Of a DNA stretch of 50,663 nt, positions 1 through 50,663 are shown piece after piece. The DNA comes from Nitrospirota bacterium. GTDB lineage: Bacteria; Nitrospirota; Thermodesulfovibrionia; Thermodesulfovibrionales; Magnetobacteriaceae. The position numbers and the translations under genes were made by a program. The stretch lies in contig JADFXF010000005.1 in the NCBI GenBank assembly GCA_015233685.1, positions 1 through 50,663 of the forward strand, given 5' to 3'. The notes below the pieces were generated by a model. It worked only from the letters and a program-made list of their open reading frames with translations. It did not search any database and was not told the origin of the DNA. The stretch's first letter is position 1; the number at the start of each line of letters is the position of its first letter.

Positions 1-347
1 GAGAACTTGCCGCGTTTGCGCAGTTTGGCTCTGATCTGGATAAGTCCACGTTGGCCATGATCTCACGCGGCAAGCGCATGGTAGAGGTGCTCAAACAGTC
101 ACAGTATGTGCCAATGGCGATTGGTGAGCAGGTGCTTGTCCTGTTCACGGGAAGCGAGGGGTTTCTTGATGACCTGCCAGTTGAAAAGGTGGTGGAGTTT
201 GAGAAGGGCCTGTTGACGTTTGCAAGGGCTAAAATGGCCAATCTCCTGAAGGAAATCACTGACAAAAAGGCCCTTGACGATGAGCTGAAGAAAAAACTGG
301 CCGCCGCTGTAAGCGAATATAAGGCCGAGTTTGCCAAAGCGATATAG
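1..347 (+). CDS. atpA: ATP synthase F1 subunit alpha, C-terminal part (5' end outside window)
   Basis: This is the C-terminal end of the alpha subunit of the F1 catalytic hexamer, which carries non-catalytic nucleotide sites and contacts the peripheral stalk. The window opens inside the gene and the reading phase begins at base 3. The first residues, ELAAFAQFGSDLD, are the typical alpha-subunit C-terminal helical bundle, followed by RGKRMVEVLKQ. An internal ATG or TTG near 51 is not a real start because the homologous reading frame continues upstream. The stop codon at 345-347 is directly followed by the atpG ATG at 348, so the two genes are translated in tandem. Identity is secure from the sequence and from the atpA-atpG-atpD-atpC order. 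Confidence 0.96.
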   Translation, partial: ELAAFAQFGSDLDKSTLAMISRGKRMVEVLKQSQYVPMAIGEQVLVLFTGSEGFLDDLPVEKVVEFEKGLLTFARAKMANLLKEITDKKALDDELKKKLAAAVSEYKAEFAKAI

Positions 348-1220
348 ATGCCGAGCCTGAGAGACATAAGAAACCGTATCACATCGGTTAATAATACCGG
401 CAAGATAACCAGGGCCATGCAGATGATATCTGCGGCCAAGCTGAAAAAGGCCCAAAACTCTATGCTTGCCGCCCGCCCATACTCTAATAAAATCTTCGAG
501 ATGCTCTCATATATGGCGTCGGCCGTTGACAGGGAGGCCTACCCGCTTTTGAATCTGAGGCAGAGAAAGGTCGTAGAGCTGATTGTGTTGACCTCAGACA
601 AGGGCCTCTGCGGGGCGTTTAACACAAACGTACTGAAAGAGACAGCGAGGCTGATGAAGGAACTCAGAGGCGAGGGGATTCAATTGTCCATAGTGGCCGT
701 CGGTAAAAAGGCCAGGGACTATTTCCACCGCAACGGGGTGCCTGTCAGAAAGACATACATAGACTTCTATAAAACTGTTAAATACGAAGACGTGAGGGAA
801 ATTGCCACTGAGGTAATTGACAGCTATGGCAATGAATCAATAGACGAGCTTATCATAGTGTATAATGAGTTCAAGTCGTTGATGCTGCAAACGCCTAAGA
901 GGGCCAGGTTGCTGCCTATTGAGCCGCAGTCCGCCGGAGGCGTGGATGACGGTGTTTTGGATAAATTCATATTTGAGCCTTCAGAGGCCGAAATACTAAA
1001 CGCCTTATTACCGAAATACGTGGAAAACCAGATATTCAGGGCGATATTGGAGTCTCGTGTCTCGGAGGAGGCCGCCAGAATGATAGCCATGGAAAACGCG
1101 AACAAAAGTACGAAGGAACTTCTGGAAAAACTTACGCTCCAGTACAATAAGGCCAGGCAGGCAACAATCACCGCGGAGCTGATGGACATCGTAGGCGGGG
1201 CTGAGGCACTGAGCCAATGA
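348..1220 (+). CDS. atpG: ATP synthase F1 subunit gamma
   Basis: This is the central rotor shaft of F1, coupling proton flow through F0 to conformational change in the alpha3beta3 ring. The 290-residue length is normal for the family. The N-terminal helix reads MPSLRDIRNRITSV with KITRAMQMISAAKL just after it, and the C terminus ends with RQATITAELMDIVGGAEAL; both ends form the coiled coil that enters the hexamer. The ATG abuts the atpA stop with no spacer, so translation is probably coupled. It is followed after 46 bases by atpD. No anomalies were seen. Confidence 0.98.
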   Translation: MPSLRDIRNRITSVNNTGKITRAMQMISAAKLKKAQNSMLAARPYSNKIFEMLSYMASAVDREAYPLLNLRQRKVVELIVLTSDKGLCGAFNTNVLKETARLMKELRGEGIQLSIVAVGKKARDYFHRNGVPVRKTYIDFYKTVKYEDVREIATEVIDSYGNESIDELIIVYNEFKSLMLQTPKRARLLPIEPQSAGGVDDGVLDKFIFEPSEAEILNALLPKYVENQIFRAILESRVSEEAARMIAMENANKSTKELLEKLTLQYNKARQATITAELMDIVGGAEALSQ

Positions 1221-1266
1221 CAGATAAAATAATACTGAATAATACTGACAGAGGAGGTCTGAATAG

Positions 1267-2682
<1,416 letters not shown>

Positions 2683-2697
2683 ACAAGGGGACTGATT

Positions 2698-2961
2698 TTG
2701 GCCGAGAAACTGACGCTTGAGATAATAACCCCCGAAGGGTTTACGTTCACAGAGACCGTGGATGAGCTGACCGCCCCGGGTACTTTGGGGGAGTTCGGGG
2801 TGTTGCCGGGTCACACTGGTTTTATTACCACATTGGACAGCGGCCCGATAACGTACAAAATCGGTAACGTGGCAAAGACAATTTCAGTAAAAGACGCCTA
2901 CTGCCAGGTCAGTAACGACCACGTTTTAGTACTGGCCGACAGCGCCGAAATCAAAGAGTAG
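2698..2961 (+). CDS. atpC: ATP synthase F1 subunit epsilon, short form
   Basis: Epsilon binds gamma at the foot of the central stalk and, in full-length versions, inhibits ATP hydrolysis through a C-terminal helical hairpin. Here only the N-terminal beta-sandwich is encoded (87 residues, against about 130-140 in most bacteria). It contains the family stretch GTLGEFGVLPGHTGF and ends soon after VLADSAEI, where the helical domain would begin. The start is TTG at 2698, supported by AAGGGG at 2685-2690. No frameshifted continuation of the helical domain is obvious downstream, so this looks like a naturally short epsilon, as known in green sulfur bacteria, rather than a broken gene. That would imply no epsilon-type inhibition. 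Confidence 0.93.
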   Translation: MAEKLTLEIITPEGFTFTETVDELTAPGTLGEFGVLPGHTGFITTLDSGPITYKIGNVAKTISVKDAYCQVSNDHVLVLADSAEIKE

Positions 2962-2992
2962 GGGTTGTCATCACATAGATAAACCGGGGCCA

Positions 2993-4252
2993 TTGACATC
3001 CGGGCCATTAATATCAGAACCGGTGGCGTCGGGGTTGATGGCGTCCGGGCAGTCGCTGCCGGAGCTATTGGCACCCGCCGGTACGATGGAGAAACTCCAC
3101 GCAGCCCTGCACTATGGGGCGGATGCCGTCTATCTGGGACTTACCGATTTCAGCCTTCGCGCAAAGGCCAAAAATTTCACCGCCGACACCCTCAAAGAGG
3201 CATTGGATGTTGTTCACAAGGCTCGTAAGAAGGCATATATAACCATTAACATATTCCCGCACAACGGCGACATCGCCCCGATTGAAAGACACATCACAGC
3301 ACTCAAAGAGTTAAACCCGGATGCCGTTATAGTCTCTGACATCGGCGTATTCGATATGATAAAAACACTCACCACCGATATTCCCATACATATAAGCACA
3401 CAGGCAAATATAACGAACTATCGCTCTGCCCTCACATGGCAACGCCTCGGCGCAAAGAGGCTCGTCCTTTCACGGGAACTGTCAATTGACGAAATAAGAC
3501 AAATCAGGGACGCGGTCACGATAGAGCTTGAGTGCTTTGTTCACGGCTCTATATGTATATCGTATTCGGGGCGGTGTTATCTGAGCAGTTTTCTGGCAAA
3601 TCGTGGGGCAAACAAGGGGTTATGCACTAATTCCTGCAGGTGGAGCTATCAGTTGATGGAGGAAAAACGCCCGGGTGAGTATATGCCAATCTATGAAGAC
3701 GGCAGGGGGGCGTATATTTTAAGTCCGCGCGACCTCTGCATGGTAGAGCATCTTGATAAACTGGCCACCGCGGGTGTGGACAGCTTTAAAATCGAAGGCA
3801 GGACAAAGGGTGTAAACTACGTATCAGGCGTCACAAAGATATACAGAGAGGCGATAGACGCCCTCGCAACAGCGCCCTACAAAATAAATAACACATGGCT
3901 CAGGGAGCTTGAGATGTTCTCAAACAGGGGATTTACGACGGGCATGTGCCTTGGCAGACACCCTGACGCAGATTACAGTTATGACGAAACCCACGCGCCA
4001 GCCGATTACGTAATCGCGGGAGTCGTCAAGGCCGTTAGGGGCAGCAGCGCAACTGTGCTGCTCAAAGGCAATTTGGCCGTAGGTGACGAGGTAGTATTTC
4101 TCTCATCGGCAGCGCATAACGGCTCATTTATAATAAAGGGACTTAATAACGCCGAAGGAATTCCAATAGCCGCCGCCCGTAACGAAGACATCGTACTTAT
4201 GGAAGTCCCCGAAGGCGTGAAGAAAAACGACATAGTTCGGCGGCGAGTTTGA
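2993..4252 (+). CDS. U32 peptidase-family protein (TrhP/RlhA-like RNA hydroxylation type)
   Basis: This is a U32-family protein. Characterised bacterial members (TrhP/YegQ, RlhA, UbiU/V) are mostly oxygen-independent hydroxylases of tRNA, rRNA or ubiquinone with a Cys-bound Fe-S cluster, not proteases. The family signature is visible as ECFVHGSICISYSGRC followed by GLCTNSCRW, which supplies clustered cysteines. The N-terminal barrel begins ELLAPAGTMEKL and continues with HYGADAVYLG. A small beta domain closes the C terminus (VLLKGNLAVGDEVVF), giving a 419-residue layout like TrhP-type tRNA U34 hydroxylases. The longest frame starts at TTG 2993, but the ATG at 3038 fits the family start better. 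It lies just behind atpC and could be co-transcribed. The substrate is not determined by sequence. Confidence 0.85.
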   Translation: MTSGPLISEPVASGLMASGQSLPELLAPAGTMEKLHAALHYGADAVYLGLTDFSLRAKAKNFTADTLKEALDVVHKARKKAYITINIFPHNGDIAPIERHITALKELNPDAVIVSDIGVFDMIKTLTTDIPIHISTQANITNYRSALTWQRLGAKRLVLSRELSIDEIRQIRDAVTIELECFVHGSICISYSGRCYLSSFLANRGANKGLCTNSCRWSYQLMEEKRPGEYMPIYEDGRGAYILSPRDLCMVEHLDKLATAGVDSFKIEGRTKGVNYVSGVTKIYREAIDALATAPYKINNTWLRELEMFSNRGFTTGMCLGRHPDADYSYDETHAPADYVIAGVVKAVRGSSATVLLKGNLAVGDEVVFLSSAAHNGSFIIKGLNNAEGIPIAAARNEDIVLMEVPEGVKKNDIVRRRV

Positions 4253-4535
4253 TAAAGGAACACCAACCGATACACTTACTGCAGTCAATTATTGCATCAT
4301 AGAAAAGCAGTCCGCCCCAAATACTAACCGGTGTAGAAATTGCGGGATAGAAGTGTGAGCCAGAGGAGGTGGCTGCAGGACACTAAACCCCCGGGATGCT
4401 CCAATATTTCAATATCACCTGAAGTTAATTGCTATTGGCACTTAGCAACTCCGATGATTATATTCAACCAGCAAGACAATGGAGCAATCAAGGACGCCAG
4501 GAACTCACGTTTATGTTAATGAGTGAAACATGGTA
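4253..4535 (+). other. Intergenic stretch without recognised gene
   Basis: About 280 bases lie between the U32 gene and the aldo/keto reductase promoter. One frame stays open for some 60 codons in the middle but has no start signal and no family I recognise. No convincing terminator hairpin with a T-tract was found after the U32 gene. Confidence 0.5.
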
Positions 4536-4564
4536 TTGCATAGCAGAAGAATTTATGATATTAT
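4536..4564 (+). promoter_or_regulatory. Sigma70-type promoter with extended -10 for the aldo/keto reductase
   Basis: TTGCAT at 4536-4541 is followed by a 17-base spacer and TATTAT at 4559-4564, with TG one base upstream of the hexamer (TGATATTAT). The predicted transcript start near 4571 leaves a leader of about 14 bases carrying GAGG at 4575-4578 before ATG 4585. The same block (about 20 bases, through AAGGTGCGTG) recurs upstream of the truncated reductase copy at 18839-18847 on the minus strand, which supports its being a real conserved promoter. Confidence 0.65.
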
Positions 4565-4584
4565 AAAGGTGCGTGAGGTAAGAC

Positions 4585-5529
4585 ATGAAAACAAGGCATT
4601 TCGGGGATACGGCTCTTTACATAACGCCAATTACCTTTGGTGCGTGGGAGATAGGCGGTGAGCCATTTTATAAGGACATGCCGGAGGATGACTCCATAGC
4701 GTTGATACGCGAGGCTTTTGAACTTGGTATTAACTTCTTTGACACTGCTCCGGTTTACGGATTTGGTCATTCGGAGCGCGTGCTGGGAAAGGCCATAAAG
4801 AAATTCAGAGACAAGGTGGTTATCTCAACTAAATGCGGCTTGTGCTGGAAGGAAAACTCCATCGCGGCTATATATAAAGACGCATCGGGGAAATCAATTC
4901 TTGAAGAGATTGATGATTCACGCAAGAGACTGAATACTGATGTCATAGACCTGTATCTCGTCCACTGGCCTGATGACAATACCCCCATAGGGCAGACCAT
5001 AGAAACGCTTGAGACTATTAAGGCACAGGGGAAGATAAAGTACTATGGCCTGTCTAATTTCTCAACCGCCCAAATCGAAGAAGCCGCCATCTATGGCAAA
5101 GTATCTGCCCTGCAATCGCCCTATAGTATGCTGAACCTTAAACTGGAGAGGTCTGAGCTACCATATTGTATAGAAAACCGCATAGGGGTTCAGGCATACT
5201 CGCCGCTTCACAGAGGTGTTCTAACAGATAAGACTATTGAAGCGTTAAGAGAATCTGGTCAACCAGCTATTAACTGGATATTAGATGCCATGACCTCAGA
5301 AAAAACTCAACAGGTCCTCAACATAAAGGAAATCTCTAAGGGCTATGGATGTTCTTTTGCGTCATTCGTAACTGCATGGACGATATCCCAGCCCGGTATA
5401 ACCACCGCCATAATAGGTACAACAAAGATGCGGCATATCAAAGAGGCGGTAGATGGGACGAACTTAACCATTAACCCAGATGACACACTGGCTATCAGAA
5501 ACATAATTCACGACAACCGGCAGGCATGA
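4585..5529 (+). CDS. Aldo/keto reductase
   Basis: A probable cytosolic NAD(P)H-dependent aldo/keto reductase of 314 residues. The family tetrad is visible as Asp53 and Tyr58 in FFDTAPVYGFG, Lys83 in VISTKCG and His127 in LYLVHWPDD. The C-terminal cofactor-binding segment is TAIIGTTKMRHIKEAVDG. The start has a short SD (GAGG, 6 bases upstream) and a well-placed promoter. The substrate cannot be predicted; the sequence resembles the general L-glyceraldehyde or auxin-induced-type bacterial branch. A truncated paralogue with a matching promoter lies at 18522-18767 on the opposite strand, showing that the gene and its control region were duplicated within this neighbourhood. Confidence 0.92.
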   Translation: MKTRHFGDTALYITPITFGAWEIGGEPFYKDMPEDDSIALIREAFELGINFFDTAPVYGFGHSERVLGKAIKKFRDKVVISTKCGLCWKENSIAAIYKDASGKSILEEIDDSRKRLNTDVIDLYLVHWPDDNTPIGQTIETLETIKAQGKIKYYGLSNFSTAQIEEAAIYGKVSALQSPYSMLNLKLERSELPYCIENRIGVQAYSPLHRGVLTDKTIEALRESGQPAINWILDAMTSEKTQQVLNIKEISKGYGCSFASFVTAWTISQPGITTAIIGTTKMRHIKEAVDGTNLTINPDDTLAIRNIIHDNRQA

Positions 5530-5621
5530 CCTCTGACTTCGTTAAAGTTAATGCCGACGGCGGTAAGACTCAGCGGCTTTAGGCGGCTGTTATAGTATTG
5601 ACACATAAGGAGGGTATAAAC

Positions 5622-6227
5622 ATGGACAGAAATAAAATCAGCAAAAACATATGGTTATTTATCCTGGCAGTCGTATTTGTGATTCCATCGCTTGTATCGG
5701 CGGCTACATGGGAGATAGACCCTGAACATACCACTATAGGGTTCTCCGTAAGACATATGATGGTATCAAATGTTAAAGGTCTATTCAGCCACTTTTCAGG
5801 TAAGGCCATCATAGACGACGCCGATATGACAAAGTCCTCGTTCTCGGCCACTATTGATACTTCATCTATTGACACCAAAATCGCAAAACGAGACACCCAC
5901 CTGAAAAGCGCAGACTTCTTCGACGTGACCAAATTCCCTGACATGACCTTTGTCTCCAAAAAGGTTATACCTGAAGGAAAGGACCATATGAAGGTCATAG
6001 GTGACCTGACAATAAAAGGTACAACCAAAGAGGTCACACTCGAAGTTGACGGGCCATCAGCCGCCATGAAAGACCCGTGGGGAAATATGCGCAGAGGGGC
6101 TTCGGCAGCGGCTAAAATCAACCGTAAGGACTTTGGTCTTATATGGAACAAAGCGCTTGAGACTGGCGGAGTTTTAGTCGGCGACGAAGTAACTATAAAT
6201 CTGGAAGTCGAGATGATAAAGAAGTAA
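5622..6227 (+). CDS. Exported YceI-family protein
   Basis: A secreted or periplasmic YceI-like lipocalin-type barrel; characterised members bind long isoprenoid or polyprenyl chains, and many are induced by stress. The start is ATG 5622, placed by the strong SD AAGGAGGG at 5607-5614; an upstream in-frame TTG at 5598 lies before the SD and is unlikely. Residues 1-27 form a signal peptide ending near LVSA/A. The mature part begins TWEIDPEHTTIGFSVRH, the usual YceI opening, followed by SHFSGKAIIDD and LTIKGTTKEVTLEVD. The mature size of about 174 residues is typical. The gene stands alone between the reductase and the CHAT gene; the ligand is unknown. Confidence 0.93.
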   Translation: MDRNKISKNIWLFILAVVFVIPSLVSAATWEIDPEHTTIGFSVRHMMVSNVKGLFSHFSGKAIIDDADMTKSSFSATIDTSSIDTKIAKRDTHLKSADFFDVTKFPDMTFVSKKVIPEGKDHMKVIGDLTIKGTTKEVTLEVDGPSAAMKDPWGNMRRGASAAAKINRKDFGLIWNKALETGGVLVGDEVTINLEVEMIKK

Positions 6228-6329
6228 AGCCCCCGGAAAACAGCTATATGAAAAAAAAGGATGCGGCATAAATGATTTAGTGTCCACTATTGACATCACA
6301 GCTCACCCTCCCGTTGCTTATCCTAAGTC

Positions 6330-6359
6330 TATACAAAATGTTCTTATGTCTTGTATAAT
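6330..6359 (+). promoter_or_regulatory. Possible promoter of the CHAT locus
   Basis: A perfect TATAAT at 6354-6359 has TATACA at 6330-6335 as a weak -35, with an 18-base spacer. Transcription would start near 6366 and give a leader of about 48 bases before ATG 6414. It would drive the CHAT, DUF928 and TpsA genes, which are closely spaced on the same strand. Confidence 0.45.
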
Positions 6360-6413
6360 AACCGCAGGGAACAGGAAATGGGATTAAAAGAAAGGCGCAA
6401 AGGACATAACGAT

Positions 6414-8675
6414 ATGAAATCCGATGCCGTTGTCATAGTTCTGTTCGTAGTTATTCTGATAGTTTTACCTGTCGGCGTCTCCTGTGGAGATACCTTTGGC
6501 GATGGCATGAGGGCATACGAACATGGCGATTTTACCGGCGCGATAGACGCCTTTGAAAAAGCGCTTGCTGGTTATAAAGAAAACCCGAAAGACCTGTCGG
6601 CAGAGGCTAATTGTCGGTTGTATCTGTCGAAGTCGTATTTATATGCCGGCCGGTTCGATAATGCCCTCGCTGTCTTAAATAAAATTCGCCCTATCATGGA
6701 AAAATCGGAAAGTGAAGGACTGAAACAGGAGATGTTAAACGTTTATGGATTGATTTATATGGCAACCGGAGATTTCAATAAGGCCAATGAGTATTACGGG
6801 AGTGCCTTGCAAATTTCCGAAAGGCAGGGGATCAGGGCCGGGATACTTAACAACCTCGGAACCCTCCATGTGCTGATAAATTCTAAAGAAAAGGCGATGG
6901 AGTACTACGAATACGGGCTTCATTTAAGCCGCAGACAGACAGATGATAAAACGCTGCACGCACAAATCCTTACAAACATAGCTGTCTTAAACATAAGCCA
7001 GAAAGAGGAATCGAAATCAGTTGAAAAATTAAAAGATGCATTGTTGATATTTCAGGGCGCTGCCAACAGCCATAAAAAAGTTGAGGGTCTTGTTAATGTG
7101 GCAAAGGCCTATATGTCTATGTCCGGCAAATCGAATATACATAATGCCCATAGCGCGCTTGACGATGCCCAAACGACGGCTGGTTTGATAGGCGACAACA
7201 AGGCCCTTCCGTATATTTATATATACAAGAGTAAACTTTACGAGGAACAAAAGGACTACAAAAGCGCCATGGTTCTACTAAAGAAATCCCTCTATGCCGC
7301 TTCAATGTCAGATGTAAGGGAATCGGGTTATATCACATACCGGCAGATGGGACGGATTTTGAGTAAAACCGGCAAGACGGACGATGCTGTGACGGCATAT
7401 AGAGAGGCCGTGCGCGCAATTGAAAACGTGGGGTTGGACGCGTTTGTAAACTGCGCGCTCTGCGGTGGAAGTTTTTTTAAAACCGAAATAGAATCTATAT
7501 TCTACGAACTCGCCGAGGTCTTAATCGAAAGGGCGTCAAAGGCGGGCAGCCCCGTCGAATCACAAAAAAACCTTTATGAGGCCATAGACACGATAGAACA
7601 GCTCCGGGCCGCAGAACTTAAAGATTACTTCAAAGACACCTGTATAGATATTCAAAAGGCCAAAGAGTCCCGCCTCGATACGGTTTCTAAAAATACCGCC
7701 ATCCTCTATGTAGTATCTTTTCCTGAGAAGTTGTACGTCTTAGTGAGTTTCCCCTCCGGCATAAAAAAATATATGGTTGACATTGCTTCTGACGACTACA
7801 CTCAGGAGGTATTAACATTTCGCAGGCTTCTCGAAAAGCGCACCACTATGCAGTTTTTAGCACACGGACAGAGGCTCTATGACATATTGATAAGGCCGGT
7901 CGAACGGGATTTTGCCCTCAATGAAACAGATACGATAGTGTATATACCTGACAGGGCATTGAGAATGATTCCCCTTGGGGCATTACATGACGGCAAGGAC
8001 TTTTTGATAAGAAAATATGCCGTTGCGGGCACAGTAGGCGTATTTTTAACCGATGCCGGGGCCTTCACGCAGAAAGACTCAAGGATGCTCGTAACGGCAT
8101 TGACCGAACCGAGGCAAGGCCATGTGCCTCTGCCCTTTATTTCGGACGAGGTTAAGGGAATAGGACAAGAGTACAATTCAAGTTTACTGATGAACAAGGA
8201 TTTTGTACTTCCCAATCTTAAAAACGAATTTAAGGACAAACAGTACAACATGCTTCATATGGCGTCTCATGGGGAGTTTACGGGAGATGCCGCTAAGGCG
8301 TTTATTGTCACATGGGATGGTAAAATGACGATAAATGATTTGGAAACCCAAATAAAGGAGGGCCGCTACAGCGCGAAACCCATAGAGATACTGGCCTTAA
8401 GCGCGTGTGAGACTGCCGCCGGGGATGAGAAGGCCGCACTTGGGCTTGCCGGGCTGTCTGTAAAAATGGGGGTTAAAAGCACAATCGCCTCCCTTTGGAG
8501 TGTAAATGACGAGGCGACATCCATACTGTTAGTGGATTTTTACAAGGAGCTGAAGACAAGCGGCGGATTTAAGGCAAAGGCCTTACGCAGGGCACAGTTA
8601 AACATGCTGGACGACGAAAGATTCAGCCATCCTCTGTACTGGGCGCCATTTCTGTTAATTGGGAATTGGTTGTAA
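6414..8675 (+). CDS. Exported TPR-CHAT protein (caspase-like)
   Basis: CHAT domains are caspase-fold (clan CD) modules; some, such as the Craspase subunit TPR-CHAT, are proven Cys proteases. The chosen start ATG 6414 has AAAGGA nine bases upstream, giving 753 residues. Residues 1-25 are a hydrophobic export signal. Tetratricopeptide repeats fill about 37-370 (for example YYGSALQISERQG). The CHAT domain covers about 480-753. The catalytic pair appears intact: His619 in MASHGEF and Cys665 in LSACETA, followed by SLWSVND. It precedes DUF928 (68 bases away) and the TpsA gene, an arrangement I recall from cyanobacterial genomes. An exported CHAT protein could process or regulate the exoprotein, but this is inference. 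Confidence 0.9.
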   Translation: MKSDAVVIVLFVVILIVLPVGVSCGDTFGDGMRAYEHGDFTGAIDAFEKALAGYKENPKDLSAEANCRLYLSKSYLYAGRFDNALAVLNKIRPIMEKSESEGLKQEMLNVYGLIYMATGDFNKANEYYGSALQISERQGIRAGILNNLGTLHVLINSKEKAMEYYEYGLHLSRRQTDDKTLHAQILTNIAVLNISQKEESKSVEKLKDALLIFQGAANSHKKVEGLVNVAKAYMSMSGKSNIHNAHSALDDAQTTAGLIGDNKALPYIYIYKSKLYEEQKDYKSAMVLLKKSLYAASMSDVRESGYITYRQMGRILSKTGKTDDAVTAYREAVRAIENVGLDAFVNCALCGGSFFKTEIESIFYELAEVLIERASKAGSPVESQKNLYEAIDTIEQLRAAELKDYFKDTCIDIQKAKESRLDTVSKNTAILYVVSFPEKLYVLVSFPSGIKKYMVDIASDDYTQEVLTFRRLLEKRTTMQFLAHGQRLYDILIRPVERDFALNETDTIVYIPDRALRMIPLGALHDGKDFLIRKYAVAGTVGVFLTDAGAFTQKDSRMLVTALTEPRQGHVPLPFISDEVKGIGQEYNSSLLMNKDFVLPNLKNEFKDKQYNMLHMASHGEFTGDAAKAFIVTWDGKMTINDLETQIKEGRYSAKPIEILALSACETAAGDEKAALGLAGLSVKMGVKSTIASLWSVNDEATSILLVDFYKELKTSGGFKAKALRRAQLNMLDDERFSHPLYWAPFLLIGNWL

Positions 8676-8743
8676 TATATAGTGTGCGTTAGAGATAATC
8701 CCGGTCTGATTTATCAGCCGAAATTTAATTTTGGGAGGTTACG

Positions 8744-9457
8744 ATGAAAAGTGTAGTGAGCAGATGTATATTCATACCAGTTTTGCTGATAGCTACAATA
8801 TGTTCACCGTTAGTTCTGTATGGCGCGGACACTGAGAATGATAAGTCTGGTGCTATCATCAAATATATACCGCCCAAGCTTGGGGCACCAAGCGTGCGCA
8901 CAGGGGGTGGAACAAGGGGCAATAGTGGAGACGCAATTGAATTAACTGTTCTCGCCCCGGCGCATACCGGACTAAGTTCAAAGACGCAGCCCTCTCTTTG
9001 CTGGTATATGTCAAAGGCGTCAAAATTAAAGATAGAAATCAGTATAAGTGAGACAAAGGCAGCAAGGCCGCTTTTGGAAAAAACCGCAGAAATTAACACC
9101 GGTGGAATCAACTGTGTAAATCTAAAAGAATATGGGGTAAGCCTTGCCGTAGGAACTGAATACAAGTGGTTTGTATCTGTGATTGGCAGTGAAGAGAATA
9201 GATCGAAGGACATTGTAAGCGGCGGGGCAGTAATCGTGACAGAACCATCGAAAGAGCTGGCGAATAAGCTATCGGCTTCAAAGGGCATTGAATCTGTTGC
9301 CTTGTATGCGAAGGAGGGATATTGGTACGATTCAATAGAGGGTATCTCGAATTTAATAAAACAAGCCCCGAATGACAAAAGTTTAAGAGAGATAAGGGCA
9401 TCCTTGTTAGAGCAGGCAGGGTTAAAAGAGGCCGCTGATATTGATAGGAAGATGTAA
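8744..9457 (+). CDS. DUF928 family exported protein
   Basis: A 237-residue protein matching the DUF928 family, which has no assigned function. Family landmarks are visible in order: the Gly-rich GAPSVRTGGGTRGNSGD near residue 50, QPSLCWYMSKASK, a VGTEYKWFVSVI strand, and the C-terminal helical segment with GIESVALYAKEGYWYDSI and LLEQAGL. An N-terminal signal peptide ends near LYGA/D. The SD GGGAGG lies at about 8733-8738 before ATG 8744. The gene sits between the CHAT and TpsA genes. In cyanobacteria DUF928 genes are commonly found beside CHAT/TPR and hemagglutinin genes, so it is probably a periplasmic or surface partner of that system. Confidence 0.85.
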   Translation: MKSVVSRCIFIPVLLIATICSPLVLYGADTENDKSGAIIKYIPPKLGAPSVRTGGGTRGNSGDAIELTVLAPAHTGLSSKTQPSLCWYMSKASKLKIEISISETKAARPLLEKTAEINTGGINCVNLKEYGVSLAVGTEYKWFVSVIGSEENRSKDIVSGGAVIVTEPSKELANKLSASKGIESVALYAKEGYWYDSIEGISNLIKQAPNDKSLREIRASLLEQAGLKEAADIDRKM

Positions 9458-9491
9458 TTAAATTGATTTGAAATCTATATGGGAGGGCACG

Positions 9492-12400
9492 ATGGGAAGA
9501 AGGCGGCGGGGTTTTGGTAACTGTTTAAGCAGATACGTTCTTAGGGCGCTTATCTGCCTGGTTGCGCTCTTCAGTTACACCTTATCCTACTCTGCCATAA
9601 TAACAGACGGTACGGTAGGCTGGGGTGGAACGTTAGTTGGCCCGAAATTTATCATACCGGCGTCTATCGGAACAACTGTCGGCAATAACCTGTTTCAGAG
9701 TTTCAGTACGTTTAATATAATGACCGGAGAAAGCGCCACATTTACGGGTTCATCGAACATACAAAACGTCATAGCCCGCGTAACCGGCGGTTCGTCGTCT
9801 TCCATAGACGGCACGCTTAGTTGCAGCATATCGGGGGCTAATCTCTATTTAATAAATCCTGCAGGTGTGATGTTCGGCAAAAACGCCACACTTGACGTAA
9901 AGGGGTCGTTTTACGTAAGCACGGCAGATTACTTAAAACTCGCAGACGGCGGCAGGTATGACGCCAGGACCCCGTCAAACTCGATATTAACATCTGCCCC
10001 GCCGTCGGCCTTTGGCTTTTTGACAAGCAATCCGGCCGGTGTAACTGTAACCGGCGCCCTTCTTCAGGTCCCTAATGGGAAGACGATTTCCATAGTCGCG
10101 GGAGACATAAACATAACAAACGGTTATCTCTACGCCCCCGGCGGGCAGATAAACCTTGCGAGTGTCGCCTCAACTGGTGAGGCATTAATGTCATCATCCG
10201 GTACAAATGTTGATGGGTTTTCAGCCCTCGGCAATATCAATATGACGCAAACCGATACAACAGGAAAGACGATAAATGGTAATGAAATCGGCAACCTTGA
10301 CGTCAGCAATCAGACGGGAGGCTCCGGCAGCATTTACATTAGAGGAGGGAAATTTGTTATTGATAATGGGCAGATTGTTGCCGATACGTATGGAGGTTCC
10401 AATGGCGGAGGTGTTAATATCAATATTACCGGCGATATGAATCTTATTAATGGCGGCATTATAGAGTCTGATACAGCAGGAAATGGCAACGCAGGGCCAA
10501 TAAATATCAAATCGGGCAATCTATCGGTATCAGGATATGCTCTTCAGAATAATTCTATTAATGTGAGCGGGATATATAGTTCTACAACTGCTGCAGGAAA
10601 TGCCGGGAATATTAATATTGAAACAAATAATCTAAGTCTTACTACTGGTATAATTGGTACCTCATCGATAGGACACTCAGGGAATGCCGGAGATATAAAT
10701 ATAAAGGCTTCAGATTCAATTAATATGTCCGGTTATTACAATGCCGGCAGCAACGGTGTTTATGGAAGCGAGATCATTAGTTTAACATCCGGTAAAGGTA
10801 ATGCCGGTAGTATTGATATTCAAACAAATAATTTAAGTCTTACTGATCTCGGTACAATTAGTACTACTACCCGGTCAGGAAGTTCGGGAAATGCCGGCAA
10901 TATCAGGATAAAAGCGTCAAACACTATTAGTATATCCGGCTATTACGATGCCGGCGGCAATGGTGTTTATCCAAGTGGCATAATTAGCGAAACATACAGT
11001 ACAGGTGATGCGGGCAGTATTGATATTGATACAAATAATTTAAGTCTTACTAATGCAGGTGCAATTAGTACCTCTGCACGATCGGGTAGCTCTGGGAATG
11101 CTGGCAATATCAGTATAAAGGCTTCAAACACTATTAATATCTCCGGCTATTACGACGCCGACAACAATGTTGCTTATCCAAGCGAGATAGTTAGTGAAAC
11201 ATACGGTATAGGTAATGCCGGCAGTATTAATATTGATACAAATAATTTAAGCCTTACTAATGCAGGTGCAATTAGTACCTCTGCACGGTCGGGAAGCTCT
11301 GGAAATGCCGGCAATATCAGTATAAAGGCTTCAGATACCATTAATATATCCGGATATTACGACACCGGCAACAATGTTGCTTATCCAAGCGAGATAGTTA
11401 GTTTCACATACAGTACAGGGGATGCCGGCAGTATTAACATTGATACAAGATATTTAAGTCTTATTAATACAGGTGTAATTAATACCACTGCCCGGACGGG
11501 AAGTTCTGGAAATGCCGGCAATATCAGTATAAAGGCTTCAGACACTATTAATATATCAGGTTATTATAATGCAGGCGGCAATGGTTTTTATCAAAGCGGG
11601 ATATATAGTCAAACATACGGTAGAGGTGATGCTGGAAGCATTAATATTGAAACAAATAATTTAAATCTTACTGATACAGGAGTAATTACTACCACTGCCC
11701 AGTCGGGAAGCTCTGGTAATGCCGGCAGTATTACGATAAAGGCGTTAGATACCATTAATATATCCGGCTATTACGACGATGGTAGCAATGGTGTTGCTTC
11801 AAGCGGGATATATAGTCAAACATCCGGTGCAGGTGATGCCGGCAGTATTAATATTGAAGCAAAAAATTTAAGTCTTACTGATGCCGGCGCAATTGATACC
11901 TCTGCCGGGCCAAGAAGCTCTGGCAATGCCGGCAATATCAGTATAAAGGCGTCATATACCATTAATATATCCGGCTATTGTGATGCTGGCAGCAATGGTG
12001 TTTATCCAAGTTGGATAATTAGTGAAACATACAGTACAGGTGATGGTGGCAGTATTAATATTGAAACAAAATATTTAAGTCTTACTGATACCGGTGAAAT
12101 TAGTACCTCTGCCCGGTCGGGAAGCTCAGGCAACGCCGGCAATATTACTATAAAGGCGTCTGATTCTATTAATATATCCGGCTATTACGCCGTCAAATAT
12201 GGTATTTACGCCAGCGGTGTAGATAGTGAAACGTACGGTAAAGGTAATGCCGGCAGTATTGATATTCAAACAAAATATTTAAGTCTTACTAATGTTGGTG
12301 AAATTGATACTTCGTCCTCGTCGGCAAGCACAGGGAAAGCCGGTGATATTGCGATAAAGGCATCAGATACTATTAAGTTAGACGGTGAAAGTGGAATATA

Positions 12401-14675
12401 TAGTCAAACATACGGTAAAGGTAATGCCGGCGCTATTAATATCGAAACGAAAGATTTAACTATTGCCGGTGCTAGTGAAATTAATACGTCGGCCCGGTCG
12501 GGAAGCTCAGGCAACGCCGGCAATATTACTATAATAGCTTCAGATACTATTAATATATCCGGCTACTATGATGTCGGCGACGATGTCGTTTATTCAAGCG
12601 TGATAAGGAGTGAAACGTACGGTAAAGGCAACGCTGGCAGTATTGATATTCAAACAAACGACTTGAGTATTGCCAATACCGGTCTAATCAGCACCTCTGC
12701 ACTGTCGGGAAGCTCGGGCAACGCCGGCGATATTACTATAAAGGCGTCAGGTTCCATTAATATATCCGGCTATTACGATACCGGAAATGGTGGTATTTAT
12801 TCAAGCGGGGTATATAGCGAAACATACGGTAAAGGTAACGCCGGCAGTATTAGTGTTGAAACAAATAATTTAAATATTACCGACCTTGGTACAATCACAA
12901 CCACTGCAATGCCGGGAAGCACAGGCAGTGGCGGCAATATCAACATAAAGGCTTCAGATACTGTTGATATATCCGGCTATTACGCTGTCAGCGGTGGTGT
13001 TTATTCAACTGGTATATACAGTGAAACATACGGTAAAGGTGATGCAGGCAGTATTGATATTGAAACAAAAAACCTGACTCTTACCGATGTTGGTACAATT
13101 ACTACCACATCACTATCAGGAAGCACTGGCAAAAGTGGCAATATTACGATAAAGGCATCAGATTCTATTAATATTACCGGCTATTACGATGCCGACGATG
13201 GTGCTTATGTAAGTGGGATATATAGTGAAACATTAGGTAAAGGCGATGCCGGCAGTATTAATATTGAAACAAGTAATTTAAATATTTCCGATGCCGGTAG
13301 AATTAGCACCACTGCAATGTCGGGAAGCACCGGCAGCGGCGGCAATATCAACATAAAGGCTTCAGGTACTGTTAACATATCCGGCTATTACGCTGGCAGC
13401 GATGGTTTTTATTCAAGCGGGATATATAGCGAAACAGATGGTATAGGCAACGCTGGCAGTATCAACGTTGAAACAAGCAATTTAAATCTTGCCAATACCG
13501 GTTTAATTACTACGACTGCCAGGCCGGGAAGCACCGGCAGTGGCGGCAATATCAATATAACGGCTTCGGATACTATTAACATATCGGGCTATTACGCTGG
13601 CAGCGATAGTTTTTATTCAAGCGGGATATATAGTGAAACATCCGGCAAAGGCAGTGCCGGCGGCATTAATATAGAAACGAACAATTTAAGTCTTACCAAT
13701 GCCGGTACAATCAGCACTTCTGCTGATAGCGGAAGCACGGGGAATGCCGGCAATATTACGATAAATGCCTCGGATTCTATCTATATTTCCAATTATTTTG
13801 ACACCGGCAAAAATATTTATTCAAACGGGATCTTAAGCGATACATATGGCAGTGGCAAAGCCGGCGATATAACTATTTTGACAAAAAATCTAACCCTCGC
13901 CAATGTCGGCAAAATCAGCACCTCGGCAGAAAGCGGAAGCACTGGCAGCGGCGGCAACATCAGTGTGCTGGCCTTAGGCTCAATTAATATATCAGGGTTT
14001 TACACAAATGGTTATGATGTATATCAAAGCGGGATTTACAGTGAGACAAACTCCAGCGGCAATGCCGGAGATGTCACGCTTCTAAGCCGTAATCTTTATA
14101 TAGATGACAACGGATTAATTACGGCACGAAGCACCGGTACCGGCAACGCCGGCAACATTACGATTAAAACGGCCGAAACGCTTCAAATGAATAACGGCGG
14201 CGACATAGCGACCTCCTCGAAATATACAACCGGAGGCAACATAGATATAGCCGCCGCGGACATACGCCTTTATAACGACAGCGGTATAACCTCAAACGTA
14301 AGCAAGGGAAAAGACAAGGGCGGCAACATTACAATCTTAGCGGGCACGCTCTGCTTACTTGACAGAAGCGCAATCTCCGCGGACGCGGACACGGGATATG
14401 GTGGTGATATTACAATCAATGCCGACACTGTGTTTTTGTGGAATACGGAGAAGGCCCTTCACGCCTCCTCGACCATCAGTGGGCAAAGTGGAACAATTAC
14501 TATAAATTCACCGCTTACGGACATCTCCGGCTCTATGGTTGCACTGACCCCACGGTATCTTGAAGCTGAAAAACTGCTCCCGGAAAGCTGTGAGGCAAGA
14601 AGAAAAAGTAAAGGCTCGTTTGTAATCAAGGGACTGGGAAATCTCTCCCCATGGAATAGTAGGGTTTCATTTTAA
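9492..14675 (+). CDS. Two-partner-secretion exoprotein (TpsA, filamentous hemagglutinin-like)
   Basis: A large secreted beta-helical exoprotein, probably an adhesin, exported across the outer membrane by a TpsB partner. The true start is ATG 9492, preceded by GGGAGG at 9481-9486, giving 1727 residues; an upstream in-frame TTG at 9468 is before the SD. A basic signal peptide ends near YSA/I. The TPS secretion domain spans about residues 36-270 and contains LYLINPAGVMFG with NPAG at 122-125. About 17-18 imperfect repeats of about 69 residues follow, then a C-terminal region without an obvious anchor. It is the last gene of the plus-strand run CHAT-DUF928-TpsA. The cognate TpsB gene is immediately adjacent but convergent. 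Confidence 0.93.
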   Translation: MGRRRRGFGNCLSRYVLRALICLVALFSYTLSYSAIITDGTVGWGGTLVGPKFIIPASIGTTVGNNLFQSFSTFNIMTGESATFTGSSNIQNVIARVTGGSSSSIDGTLSCSISGANLYLINPAGVMFGKNATLDVKGSFYVSTADYLKLADGGRYDARTPSNSILTSAPPSAFGFLTSNPAGVTVTGALLQVPNGKTISIVAGDINITNGYLYAPGGQINLASVASTGEALMSSSGTNVDGFSALGNINMTQTDTTGKTINGNEIGNLDVSNQTGGSGSIYIRGGKFVIDNGQIVADTYGGSNGGGVNINITGDMNLINGGIIESDTAGNGNAGPINIKSGNLSVSGYALQNNSINVSGIYSSTTAAGNAGNINIETNNLSLTTGIIGTSSIGHSGNAGDINIKASDSINMSGYYNAGSNGVYGSEIISLTSGKGNAGSIDIQTNNLSLTDLGTISTTTRSGSSGNAGNIRIKASNTISISGYYDAGGNGVYPSGIISETYSTGDAGSIDIDTNNLSLTNAGAISTSARSGSSGNAGNISIKASNTINISGYYDADNNVAYPSEIVSETYGIGNAGSINIDTNNLSLTNAGAISTSARSGSSGNAGNISIKASDTINISGYYDTGNNVAYPSEIVSFTYSTGDAGSINIDTRYLSLINTGVINTTARTGSSGNAGNISIKASDTINISGYYNAGGNGFYQSGIYSQTYGRGDAGSINIETNNLNLTDTGVITTTAQSGSSGNAGSITIKALDTINISGYYDDGSNGVASSGIYSQTSGAGDAGSINIEAKNLSLTDAGAIDTSAGPRSSGNAGNISIKASYTINISGYCDAGSNGVYPSWIISETYSTGDGGSINIETKYLSLTDTGEISTSARSGSSGNAGNITIKASDSINISGYYAVKYGIYASGVDSETYGKGNAGSIDIQTKYLSLTNVGEIDTSSSSASTGKAGDIAIKASDTIKLDGESGIYSQTYGKGNAGAINIETKDLTIAGASEINTSARSGSSGNAGNITIIASDTINISGYYDVGDDVVYSSVIRSETYGKGNAGSIDIQTNDLSIANTGLISTSALSGSSGNAGDITIKASGSINISGYYDTGNGGIYSSGVYSETYGKGNAGSISVETNNLNITDLGTITTTAMPGSTGSGGNINIKASDTVDISGYYAVSGGVYSTGIYSETYGKGDAGSIDIETKNLTLTDVGTITTTSLSGSTGKSGNITIKASDSINITGYYDADDGAYVSGIYSETLGKGDAGSINIETSNLNISDAGRISTTAMSGSTGSGGNINIKASGTVNISGYYAGSDGFYSSGIYSETDGIGNAGSINVETSNLNLANTGLITTTARPGSTGSGGNINITASDTINISGYYAGSDSFYSSGIYSETSGKGSAGGINIETNNLSLTNAGTISTSADSGSTGNAGNITINASDSIYISNYFDTGKNIYSNGILSDTYGSGKAGDITILTKNLTLANVGKISTSAESGSTGSGGNISVLALGSINISGFYTNGYDVYQSGIYSETNSSGNAGDVTLLSRNLYIDDNGLITARSTGTGNAGNITIKTAETLQMNNGGDIATSSKYTTGGNIDIAAADIRLYNDSGITSNVSKGKDKGGNITILAGTLCLLDRSAISADADTGYGGDITINADTVFLWNTEKALHASSTISGQSGTITINSPLTDISGSMVALTPRYLEAEKLLPESCEARRKSKGSFVIKGLGNLSPWNSRVSF
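10589..14100 (+). repeat. Tandem repeat array of about 207 bp (69 codons) in the TpsA gene
   Basis: About 17-18 diverged copies are encoded, each following the pattern NAGSIxIxTNNLSLT, then ISTxxxSGSSGNAGN, IKASDTINISGYYD and a variable YxSGIxSETYGKG. Copies differ at many positions, so the array is old rather than freshly expanded. This periodicity is expected for a right-handed beta-helix. Confidence 0.88.
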
Positions 14676-14696
14676 AATACCCACGCAACACAGTTA

Positions 14697-16454
14697 TTAA
14701 AGCACCTGTGTGGTTAATTTAAAATAAACGCTTCTGTCCTGCAGGTCTTTATTGTTGACACTGACGTTTCTAAACGGGTGGGCGCCGTAGATTTGAAATA
14801 GGATCTTATCGGTAATTGCCCATTTAATTCCCAGGCCGGTGCCTGATATTGCCTTAGGCGCTGGCGTTACACTTTTTGTATTCCATGAATATCCATAATC
14901 AAAAAAAGGTACAAGCTGCACTATATCCGGCCTTGACCCCGAACCATAGATAGGGATGCGAAACTCTAACGAGGAAAAAATACCGTTATCCCTAACCAAT
15001 ACGTTATTCCTGTAGCCCCTGACGCTGTCCATGCCGCCGATTGAGAATTTCTCTAATGGCAGTAAGGGATCCTTTGAATACTGTGCGTCTGTGCGGACAA
15101 CTAACTGGTTTAGCGTGCCAAAGAGCCGCTCTATCCACTGAACTTGCCCCAGCCACGCTAAGAATTTACCGTCCGGGCCGCTTTCAGTCATTGTCGAGTT
15201 AAACGCGTCCACACCCACACTTATGGTGCAACGGGCGGCTATCACGCGGGTCTGGCTCCTCTGCGACCATTCCTGAAAAAACCTCAGCACAAATATATTT
15301 GTCCTGCCATCGCTGATTCCCTCGGTAAAAGAAAAACTCCGGCCAAGCAGAAATGTCTCTGAAAATCTCAAATCCGATGTAACCCCAAGCGTAAACTCCG
15401 TAGCCGTCGTCTTATAAAACGGGCGGCTTAGGGTCACGCCTAAGGACTTCACCCTGCTCTTTATGTCAAGGTTCTTAAAAGGGTCTTCTATTACAATTGT
15501 TTCGTTTTGCCTGTAATTTAGTTTCAGCGTGGTATCGTCAACGCTCAACGGTATCGCATACTCCGCCATCCCGTCCATCAATCCCTGTGTGTATGTGAAA
15601 CTCCCGCGTATAATGTCCCCATGTCCGGTTAAGTTTCGGTACGCGGCAAAGACATCCCCGCCGTATGAGCCTATGCTCGGCGAATGGTCATTACTGCCTT
15701 CGACAATAAGTGTCAACGGCTGGCTCTCCTGTACTTTAACCTTTAACGTGCCTTCACCTGCCCTTAAGCCGGGGATAAGCTCGGCATTCAGCCTTTGAAT
15801 CATCGGGTTTTGAAGCATGATTTGAAGGCCCTGCTGAAGTTCATTTACATTTAAATATGTGCCGGAGTAATACCTCAATTTTTTTCTTATATAGTCGGCG
15901 CTGAAGGATTTATTTCCTTCCACCTCTATCTCTGTAAGTTTACCTTCAATGGCTGAAAGGACTAATTCGCCGTTTTCTACCTTCTGGTCGGGAATCACTA
16001 CGCCGGAATTAATAAAGCCGTGTTTTATGTAGCATTCCGTCAAGGCGCGCCGAAGCTGTTCCAGTTCCATATAGCTTATCTCTCTGCCGATATAATTATT
16101 TGTTATAACACTTAGCTCATCGTCTTTAAGAATCGTATTGCCTTTAATTGTAATTTTATTAACATACACGGTAACGGCAGAACTCAGGCCATCATCTTTT
16201 ACCTCCGGCAAATCGGGAAGTGTGATATCTGGGGCGGATTTTTCAGGTCTTAGTTCAGGAAGCGGCGCCAATTGCATATTTTGCTGAGTTGACGGGTCAA
16301 TACTATGAAAATGGTCTGAATATGTCTCCGCATATATTGCCTGCGGCATGATGACAGACAGGACGAGTAAAGGCAAAATTATCATATACGCCGCAACTTT
16401 GGCGTTGCGCGCTGAATTCAATTGAAACCGCCTGTTTTGTTCATTTGAAGCCAT
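14697..16454 (-). CDS. TpsB outer-membrane transporter (ShlB/FhaC/HecB family)
   Basis: This Omp85-superfamily pore exports the neighbouring TpsA protein. The 585-residue protein has an N-terminal signal segment ending near IYA/E and two POTRA domains at about 92-240 (for example KITIKGNTILKDDEL and IEVEGNKSFSADYI). The rest is a 16-strand barrel ending in a hydrophobic C-terminal strand (VYFKLTTQVL). The conserved L6-loop motif VRGYR is at residues 478-482. The gene faces tpsA tail to tail, 21 bases apart, and diverges from the CHASE2-cyclase gene across 97 bases. Separate transcription from its substrate is unusual for TPS pairs. No clear SD precedes the ATG. Confidence 0.93.
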   Translation of the reverse strand: MASNEQNRRFQLNSARNAKVAAYMIILPLLVLSVIMPQAIYAETYSDHFHSIDPSTQQNMQLAPLPELRPEKSAPDITLPDLPEVKDDGLSSAVTVYVNKITIKGNTILKDDELSVITNNYIGREISYMELEQLRRALTECYIKHGFINSGVVIPDQKVENGELVLSAIEGKLTEIEVEGNKSFSADYIRKKLRYYSGTYLNVNELQQGLQIMLQNPMIQRLNAELIPGLRAGEGTLKVKVQESQPLTLIVEGSNDHSPSIGSYGGDVFAAYRNLTGHGDIIRGSFTYTQGLMDGMAEYAIPLSVDDTTLKLNYRQNETIVIEDPFKNLDIKSRVKSLGVTLSRPFYKTTATEFTLGVTSDLRFSETFLLGRSFSFTEGISDGRTNIFVLRFFQEWSQRSQTRVIAARCTISVGVDAFNSTMTESGPDGKFLAWLGQVQWIERLFGTLNQLVVRTDAQYSKDPLLPLEKFSIGGMDSVRGYRNNVLVRDNGIFSSLEFRIPIYGSGSRPDIVQLVPFFDYGYSWNTKSVTPAPKAISGTGLGIKWAITDKILFQIYGAHPFRNVSVNNKDLQDRSVYFKLTTQVL

Positions 16455-16499
16455 TATAAAATATTAATTGTATGGATTGCAATATTTATTAACCATCGC

Positions 16500-16527
16500 C
16501 GGCACGAGGAGATGGTTGCCCGTGCCG
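16500..16527. repeat. Inverted repeat between divergent tpsB and cyclase genes
   Basis: CGGCACG at 16500-16506 and its exact complement CGTGCCG at 16521-16527 flank a 14-base centre. It lies between the starts of the two divergent genes and overlaps the probable -35 of the cyclase promoter, so it may be an operator. It could also be chance. Confidence 0.35.
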
Positions 16528-16546
16528 TGCACTATTGTGATATAAT
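16516..16546 (+). promoter_or_regulatory. Extended -10 promoter predicting leaderless CHASE2-cyclase mRNA
   Basis: A perfect TGnTATAAT (TGATATAAT, 16538-16546) ends five bases before the ATG at 16552. A weak -35 TTGCCC lies at 16516-16521. Transcription would begin at or next to the start codon, and no SD is present, so the mRNA should be leaderless. The acetolactate decarboxylase relic at 36061 has the same nine-base element six bases before its GTG. Confidence 0.6.
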
Positions 16547-16551
16547 CCTTT

Positions 16552-18471
16552 ATGAAATCGATATTAAAAAAAGCGAAATCGCCAATTTTCGTATGCTTTA
16601 CCATAACAGTTCTCATATGTGCGGTTGTCATTATGGTACGTAACTACGGGTATTTGCAAATAATCGAACTGGCCGGCGGCGAATTGGCCGCATATGATGG
16701 ATTTTTAAAATTCTCTCTGCGGGGCGCAAAACCGGACAATAATATAGTAATCATATCTATGAGTGAAACGGATATTCACAAATATGGAAGGTGGCCGATG
16801 ACCGACCAAACGATGGCCGAGCTTCTTAGGAACTTAAGCGAATACAGTCCCTGCGTAATCGCAGTAGATATATACAGAGATATCCCCGTCCCAGCGGGAA
16901 GCGATAATCTTACAAGAGTTCTCCATGAGCTGAACAATGTCATCATGGCCAAAAAAATCGGAAACGATTCAGAGACTGATGTGCCAGGGCCGTATATGCT
17001 AAGCAACCCCGACAGGGTAGGCTTTACAGACTTTCCCCTTGACCCTGACGGTGTAATAAGGCGAGGGCTGCTGTTTGCTGGAAACGGTGAAACAACGTCG
17101 GCGTCGTTTTCGCTGCTTACGTCCCTCATTTTTTTGCAAGACAAGGGCATAACGCCGCAGCCGGGGGCACTAAACCCCGCGCACATGCGACTAGGCAATA
17201 CAACCTTTGTACCGCTTAGTCCTAATGATGGCGGCTATGTTGGCGGCGATATGGCAGGGTATCAATTCCTGATGGATTTCAAGGGCGGGCCGTTTACCAG
17301 ATATTCTCTTTACGATGTATTGGAGAAAAGGATACCCGGTAACGCACTACGCAGCAAGGCAATTATCGTAGGAGTAGAGGCGGTAAGTGTTAAAGACTAT
17401 TTCGTTACGCCGCTCAAATCCACACTGGCCACCTCTGGTGTGGAGATGCACGCATTCGCGGTGAGCCAATTAATCAGGGCAGCCCTTGGGGGAGATAAAC
17501 CCATGTCCTTTATAGGTGATCGCTATAAGTGGGCATGGATTTTTATATGGGGATTAGTTGGGTGGGCACTGGGTTTGAGAATACGCTCTTTCCCTAAATT
17601 TCTTGCCATGGCCGCGGGGGCGGCAGTGCTCTTAATCGCGTCGGCTTATACTACCTTCTCCGGTGGGCTTTGGATACCGGTTGTGCCGCCTGCCTTGTCA
17701 CTGCTTTTTTCGGCATCTCTGGTGACGGCATATAAATCGTATACGGAGGGTGCCGACAGGTCTCAGATTATGCAGTTGTTCTCAAGGCACGTTTCAAAAG
17801 ATGTAGCCGAAGCGATATGGGAAGACCGTGATAGTTTCCTTGAAAACGGCCGCCCTCGTCCGCAAAAACTCACTGCAACCGTGCTGTTCACCGATTTAAA
17901 GGGTTTTACATCGGTATCCGAGACGCTTCAACCTCAACCTTTGATGGACTGGCTTAACGAGTACATGGAAGCGATGGCCGGTGTCATAATCAAACACGGT
18001 GGGGTTATAAATAAATACATCGGCGACGCCATAATGGCCGTATTTGGTGTTCCCATAGCAAGACACACTCAGGAGGATATAGGTAAAGATGCAATAAACG
18101 CTGTCACATGTGCCGTTGAGATGGGCATCGTGCTTACACGTTTAAAGGCTGACTGGGTAAGGCGCAATATGCCGGTTATTGACATGCGCGTTGGGATATA
18201 TACAGGGGAGTTAGTTGCCGGTTCTTTCGGCAGCTCCGAGCGCCTTGAATACACGGTAATTGGCGATACGGTAAATATCGCATCCCGTCTGGAGAGTTTT
18301 GACAAGGACTACTGTGACCCGGAATTTGCGGACCCGGCCTGCCGCATATTGATTGGCGGCACTACATTTAAATACCTCAAAGGAAGGTTCAGGACAAAAG
18401 AAGCCGGCAATGTGGCTCTAAAGGGGAAAGAGGAGAAAGTAAACATCTATCTGATCGGAGGCTCTGCATAA
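16552..18471 (+). CDS. CHASE2 sensor adenylate/guanylate cyclase (class III)
   Basis: A membrane receptor cyclase of 639 residues making cAMP, or less likely cGMP, in response to an extracytoplasmic signal. An N-terminal transmembrane segment (about 12-30) leads to a CHASE2 domain (about 40-310), including SMSETDIHKYGRWP and VGFTDFPLDPDGVIRR. Three transmembrane helices follow at about 325-395 and a class III catalytic domain at about 435-630. Metal-binding Asp448 (LFTDLKGFT) and Asp492 (KYIGDAIMA) are present, as are Lys488, Thr568 (EYTVIGD), Asn575 and Arg579. The Lys/Thr purine pair suggests a class IIIb adenylate cyclase. The gene diverges from tpsB, so the CHASE2 signal may be linked to the secreted adhesin system. 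Confidence 0.92.
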   Translation: MKSILKKAKSPIFVCFTITVLICAVVIMVRNYGYLQIIELAGGELAAYDGFLKFSLRGAKPDNNIVIISMSETDIHKYGRWPMTDQTMAELLRNLSEYSPCVIAVDIYRDIPVPAGSDNLTRVLHELNNVIMAKKIGNDSETDVPGPYMLSNPDRVGFTDFPLDPDGVIRRGLLFAGNGETTSASFSLLTSLIFLQDKGITPQPGALNPAHMRLGNTTFVPLSPNDGGYVGGDMAGYQFLMDFKGGPFTRYSLYDVLEKRIPGNALRSKAIIVGVEAVSVKDYFVTPLKSTLATSGVEMHAFAVSQLIRAALGGDKPMSFIGDRYKWAWIFIWGLVGWALGLRIRSFPKFLAMAAGAAVLLIASAYTTFSGGLWIPVVPPALSLLFSASLVTAYKSYTEGADRSQIMQLFSRHVSKDVAEAIWEDRDSFLENGRPRPQKLTATVLFTDLKGFTSVSETLQPQPLMDWLNEYMEAMAGVIIKHGGVINKYIGDAIMAVFGVPIARHTQEDIGKDAINAVTCAVEMGIVLTRLKADWVRRNMPVIDMRVGIYTGELVAGSFGSSERLEYTVIGDTVNIASRLESFDKDYCDPEFADPACRILIGGTTFKYLKGRFRTKEAGNVALKGKEEKVNIYLIGGSA

Positions 18472-18521
18472 CCATGTCATAGATGAGAGGCGGTAACACT
18501 GGTGCCGAGTCCATTCAATAC

Positions 18522-18767
18522 CTAATATTCTGCGGCAACTTCATTTATGTGTTCGTCATTCACGATGGTGCTGCACTCTGAATGACCTAAGCCATAAACC
18601 GGGGCTGTGCCAAAGAAATTAATGCCATGTTCAAATGCCTCGCATACCAGGGCAATGGAGTCATCCTCCGGCACGTCCTTATGAAATAGCTCTCCGACCA
18701 TTTCCCACGTGCCAAAGGTAATCGGCGTTACGTAAAGGTCAGTGCTTCCAAATTGCTTTGCTCTCAT
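18522..18767 (-). pseudogene. Truncated aldo/keto reductase paralogue
   Basis: This 81-codon frame copies the first 64 residues of the reductase at 4585-5529 (for example TPITFGTWEM, PEDDSIAL, GINFF and TAPVYGLGHSE). It then switches to an unrelated 17-residue tail ending in a stop. The catalytic Asp is replaced by Gly (FFGTAP), and the Lys and His of the tetrad are missing. The upstream region is also duplicated: the promoter block, AAGGTGCGTG and the GGTAAGACATG start context are all recognisable, but about 50 extra bases separate them. It is almost certainly non-functional as an enzyme. Confidence 0.85.
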
Positions 18768-18838
18768 GTCTTACCTTTTCTTTTTTAAGCTGCCGCAGTC
18801 ATAATTCGATGCCCGACAGCTATTTTACACGCACCTTT

Positions 18839-18847
18839 ATGATAGCA
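18839..18847 (-). promoter_or_regulatory. Duplicated extended -10 element of the truncated reductase
   Basis: On the minus strand TGCTATCAT at 18847-18839 is followed by AAAGGTGCGTG, matching the promoter and leader of the intact reductase (4556-4575). It may still fire, producing a leader with about 50 inserted bases, part of which can fold because AGCTG and CAGCT flank it. Confidence 0.5.
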
Positions 18848-18892
18848 TAATCTTTTCCCCTGCTGGTGATACTCTCATTTTTTTTCACGGGG

Positions 18893-18920
18893 TTGACTTT
18901 TCTGTTGACAACCATATACG
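18893..18920 (+). promoter_or_regulatory. Possible promoter of the giant repeat protein gene
   Basis: TTGACT at 18893-18898 and TATACG at 18915-18920 are separated by 16 bases; a second TTGACA lies at 18905-18910. The leader to ATG 19055 would be about 130 bases. I recognised no riboswitch in it. Confidence 0.35.
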
Positions 18921-19054
18921 ATTATTAATGGGGGTGGGCTATGTTTAAGTTTTTTGTGTGAATTTGGAAGGGTTTCCTGTCAATCATTGAGCTGTCGTGA
19001 TGGCGGGTATGTCTTTTCGTAATGGTTTGTAATACAGGGCGGGAGGATGTGGCA

Positions 19055-22000
19055 ATGAATAGGATGTCGGCTTTTTTCATAACTCTGGTCTTATCTGCCG
19101 TAATGCTTTTCGTTTCAGCTCAGTCGGTCTGCGCTGTAACGCAGGTTGGGTCTACTGCCGTGGATAATTCAAATCAACAGCCTACCGACCACGCGGCCAC
19201 GCTGTTACCCGATAGTCTGATAACAGGCAGCCGCAATCCTGTCGTAAGTCTGATGTCTCTTGCCGCAAATACAAACTCAGCAAACTCTCATATAACAACC
19301 GGCAACTCTCAGCCTGCCACGACCGGTTCCAGAGGCGCCTTTAAACCCAAGCCGGAGCTTTCAACAACAGCGACTGAGTTTAAGGTCTTTAATAATATCG
19401 GTTCCTATACAGATTACATCCAGGACGGTGGCGCGTGGTTAGGGTACTTTATCAGAAATGCCCTGTTGGAAGACAGCGGAGGCAACTTATACTTTGTTTA
19501 TGGCAACGCCAAACAGTTGTGGTACGCAGAGTACACGGCCAATATAAACTCATGGTCTAACACACAGATTGATACCCGTTCAAAGGGCGTAGCCGCGACG
19601 TCTATGGTCCTGGATACAAATGGCAACAGATGGGTTTTTACATCGGAAATCACCAGGGTTGGCAACTGGGACCGTTATGGTGATTCAGCGATATATGAGG
19701 AAACAGGGGGTTCATGGAACAAGGCTGCGGATCTTTACGTAAACAGGGGATGGGAACTTACCGGCCCAAACGATGTGGCCCACACTATGATAAAGGACGC
19801 AAACAACAACTTACACGTCTTGTTTCAACGGGAAGGCTGGTTTAGTTACGGGAATGCCGCTAAAGAGATGATTTACGATGCTACCGCAAAGTCTTTGTCA
19901 GGTATAATTACCATTTCAGGCACGTCCAGTGGTGGTGCGGATGATAACAGAAATGATGCTAATGATACCATAGTTTTATCTTCTGACGGCACTATTTATG
20001 CCCCAATGACTGACCACCAGCAGGGTTTTTTTTACATTGGCAAGTCAAGTACGTATGGTTCATGGGATACTTCAACTGTCCTTGGTTATACGGGTGATTA
20101 TCAATCGGGTGTTTCATATCAGGACGAATTTGGAAACTGGCATACGGTATATACTGATAGTACTATTAAAAATGTGTACTACGGGTTGAACTGGGCAACG
20201 CCTCAGGAGATTTACACATCTACCGGAAATATAGGCTATTACCCAACTGACATTATTGCGGTAGGCAATATAGTTTATATTTCGGCAATTCAGTATGACA
20301 GTAATGCTAACGCAAGAGGTGATTATTATCTGATAGTTAAGGATGCCAATGGTACATGGAGCGCCCCTCAACAGATAACCAGCGAGGCGTCATGGTCATC
20401 AAACCAGGTGCCGTGGGCGGATGGGTTCGTAAAAAAAGCCCATGCAAGCACATTAATTCCATCTGTGTACTTTGCATATTTGAATCAGGACGGCAGTTGT
20501 AATAACTGTACAAACGGGACATCAGGGGGCTGGAGCGGCGCTAAATTAAAGATTTTACAGATAACGAACTCCACTAAAATAACAAACTCCCCTACCGCAA
20601 CATCAACAAGCGTCTCCTCGTCTGAGAATCCATCGAACTATGGCGATTCGGTAACATTCACGGCGACAGTTACCGGCGCTTCCCCCACAGGAACAGTTAC
20701 GTTTAAGGACGGCGTGGGCACTATCGCCGCCGTTTCGCTGGATGTAAATGGACATGCCTCATTCCCGACATCATCGCTTTCGGGAGGCACTCACTCAATA
20801 ACGGCGGTTTACGGCGGGGATTCAAGCAACGCGACCTCGACATCATCTGTACTCAGTCAGGTCGTAACTGTGCTCAGTCAGGTCGCAACAACCTACACCA
20901 TATCAGGGACAGTTACGCTAAGTGGTAGTGGTCTAAGCGGCGTAACGGTAATCCTTAGCGGGGCCGGTACGGCAACAACAACCACCAACGGCAGCGGCGC
21001 GTATAGTTTTACAGGGCTTTCTGATGGAAGCTATACAGTAACGCCAGGCATGATCGGCTATAGATTTAGTCCACCATTAAGCATTGTTACTGTAAGCGGG
21101 GCTGATTCTACTGGGAATGACTTTACGGCTTCTGTAAATGTCCCGACACCGGGCGGGTTTTCTGCCACGGGTAATTTAAATAAACAGCGTGGCTACCACA
21201 CATCCACACTGTTACCCAACGGTCAGACGCTTATTGTCGGTGGCTCCGGCTCAACTCAGACAGCGGAACTGTACGACCCATCATCAGGGACGTTTACCGC
21301 TACTACCGGCAGTCCTACTCAACAGCGTGATTACCACACAGCCACGCTGCTGCCTAACGGTAAGGTGCTTATTGTCGGCAGCGGCACCTCTGTTGGTGCG
21401 GCTCAAACAGCGGAACTGTACGACCAGTCAACAGGGACATTTACCGCTACTACCGGCAGCCCTACTCAACAGCGTAGCTACCACACAGCCACTTTGTTGC
21501 CCAACGGTCTGGTGCTTATTGTCGGGGGGGCTAGCTCAACTCAGACAGCGGAACTGTACGACCCGTCAACAGGGACATTTACCGCTACTACCGGCAGCCC
21601 TACTCAACAGCGTGTCGTTCACACAGCCACATTGTTACCCAACGGTCTGGTGCTTATTGTCGGGGGCAACAGCTCTCAACAAACAGCGGAACTGTACAAC
21701 CCATCATCAGGGCTGTTTACCGCTACTACCGGCAATCCTGCTCAACAGCGTTACTCCCACACGGCCACGCTGTTACCCAACGGTTTGGTGCTTATCGTCG
21801 GTGGGTCGCCCTCTGCTCAAACAGCGGAACTGTACGACCCATCATCAGAGACATTTGCCGCTACCGTCGGCACTCCTGCTCAATCGCGCAACATTGGCTT
21901 CACTGCCACCCTGTTACCAAGCGGTAAGGTGCTTATTGCCGGAGGGCAAGCCTCTCCTTCAACAGCGGAACTCTACGACCCAACAGCGGGTACGTTTGCC

Positions 22001-25000
22001 GCGACTACAGGCAGTCTCATTCAACAGCGTTACTTACACACAGCGACGCTGTTAGCCGGCGGCAAGGTGCTTATTGCAGGGGGTGTCAGCTCTCTTCAAT
22101 CACTTGAAACAGCGGAGCTGTTCGACCCATCAGCAGGGACGTTTACCGGTACTAACGCCATTCCAACTACAGGGCGTTACTGGCACACAGCCACGTTGTT
22201 ACCCAGTGGCAAGGTACTTATTGCCGGAGGGGGGTACTCTACTGAAACAGCGGAATTATTCGACCCAACAGCAGGGACGTTTACCGCTACCGGCAGTCCT
22301 GCTCAAGTGCGTTACTGGCAAACAGCCACGCTGCTACCCAACGGTAAGGCACTTATTGTCGGGAGCGACGACTCTAGTGCTTCTCAAACAGCGGAACTGT
22401 ACGACCCATCGGCCGGGACGTTTACCGCTACTGGCATTCCTACTCAACCGCGTGAATCCCACACAGCGACGCTGTTACCCAACGGTAAGGTGCTTATTGC
22501 AGGGGGGCAACTCTCTCTTCAAACAGCGGAACTGTACGACCCAACAGCAGGGACGTTTACCGCTACCGGAAATCTTACTGTCCAGCGTGAATATCATACA
22601 GCGACTCTGTTACCCAACGGTAAGGTGCTTATTGTTGGGGGGCAACTTTCTGCTCAAACAGCGGAGCTGTTCGACCCAACAGCAGGGACGTTTACCGCTA
22701 CCGGCATTCCTACTGTCCAGCGTGACTGGGGTTTCACAGCGACGTTGCTACCCAACGGTAAGGTGCTTATTGTCGGGGGGGTGGCCTCTCCTTCAACAGC
22801 GGAACTGTACGACCCAACAGCAGGGACGTTTACCGCTACCGGCATTCCCACTCAGCAGCGTTACCACCACTCAAGTGCGCTGTTACCCAACGGTCTGGTG
22901 CTTATTGTCGGGGGGGTCGGGGGGTCATCTCTTCAAACAGCGGAACTCTACGACCCATCAACAGGGACGTTTACCGCTACCGGCATTCCCACTCAGCAGC
23001 GTGAATACCACACAGCGACTATGTTACCCAACGGTCAAGCGCTTATTGTCGGGGGGTGGACCTCACCTCAAACAGCGGAACTATTCGACCCATTTGATGG
23101 TCTGATAACCGGCAGCCGCCGTCCTAACGTAAGTTCAATGTCTTTCACTGGCACCAAGATAACCCTATCGGGCACTAAGTTCAAAGGCGACTCTGAGGCA
23201 AGCGGCGGGTCTTTCAACAACTCATCCACCAACTATCCTATTTTACAGTTAATGAGGATTGACAATGGGCAGACGTATTATGTCCCATCCGACAGCACCA
23301 CGAATTGGAGCGATACGACCTTTCAATCGGCCTCTGTCGCCTCTTACCCCGGTGGCCATTATATTGCCTCTATAATCACAAATGCCCTTCAAAGCACATT
23401 CACCGGCGGTGTTACCGGTGCAATCATGCTTGATCCAACGTCAACGCTTTCCTGCGCTACATCGGGAAGTCCCTCGTTGTCCGGCAATTCGGTATCTTTC
23501 ACGGCCACACTATTAGTTAGTAATTCTCCAATCGGCGGCGTTACATTTACTGATAACATTGACGGGACCCTCTGCACCTCGGTTGGACTTATTGGGGTGA
23601 CCGCCACATGTTCAAAATCGACGCTTTCTGTGGGCAGTCATACAATAACGGCGACATTCAGCGGGGACTCATTGAATGAGCCGTCGTCGTGTACCGTGAA
23701 TCAGGTGGTTAGTTCCCAGACATCAACATCAACAGCCGTCGTCTCATCTTTAAATCCCTCAACAGACGGCGCGCCAGTGACATTCACGGCCACGGTAACC
23801 GGCAGCTCGCCAACAGGCAATGTTACCTTTTATGACGGCGCAACATCTCTTGGCACGGTTGCCTTAAATGGAAGCTGGCAGGCCGCTTATTCTACGTCGT
23901 CACTTTCTGTCACCACACATTCAATAACGGCGGTTTACGCGGGGGATTCAAATAATACGACTTCGACATCATCTGTACTCAGTCAGGTTGTAAATGCCGC
24001 ATCATCAACGACAACCCTCACATCATCACTGAATCCCTCGACATACGGCGCGTCGGTAACCTTCACGGCGACGGTTGCCGGTGTATCTCCAACGGGCAAT
24101 GTTACGTTTAAAGACGGCACGACGACACTTACAACAGTTGCCCTTTCAGGCGGACAGGCCACATATTCAACATACTCACTCACAAACGGCACACACTCAA
24201 TAACGGCGCTTTACGATGGGGATCCAAACAATACCTCTTCGACATCATCTGCACTCAGCCAGGTAGTAAATACCGCTCCGGCATATGCGGGTAGTATCTA
24301 TGTGGCAAACCTTAATTCCAATACGGTTACAGTATATCCGAACGGCTCCTCGACTTCAACCCCATCCTACACCATCAGTGGACTGAATGAGCCTAGAGGT
24401 GTAGCAGCCGATGCCAACTATACTTATATAGCAAACTCTTCTGGAAATACAGTTGCGGTATATCCAAAAGGCGCCTCGACATCGACCCCATCCTATACCA
24501 TCAGCGGCCTGAATTATCCTTTCGGGGTAGCAGTGGATGCCAACTATATTTATGTGATAAACTATTCTACCAATTCAGCAACGGTATATCCAAAAGGCGC
24601 TTCAACTTCAACGCCATCCTACACCATCAGCGGCCTGACTTCTCCTCAGGGGGTGGCAGTGGATGCCAACTATATTTATGTAGCAAACGTTGGTGTAAAT
24701 ACAGTTGCGGTATATCCAAAAGGCGCCTCGACATCGACCCCATCCTATACCATCAGCGGCCTGAATTATCCTTTCGGGGTAGCAGTGGATGCCAACTATA
24801 TTTATGTAGCAAACGTTGGTGTAAATACAGTTACGGTATATCCAAAAGGCGCCTCGACATCGACCCCATCCTATACCATCAGCGGCCTGAGTACGCCTTG
24901 CGGGGTAGCAGTTGACGCGAACTATATTTATGTGATAAACTATTCTACCAATTCAGCAACGGTATATCCAAAAGGCGCTTCAACTTCAACGCCATCCTAC

Positions 25001-28000
25001 ACCATCAGCGGCCTGACTTCTCCTCAGGGGGTGGCAGTGGATTCCACGGCAATCACACCAACTACCGTCGCAAACGCCTATGTTACGAACGCCACCGATG
25101 GAACCGTATCAGTAATAAACACTTCAATGAACACTGTCATTGCTGCAATTAATGTCGGGACATGGCCCGGTGGAGTTGCCGTAACACCCAACGGGGCAAA
25201 GGTCTATGTGGCGAATCAAAATAGTAACAACGTTTCGGTAATAAACACTGCCACAAATGCTGTCACCGCTACAATTAATGTCGGCAGTCAACCAAGTGGA
25301 GTTGCTGTAACACCCGACGGGTTGAAGGTCTATGTGGCGAACTATGCTTCAAACAATGTCTCGGTAATTAACACATCCACAAATTCTGTCACAGCTACAA
25401 TTACTGTCGGGACAAATCCATATGGAATTGCTGTAACGCCTGATGGGACAAAGGTCTATGTGTCAAATTCGAATGATGGAACGGTTTCAGTAATAAACAC
25501 ATCTAACAATGCCGTCACGGGCCCGATTACTGTCGGGACTAGTCCGATTGGGATTATCGTAACACCCGACGGGTCAAAGGCCTACGTGGCGAATGCCGGG
25601 GCGGGTTCCAGCACGGTTTCAGTTATAAACACATCGTCTGACACAGTCACCGGTACAATCACCGTCGGCAGCCAACCTTACGGAGTTGCCGTAACACCAG
25701 ACGGTGCGAAGGTCTATGTGACTAACTACGGTTCAAACAATGTCTCAGTAATAAAAACTTCTAACAGTTTTGTCTCAGGCCCGATTACAGTCGGCAGTGG
25801 GCCGCGCGGGGTTGCCGTGACGCCCAACGGCCAGAGGGTCTATGTGGCGAATTGGAATGGAACGGTTTCAGCAATAGACACAACCACAAACACGGTCATT
25901 GACACAATCCCTGCTGGCAACGGGCCGGTCGCGTTAGGGAATTTTATCGGCACAATCCCAACAATAAACGAATACACCATCCCCACTGGCGGGAGTAATC
26001 CTCATGCTATCACATCCGGGCCTGACGGCAATCTTTGGTTTACTGAATTTAACGGTAACAAGATAGGGAAAATCACCACATCAGGTGTAATAACCGAATA
26101 TGCCATCACCACGGTAGGGAGTCAGCCCGTTGACATCACATCCGGGTCTGACAGCAACCTCTGGTTTGCTGAATCCAACGGTAACAAGATAGGGAATATA
26201 ACTACGTCTGGTACAGTAACAGAGTATGGCGGCCTGTCTGGCGGGAGTGAGCCTACGTTTATAACATCAGGCGTTGACGGCAATCTATGGTTTACTGAAC
26301 AGGCTAATCACACGGTAGGGAAAATCACTACCGGAGGTGTAACGACAGAGTATAATGTTCCCAATGCGGGTAGTTTGACTTTTGGCATTACATCCGGCCC
26401 GGACGGCAATCTTTGGTTTGCTGAATATAGCGCCAACAATATAGCAAATATAAACCCAACGACACACTCAATAACCGAGTATCTCATCCCAACTTCCACT
26501 AGTCATCCTTATAGTATCACAACCGGCCCAGACGGCAACCTTTGGTTTACTGAAGAAAACACTAACAAGATAGGGACAATTACCACATCAGGTACAATAA
26601 CAGAGTATGACATTCCCACTGCCGCGAGTTGGCCTGTGTTTATCACAACCGGTCCAGACGGCAATCTCTGGTTTGCAGAATATCACGGCAACCAGATAGG
26701 GAAAATCACCAATGGAGGTGTAATAACCGAGTATGCCATCCCCACGGCGGGGAGTCAGCCCGTTGGCATCACAACCGGCCCTGATGGCAACATCTGGTTT
26801 ACTGAATATAATGCCAACAAGATAGGGGTAATTGTCTTATCGTTATCATCTACGACAACCGCCGTCGCCTCTTCATCTAATCCCTCAACCTCTGGTTCGC
26901 CGGTAACATTCACGGCTACGGTAACCGGCACTTCTCCAACTGGCACCGTCATGTTCAAAGACGGCGCGACCGCCCTTGGCACCGCTGCGCTTGCAAGCGG
27001 GCAGGCCACATATTCGACATCGTCGCTTTCGACCGGTACACATTCAATAACGGCGGTTTATTCAGGGGATTCCAATAACGCAACTTCAACATCGCCGGTG
27101 TTAAGTCAGGTCGTGAATTCAGACACGTCAACGACAACTATCGCCTCGTCTCTGAATCCATCGACATATGGCAATTCTGTATTTTTCAAGGCTACTGTTA
27201 CAGGTTCGTCTCCCACAGGCAATGTTACGTTTTATGACGGCGCGACTTCTCTTGGCACGGTTGCTCTTTCAAGCGGGCAAGCCGCATATTCCACATTATC
27301 ACTTTCAGTAGGCACACACACGATAACAGCGGTTTACGCCGGGGACGCTAACAATGCGACTTCAACGTCATCTATATTGAGTCAAATCGTACACCCAGCA
27401 GCAGGGGCCATCATCTCTACCGTAGCGGGCAACGGCACCTATGGCTATTCAGGCGACGGCGGCTTGGCAACCAGCGCCAAACTCAACAACCCTGACGGCG
27501 TAGCGTTAGATAGCGCCGGCAACCTGTACATTGCCGATAACGGTAACAGTCGAATCCGCATAGTAGCAGCGGCAAGCGGTACCTACTTCGGGCAAGCGAT
27601 GACGGCGGGTGATATCTATACCGTGGCGGGCAACGGCACACAGGGCTATTCAGGCGACGGCGGTTTGGCAACCAGCGCCAAACTCAACAACCCTGACGGC
27701 GTAGCGTTAGATAGCGCCGGCAACCTGTACATTGCCGATAACGGTAACAGTCGAATCCGCATAGTAGCAGCGGCAAGCGGTACCTACTTCGGGCAAGCGA
27801 TGACGGCGGGTGATATCTATACCGTGGCGGGCAACGGCACACAGGGCTATTCAGGCGACGGCGGTTTGGCAACCAGCGCCAAACTCAACAACCCTGACGG
27901 CGTAGCGTTAGATAGCGCCGGCAACCTGTACATTGCCGATAACGGTAACAGTCGAATCCGCATAGTAGCAGCGGCAAGCGGTACCTACTTCGGGCAAGCG

Positions 28001-31000
28001 ATGACGGCGGGTGATATCTATACCGTGGCGGGCAACGGCACACAGGGCTATTCAGGCGACGGCGGTTTGGCAACCAGCGCCAAACTCAACAACCCTGACG
28101 GCGTAGCGTTAGATAGCGCCGGCAACCTGTACATTGCCGATAACGGTAACAGTCGAATCCGCATAGTAGCAGCGGCAAGCGGTACCTACTTCGGGCAAGC
28201 GATGACGGCGGGTGATATCTATACCGTGGCGGGCAACGGCACACAGGGCTATTCAGGCGACGGTGGTTTGGCAACCAGCGCCGAACTCTACACCCCTGTC
28301 GGCGTAGCATTAGATAGCGTCGGCAATCTGTACATTGCCGATGAGGGTAACAATCGTATCCGAGAAGTTCAAATGCTCACAACATCGTCAACGACGGTTG
28401 CTTTGACTACCGGTATTAACCCATCCACATATGGCAGTTCGTTAACCTTTACGGTAGCGGTTACCGGCAGCTCTCCAACAGACACCGTTACGCTTTATGA
28501 CGGCGCAACCTCTCTTGGCAGCGCTTCACTTTCAAGTGGACAAGCCACATTCACGACATCGTCGCTTTCGGTTGGCACCCATTCCATAACGGCGGTTTAT
28601 TCAGGGGATGCAAATAACGCGACTTCAACATCGTCTGTATTAAGTCAGGTTGTAAATGCGGCGACCTACACAATATCAGGGACAATTACACTAAACGGCA
28701 GTGGTCTAAGCGGTGTAACGGTAACCCTTTCATGGGTCGGCGGCGCGGCTAGCATCACAGGACTTTCCTCAGCGGCCGGCTCAGAAACAGCAACCACTAA
28801 CGGCAGCGGCGCGTATAGTTTCACAGGACTTCCCAATGGAAGCTACACAGTAACACCAGGCCTGAGCGGCTATACGTTTACTCCAACAAGCGCAAGCGTG
28901 ACCTTAAACGGAGCTGACTCGTCGGCGAATAACTTTATCGCAAGCGTACCCACATACTCAATATCAGGTCAAATGTGGCTGGAGGGTGATGTAACCGGAA
29001 TAACGGTGACCCTTACAGGGGATGCTACAGCAGAAACAACTACCGACATCAACGGCCGGTATAGTTTTACAGGACTCACTAACGGAAACTATACAGTAAC
29101 GCCAAGCCGGAACGGTTATAGCTTTTCGAGCTTTGCTGACGGCAATTCATACATAAGTGTGACCTTAAACGGCGCTGACTCTACGGGAAATGACTTTACA
29201 ATTTCCTTAAACTCAACAACAGCCATCTCATCGTCTCTTAATCCATCGACATACGGCGTGTTAGTAACATTCACGGCGACTGTTACAGGTACATCTCCAA
29301 CCGGTACCGTTACATTTAAAGACGGCTCGACCACACTTGGCACCGCTTCACTTGTTAGCGGACAAGCGGCATTTTCAACGTACTCACTTTCAGCAGGCAC
29401 ACACTCAATAACCGCGGTTTACGCGGGGGACCAAAGCAATCCGGCTTCTACATCTTCTGTCCTTAGTCAGGTAGTAAATAGCGCAACAACTCTTACCGTG
29501 TCATTGAATCCCTCGACATCCGGCACGCCGGTAACCTTCACGGCTACGGTTATTGGTACATCTCCAACAGGCAGCGTTACCTTTATGGACGGTGCGACTG
29601 CTCTTGGCATCGTTTCACTTGTAAGTGGACAGGCGACATTTACAACATCGTCACTTTCGGTCGCCACACACTCAATAACGGCGATTTACTCCGGTGACGG
29701 GAACAATTTGACTTCTACATCGGCGGTACTCAGCCAGGTTGTGACCTCCGCGACGGCTCAATCGGCGTGGGTCTGGACGGCGAATAAAGTAAACCCTGCC
29801 GCCAACAATAATTGGGCTGCTATCGCCTCTAATTCAAACGGCACAAGACTGATTGCCGCGGTTTACGGTGGCGATGTATGGACGTCTTCTGATAGCGGCG
29901 CAACATGGACAGCCAGCAATGTAAACGGCGGCTTCAACAATTGGCAAAGTGTCGCCTCTAATTCAGACGGCACAAGGCTGATTGCCGCTGTTAACGGCGG
30001 AGATATATGGACATCTTCAAATGGGGTATGGGCGGAGAATAATGTAAGCTGCGGAGGCATGTCGAAACCTGTATTGTCCAATTCACACGGCACTAATCAA
30101 GGTGGCAACTGCAACGATAGTTGGACAAGTGTTGCCTCAAATTCAGACGGCTCAAAGCTGGTTGCCGCTATCTATGGCGGCGATATCTGGACGTCTTCAA
30201 ATGGCGTATGGACTGCGAATAATGTAAACGGCGGCTACAACAATTGGCAAAGTGTTGCCTCGGATTCTACGGGCACAAAGCTGGTTGCCGTTGTTTATGG
30301 CGGCGATATATGGACATCCTCAAATGGCACATGGACTGCCAACAATGTAAACGGCGGCAGTAACAATTGGTCTGGTGTGGCCTCAAACTCAGACGGCACA
30401 AAGCTGATCGCCTTTGTTAATAACGGAGATATATGGACATCATTAAATAGCGTTTGGACTGCGCGCAATGTAAACCCTGTGGGCCTTCACCCATGGGCTT
30501 CTGTGGCCTCCAATTCAAGCGGCACTAATCTGGCCGCCGCGATGTACGAGGGTGGAGATATATGGACATCTTTAGCCGGTGATTGGACTGATAGTTTAAA
30601 CAGCGGTGCCAACTGGTGGGACTCGGTGGCCTCCAATTCAGACGGCACAAAGCTCATTGCCGCTATTGGCAGTACCAGTGGTTATGAAACCGGAGATATA
30701 TGGACATCTTCAAATAGCGGCTACTCATGGACTGCTAATAATGTCAACGGCGGCAACAACATGTGGCAGAGTGTCGCCTCGGATTCAACAGGCACAAAAC
30801 TCGCTGCCGCCATGTATGGCGGGGATATATGGACGTATTCAAGTGGCGTTTGGGCTGTTAACAACGTAAACGGCGGTCAAAACAATTGGTATAGTTTGGC
30901 CTCAAATTCAGACGGCACAAAGCTGATTGCCGCTGTACGGGGTGGTGATATATGGACATCTTCAAATGGCGTTTGGACAGCGAATAATGTAAACGGTGGC

Positions 31001-34000
31001 AACAATTGGTGGTATAGCGTGGCCTCAAACGCTGACGGCACAAAGCTGATTGCCGCTGTTGGTGGTGGGGATATATGGACGTATTCAAACGGCGTTTGGA
31101 CTGCTAATAATGTAAACGGCGGCAGCAACAATTGGTACGCTGTGGCCTCCAACTCTGACGGCACAGTTCTGGTTGCGGCTGCTAACGGCGGGGATATATG
31201 GACGTATTCAAATAGCGCTTGGACTGCTAACAATGTAAACGGCGGCAGCAACTACTGGCAGAGTGTCGCCTCTAATTCAACAGGTTCAAAGCTGGTTGCC
31301 GCAGTTTATAATGGAGATATTTGGACTGGTGTACTGCCTGCAACAACGACAACCGTCTCATCGTCCCTGAATCCATCAACTTATGGCGCGGGAGTAACTT
31401 TCACGGCCACGGTCACGGCTTCGGGCGTGTCGCCGTCGGGCACAGTTACGTTTATGGATAACAGGACTACTATAGGCAGCGCTTCTCTAAGTGTCAACGG
31501 ACAAGCGTCATTTACGCCATCGCCACTTTCGATGGGCACTCACCTGATAACGGCGGTTTACGGCGGGAATCCAGACTATTCGGCCTCGACATCGGCCGTG
31601 TTAAATCAGGTCGTAAATTCAGCAGCGACAACCACAACAGTATCATCGTCCGCGAATCCATCGACATATGGCACATCTGTAACCTTCACGGCCACAGTAA
31701 CGGGCACATCTCCAACCGGCACCGTCACGTTTACTGATAGTGTTGCGGGAGTTCTTTGCTCTTCGGTCCCGGTTAGTGCCGGAACATGTAATACCTCGTC
31801 ACTTTCTGTCGGCACTCACACAATAACAGCGGCTTACAGCGGAGACTCAAACAACGCGGCGTCGTCGGGCACTGTGAGTCAGATTGTAAACTCACCAACC
31901 ACCTATGCAATATCAGGGACAGTTACACTAAATGGAAACGGCCTAAGCGGCGTGACGGTAACCCTTATCGGGGCCGGCACGGCAACAACGACCACCAACG
32001 GTAGCGGCGCATATAGCTTTACCGGTCTTTCTAACGGTACCTATACAGTATCGCCAGGCCTGACCGGCTATACGTTCAATCCAACAAGCAGTGGTGTAAC
32101 CGTAAGCGGGGCTAACTCAACAGGGAATAATTTTACAGCTACCGCAATACCCACAACCCACGCAATATCAGGGAAAGTTACAACAGACGGCAGTACCGGC
32201 CTAAGCGGCGTAACGGTAACACTTGGCGGAGCAAGCAGCGCCACAACAACCACGGCCGTTGACGGCACGTATAGTTTCACCGGACTTTCTAACGGCACCT
32301 ATACCGTAACGCCGACCCTGACCGGCTATACGTTCAATCCACAAAACTACACGGGCATTTCTGTAAACGGGGCAGATGTCTCAGGAAAAGACTTCATTAC
32401 CTCTAATCCAGTATACACAATATCAGGGACAATTTACGGAGCGGCAGACCCAACCCAAGTGACGGTAATACTTACCGGAACCAATGGCAACGCCGCCACA
32501 ACCCCTGCCAGTAACGGCACATTCAGCTTCACAGCGCGCCCCGCCGGAAACTATATTGTAACACCAATCCTGTCCGGGTCTGCCTTCAACGCAACAAGCA
32601 GGTTTTTGGTACTAAGTGGCAACTCCACAGGAAACGACTTTACAGCCAGTTCCGCACCAACCGGTGGATTGACAATATCAGGGACAGTTTCACTAAACAG
32701 CTCTGTCCCAGATGGTGTATATGTAGGGATAAGCGGCCTTAACGGGGTGCTGGTAACCCTTACCGGGGCAAGCAGCGCCCTGACATACACCGCGAGGGTC
32801 AACCTTGTGGACGGCACGTACAGTTTTACGAACCTTCCCGCCGGTAACTACACGGTAACGCCAATCCTGACGGGCTATGCCTTCAGCGCGATAAACCTGC
32901 CTCTGGCAATAAGCGGCAACTCCACGGGAAACGACTTTATCGTCACCGCAGCATCCACATACACGGTAACAGGAACAATCCGAGACAACTCATCAAATCC
33001 AATAGTCGGCGTAACAGTAGCCCTTACCGGCACAGACAACGGTACAACGGCCACCGACAGCAACGGCCTGTATATGATAACAGGAGTTTCCAACGGCACC
33101 TATACAGTAACGCCAACCAAGACCGGCTATACGTTCAGTCAATTGAGCAGGAGTGTCACCGTAAGCGGCGCAGACTCAACGGGGAATAACTTTACGGCGG
33201 CGTCAGCGACCACGACAACCGTCACATCGTCACTCAATCCAGCGACATATGGAACGGCGGTAACCTTCACTGCCACGGTGACGGCTTCGGGGGTGTCACC
33301 GTCAGGCACAGTTACGTTTGTGGATAACGGGACAACTGTCGGCAGCTCTCCTCTAAGTGTAAACGGACAAGCGACATTTACGTCATCCTCACTTTCAATA
33401 GGCACACACCAGATAACGGCGGCCTACGGGGGGAGTTCAAACTATTCGGCATCAACGACATCCGCACTCAGTCAGGTTGTAAGAACAGCAACAACAACGA
33501 CAACCTTGACATCATCAGTCAATCCATCAACGTTAGGTGATTCAGTAACATTCACAGCCACGGTTGCGGGAACAGGCAGCACACCAACGGGTACGGTTAC
33601 GTTTATGGATAACGGGACAACTATGGGCAGTGCTTCGATTGCAAACGGACAAGCCGCGTATACGACATCGTCTCTTTCGCCTGGAACTCACCCAATAACA
33701 GCAGTTTATTCCGGGGATAACAACAGTACGGCTTCGACATCGGCAGTACTCAACCAGGCCGTAGCTCCGGTAACTGCAACAACTGTTGTCGCCTCGTCCC
33801 TGAATCCATCAACATATGGCACGTCGGTAATCTTCACCGCGACTATCAGCAGTACAACATCACCAACGGGCACTGCCGTCTTTATGGACAACACAACCAT
33901 TGTGGCCGCGCTTGCGCTGGATGGAAATGGACAGGCCGCATATACGACATCGGCACTTTCAGTCGGAGAGCATCCAATAACAGTGGTTTATTCGGGGGAC

Positions 34001-35737
34001 GGCAACAACTTATCTTCGACATCTGCGGCATTGAATCAGCTCGTAATGTCAGCAACGGCAACAACCATCACCTCGTCTCTGAATCCATCGAAATATGGGG
34101 CGGCGGTAACCTTCACCGCAACAGTTACCGGTACATCGCCAACGGGTACAGTAACCTTTATGGACAACACAACCACGCTTGGCGCGATTTCTGTTAATGG
34201 AAAAGGGCAGGCCGTATATTCCTCCTCATCACTTTCAGTAGGAGTTCACCCGATTACGGCGGTTTATTCAGGAGACGCATACAATTTCTCTTCGACGTCC
34301 GCGGCGTTAAGTCAGGCCGTAGGTTATGGTTCAGCAACAACCATCACCTCGTCTCTGAATCCATCAAAGTATAGGGCGGCGGTAACCTTCACGGCAACAG
34401 TTACCGGTACATCGCCAACGGGTACAGTGACCTTTATGGACAACACAACCACCCTTTCTTCAGTGTCGCTTAGTGCAAGCCGAAAGGCCGTGTATTCCAC
34501 ATCCTCTCTTTTGGCAGGCACGCACCCAATAACGGCGGTTTATTCAGGGGATAATAACAGTTTATCTTCAAAATCTGAGACATTGAATCAACTCGTAACA
34601 CCGGCAACGGTAACAACCCTCGCCTCGTCCCAGAATCCGTTGGCATACGGCACTGCGTTAACCTTAACGGCAACAGTTACAGGCGAATCGCCAACGGGTA
34701 TTGTCACCTTTGTGGACAACACGACGATGGATAATACGACCGCACTTAGCACACTTGGGGCCGTTACGATTGATGGAAGAGGAAAGGCCTCTCTGATAGT
34801 CACATCGCTGGCAGCGGGAACACATTCGATTGTGGCGGTTTATAGCGGAGACGCGAACAATTTACCTTCGACCTCGACGGTTCTTAGTCAGATTGTGACG
34901 ACAATAATCCTTACGTCGTCCCAGAATCCGGCAAACTATGGTGTGGCGGTAACCTTCACAGCGGCGGTTATGGGAAATTCACCAACAGGCACTATAACAT
35001 TTATGGCTGGTGAGACGCCTATGTCAACAGTTTCGTTTGATGTAAATGGACAGGCCTCACTGACGGTTGTACCTTTGATCGGGACATATTCGATAACGGC
35101 GGTATATAGCGGAGATGCGAACAATCCGGCCTCGACATCAGCCGCACTGACTCAGGTAGTAGAGTCAATAACGGTCACATCGTCTATGAGCTCGTCTGCC
35201 TACGGAGTTCCGGTAACATTCACGGCAACGATTACCGGTAATTCACCCACCGGCACAATTACATTTATGGATAACACGACCACCACCCCTGACAACACAA
35301 CTACTATTGACAACACAACCACCCTTGGGACGGCTGCCCTTGTTAACGGAGAGGCATCACTGACAACCGCGGCGCTGTCCATTGGCACACACTCGATAAC
35401 GGCCATTTATGGCGGAGACTTATATAATATAGCCTCGACTTCATCTCCACTTACTCAAACAATAATAGATAACAACACAGTACAGACGGTTTCCTTTACA
35501 GTTGCGGGCAGTGGAGCAGTGCTGGTATATGACGATAACTTTAACCTGATATCAACTCAACGACAAGGCAGCAACACATCAATGCCGTATGGCACGGCAA
35601 GGATATTTTACTTCCAGCCGACCGAGGGCAGTGTGTTGACGTCGCTGACGTTAAACGGAAGGCCAATGCGGCCAGTCAGTATCATCAGGGCTATCATGAC
35701 TGAAGATTACATCATCAGCGCTGTTTATTACCCGTAG
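19055..35737 (+). CDS. Giant exported multi-propeller, Ig-like repeat protein (5560 residues)
   Basis: A single uninterrupted frame. The start is ATG 19055, eight bases after GGGAGG at 19041-19046; an upstream in-frame ATG at 19022 precedes the SD. A signal peptide ends near SVCA/V. Approximate modules by residue: sialidase-like propeller 109-505; Ig-like 512-605; ISGTV carboxypeptidase-regulatory-like 614-695; 14 kelch units 702-1349 and a galactose-oxidase-like tail to 1455; Ig x3 to 1739; six VYPKG units to 1997; seven YVTN units to 2299; seven virginiamycin-B-lyase-like units to 2595; Ig x2; five NHL units 2782-3109; Ig; ISGTV x2; Ig x2; twelve WTANNVNGG units 3567-4092; Ig x2; ISGTV x5; Ig x8 to 5469; and a small beta-rich end. 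No LPXTG, PEP-CTERM or autotransporter barrel was seen, so the export route after Sec and the anchoring are unknown. Probable surface adhesin or matrix protein. Confidence 0.88.
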   Translation: MNRMSAFFITLVLSAVMLFVSAQSVCAVTQVGSTAVDNSNQQPTDHAATLLPDSLITGSRNPVVSLMSLAANTNSANSHITTGNSQPATTGSRGAFKPKPELSTTATEFKVFNNIGSYTDYIQDGGAWLGYFIRNALLEDSGGNLYFVYGNAKQLWYAEYTANINSWSNTQIDTRSKGVAATSMVLDTNGNRWVFTSEITRVGNWDRYGDSAIYEETGGSWNKAADLYVNRGWELTGPNDVAHTMIKDANNNLHVLFQREGWFSYGNAAKEMIYDATAKSLSGIITISGTSSGGADDNRNDANDTIVLSSDGTIYAPMTDHQQGFFYIGKSSTYGSWDTSTVLGYTGDYQSGVSYQDEFGNWHTVYTDSTIKNVYYGLNWATPQEIYTSTGNIGYYPTDIIAVGNIVYISAIQYDSNANARGDYYLIVKDANGTWSAPQQITSEASWSSNQVPWADGFVKKAHASTLIPSVYFAYLNQDGSCNNCTNGTSGGWSGAKLKILQITNSTKITNSPTATSTSVSSSENPSNYGDSVTFTATVTGASPTGTVTFKDGVGTIAAVSLDVNGHASFPTSSLSGGTHSITAVYGGDSSNATSTSSVLSQVVTVLSQVATTYTISGTVTLSGSGLSGVTVILSGAGTATTTTNGSGAYSFTGLSDGSYTVTPGMIGYRFSPPLSIVTVSGADSTGNDFTASVNVPTPGGFSATGNLNKQRGYHTSTLLPNGQTLIVGGSGSTQTAELYDPSSGTFTATTGSPTQQRDYHTATLLPNGKVLIVGSGTSVGAAQTAELYDQSTGTFTATTGSPTQQRSYHTATLLPNGLVLIVGGASSTQTAELYDPSTGTFTATTGSPTQQRVVHTATLLPNGLVLIVGGNSSQQTAELYNPSSGLFTATTGNPAQQRYSHTATLLPNGLVLIVGGSPSAQTAELYDPSSETFAATVGTPAQSRNIGFTATLLPSGKVLIAGGQASPSTAELYDPTAGTFAATTGSLIQQRYLHTATLLAGGKVLIAGGVSSLQSLETAELFDPSAGTFTGTNAIPTTGRYWHTATLLPSGKVLIAGGGYSTETAELFDPTAGTFTATGSPAQVRYWQTATLLPNGKALIVGSDDSSASQTAELYDPSAGTFTATGIPTQPRESHTATLLPNGKVLIAGGQLSLQTAELYDPTAGTFTATGNLTVQREYHTATLLPNGKVLIVGGQLSAQTAELFDPTAGTFTATGIPTVQRDWGFTATLLPNGKVLIVGGVASPSTAELYDPTAGTFTATGIPTQQRYHHSSALLPNGLVLIVGGVGGSSLQTAELYDPSTGTFTATGIPTQQREYHTATMLPNGQALIVGGWTSPQTAELFDPFDGLITGSRRPNVSSMSFTGTKITLSGTKFKGDSEASGGSFNNSSTNYPILQLMRIDNGQTYYVPSDSTTNWSDTTFQSASVASYPGGHYIASIITNALQSTFTGGVTGAIMLDPTSTLSCATSGSPSLSGNSVSFTATLLVSNSPIGGVTFTDNIDGTLCTSVGLIGVTATCSKSTLSVGSHTITATFSGDSLNEPSSCTVNQVVSSQTSTSTAVVSSLNPSTDGAPVTFTATVTGSSPTGNVTFYDGATSLGTVALNGSWQAAYSTSSLSVTTHSITAVYAGDSNNTTSTSSVLSQVVNAASSTTTLTSSLNPSTYGASVTFTATVAGVSPTGNVTFKDGTTTLTTVALSGGQATYSTYSLTNGTHSITALYDGDPNNTSSTSSALSQVVNTAPAYAGSIYVANLNSNTVTVYPNGSSTSTPSYTISGLNEPRGVAADANYTYIANSSGNTVAVYPKGASTSTPSYTISGLNYPFGVAVDANYIYVINYSTNSATVYPKGASTSTPSYTISGLTSPQGVAVDANYIYVANVGVNTVAVYPKGASTSTPSYTISGLNYPFGVAVDANYIYVANVGVNTVTVYPKGASTSTPSYTISGLSTPCGVAVDANYIYVINYSTNSATVYPKGASTSTPSYTISGLTSPQGVAVDSTAITPTTVANAYVTNATDGTVSVINTSMNTVIAAINVGTWPGGVAVTPNGAKVYVANQNSNNVSVINTATNAVTATINVGSQPSGVAVTPDGLKVYVANYASNNVSVINTSTNSVTATITVGTNPYGIAVTPDGTKVYVSNSNDGTVSVINTSNNAVTGPITVGTSPIGIIVTPDGSKAYVANAGAGSSTVSVINTSSDTVTGTITVGSQPYGVAVTPDGAKVYVTNYGSNNVSVIKTSNSFVSGPITVGSGPRGVAVTPNGQRVYVANWNGTVSAIDTTTNTVIDTIPAGNGPVALGNFIGTIPTINEYTIPTGGSNPHAITSGPDGNLWFTEFNGNKIGKITTSGVITEYAITTVGSQPVDITSGSDSNLWFAESNGNKIGNITTSGTVTEYGGLSGGSEPTFITSGVDGNLWFTEQANHTVGKITTGGVTTEYNVPNAGSLTFGITSGPDGNLWFAEYSANNIANINPTTHSITEYLIPTSTSHPYSITTGPDGNLWFTEENTNKIGTITTSGTITEYDIPTAASWPVFITTGPDGNLWFAEYHGNQIGKITNGGVITEYAIPTAGSQPVGITTGPDGNIWFTEYNANKIGVIVLSLSSTTTAVASSSNPSTSGSPVTFTATVTGTSPTGTVMFKDGATALGTAALASGQATYSTSSLSTGTHSITAVYSGDSNNATSTSPVLSQVVNSDTSTTTIASSLNPSTYGNSVFFKATVTGSSPTGNVTFYDGATSLGTVALSSGQAAYSTLSLSVGTHTITAVYAGDANNATSTSSILSQIVHPAAGAIISTVAGNGTYGYSGDGGLATSAKLNNPDGVALDSAGNLYIADNGNSRIRIVAAASGTYFGQAMTAGDIYTVAGNGTQGYSGDGGLATSAKLNNPDGVALDSAGNLYIADNGNSRIRIVAAASGTYFGQAMTAGDIYTVAGNGTQGYSGDGGLATSAKLNNPDGVALDSAGNLYIADNGNSRIRIVAAASGTYFGQAMTAGDIYTVAGNGTQGYSGDGGLATSAKLNNPDGVALDSAGNLYIADNGNSRIRIVAAASGTYFGQAMTAGDIYTVAGNGTQGYSGDGGLATSAELYTPVGVALDSVGNLYIADEGNNRIREVQMLTTSSTTVALTTGINPSTYGSSLTFTVAVTGSSPTDTVTLYDGATSLGSASLSSGQATFTTSSLSVGTHSITAVYSGDANNATSTSSVLSQVVNAATYTISGTITLNGSGLSGVTVTLSWVGGAASITGLSSAAGSETATTNGSGAYSFTGLPNGSYTVTPGLSGYTFTPTSASVTLNGADSSANNFIASVPTYSISGQMWLEGDVTGITVTLTGDATAETTTDINGRYSFTGLTNGNYTVTPSRNGYSFSSFADGNSYISVTLNGADSTGNDFTISLNSTTAISSSLNPSTYGVLVTFTATVTGTSPTGTVTFKDGSTTLGTASLVSGQAAFSTYSLSAGTHSITAVYAGDQSNPASTSSVLSQVVNSATTLTVSLNPSTSGTPVTFTATVIGTSPTGSVTFMDGATALGIVSLVSGQATFTTSSLSVATHSITAIYSGDGNNLTSTSAVLSQVVTSATAQSAWVWTANKVNPAANNNWAAIASNSNGTRLIAAVYGGDVWTSSDSGATWTASNVNGGFNNWQSVASNSDGTRLIAAVNGGDIWTSSNGVWAENNVSCGGMSKPVLSNSHGTNQGGNCNDSWTSVASNSDGSKLVAAIYGGDIWTSSNGVWTANNVNGGYNNWQSVASDSTGTKLVAVVYGGDIWTSSNGTWTANNVNGGSNNWSGVASNSDGTKLIAFVNNGDIWTSLNSVWTARNVNPVGLHPWASVASNSSGTNLAAAMYEGGDIWTSLAGDWTDSLNSGANWWDSVASNSDGTKLIAAIGSTSGYETGDIWTSSNSGYSWTANNVNGGNNMWQSVASDSTGTKLAAAMYGGDIWTYSSGVWAVNNVNGGQNNWYSLASNSDGTKLIAAVRGGDIWTSSNGVWTANNVNGGNNWWYSVASNADGTKLIAAVGGGDIWTYSNGVWTANNVNGGSNNWYAVASNSDGTVLVAAANGGDIWTYSNSAWTANNVNGGSNYWQSVASNSTGSKLVAAVYNGDIWTGVLPATTTTVSSSLNPSTYGAGVTFTATVTASGVSPSGTVTFMDNRTTIGSASLSVNGQASFTPSPLSMGTHLITAVYGGNPDYSASTSAVLNQVVNSAATTTTVSSSANPSTYGTSVTFTATVTGTSPTGTVTFTDSVAGVLCSSVPVSAGTCNTSSLSVGTHTITAAYSGDSNNAASSGTVSQIVNSPTTYAISGTVTLNGNGLSGVTVTLIGAGTATTTTNGSGAYSFTGLSNGTYTVSPGLTGYTFNPTSSGVTVSGANSTGNNFTATAIPTTHAISGKVTTDGSTGLSGVTVTLGGASSATTTTAVDGTYSFTGLSNGTYTVTPTLTGYTFNPQNYTGISVNGADVSGKDFITSNPVYTISGTIYGAADPTQVTVILTGTNGNAATTPASNGTFSFTARPAGNYIVTPILSGSAFNATSRFLVLSGNSTGNDFTASSAPTGGLTISGTVSLNSSVPDGVYVGISGLNGVLVTLTGASSALTYTARVNLVDGTYSFTNLPAGNYTVTPILTGYAFSAINLPLAISGNSTGNDFIVTAASTYTVTGTIRDNSSNPIVGVTVALTGTDNGTTATDSNGLYMITGVSNGTYTVTPTKTGYTFSQLSRSVTVSGADSTGNNFTAASATTTTVTSSLNPATYGTAVTFTATVTASGVSPSGTVTFVDNGTTVGSSPLSVNGQATFTSSSLSIGTHQITAAYGGSSNYSASTTSALSQVVRTATTTTTLTSSVNPSTLGDSVTFTATVAGTGSTPTGTVTFMDNGTTMGSASIANGQAAYTTSSLSPGTHPITAVYSGDNNSTASTSAVLNQAVAPVTATTVVASSLNPSTYGTSVIFTATISSTTSPTGTAVFMDNTTIVAALALDGNGQAAYTTSALSVGEHPITVVYSGDGNNLSSTSAALNQLVMSATATTITSSLNPSKYGAAVTFTATVTGTSPTGTVTFMDNTTTLGAISVNGKGQAVYSSSSLSVGVHPITAVYSGDAYNFSSTSAALSQAVGYGSATTITSSLNPSKYRAAVTFTATVTGTSPTGTVTFMDNTTTLSSVSLSASRKAVYSTSSLLAGTHPITAVYSGDNNSLSSKSETLNQLVTPATVTTLASSQNPLAYGTALTLTATVTGESPTGIVTFVDNTTMDNTTALSTLGAVTIDGRGKASLIVTSLAAGTHSIVAVYSGDANNLPSTSTVLSQIVTTIILTSSQNPANYGVAVTFTAAVMGNSPTGTITFMAGETPMSTVSFDVNGQASLTVVPLIGTYSITAVYSGDANNPASTSAALTQVVESITVTSSMSSSAYGVPVTFTATITGNSPTGTITFMDNTTTTPDNTTTIDNTTTLGTAALVNGEASLTTAALSIGTHSITAIYGGDLYNIASTSSPLTQTIIDNNTVQTVSFTVAGSGAVLVYDDNFNLISTQRQGSNTSMPYGTARIFYFQPTEGSVLTSLTLNGRPMRPVSIIRAIMTEDYIISAVYYP
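21160..23100 (+). repeat. 14 kelch-type repeats in the giant gene
   Basis: Fourteen units of about 43 codons follow the pattern QRxYHTATLLPNGKVLIVGG, then TAELYDP and GTFTATTG. Fourteen is two seven-bladed propellers. DNA similarity between units is high enough that long open frames also appear in other phases; these are artefacts. Confidence 0.9.
24285..25050 (+). repeat. Six 126-bp repeats with a 378-bp higher-order duplication
   Basis: Units encode VYPKGASTSTPSYTISGL followed by GVAVDANYIYV, at 42 codons each. A block of more than 100 bases beginning near 24542 recurs almost exactly 378 bases (three units) later near 24920, showing duplication of several units at once. Confidence 0.85.
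27464..28263 (+). repeat. Perfect 201-bp tandem repeats (NHL-type), nearly four copies
   Basis: From 27464 to 28263 the sequence is identical to itself at a shift of 201 bases. The first mismatches are C/T at 27463 versus 27664 and T/C at 28264 versus 28063. Each unit encodes 67 residues including GVALDSAGNLYIADNGNSR. The lack of any silent change implies very recent amplification or ongoing homogenisation. An assembler could also have mis-set the copy number. Confidence 0.93.
29755..31330 (+). repeat. Twelve WTANNVNGG/BNR-like repeats in the giant gene
   Basis: Twelve units of about 42 codons follow the pattern WTANNVNGGxNNWxSVASN, then SDGTKLIAAVYGGDIWTSS. They resemble the blades of BNR or photosystem II assembly factor-like propellers. 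Confidence 0.85.
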
Positions 35738-36024
35738 AGGAGAGTTTCCCAGAAAAGGAAGGCAGGAATATTTATGACGGGTATACCAACTTATTCCGGG
35801 ACATACTCAAAACCCTTTCTCTATGCAAATGAGCTATGGTATTAACGGGCTGTTGCCCAAATCCGGCGAAACTGAACAGGGAAATAGTACAATAAGGGGT
35901 AATAAATTCAGACATAAAGGGGCCAGTTCTTTATGCTGGGACAGTGGATAACTTTTTAGGATGTAGCCGACGCGGGGTCATCACGCATATTTCTGACATA
36001 AAAGCAATGATGGATAAGACGAAT
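35738..36024 (+). other. Intergenic stretch after the giant gene
   Basis: About 290 bases without a frame I can support. A 23-codon frame near 35774 has no recognisable product. No terminator hairpin with a T-run was found directly after the giant gene. Confidence 0.5.
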
Positions 36025-36054
36025 TTGTAATAATCACGCGTGCGGTGATATAAT
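36025..36054 (+). promoter_or_regulatory. Extended -10 promoter upstream of the decarboxylase relic and NRAMP gene
   Basis: TTGTAA at 36025-36030, an 18-base spacer and TATAAT at 36049-36054, with TG one base upstream (TGATATAAT from 36046). The predicted start near 36061 coincides with a GTG that opens a signal-peptide-like frame. The promoter now probably serves mntH through a leader of about 135 bases. Confidence 0.6.
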
Positions 36055-36060
36055 CTAATC

Positions 36061-36193
36061 GTGTACTATATATTAGTAGTTATCATAACGGCACTGCCCA
36101 CTTCATGCACACGACGAAACGGGGCCTGGCACCTTCAACGGCCTCGACGAAGAGATGATAATAGTTGACAGCAGCGTTTATGTGGATAATTGA
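36061..36193 (+). pseudogene. Relic of an exported acetolactate decarboxylase
   Basis: From GTG 36061 one frame encodes a short hydrophobic export-type leader (MYYILVVIITALPTSC) and then runs out of homology. In the next frame, 36107-36193 encodes GPGTFNGLDEEMIIVDSSVY and stops. This matches the acetolactate decarboxylase signature G-x-GTFN-x-LD-x-EMI. The region normally lying between these parts, and the entire C-terminal two-thirds with the metal-binding histidines, are missing. It is a deletion remnant only and forms the leader of the following transporter gene. Confidence 0.6.
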
Positions 36194-36195
36194 AA

Positions 36196-37446
36196 ATGGC
36201 CGCTTATAATATCCCACTGCCAAGCGGCAGATCACCTAAGACATTTGAGATTCTAAGATATATAGGCCCGGGACTTTTTGTCACTGTAGGGTTTATAGAC
36301 CCAGGCAACTGGGCGACAAACATGGCTGCAGGCGCTGCTTATGGATACAAACTCCTATGGGTAGTAACGCTCTCCACGGTAATGCTTATCGTGCTCCAAC
36401 ACAACGCAGCGCACCTGGGGATAGCAACCGGCCTCTGCATAGCCGAAGGGGCTGGAAAATATTTTAAACGGCTGACGGCCTCTTTATTTATTGGAACTGC
36501 GATGCTGGCCGCCGTGGCAACCGCCCTGGCCGAGGTGCTGGGGGCGGCAGTTGGCCTTCAGATGCTCTTTAAAATTCCAATTGCAGCCGGGGCTGTAATC
36601 ACTTCGGTATTTGCGGCAGCGATGCTTCTGTCCAACAGTTATAAGAGACTAGAGGCGTGGATCATCGGGTTTGTCGCGATAATCGGCGTTTCGTTTATAT
36701 TTGAGCTTGCCGTCGTAGATATAAAGTGGGGCGAGGCGTTGAAGGGATGTTTTATACCGCGGTTTCCCACCGGATCAATTACGGTTATCATGGGTGTGTT
36801 GGGGGCGGTTGTGATGCCGCATAATCTGTTTCTGCACTCTGAGGTGATTCAGAGCCGGAAGTGGAATCTCCAGGGGGACGAGGTAATTAATAAGCAGTTA
36901 AAATATGAATTCATGGACACAATGACGGCAATGATAATCGGCTGGGTAATCAACGGCGCTATGATAGTGGTAGCGGCAAGCGTATTTTATAGCCGCGGGA
37001 TTGCCGTAACAGAGCTTCCTCAGGCTCAGGCAGTGCTGAGGCCGATTGCCGGCAATGCCGCCGCGGTAATATTTGCACTGGCGCTGTTGGCCGCCGGCCT
37101 TGCCTCTTCGATTACGGCAGCGATGGCGGGAGGGAGCATTTTATCAGGGCTGTATCAAAAACCCCTTGAAATCACAGACAAACACACGCGCGTTGGCATA
37201 GGTATTACACTACTGGGGGGCTTGCTTTTGATATTCATGTTGAATGACCCGTTTAAGGGCCTGCTATGGAGCCAGATAGCCCTTAGTGTTCAACTGCCCT
37301 GGACGATTTTTGGCCTCATCTACCTTACCTCGTCAAAAAAGGTAATGGGAAAATACGCAAACTCAACAAGAAACAAGATTTCACTGTTTCTTATGGCGGC
37401 AATTGTAACCATTCTGAACATACTACTTATTATTGATAGCATATAA
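36196..37446 (+). CDS. mntH: NRAMP-family divalent metal (Mn2+/Fe2+) transporter
   Basis: A proton-coupled inner-membrane importer of Mn2+ and possibly Fe2+, with about 11 transmembrane helices in 416 residues. The metal-binding motif of helix 1 is DPGN at residues 35-38 (GFIDPGNWATNMAAG). The helix 6 motif is VMPHNLFLHSEV with Met207-Pro-His209. I chose ATG 36196; a TTG two codons upstream is the longest-frame alternative. No good SD is visible, perhaps because the gene now sits behind a deleted gene whose remnant ends two bases before it. Mn import fits the nearby catalase, bacterioferritin and peroxiredoxin-like genes, since Mn is used against oxidative stress. The metal preference is inferred from family motifs. 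Confidence 0.9.
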   Translation: MAAYNIPLPSGRSPKTFEILRYIGPGLFVTVGFIDPGNWATNMAAGAAYGYKLLWVVTLSTVMLIVLQHNAAHLGIATGLCIAEGAGKYFKRLTASLFIGTAMLAAVATALAEVLGAAVGLQMLFKIPIAAGAVITSVFAAAMLLSNSYKRLEAWIIGFVAIIGVSFIFELAVVDIKWGEALKGCFIPRFPTGSITVIMGVLGAVVMPHNLFLHSEVIQSRKWNLQGDEVINKQLKYEFMDTMTAMIIGWVINGAMIVVAASVFYSRGIAVTELPQAQAVLRPIAGNAAAVIFALALLAAGLASSITAAMAGGSILSGLYQKPLEITDKHTRVGIGITLLGGLLLIFMLNDPFKGLLWSQIALSVQLPWTIFGLIYLTSSKKVMGKYANSTRNKISLFLMAAIVTILNILLIIDSI

Positions 37447-37814
37447 TACTATTTTTAAATCATATGTGCATTAATAATCAGTGATTAGCGTATTTATGAA
37501 ATATCTTAGTCTGTCATTCCGGCTTGTCCGGAATCTGTCTCAGCACATCCTCAAGCCAAATACGATTCCGGACAAGCCGGAATGACGACAAGACAAGAAG
37601 GGTGATGACAATTTTTGTCGCGGAGTGAGATAAAATATATTATTGTAGGTATGATTTAGAAATGGAATAATACTTAGTGGCGTCCATAGAAACAATAAGA
37701 TTTTTTTAGGGAGGTAAAACTTCAGATTACAAATGAACATGAAACCTATTTTATTCTGCTGATAGAAATTGAAAATCAAACAACCTGATGTCCGGGGAAA
37801 AACTATGATACCAA
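37447..37814. other. Intergenic region between convergent mntH and CrtI-like genes
   Basis: About 370 bases, AT-rich outside one palindromic repeat (listed separately), with no supported gene. The inverted repeat between the two convergent gene ends may act as a bidirectional transcription stop. Confidence 0.5.
37513..37586. repeat. Palindromic intergenic repeat, 23-bp perfect inverted arms
   Basis: Arms 37513-37535 and 37564-37586 are exact reverse complements, each starting or ending with GTCATTCCGG/CCGGAATGAC and separated by 28 bases. Each arm is itself partly palindromic. It resembles the GTCATTCC...GGAATGAC class of dispersed REP/MITE-like elements seen in many bacterial genomes; a related single unit lies at 50464-50488. 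Confidence 0.85.
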
Positions 37815-39329
37815 TTAAAGGTATTTCTTATTGTCAAATCTCCATTGCTGGTTGCCGGTGTCATCCCTTATGAGAAGTTCCGATGTAATTACTGAGGATA
37901 TGCAGATATTGGGCAGCCCACTTCCCGGGTGTGTACCTCCGCCGGTTATATAACAGTTTGAGAGTTCCTCTGATCTGTTATGTGGCCTAAAGTAAAACAT
38001 CTGGTTTAAATCATGGCTCAGATTAAATACTGCCCCGTTATAAACATTGAAAGCTGTCTGCCAATCCATCGGCGTTACGATTTTCTCCTGTTCGATGTGT
38101 CTTTCAATGTCTTTGAGCTCGGTTTTAGCGGTGACAAAATCAAGAACCTGTCTCCTGAAGCCGTGCTTTATCTCATTCCAATTAATGGATGTCTTGTTAT
38201 TGGGTACCGGCACGAGTATATAGATTGGGGACTTTCCATGTGGGGCAAGTGTGGAATCTGTGGCCGCGGGGTTATGAATATACACCAGAGATGAGGCCGA
38301 AGGTCTCTTAGTCATTGTAATATCATCCATATATTCTTTGAAATCCTCGCCGAAAATCAAATTATGGTGGGGCATGTCGTACTGTTTATCAACGCCAAGG
38401 TATAACATAAACGTTGAGCATGAGTATTGCCGTTTCTTCAGGTTGGCGTCTGTGTACTTGTTCCTGTTTTTCAGAAGATTTGACATGGCGTAGGCAAAGT
38501 CAGCGTTTATTATCACATAATCTGACTCTGCCTTTGTGCCGTCCTCAAGGACAATTCCAACTGCCTTTTTTCCATTTGTCAGAATGTTATTAACCCTTGC
38601 CGATGTGAAAATCCTGCCTCCATATCCTTCGACAACCTTTGCCATTGCCAGAGTTAGCTGGTTAAGTCCGCCCGTTACGTGATGAATGCCCCACCTGTGC
38701 TCTATAAAAGAAATCAACGAATAAGCGGAAGGCGCCTGCCACGGGGACATGCCTATGTACTTTGTCTGAAATGACATTGCAAGTCTCATCTTCTCGTTTG
38801 TAAAATATTTTTCGAGCCTGCCTATAAGGCTGCCAGAGACATTCATCTGCGGCAGCGCCTCTATAAATGACGGCCTTAGGAAATCGGTTAAACTGTTGTA
38901 AGGGGTTTTAAAACATCGCTCTATTCGATTGAATCTATACCGCTCATCGTGCCGAAATCTAAGATAGTTGTCGGCCTGGCCGGCAAATACACGTTTTATT
39001 TCAGATATTGTCTTTTCTGTGTCCATTGATGGATAAAACTCTGTGCCGTCATCAAATCTTAGTCTGTATAACGGGTCAAGCGGTGTGATTTCAACATAAT
39101 CATGGATATTTTTACCGGCTAACCTGAAAATTTCCTCCATATACCGGGGAAGCATAAGGAACGTCGGCCCTATGTCAAATATATAATCGCCAAGCAGGAA
39201 TCGTCCCGTCCTGCCGCCCACTGTACCTCCCCTTTCATATACGGCCACCTCGTAGCCCCTGCTTAACAACAGCATCGCGGCTGCAAGGCCGCCAGGGCCT
39301 GCCCCTATAATTGCAATCTTCTTTTTCAT
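37815..39329 (-). CDS. CrtI/phytoene desaturase-like FAD-dependent oxidoreductase
   Basis: A 504-residue member of the carotenoid desaturase/retinol saturase-like family. The N-terminal FAD-binding fold is explicit: IIGAGPGGLAAAMLL at residues 7-21, then VYERGGTVGGRTGRF. Further landmarks are FDIGPTFLMLP, GGLNQLTLAMAKVVEGYGG and the C-terminal family motif YITGGGTHPGSGLPN. No phytoene synthase gene (crtB) or other carotenoid gene is in the window, so the substrate could be a carotenoid, a retinoid-like or another polyene lipid. Its ATG overlaps the stop of the upstream selenoprotein gene by four bases (ATGA), implying translational coupling and a shared function. A CrtN-type role is an alternative. 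Confidence 0.85.
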   Translation of the reverse strand: MKKKIAIIGAGPGGLAAAMLLLSRGYEVAVYERGGTVGGRTGRFLLGDYIFDIGPTFLMLPRYMEEIFRLAGKNIHDYVEITPLDPLYRLRFDDGTEFYPSMDTEKTISEIKRVFAGQADNYLRFRHDERYRFNRIERCFKTPYNSLTDFLRPSFIEALPQMNVSGSLIGRLEKYFTNEKMRLAMSFQTKYIGMSPWQAPSAYSLISFIEHRWGIHHVTGGLNQLTLAMAKVVEGYGGRIFTSARVNNILTNGKKAVGIVLEDGTKAESDYVIINADFAYAMSNLLKNRNKYTDANLKKRQYSCSTFMLYLGVDKQYDMPHHNLIFGEDFKEYMDDITMTKRPSASSLVYIHNPAATDSTLAPHGKSPIYILVPVPNNKTSINWNEIKHGFRRQVLDFVTAKTELKDIERHIEQEKIVTPMDWQTAFNVYNGAVFNLSHDLNQMFYFRPHNRSEELSNCYITGGGTHPGSGLPNICISSVITSELLIRDDTGNQQWRFDNKKYL

Positions 39330-39868
39330 ATCAGCGCTGACGCCTGCCGTACAATCTCATCAATAGACGGGTTATCCGAAATATCCCTTGCGTAATGGCA
39401 ATATCGTACAACCATATCCCTGTCTATTATAAAAACTCCAGACAACTGAAAGATATCCCCCGAAGGTATGCCAGGCAGATGTCCCCGTCCTAATGCGCCA
39501 AGCCCGCGTATAATAGTCTTTGGCGACACTATACCTGTTATGCCTGCCTCGATAAGTCCATATGCCTTATAGAGGACTTTTCGCGGGTCGCAAATAATAA
39601 CAAAAGAGGGCGAGTAATTCTTACGAAATGCCTCCGCCTGTTTTGGAGTGCCCATCCCTACGAGGATTATCTTTATCCCAAGTCCTTCAAGCCGGTCTTT
39701 TTCTCTGTGCAACTGCACAGCAAGCTCTTTGCAAAACGGTCAGCCGAAGTGGCGCAAAAAAACAAGAAGCGTATTACCCTGCCGCAACAGGCCGCTAAGG
39801 CTGGCTTCACTTCCGTCTGATAGACGTACCCTTGCGTCCGTTGCCATATCCCCTGTTTTTATCATCAT
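39326..39868 (-). CDS. Peroxiredoxin-like (SelU/PRXL2-type) protein, probable selenoprotein with in-frame TGA
   Basis: A thioredoxin-fold protein of the AhpC-TSA_2/PRXL2 group, relatives of animal SelU, expected to reduce peroxides or disulfides. The full gene starts at ATG 39868 with the SD AAGGAG at 39880-39875 and would encode 180 residues. An in-frame TGA at 39742-39740 is codon 43. The context is FLRHFG-TGA-PFCKEL, where homologues read FLRHFGCPFC, so the TGA replaces the first Cys of the CxxC motif (giving UxxC). Homology continues without frameshift on both sides (DMATDARVRLSDGSEASL before, IKIILVGMGTPKQAEAF after). A SECIS-like hairpin follows. Without selenocysteine reading, only a 42-residue fragment would be made. 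The downstream CrtI-like gene is coupled by ATGA. The alternative is a nonsense mutation or a sequencing error. Confidence 0.8.
39705..39742 (-). promoter_or_regulatory. Bacterial SECIS-like element downstream of TGA codon
   Basis: After the TGA at 39742-39740, 25 nt lead to a four-base loop AGTT (39714-39711). The loop is closed by a perfect six-pair stem CTGTGC/GCACAG (39720-39715 with 39710-39705). A G among the first two loop bases and a UGA-to-loop distance within about 16-37 nt fit the published general bacterial SECIS pattern. The stem can be extended by a few weak pairs past one mismatch. It lies in coding sequence, as expected for bacteria. Confidence 0.65.
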
Positions 39869-39890
39869 TTCTTTCTCCTTATGTATCGTA

Positions 39891-39920
39891 ATTTTAATCA
39901 AGCCTCTGACAATAGGTCAA
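39891..39920 (-). promoter_or_regulatory. Promoter of the selenoprotein/CrtI-like operon
   Basis: On the minus strand TTGACC (39920-39915), an 18-base spacer and TAAAAT (39896-39891) lie between the catalase terminator and the SD of the peroxiredoxin-like gene. A healthy promoter and SD argue that the gene is expressed and not decaying. Confidence 0.55.
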
Positions 39921-39928
39921 GTGAAGCG

Positions 39929-39953
39929 AAAAGGGACGGTGTTTACCCGTCCC
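39929..39953 (-). terminator. Rho-independent terminator after catalase
   Basis: GGGACGG (39933-39939) and CCGTCCC (39947-39953) form a seven-pair GC-rich stem with a seven-base loop. Read on the minus strand it is followed by TTTT (39932-39929). It is placed 12 bases after the katA stop. Confidence 0.8.
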
Positions 39954-39965
39954 ATGGCATCTCAT

Positions 39966-41426
39966 CTATTTCGGCACTTCGCTCATAGGGATACCTGCCG
40001 CCTTTGCCACACCTTCACCATACGCCTTATCTGCCCTCAGACAATTGACAATATGGCGGATTTTTATTTCTTTGGGGGCATCTCCAATTGCACGCGCTGT
40101 ATTTTCAAACAAAGCCTTCTTCTGCTCAGCGCTCATTATATTAAACAACTTACCGGGCTGGGAGTAGTAATCATCGTCTGTGCGATGGTCCCAGTGGTTG
40201 GCGGCACCATCTAACCCAAGCGCAGGTTGCGCAAACTCCTCCTGTTGCTGCCACTGCCCATAACTATTGGGTTCATAGCCGATGGTACTGCCGTGATTGC
40301 CATCTACACGCATGGCTCCATCTCTATGATAACTGTGGACGGGACAACGTGGCGCGTTGACCGGGATGAGGTGGTGATTTACTCCAAGTCGGTAGCGCTG
40401 AGCGTCGCCATATGCGAATAAGCGGCCTTGCAGCATCTTATCCGGTGAAAAACCTATGCCGGGTACTATGTTAGCCGGGTTGAAGGCTGACTGCTCAACC
40501 TCAGCAAAATAGTTCTCAGGGTTTTTATTCAGTTCCATTACGCCTGCTTCGATAAGTGGATAGTCTTTATGAAGCCACACCCTGGTAAGATCAAAGGGAT
40601 TATATGGACACGTGGCAGCATCTTTTTCCGGCATCACCTGTATAGCGAGTGTCCATTTGGGAAAGTCCTTATTTTCAATACTTTCGTACAGGTCTTTCTG
40701 ATGGCTCTCACGGTCTTTGGCAATGATGGCCTCTGCCTCCGCGTCTGTCAGGTTCTTAATGCCCTGCTGCGATGTGAAGTGAAACTTTACCCAATGTCTC
40801 TCATTTTTAGCATTATACATGCTGAAGGTATGGCTGCCAAAGCCGTGCATATGGCGGTATGTGGCGGGAATACCCCTGTCACTCATAACTATTGTGAGCT
40901 GGTGCAGTGCCTCGGGCAGCGACGTCAAAAAATCCCAATTGTTCTTAGCGCTGCGCATATTAGTACGAGGGTCACGTTTCACGGCATGGTTAAGGTCAGG
41001 AAATTTCAGAGGATCACGCATGAAAAATACCGGCGTGTTATTACCCACTAAGTCCCAGTTGCCTTCCTCTGTGTAGAACTTCACGGCAAAGCCGCGAATA
41101 TCTCGTTCCGCGTCAGCAGCGCCGCGTTCCCCTGCCACTGTGGAAAACCTGACGAAGAGTTCTGTCTTCTTACCGATTTCAGAAAAAATCTTCGCCTTGG
41201 TGTAACGGGTGATGTCATGGGTAACGGTGAAAGTCCCGTATGCGCCTGAACCCTTTGCGTGCATTCTCCTCTCCGGGATAACCTCCCTATCGAAGTGGGC
41301 AAGTTTTTCTAAGAACCACACATCCTGTAACAGCATTGGGCCGCGTGGCCCTGCGGTCATAACGTTCTGATTATCGGCAACGGGTGTCCCTGCATTGGTT
41401 GTCAATTTCTTGTCTTTGTCTTTCAT
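39966..41426 (-). CDS. katA: Monofunctional haem catalase (clade 3, small subunit)
   Basis: Converts hydrogen peroxide to water and oxygen. The 486 residues match small-subunit catalases. The distal active-site His56 lies in [15 protein letters not shown], Asn129 in [10 protein letters not shown], and the proximal haem-ligand Tyr339 in [14 protein letters not shown]. There is no signal peptide, so it is cytosolic. A near-perfect SD (AAGGAGG) precedes the ATG and a terminator follows. It lies 77 bases downstream of the cytochrome fusion gene on the same strand and upstream of the peroxiredoxin-like selenoprotein. All key residues are intact. Confidence 0.97.
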
Positions 41427-41503
41427 TTTAATCCTCCTTTTTTGCCTTACGAAGTTCCAAATATTTTACTCTGTCCCTTATGTATAAAAATACAAGTTAC
41501 ATA

Positions 41504-42568
41504 TCACCACCAGCGCCAAAGGGCAATCAGGGCTGTTATTAAAAACACCAGCGCGAGATTCAAGTATGCAAATACATAGAAAACCCTCTCATGTGTCGGC
41601 CTTGAGGCAGCGGGGGTATCAGTCTTATGAACCAGCTTTCCAACAAACGGCATGGCAATGACCTTGTCTTCCCCATGCGGGGCTAATTTCAGGGCGTCTG
41701 TGAGGTCAACGCCGGCAAGATGCTTTGTCATGTGTCTGCCGCCTTTCCAGAGTTTACTGCCCGTAACGTCATAGATATTGTCCTTATAGACAATACATGC
41801 GGCAGGGCTAGTTTCTGAACCATCCATGAGAGAGACTTCATCAATGGACATCTCCGGCTTTAGTGGCTGTGGATTAGAGGTTTTTCTCTGCCTAAGCCTG
41901 GGGCCGATTACAAATGTAACAATGGATGCCGTTGCCGCCATCACAATAAAAAGAAATATCTTTATCGCCAGTATAACTCCAAACCTGCTCTGGTAAAACG
42001 CCTTGAATGACGAAATTCTCAATACAGTAAGCACTGTGCCGGTGATGGCAATTATTACAATAGAAATCCAGCCGAGGGCTAATTCCCCGCGGGGAAGCCC
42101 CTTTGAAGCATATGCGGGTTTCAGTAACAGGTGGACGTATATAATCGTCCCAAACCAGGCTATGGCGGTTATCAGGTGCAGGTATCCGACAATCAGCCTG
42201 ATTACTCGCTGAGGGTTTGTTGGTTGTCTGAACATACCGCCGACTGCTTGCCGGAACTTTTCGCCCTCCTTTGTGAGGATGCCGCCTCCGTCAGGGTTGA
42301 CATGACATGAGGCACATTGAAGACCGGTTTTTTCAGCATATTCAGGGGTTGCCAATACCAATGACGGTGATAGCGCTATGAACATAGTCCATATCAAAAC
42401 AGCTAACATGCCGATACCAGCGCCAACCCTCATCCCTGCACTCCTATCTGAAACAGTGGCAACCTCAGAATATCGCCGCGCGTGATTATGATAACCGTCT
42501 ATGGCCTTCATTGCCTCATATATGTCCTCATCGTTTATTGATACGCAAAAAGATATCTCATCACGCAT
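41504..42568 (-). CDS. Membrane redox fusion: c-type haem motif, CopD-like helices and cytochrome b5 domain
   Basis: A 354-residue protein combining several electron-transfer parts. Residues 1-47 are a soluble segment of unknown role. A hydrophobic helix (about 49-72) precedes CASCH at 85-89, a c-type haem site next to NPDGGG. Three or more helices (about 120-220) resemble the CopD/DUF2214 membrane domain. A cytochrome b5-like domain follows at about 250-310 (IVYKDNIYDVTGSKLW, GGRHMTKHLAG), and a last helix at about 330-352. The SD AAGGAGG precedes ATG 42568. It is clustered with the two-component genes upstream and catalase downstream. Electrons could pass between quinone, haem b and haem c, but no partner can be named. 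Confidence 0.8.
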   Translation of the reverse strand: MRDEISFCVSINDEDIYEAMKAIDGYHNHARRYSEVATVSDRSAGMRVGAGIGMLAVLIWTMFIALSPSLVLATPEYAEKTGLQCASCHVNPDGGGILTKEGEKFRQAVGGMFRQPTNPQRVIRLIVGYLHLITAIAWFGTIIYVHLLLKPAYASKGLPRGELALGWISIVIIAITGTVLTVLRISSFKAFYQSRFGVILAIKIFLFIVMAATASIVTFVIGPRLRQRKTSNPQPLKPEMSIDEVSLMDGSETSPAACIVYKDNIYDVTGSKLWKGGRHMTKHLAGVDLTDALKLAPHGEDKVIAMPFVGKLVHKTDTPAASRPTHERVFYVFAYLNLALVFLITALIALWRWW

Positions 42569-42600
42569 TGTGACCTCCTTGTGCGATTTCTATATACCTC

Positions 42601-43905
42601 TCAACGACACAAACTACAGAGAGCCTTTACCGATTCGACAACATCATACAGCAACGCTGACATTTGTTCTGTCATCTCAATACCCATTGACTTGATACTG
42701 CCCATAAATTGCTCCCAGTCCTGTACTGTCCATGCGCCCTTAGTTTCTGAGATGAAATCCACAACTTTCCCGCAAACAAGCGGCAGTACCTCCTCTATGT
42801 TACCACAGGGATGCTGCACTAAGTAGAATCTCTTCAGGGTATCAAGCATTGTACCGAGTATGGCCTCGAAATGCCTTTGAATTACAATCCCATTTTTCTT
42901 AAGCTCTAATATGAAATCAATCCAGTCATCAGGCGCCCATTTCCCTTTGTGCTTTGCAACGAATTTTAACGACAAGGCAAGCAACACCCTTAGATCTCCA
43001 CTATCTGTTTTGTTTGACCCGGTGTATAGATGGTAAGTGTTCTTTCCATTTTCCTTCGCGTGATACATTGCGGCGTCCGCCTTTTTCATCAGTGTCTGGG
43101 TATCGAAACCGTCCTCTGGATAAAAACTTATCCCGATACTGGCGCCAATTGCACAGTAGGGGACGTCAAAACGAAAAGGTTTTCCAATTGACACAATTAT
43201 ATTTAGCGCAACCGTCTCCGCATCCCTGGGGTTGGTGAGGTTGGTAAGTATGACGACGAATTCGTCGCCGCCTAAACGGGCTGCCGTGTCAGTATCACGT
43301 ATGTGGTTTTGTATTCTCACCGCTATATCCTTCAGTACGACATCCCCCGCGTCGTGCCCCATTCTGTCATTTATACACTTGAACTCGTCTATATCAATCA
43401 GCAGCAGCGCAATAATCGTTCCATTACGTTTAGACTGCCTTAATGCCTGGTCAAACCTGTCAATAAACAGTGCCCTGTTTGGAAGTCCTGTCAGGAAATC
43501 ATAATGTACCAGCTCTTTTAGTTTAGTTTCTGTTTTATGCTTATACAATGCCATTTGAATAGTGAAATTAGTCAATTCAGGTTCAAATGGTTTAGTAATA
43601 TAAGCATAGGGTTCGGTCATCTTGGCATGTTCCAATGTCTTGGGGTCTGAATGGGCGGTGAGATAAATGACTGGTATGTTAAACCTGTTTTGGATTTCAT
43701 AAGCGGTTTCAACGCCGTCGCGCTCTCCCTTAATTTTTATATCCATGAGTATCAGGTCTGGCCTGTCTCTCTCCGCGTTTTCTATTGCCTGCGCCGATGA
43801 CGACGATATTGAAGTGACAATATATCCAAATTTCTCCAACCTATTTTTTATATATGCACTGGTTATCCCTTCATCCTCTACTATCATGATTCGTGCGTTG
43901 TCCAT
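42601..43905 (-). CDS. Response regulator with GGDEF diguanylate cyclase and C-terminal W-DW repeats
   Basis: A signalling output protein of 434 residues. ATG 43905 is chosen for the SD AAGGAGG at 43920-43914; the longest frame would add 23 residues before it. The receiver domain (1-125) has Glu10-Asp11, phospho-acceptor Asp55 (LILMDIKIKG) and VIYLTAHSD. The GGDEF domain has the intact motif RLGGDEF at 212-216 and a product-inhibition site RDTD five residues earlier, so c-di-GMP synthesis is expected. Residues about 300-434 hold two similar helical repeats, with GKWAPDDWIDF (Trp323) and GAWTVQDWEQF (Trp392). The gene begins 13 bases after the stop of the adjacent kinase, so that kinase is the likely partner. 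Confidence 0.9.
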   Translation of the reverse strand: MDNARIMIVEDEGITSAYIKNRLEKFGYIVTSISSSSAQAIENAERDRPDLILMDIKIKGERDGVETAYEIQNRFNIPVIYLTAHSDPKTLEHAKMTEPYAYITKPFEPELTNFTIQMALYKHKTETKLKELVHYDFLTGLPNRALFIDRFDQALRQSKRNGTIIALLLIDIDEFKCINDRMGHDAGDVVLKDIAVRIQNHIRDTDTAARLGGDEFVVILTNLTNPRDAETVALNIIVSIGKPFRFDVPYCAIGASIGISFYPEDGFDTQTLMKKADAAMYHAKENGKNTYHLYTGSNKTDSGDLRVLLALSLKFVAKHKGKWAPDDWIDFILELKKNGIVIQRHFEAILGTMLDTLKRFYLVQHPCGNIEEVLPLVCGKVVDFISETKGAWTVQDWEQFMGSIKSMGIEMTEQMSALLYDVVESVKALCSLCR

Positions 43906-43918
43906 CTCTAATACCTCC

Positions 43919-46063
43919 TTATACCGTTCGTTTATTTTCAAAATTAATACTGAATTTACTTCCTCGCGCAGCACTGTCCAGCCATATAGTCCCTTCGAGT
44001 TGCTCTACGAGTATATTTACTATCTGCATACCTAAACCTTTTGAGTTTTTGAAATCTACACCCTCTGGAAAACCGGCGCCGTTATCGGATATTATCAGCT
44101 CCAACATTTGTGCATACGGCGGAATCATTTCTGATTGCGACAGTTTCTCTTCCGGGGCCGCCTTGTCAATTTTCTCATCAAGAGAGTGGATGGCGATATC
44201 AACCTGGCATTGCTCGTTCTCCACGCAGACAGATTCAGCGGGGAAGGCGTGTTTTAAAATATTAGTTACAAGCTCATTAATTATCAGTCCACATGGAATC
44301 GCTATGTCTATCCCCAGGTCAATATTATCTATGGCGATTTTAACAGCAACACTTTTGTTATGTATGCGGAAATTCCTGAAATACCCGTCGGTCAACTGTG
44401 TAACATATTCTCTCATGTTGATGTTAGTAAACCCCTCCGACAGGTATATCTGCTCATGGACATGGGCAATTGCCTGTATTCTACGCTGGCAATCCTCAAA
44501 CATCCTGTAATAACGGCTATCTGACACATAGTCCATCTGCATACCAAGCATCCCTGAAACTATCTGGAGATTGTTCTTGACGCGGTGGTGGACTTCCTTC
44601 AGGAGTATATCTTTTTCCGCAAGGGATTTTTTCAATTTATCATCCATTTCCTTTCGCCTTGTAATATCAGATATAGCGGAAATAGACCCGGCATACCTGC
44701 CAGACTCATCGGTGATGAATACCATGGAGACAGCCGCGGTGATTTCTTTGCCATCCTTACGCCTGAGTATAACTTCCATACGGTCATTTTCCCATGGCTG
44801 AGTTTGATATTTTAAGCTGTGCTGGCCCTTGACGTCTGACTCATAGCCGATGAAATCAAAAAAACTCGCTCCTGCCATATCATCGGCCGTGTAGCCAAGC
44901 ATATCGGCCATTGCCCGATTGACAAACGTGGTTCGGTTATCCTTGTCCACAGCCCATATGCCCTCTCTTGACAGGTCTACGAGCTGGCGGTATTTTTTTT
45001 CACTTTCCAGTAAATACATGGTTTTCTCTGCCACCTCAATCTCCATTTGCGCGTTGTATGTCTTGATGGACACAATAAATCCGCCAAGCAAAGAAACGAT
45101 TGTAAAAACCCCTGCTGCCCCGAAAAAAGCTGCCAAGCCGCGCCTTTCGCTGAAATAACTCATAGCCGGCACGGCCTTGATATTAAGGGTCAGCCCTGCC
45201 ACTTCAATTGTCTTTACGTAATTCAGTTTCGAATGTTCAACTATGCCGGAAGGGACATGCCGGTAGAGCATCCGCTTATCCTGAGGCAGCCCCTGAATCT
45301 GAATGTCAAATACCGCAGATTTATATAACGAGTCCTTTCGGCGAAAACTCTCATCAAAAATATTTTTGACACGAAACAAGCCGACGGTAAAACCCCTTAG
45401 ATTGGCGCGTCTGGCCTGCAATGTCTTTGGGTTGCCGTGGTAAACCGGCATCAATACCATGATTGCCTTAACGCCTTTTTCAACCTCGCTTATGAGTACA
45501 ATCGGCTCTGAGACGGTAATTGCCCCTGTGTCGCATGCCTTTTCGATAATCTTTCGTCTCACTGCCTCAGAGGCGAGGTCAAAACCTTCAACCCTAAAAT
45601 CCCTCCTGGCTCTGGACTGTCTGTAGTAAACTGGAAAGTATTCGTCTCTTGCCGGAACTGGAATATTCTTATCTCCCGACTTTTCAAATATATAGTAATC
45701 CGGCAGGATTGCCTTCTTGCGCGCAGTCAGTTCAAATTCTGTCTTCTTAGAATATTTCACGCGAGGTAACCACTCAAAGGCGTAAAAGGAGGGATGTTTT
45801 TCAAAAATGTCCTTCATGAAGCTGGAGAAATTATCTGCTGTCACATCCTCTACTGAATCGAAAAGCCTCGCCAAATCGTATACCTGATCAAAGTTACTAT
45901 CCAGTTCGCCTTCAATGACTGCCGCATGGTCATCAACAGCGCGTTTGAAAAGTTCAAAGTTACCCGCGTCTATATTGGCGGCAATAGCATAGTAAACCAC
46001 GCAGGACACAGCGGCGCTGACCAATACTATGACAGTAATCCATAGTTTACTTATGCGCTGCAT
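43919..46063 (-). CDS. CHASE-PAS sensor histidine kinase (HisKA_2 type)
   Basis: A membrane histidine kinase. I prefer ATG 46063, six bases after GAGG (714 residues); the longest frame uses a TTG 24 bases upstream that sits too close to another SD. Order: transmembrane helix at about 5-27, extracytoplasmic CHASE domain (EWLPRVKYSKKTEFE, ARDEYFPVYYR, EGFDLASEAVRRK), second helix near 300, PAS domain about 345-465, HisKA_2 with HHRVKNNL at 492-499, and HATPase (LIINELVTNILKHAF, SDNGAGFPEG). It is a close paralogue of the upstream kinase, which has one more PAS domain. It probably phosphorylates the GGDEF regulator encoded next. Confidence 0.92.
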   Translation of the reverse strand: MQRISKLWITVIVLVSAAVSCVVYYAIAANIDAGNFELFKRAVDDHAAVIEGELDSNFDQVYDLARLFDSVEDVTADNFSSFMKDIFEKHPSFYAFEWLPRVKYSKKTEFELTARKKAILPDYYIFEKSGDKNIPVPARDEYFPVYYRQSRARRDFRVEGFDLASEAVRRKIIEKACDTGAITVSEPIVLISEVEKGVKAIMVLMPVYHGNPKTLQARRANLRGFTVGLFRVKNIFDESFRRKDSLYKSAVFDIQIQGLPQDKRMLYRHVPSGIVEHSKLNYVKTIEVAGLTLNIKAVPAMSYFSERRGLAAFFGAAGVFTIVSLLGGFIVSIKTYNAQMEIEVAEKTMYLLESEKKYRQLVDLSREGIWAVDKDNRTTFVNRAMADMLGYTADDMAGASFFDFIGYESDVKGQHSLKYQTQPWENDRMEVILRRKDGKEITAAVSMVFITDESGRYAGSISAISDITRRKEMDDKLKKSLAEKDILLKEVHHRVKNNLQIVSGMLGMQMDYVSDSRYYRMFEDCQRRIQAIAHVHEQIYLSEGFTNINMREYVTQLTDGYFRNFRIHNKSVAVKIAIDNIDLGIDIAIPCGLIINELVTNILKHAFPAESVCVENEQCQVDIAIHSLDEKIDKAAPEEKLSQSEMIPPYAQMLELIISDNGAGFPEGVDFKNSKGLGMQIVNILVEQLEGTIWLDSAARGSKFSINFENKRTV

Positions 46064-46098
46064 AAAAGACCTCACTATACATCTCAAATCCTCCGGCT

Positions 46099-48645
46099 CT
46101 ACTGCTCTTTTATGCTATTTTGAAACTTAATGCTAAACTTCGTTCCGTGTGTGCCGTCTAACTCGATAGTCGCTCCAAGTTGTCTTACAAGTATCAGCAC
46201 TATCTGCATACCTAGCCCTTTACTCTTTCTGAAATCTTTGCCTTCCGGAAAACCGACGCCGTTATCAGATACGACTATTTCTAACGCTGCAGAGTAAGGC
46301 GGCATCCATCCAGGCAGCTCCGTCATTGACCAGTTTTCAGTCTGGACTACCATACCGATGTTGTCATCTAACGAGTGGATAGCAACAGTTACTTCACATG
46401 TCTTGTTTGTAATACAGGGATTGCCTATGGGGAAGGCGTGTTTCAACGCGTTTGTTAAAAGTTCATTCATTATCAATCCGCATGGAATCGCGATATCTAT
46501 TCCTACTGAGATATGGTCTATATCGGTTTTAATCGCAATCGTATCATCAAGGATGAGATTCTTTGAGTATCCTTCAACAAGCTGAGCGACATAATCTCTC
46601 ATATCAATATTCGTGAGACCTTCTGAGCGGTACAGCCTCTCATGGATGAGGGCAATAGATTGTATTCTACGCTGACAATCTTCAAACATATTGTGGTAAT
46701 TCTGGTCTGATACATATTCCATCTGCATACCAAGCATCCCTGAAATAATCTGAAGATTGTTTTTAACCCGATGGTGGACTTCCTTTAGAAGCAATTCTTT
46801 CTCCGCAAGGGATTTCCTTAATTGAGCATCTAACTCCATACGTTTCGTAATATCCGATATGACTGCGACTGATCCGGCATAGCCACCTTTGCCATCAGTA
46901 ATGGACGCCACTGAGGCGGATGCATTGACAGCTTTGCCACTCTTATGAAGAAATACAAGCTCGATACGGTCTTTTTCTCCTGATTGAACCTGATGTTTTA
47001 AGCTGTTTATCGCCTTGAGCCTCGACGTATCGTCCAAAAACTCTAAAAATAGCACTCCTTTCATCTCATCGTCCATGTAACCGAGCATGTCGGCCATCGC
47101 CTGATTAACAAATGTGGTAAGGTTGTCTTTATCCACAGCCCATATGCCCTCCTGAGACAGCTCAACGAGCTGGCGGTATTCTTTTTCACTTTCAAGCAGT
47201 ATTTGTTCCAATTCTTTACGCTCGGTAATATTTAGTACAGCGGCAAAACACCCAATGTAATGTCCTTGCTCATCAAGAAGAGCCGACGCGGACACAAACA
47301 CATGTATCGTTGAGCCATCCTTGTGCAGTAAGGAAAATTCCAGACGCGCACTTCCCTCTTTCTTAATATGGTTTTCTATAGCGGATATCGCAATAGACCT
47401 CATGTTTTCATCCATAAAGTCTAAAAAATTCCTCCCCATTATCTCTTCAACCGTGTAGCCAAGCATGTCGGCCATCGCGTGGTTAACATATGTGGTTAAG
47501 GCATTCTGGTCAATGAGCCATATACCCTCCTGAGACAGCTCGATGAGCTGGCGATATTTTTTTTCACTTTCCCGCAACTTCGCGGTTTTTGACGCAACCT
47601 CGGTCTTCATTTGAGCAGTGTATGTCCCGGCGGAGACAACAAATACACCGAACAAACAAATTATTATAAAAACCGCAGCCCCATAGTAATACGGCTGCCG
47701 GCCACGCCTTTCAGCAATATATTTCACGTCAGGCACGGCCTTGATTTCAATGGTCTGTCCAACCGCTTCAATGGTCCTGATATAATTCAGTTTCGACAAA
47801 TTATCAACGCCAGGTGGGGTGTGCCGGTAAAGCAGGCCCTCATCGCCGGGCAGCCCCTGAAGCTTAATATCATATACCGTGTGTTTGTTCAGATCGCCAT
47901 GTGCGATAAAACTCTTTTCAAAAATATTTTTGACCCGAAATGTACCAAAAGTAAATCCCCTAAGATTTGTGCGTCTGTCCTGTACAGTCTTAGGGTTGCC
48001 ATAGTAAACCGGCATATATATCTGCAATGACTTCACATCTCCCGAAGGTTCGGTTATAAGCCTGATCGGCTCTGTGGCAGCCATATCTCCAGTATCACGG
48101 GCCTTTTCGAGAGCCTTTCGTCTCATTGGAGAAGACGCAATATCGAAACCTTTGATCCTGATATCCCCCTCGTTATCCTGCCTTCTGTAATGAAAGGGAA
48201 AGTACTCGTCTCTTGCCCGGACAGCAACGTCTTTACCTCCCTCCCGCTCAAATATGAAGTAATCCGGCAGTATTCCCTCGCGGCGGGCAGTCAGTTCAAA
48301 TTCTGCTTTCTTAGAATATATAACGCGAGGTGCCCACCCAATGTTGTAAAATGAAGGATGGTCTTTAAAATCCTCCTTTTTAATAAAGCCATAGAAATTT
48401 TGGGCGGTTACATTTTCCACTGAATCAAAAAGCCTTGCTATATCATATATCATGTGAAAGCTATCACTGAGGTCTCTTTTGATATCCCCTGCCTGTTCAT
48501 CAACCGCTTGCCTGAACAATGCAAAGTTATCGGCATCTATTCGCTGAACGGCTGTGTAATAAACCACAATGGCAGCAGCAGCGCTGAGCAATACTATGAC
48601 GATAGTCCATAGCTGATTTCGTTTAGCTATCAAACTGTCACACAT
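46099..48645 (-). CDS. CHASE-PAS-PAS sensor histidine kinase (HisKA_2 type)
   Basis: An 848-residue membrane sensor kinase, paralogous along most of its length to the kinase at 43919-46063. Features: transmembrane helix near 10-32, CHASE domain (IGWAPRVIYSKKAEF, ARDEYFPFHYRRQ, KGFDIASSPMRRK), second helix at about 310-330, and two PAS domains (about 350-470 and 475-595), each opening with a KEYRQLVELSQEGIW-like segment. HisKA_2 with HHRVKNNL is at 624-631, and the HATPase has LIMNELLTNALKHAF and SDNGVGFPEG. No clear SD precedes ATG 48645. CHASE domains bind small ligands; the ligand here is unknown. The extra PAS is the main difference from its neighbour. Confidence 0.92.
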   Translation of the reverse strand: MCDSLIAKRNQLWTIVIVLLSAAAAIVVYYTAVQRIDADNFALFRQAVDEQAGDIKRDLSDSFHMIYDIARLFDSVENVTAQNFYGFIKKEDFKDHPSFYNIGWAPRVIYSKKAEFELTARREGILPDYFIFEREGGKDVAVRARDEYFPFHYRRQDNEGDIRIKGFDIASSPMRRKALEKARDTGDMAATEPIRLITEPSGDVKSLQIYMPVYYGNPKTVQDRRTNLRGFTFGTFRVKNIFEKSFIAHGDLNKHTVYDIKLQGLPGDEGLLYRHTPPGVDNLSKLNYIRTIEAVGQTIEIKAVPDVKYIAERRGRQPYYYGAAVFIIICLFGVFVVSAGTYTAQMKTEVASKTAKLRESEKKYRQLIELSQEGIWLIDQNALTTYVNHAMADMLGYTVEEIMGRNFLDFMDENMRSIAISAIENHIKKEGSARLEFSLLHKDGSTIHVFVSASALLDEQGHYIGCFAAVLNITERKELEQILLESEKEYRQLVELSQEGIWAVDKDNLTTFVNQAMADMLGYMDDEMKGVLFLEFLDDTSRLKAINSLKHQVQSGEKDRIELVFLHKSGKAVNASASVASITDGKGGYAGSVAVISDITKRMELDAQLRKSLAEKELLLKEVHHRVKNNLQIISGMLGMQMEYVSDQNYHNMFEDCQRRIQSIALIHERLYRSEGLTNIDMRDYVAQLVEGYSKNLILDDTIAIKTDIDHISVGIDIAIPCGLIMNELLTNALKHAFPIGNPCITNKTCEVTVAIHSLDDNIGMVVQTENWSMTELPGWMPPYSAALEIVVSDNGVGFPEGKDFRKSKGLGMQIVLILVRQLGATIELDGTHGTKFSIKFQNSIKEQ

Positions 48646-48775
48646 AGCGCTGCTATTACTTTTAAAACATGCACTGCTGCCACCTCTATATGGTTCGATT
48701 GTTTATAATACATCTGCTTTCCGGCAGAGAAATTGGGTATTTTCCCCACCCTGACTAATGTATTATGAATCAATC

Positions 48776-49825
48776 TTACGGCCCGAATGTCGGAAGCGCC
48801 GCGGAACTCACGAGCGTTGCCCCGTTCATCGTCCAGATTACGGTGCTGCCCGCATTTTGATTTCTCCAATAAATCCTGACGTAACCGTTTGAATCAGGTT
48901 TTGTTGCCGCGATCATTGTCCAGCCTGGGTCTGTCACCTGGGTCATCAGATAATAGTTGCCAACGTTAGTGCCGATGAGATCCCAAAAAAGGTTATAACC
49001 GGCGGTCTTATTTCTCCACAGTACGTCCGTATGTCCATCGTGGTCCATGTCGGCGGCACCACCAATTACCCAGCTCTCATCAGATAACGCGGGCAGAGAA
49101 TCAGCACTGGAGAATGAGGTGCCGTTTAAGTACCATATTGCATTATAACCATTAACCAGGTGCCTCCAGAGGATGTCCTGGTACCCGTCGCCGTTAAAAT
49201 CCCCTATGGCGCCCACTATCCAGTTCCTGTCGCTTAACGTCGGAAGGGATACATAACTTTGTACGGTCGCGCCGTTCATGAGCCATATCATGTTTTCGCC
49301 GGTTGAGACGTTTCTCCATAAGATATCCGCGTAGCCGTCATTGTTGAAATCGCCCACTCCCTCAACAAGCCACGTATTTGTGTCGGCGAGGGTTGGAAGA
49401 AATACTCCACCCGTTACGCTGGTACCATTCATCAACCACAAGTAGTTATAACCGTTTATCATATCCCGCCACAATATCTCAATGTTGCCGTCCTTGTTGA
49501 AATCGCCAACTCCAACCATCGTCCAGTTTGTAGATAGCCCTGCGCCGGTGATGTAGCCAGAGATAGACTGAATCTGTGCGGAGGTCAGGGAATGAATTGC
49601 GGAGTTGCCTATCATTTGTGGAATTGTCACTATGGCGTTGGTTATCTTTGAGGCGGAGGCGCCTACAAGCCGTGGGTCGGTTGTGGGCACCGTGTTGTGG
49701 CATGATATGCAATACGTCGAAAAGAGCGTGCCGCCCGCGCTGTCCGCGCTTGCGGTTGCCTGGCTAGCCGCCGTGTAAATTATTGCGGCCATAACCAGTA
49801 CTAATAGTAGTCTGCTATGTTTCAT
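48776..49825 (-). CDS. Exported cytochrome c-FG-GAP/VCBS repeat fusion protein
   Basis: A secreted 349-residue protein joining a small class I cytochrome c to an FG-GAP propeller-like repeat region. ATG 49825 follows the SD AAGGAGG by four bases; a longer frame would translate the SD itself. The signal peptide ends near TASA/D. The haem site CISCH is at 39-43, with a likely Met axial ligand in PQMIGNSAIHSL. Five repeats follow, of the type GDFNKDGNIEILWR, with calcium-binding-like DxNxDG loops in the first four and a degenerate last one. Between repeats lie WLMNG segments. The function is unknown; haem plus a surface-binding propeller suggests an extracellular or periplasmic redox role. Confidence 0.87.
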   Translation of the reverse strand: MKHSRLLLVLVMAAIIYTAASQATASADSAGGTLFSTYCISCHNTVPTTDPRLVGASASKITNAIVTIPQMIGNSAIHSLTSAQIQSISGYITGAGLSTNWTMVGVGDFNKDGNIEILWRDMINGYNYLWLMNGTSVTGGVFLPTLADTNTWLVEGVGDFNNDGYADILWRNVSTGENMIWLMNGATVQSYVSLPTLSDRNWIVGAIGDFNGDGYQDILWRHLVNGYNAIWYLNGTSFSSADSLPALSDESWVIGGAADMDHDGHTDVLWRNKTAGYNLFWDLIGTNVGNYYLMTQVTDPGWTMIAATKPDSNGYVRIYWRNQNAGSTVIWTMNGATLVSSAALPTFGP

Positions 49826-49881
49826 ATGTCCTCCTTTTTTAATTGTTAACATTTAAGCAGCAGCCTGTTCCCTTTCGGGTT

Positions 49882-50040
49882 GACAGATATGCACCTATTA
49901 TACGCCTATGCCCATATGGCTCGGTTGATATATCTGCGACTCAATATGGTCTATGTGGCACTCTTCTTGTACCGACAGATATGAACCTATGCCCATATGG
50001 GTTATTTGATATATCTGAGACTCAATTTGGGACAGGTGGT
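49882..50040. repeat. Tandem duplication of about 81 bp at the 3' end of the bacterioferritin gene
   Basis: CCTATGCCCATATGG begins at 49905 and again at 49986, an offset of 81 bases, with similar sequence on both sides. GACAGATATG at about 49882 and 49974 shows that the duplication continues past the stop codon. A few extra bases in the outer copy create the TAA stop. Confidence 0.8.
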
Positions 50041-50425
50041 TCTCCTCATCCTTTAGTATATCTTCCAGCATTTTCCTTGTGCCAAAGTCACCGAGGTCAG
50101 AGCAGACCTTAATTGCCGAGCGGTATGTCCTGATTGCCCTTTCTTTGGCATTGTGTTCGTCATTAAGCTGCCTTTCCACACTGGCAGACACATGGATTTC
50201 ATTTGAAGTGCCAACTACAGGCATACCTTCAAGAAGAATAATTCTGGCAATCAGTTTCCCTGCGTGCTTCATTTCATCAATTAAGCGCTTCTCCACATTC
50301 ATGTGCAGGCGTTCGTAATCCCAGTTACTGCACATCTCCGCGTGAACTATATACTGGTTTATCACGGTCAGCTCATCAGCAAGCAAGGCATTTAACAGCT
50401 CAATAGTTTTTTCGTCACCTTTCAC
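49898..50425 (-). CDS. bfr: Bacterioferritin (haem-type) with duplicated C-terminal tail
   Basis: An iron-storage and detoxifying ferritin-like cage subunit that oxidises Fe2+ with peroxide or oxygen. The start is GTG 50425 with the SD AAAGGAGG shortly upstream. The N terminus reads MKGDEKTIELLNALLADELT. Ferroxidase ligands Glu18, Glu51 and His54 are in place, as is Met52, the usual haem ligand, in DEMKHA; ILKDEENHL supplies the later Glu and His. The usual length is about 155-160 residues; here there are 175, because a segment of about 27 codons is duplicated (IESQIYQ and HMGIG appear twice). It is the most upstream complete gene of the minus-strand run and fits the peroxide and iron theme of its neighbours. 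Confidence 0.95.
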   Translation of the reverse strand: MKGDEKTIELLNALLADELTVINQYIVHAEMCSNWDYERLHMNVEKRLIDEMKHAGKLIARIILLEGMPVVGTSNEIHVSASVERQLNDEHNAKERAIRTYRSAIKVCSDLGDFGTRKMLEDILKDEENHLSQIESQIYQITHMGIGSYLSVQEECHIDHIESQIYQPSHMGIGV

Positions 50426-50463
50426 GTCTTCCTCCTTTAGAATAATCTAATTTAATTAGTTTT

Positions 50464-50488
50464 GTCATTCCTGCGAAAGCAGGAATCC
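50464..50488. repeat. Single palindromic GTCATTCC-type repeat unit
   Basis: GTCATTCCTGC and GCAGGAATCC are near-complementary arms around GAAA. It is the same general class of short dispersed repeat as at 37513-37586, located just upstream of bfr. Confidence 0.65.
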
Positions 50489-50547
50489 ATAAAACTTACG
50501 CTTAGGTTGCCTCCTCGTTTATACCTCCTGTATTTCTGTGTACGTTT

Positions 50548-50661
50548 TTAATAGAACCTATCCAATTCTTTTAATGTGCTTTTCATGGAAAAGCCCTGCC
50601 TGACAAGCGGGACTTCTTTCAGTATTGATATGCGCTGTTCAAAGGTCGGCTTGTCATTTAC
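50548..50661 (-). CDS. C-terminal end of an unidentified protein (5' part beyond window)
   Basis: The final 37 codons of a minus-strand frame enter from the right edge, with residues such as KPTFEQRISILKEV and STLKELDRFY before the TAA at 50550-50548. Composition looks like genuine coding sequence, but the family is not recognisable from this fragment. Confidence 0.45.
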   Translation of the reverse strand, partial: VNDKPTFEQRISILKEVPLVRQGFSMKSTLKELDRFY

Positions 50662-50663
50662 GT

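Follow-up and report, generated by a model that had tools for sequence, protein, structure and literature searches.

A recurring gene cluster links two-partner secretion with an exported TPR-CHAT protein, a DUF928 protein and a CHASE2-cyclase, and may govern surface-protein retention

As judged from gene content and order, a giant two-partner secretion (TPS) exoprotein (TpsA), its TpsB pore, two exported proteins (TPR-CHAT and DUF928) and a CHASE2-cyclase constitute one genomic unit that recurs in many unrelated bacteria and by which a cell can probably retain or shed a surface protein in response to a signal. The set is complete and intact at 6414-18471 of the window (the whole stretch of Nitrospirota DNA that was analyzed, 50,663 nucleotides), where a Pfam profile search recovered, with strong scores, all five adjacent genes that an earlier note had assigned to these families (Table 1). 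The CHAT, DUF928 and TPS genes read forward in that order and are followed by the TpsB gene on the minus strand and the forward CHASE2-cyclase gene; CHAT and DUF928 are represented by one copy each in the assembly containing the window, which is ~65% complete.

Table 1. Features of the cluster, in window positions
Feature	Positions	Strand	Evidence
TPR-CHAT protein, exported (signal peptide in sequence); 753 aa counted from ATG 6414, open frame begins 6351	6414..8675	+	Pfam CHAT 3.1e-49, TPR families
Catalytic His619 and Cys665 codons	8268..8408 (8268-8270; 8406-8408)	+	Invariant in 28 aligned relatives
DUF928 protein, exported, 237 aa	8744..9457	+	Pfam 2.3e-33
TpsA exoprotein with long repeat region; open frame from TTG 9468, first ATG 9492	9492..14675	+	Pfam TPS 3.4e-36; TIGR01901 NPXG domain 8e-19
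TpsA N-terminal TPS domain	9669-10328	+	
TpsA C-terminal tail motif CEARRKSKGSFVIKGLGNLS, short one-Cys form	14589..14648	+	Aligned with tails of CHAT-linked TpsA
TpsB pore with POTRA domains	14697..16454	-	Pfam ShlB 9.5e-26, POTRA_2 4.7e-21
Divergent intergenic region, TpsB / CHASE2-cyclase gene, 97 bases	16455..16551	.	Gene coordinates
CHASE2 sensor and class III cyclase gene	16552..18471	+	Pfam CHASE2 1.8e-52, Guanylate_cyc 2.2e-25
CHASE2 domain	16618-17562	+	
Class III cyclase domain	17872-18456	+	Catalytic motifs present

Across 296 Nitrospirota genomes, CHAT was present in all 65 that encode DUF928 vs 49 of the 231 that do not (Fisher p = 2e-34, computed on genome counts that are not phylogenetically independent), and TPS in 62 of the 65. 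The earlier note had named a lack of co-occurrence beyond chance as grounds for abandoning the idea of a joint system, which these strong associations leave standing. Of the 150 TPS genes listed, at least 92 have a listed CHAT gene no more than 15 kb away, and the packing around DUF928 is operon-like, with median gaps of -4 to 24 bases (TPS-TpsB -4, TpsB-CHAT 8, CHAT-DUF928 24, CHAT-CHASE2 14, CHASE2-DUF928 23). Cyanobacteria, in which the earlier note placed the same set, do carry such clusters, and the distribution is wider, extending to Desulfobacterota, Pseudomonadota, Verrucomicrobiota and Acidobacteriota. The named loci were found with a five-sequence DUF928 alignment and, because this query is narrow, form a biased sample; an alignment of DUF928 across phyla contained no stretch conserved enough to scan a genome collection. 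Operon-tight gaps and cross-phylum recurrence, together with the TPS-CHAT and CHAT-CHASE2 fusions and the CHAT-tracking tail motif described below, argue that the parts belong to one system.

The window exoprotein carries the TPS domain and NPxG motif of two-partner secretion (type Vb; PF05860 3.4e-36, TIGR01901 8.1e-19), and its partner has both the POTRA domains and the ShlB-type barrel of a TpsB pore. The C-termini of CHAT-linked exoproteins share a conserved motif, Cys-x~10-S-[ST]-[FL]-x3-G-R-x-x-[LI]-P, which is found in 52 of 58 CHAT-linked Nitrospirota TpsA proteins, in 20 of 40 from another set kept out of the training, and in none of the six complete TpsA proteins from CHAT-less genomes; seven more from such genomes, cut by contig ends, were left out of this comparison. 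The window TpsA has a divergent copy that a strict tail profile misses and that was instead placed by alignment. Its tail contains one Cys, whereas long tails contain a pair, which most Nitrospira relatives have, and the motif Arg, a possible cut site, is replaced by Leu both here and in the sister genome; this Arg was accordingly rejected as a universal cut site. The Cys pair of the long-tailed relatives recalls the C-terminal Cys pair that anchors HMW1 and HxuA (PMC5422565). The single-Cys window tail departs from these anchors, and HMW1 and HxuA, for their part, have no described CHAT or DUF928.

In agreement with the earlier note, the CHAT and DUF928 proteins both start with Sec-type signal peptides, and His619 and Cys665 of the former are intact and invariant in 28 aligned TPR-CHAT proteins (numbering from ATG 6414); a cytosolic CHAT protein with no cleavable signal, which that note had listed as evidence against its proposal, is not what the locus encodes. 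Possession of a PF12770 domain with this His-Cys dyad identifies a predicted CHAT protease (clan CD). The AlphaFold model of the protein (pLDDT 89.3) finds its best PDB matches in the Craspase TPR-CHAT (Csx29) and is similar to Craspase and separase, both of them proteases under regulation that act on a defined substrate. The modeled combination of TPR and CHAT-type folds is shared with Csx29 and separase, but Csx29 works within a CRISPR effector complex, whereas the window protein is exported and encoded in a TPS cluster. Export by itself is not special to linked CHAT proteins, since unlinked ones in Nitrospirota also usually bear signal peptides and exported CHAT is common without TPS; export as a hallmark of a TPS-linked subgroup was rejected on these grounds.

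The earlier note proposed that CHAT matures or releases either the exoprotein or DUF928. Membership of these proteins in one system is well supported, and TPS-CHAT fusions together with the tail motif favor the exoprotein over DUF928 as the target, although no cleavage site emerged. TPS and CHAT are joined on one polypeptide in four cyanobacterial proteins and one Nitrospirota protein; TPR-CHAT immediately follows the tail motif in the Acaryochloris fusion, and the motif is absent from the three other cyanobacterial fusions and from the Nitrospirota one. Alternatively, CHAT might not cut TpsA, acting instead as a periplasmic TPR-superhelix scaffold or chaperone that holds the TpsA tail or aids TpsB, with its protease activity serving DUF928, the CHASE2 domain or another envelope protein. 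The large TPR part, of a type that binds peptides in many proteins, and the cyanobacterial CHAT genes that adjoin CHASE2-DUF928 without TPS would suit such a role, which we nonetheless consider rather unlikely given the invariant His-Cys dyad and a TPS-CHAT linkage that persists without DUF928 or CHASE2, as in genome G055, where a short TPS gene adjoins CHAT.

Toxins are frequent cargo of TPS systems, CHAT proteases have roles in defense, and the CHAT domain forms the C-terminal part of the Acaryochloris exoprotein; these features would befit a device for contact-dependent intoxication or self-killing whose effector, delivered or activated, is the CHAT protease. We deem such a device highly improbable, as the window TpsA matches the TPS domain only and has the short tail motif as its terminus, and CHAT is mostly a separate exported protein. 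No recurring immunity-like gene was found in the cluster neighborhoods, and a CdiA-type assignment was rejected for the window, where TpsA lacks a C-terminal toxin domain and the next gene encodes TpsB instead of an immunity protein.

The DUF928 protein matches PF06051 at 116 bits (curated cut-off, 26 bits), and its model (pLDDT 87.6), an Ig/Fn3-like sandwich plus five TPR-like helices, retrieves the MtxA fold from the PDB (4z29, Z 10.6 across 153 residues, against 7.1 for the next entry). In Magnetospirillum gryphiswaldense, a CHASE2-cyclase gene lies after mtxA, whose product has a signal peptide (PMC4439547); mtxA deletion yielded no phenotype in the tests done. DUF928 thus resembles MtxA in modeled fold, signal peptide and a CHASE2-cyclase gene in the locus; sequence similarity was not detected with the DUF928 profile, whose matches up to E 10 did not include 4z29.

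The CHASE2 protein of the window pairs its sensor domain with a cyclase domain whose metal, Lys and substrate-specifying positions are those of an adenylate cyclase; the catalytic residues are intact, as the earlier note had stated, with VLFTDLKGF, KYIGDA and YTVIGDTVNIASR forming the class IIIb adenylate cyclase pattern. The suggestion that this enzyme reports adhesin status through cAMP survives as one possible output, given that relatives substitute others: CHASE2 is fused to a histidine kinase, kinase-receiver, GGDEF-EAL or CHAT, and the CHAT-CHASE2 fusions adjoin DUF928. CHASE2 is nearby in just 14 of 75 Nitrospirota clusters, and in several clusters of this phylum a TonB receptor, an ABC-type binding protein, a histidine kinase or a sigma-54 regulator adjoins DUF928. 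The absence of CHASE2 from most Nitrospirota clusters, and the many cyanobacterial DUF928-CHASE2 pairs with neither CHAT nor TPS nearby, would be consistent with two co-travelling modules, an adhesin module (TPS, TpsB, CHAT) and a signaling pair (DUF928, CHASE2), co-selected for surface life and making no physical contact. This separation we regard as decidedly unlikely: the modules do not part cleanly, because Nitrospirota DUF928 accompanies CHAT and TPS, at gaps of ~24 bases, and not CHASE2, and because CHAT-CHASE2 fusions exist.

We therefore favor, tentatively and at slightly less than even confidence, a two-partner secretion system equipped with its own periplasmic protease and a sensor. 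TpsB would export TpsA, whose C-terminal tail would remain where the pore opens into the periplasm and so hold the putative adhesin on the surface; TPR-CHAT would bind this tail and release or mature TpsA by cutting it or processing it in some other way. DUF928 would connect the protease complex with the CHASE2 sensor domain, such that a cytoplasmic signal might set the protease or, in the opposite direction, the state of the pore might be reported inward as cAMP, or in relatives by phosphotransfer or c-di-GMP. Weighing against this proposal are the Leu for Arg and the single Cys in the window tail, the motif-less fusions, exported CHAT without TPS, and the cyanobacterial DUF928-CHASE2 pairs without CHAT or TPS.

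By analogy, the best reading is that the cluster would work like the CdrA-LapG-LapD system of Pseudomonas aeruginosa but is built from unrelated parts. There, a periplasmic cysteine protease acting at the C-terminal tail of the TPS exoprotein CdrA, the partner of CdrB, sets its surface retention in a second-messenger-dependent manner (PMC5422565, PMC4694147). Both systems combine a TPS exoprotein with a periplasmic protease, and the present cluster has a conserved exoprotein tail, although release of the exoprotein by this cluster is a conjecture. Its predicted protease is a caspase/separase-like PF12770 CHAT, unlike the transglutaminase-like LapG, its sensor is a CHASE2-cyclase, unlike the GGDEF-EAL receptor LapD, and a DUF928 protein is added; one related locus, L190, comes nearer to the Pseudomonas arrangement in that CHASE2-GGDEF-EAL adjoins CHAT and DUF928. 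The earlier note held that no joint function had been described, and searches of open-access literature on DUF928, on CHAT with TPS, and on CHAT with CHASE2 or haemagglutinin yielded no paper on the cluster; the CHAT-TPS-CHASE2 partnership appears undescribed.

On a broader view, which is possible though we would sooner doubt than accept it, the cluster represents an envelope system that is widespread yet undescribed: a TPR-CHAT protease governs surface retention of TPS proteins via their conserved C-terminal tail, and DUF928/MtxA-fold proteins couple the protease to exchangeable CHASE2 outputs (cAMP, c-di-GMP, phosphorelay). If true, this would be a second, separately evolved solution to the problem handled by LapG-LapD, and would explain the presence of the cluster in several phyla, nitrifiers and cyanobacteria included. 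It would also give a role to DUF928, a domain of unknown function here tied to MtxA (which comes from a magnetotactic bacterium and was reported to lack known homology), and to the TPS-linked exported TPR-CHAT proteins, with the TpsA tail as a concrete candidate substrate for a caspase-like protease.

The five-gene set that the earlier note had described, with intact CHAT and cyclase residues, was confirmed by Pfam searches and by residue conservation: the CHAT dyad (H619 and C665) shows no variation across 28 aligned CHAT proteins, and the metal, Lys and Thr positions of the window cyclase are all kept, a pattern characteristic of class IIIb adenylate cyclases. Cys410 in the TPR-CHAT linker (numbered from the ATG at 6414) is likewise invariant among the 28 relatives. 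Both the CHAT and the DUF928 protein of the window, which is one contig from a ~65% complete MAG, carry signal peptides, and because the CHAT signal in the window's genus closes with Ser-Cys, CHAT may be a lipoprotein in this group.

Coordinates of the window cluster, its neighbor and numbered loci elsewhere in the collection
Location	Strand	Feature	Support or reading
Window 6414-18471	TpsB minus	TPR-CHAT, DUF928, TpsA, TpsB, CHASE2-cyclase	Strong Pfam support, 5/5 genes
Window 19022-35737	+	5571-residue open frame immediately 3' of the cluster; kelch and NHL/Vgb-type propeller repeats, many Big_3_5 Ig-like domains	Predicted giant surface protein
L124:9134-10657 (Scalindua)		Single protein with two DUF928 domains	
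L155:9452-10540		DUF928 domain preceded by long RGV-type repeat runs (SRGV, VRGG)	
L174:381-1556		As for L155	
L190:7008-9620 (Xenococcaceae MAG)		CHASE2-GGDEF-EAL protein adjoining CHAT and DUF928	Putative c-di-GMP version of the sensor
L208 (G055:C1:3042000-3060000)		425-aa TPS protein with the tail motif, adjoining TpsB and CHAT; DUF928 and CHASE2 absent	Apparent smaller version of the cluster

Among 296 Nitrospirota genomes, DUF928 occurs in 65, CHAT in 114, TPS in 102 and CHASE2 in 198; the DUF928 genomes also encode CHAT in 65/65 cases (p 2e-34) and TPS in 62/65 (p 2e-32), p-values that are descriptive only, because DUF928 spans 13 of 135 genera and the genomes are related. Physical linkage is the stronger evidence for the set. 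Within 8 kb of DUF928 (75 regions), CHAT is present in 66 and CHAT together with TPS or TpsB in 61, set against a chance expectation for a single family of roughly 1-2%, calculated with estimated copy numbers. Median gaps are -4 bases for TPS-TpsB, 8 for TpsB-CHAT, 24 for CHAT-DUF928, 14 for CHAT-CHASE2 and 23 for CHASE2-DUF928. Adjacent duplicated DUF928 genes are found in several Nitrospirota genomes. CHASE2 is missing from most Nitrospirota clusters, and near the scanned CHASE2-less clusters lie a TonB receptor, an ABC-type binding protein, a histidine kinase, or a PAS-rich or sigma-54 regulator.

The recurrence in cyanobacteria that the earlier note named was borne out and proved wider than claimed. 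A species-genome scan yielded 80 additional DUF928 loci, with full or almost full sets in Desulfobacula, Desulfotignum, Sulfuricella, Nitrospirota and MAGs of Pyrinomonadaceae, Rokubacteria and Verrucomicrobiota, and a partial set in Scalindua; because MAG contigs may be misbinned, single MAG taxa call for caution. A Pseudanabaena ABRG5-3 plasmid encodes TpsB, CHASE2, TpsA, CHAT and DUF928 consecutively, Oscillatoria PCC 10802 combines TPS, CHAT, DUF928 and CHASE2, and CHASE2-DUF928 is the most frequent cyanobacterial pair (19/23 loci). CHAT-CHASE2 fusions adjoin DUF928 at two loci (L111, L185), and CHASE2 is elsewhere fused to histidine kinases, a kinase with receiver, or GGDEF-EAL. The core of the cluster is TPS, TpsB, CHAT and DUF928, and the output is exchangeable.

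CHAT-linked TpsA proteins share a C-terminal tail, Cys-x(about 10)-Ser-[Ser/Thr]-[Phe/Leu]-x3-Gly-Arg-x-x-[Leu/Ile]-Pro, often continuing as x-Glu-Pro-Gly-Gly-Trp-Leu. A profile built from 33 linked Nitrospirota tails matches 52/58 TpsA proteins of the linked Nitrospirota set; the six misses are five fragments and the window's sister genome, whose divergent tail fits by eye. The motif was found in 20/40 proteins of a second set outside training, which takes in the window as well as other phyla and also contains truncated proteins, fusions and a small number of loci repeating training-set Nitrospirota contigs. In CHAT-less genomes it was found in 0/6 complete TpsA proteins (seven more ended at contig edges), and among ~20 complete TpsA proteins lying away from CHAT in CHAT-bearing genomes it was clear in 4 and weak in 2; these C-termini were counted by hand, and Fisher values on the motif, which ignore relatedness, are descriptive only. 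Most Nitrospira tails have a second Cys two residues before the end, and the short tail of the window TpsA has a single Cys. In characterized systems, a C-terminal disulfide loop holds HxuA and HMW1 in the pore, whereas CdrA is released when LapG cleaves its tail in the periplasm (PMC5422565, PMC4694147).

The CHAT model (pLDDT 89.3) matches the Craspase TPR-CHAT, with separase lower; both are proteases that cut defined substrates under control. On the Acaryochloris marina plasmid pREC3, a single annotated protein runs from a TPS domain through repeats and the tail motif CAVPRSGQSQFIVTGRGGLP to TPRs and CHAT; TPS and CHAT also share one polypeptide, lacking the motif, in three further proteins from cyanobacteria and in one from Nitrospirota.

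The DUF928 model (pLDDT 87.6) shows an Ig/Fn3-like sandwich and, behind it, five helices. Among solved structures it best matches the C-terminal domain of MtxA (4z29), with a Foldseek E of 1.2e-5 and a VIA-align Z of 10.6 over 153 residues, against 7.1 for the next entry. MtxA has a signal peptide, the next gene has CHASE2 and adenylate cyclase similarity, and mtxA deletion gave no phenotype in the tests done (PMC4439547). The tyrosine-corner pattern L-x-x-G-x-x-Y discussed in that paper is fitted by LAVGTEY in DUF928. Judged by fold and gene context, MtxA is likely to be a remote DUF928 protein, although a sequence search from DUF928 did not detect it.

Export of TpsA through TpsB is established for the family. 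We propose that the TpsA tail would remain on the periplasmic side, where TPR-CHAT would bind and then cut or process it, and that DUF928 would couple the TPR-CHAT complex to CHASE2. This proposal fits the fused Acaryochloris protein, in which TPR-CHAT comes directly behind the tail motif. Signalling might run inside-out in the manner of LapD, or else outside-in, the direction that the earlier note proposed. The proposed way of working resembles that of CdrA-LapG-LapD, but the cluster does not belong to that family. The earlier interpretation is supported in part: the suggestion that CHAT matures or releases the exoprotein or DUF928 is strengthened on the TpsA side, and cAMP read-out of adhesin status becomes just one among several outputs. 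The cluster is very probably one functional unit, within which CHAT has about an even chance of acting on TpsA; the full chain of tail retention, CHAT processing and DUF928-CHASE2 coupling is offered tentatively, as a possibility somewhat short of even.
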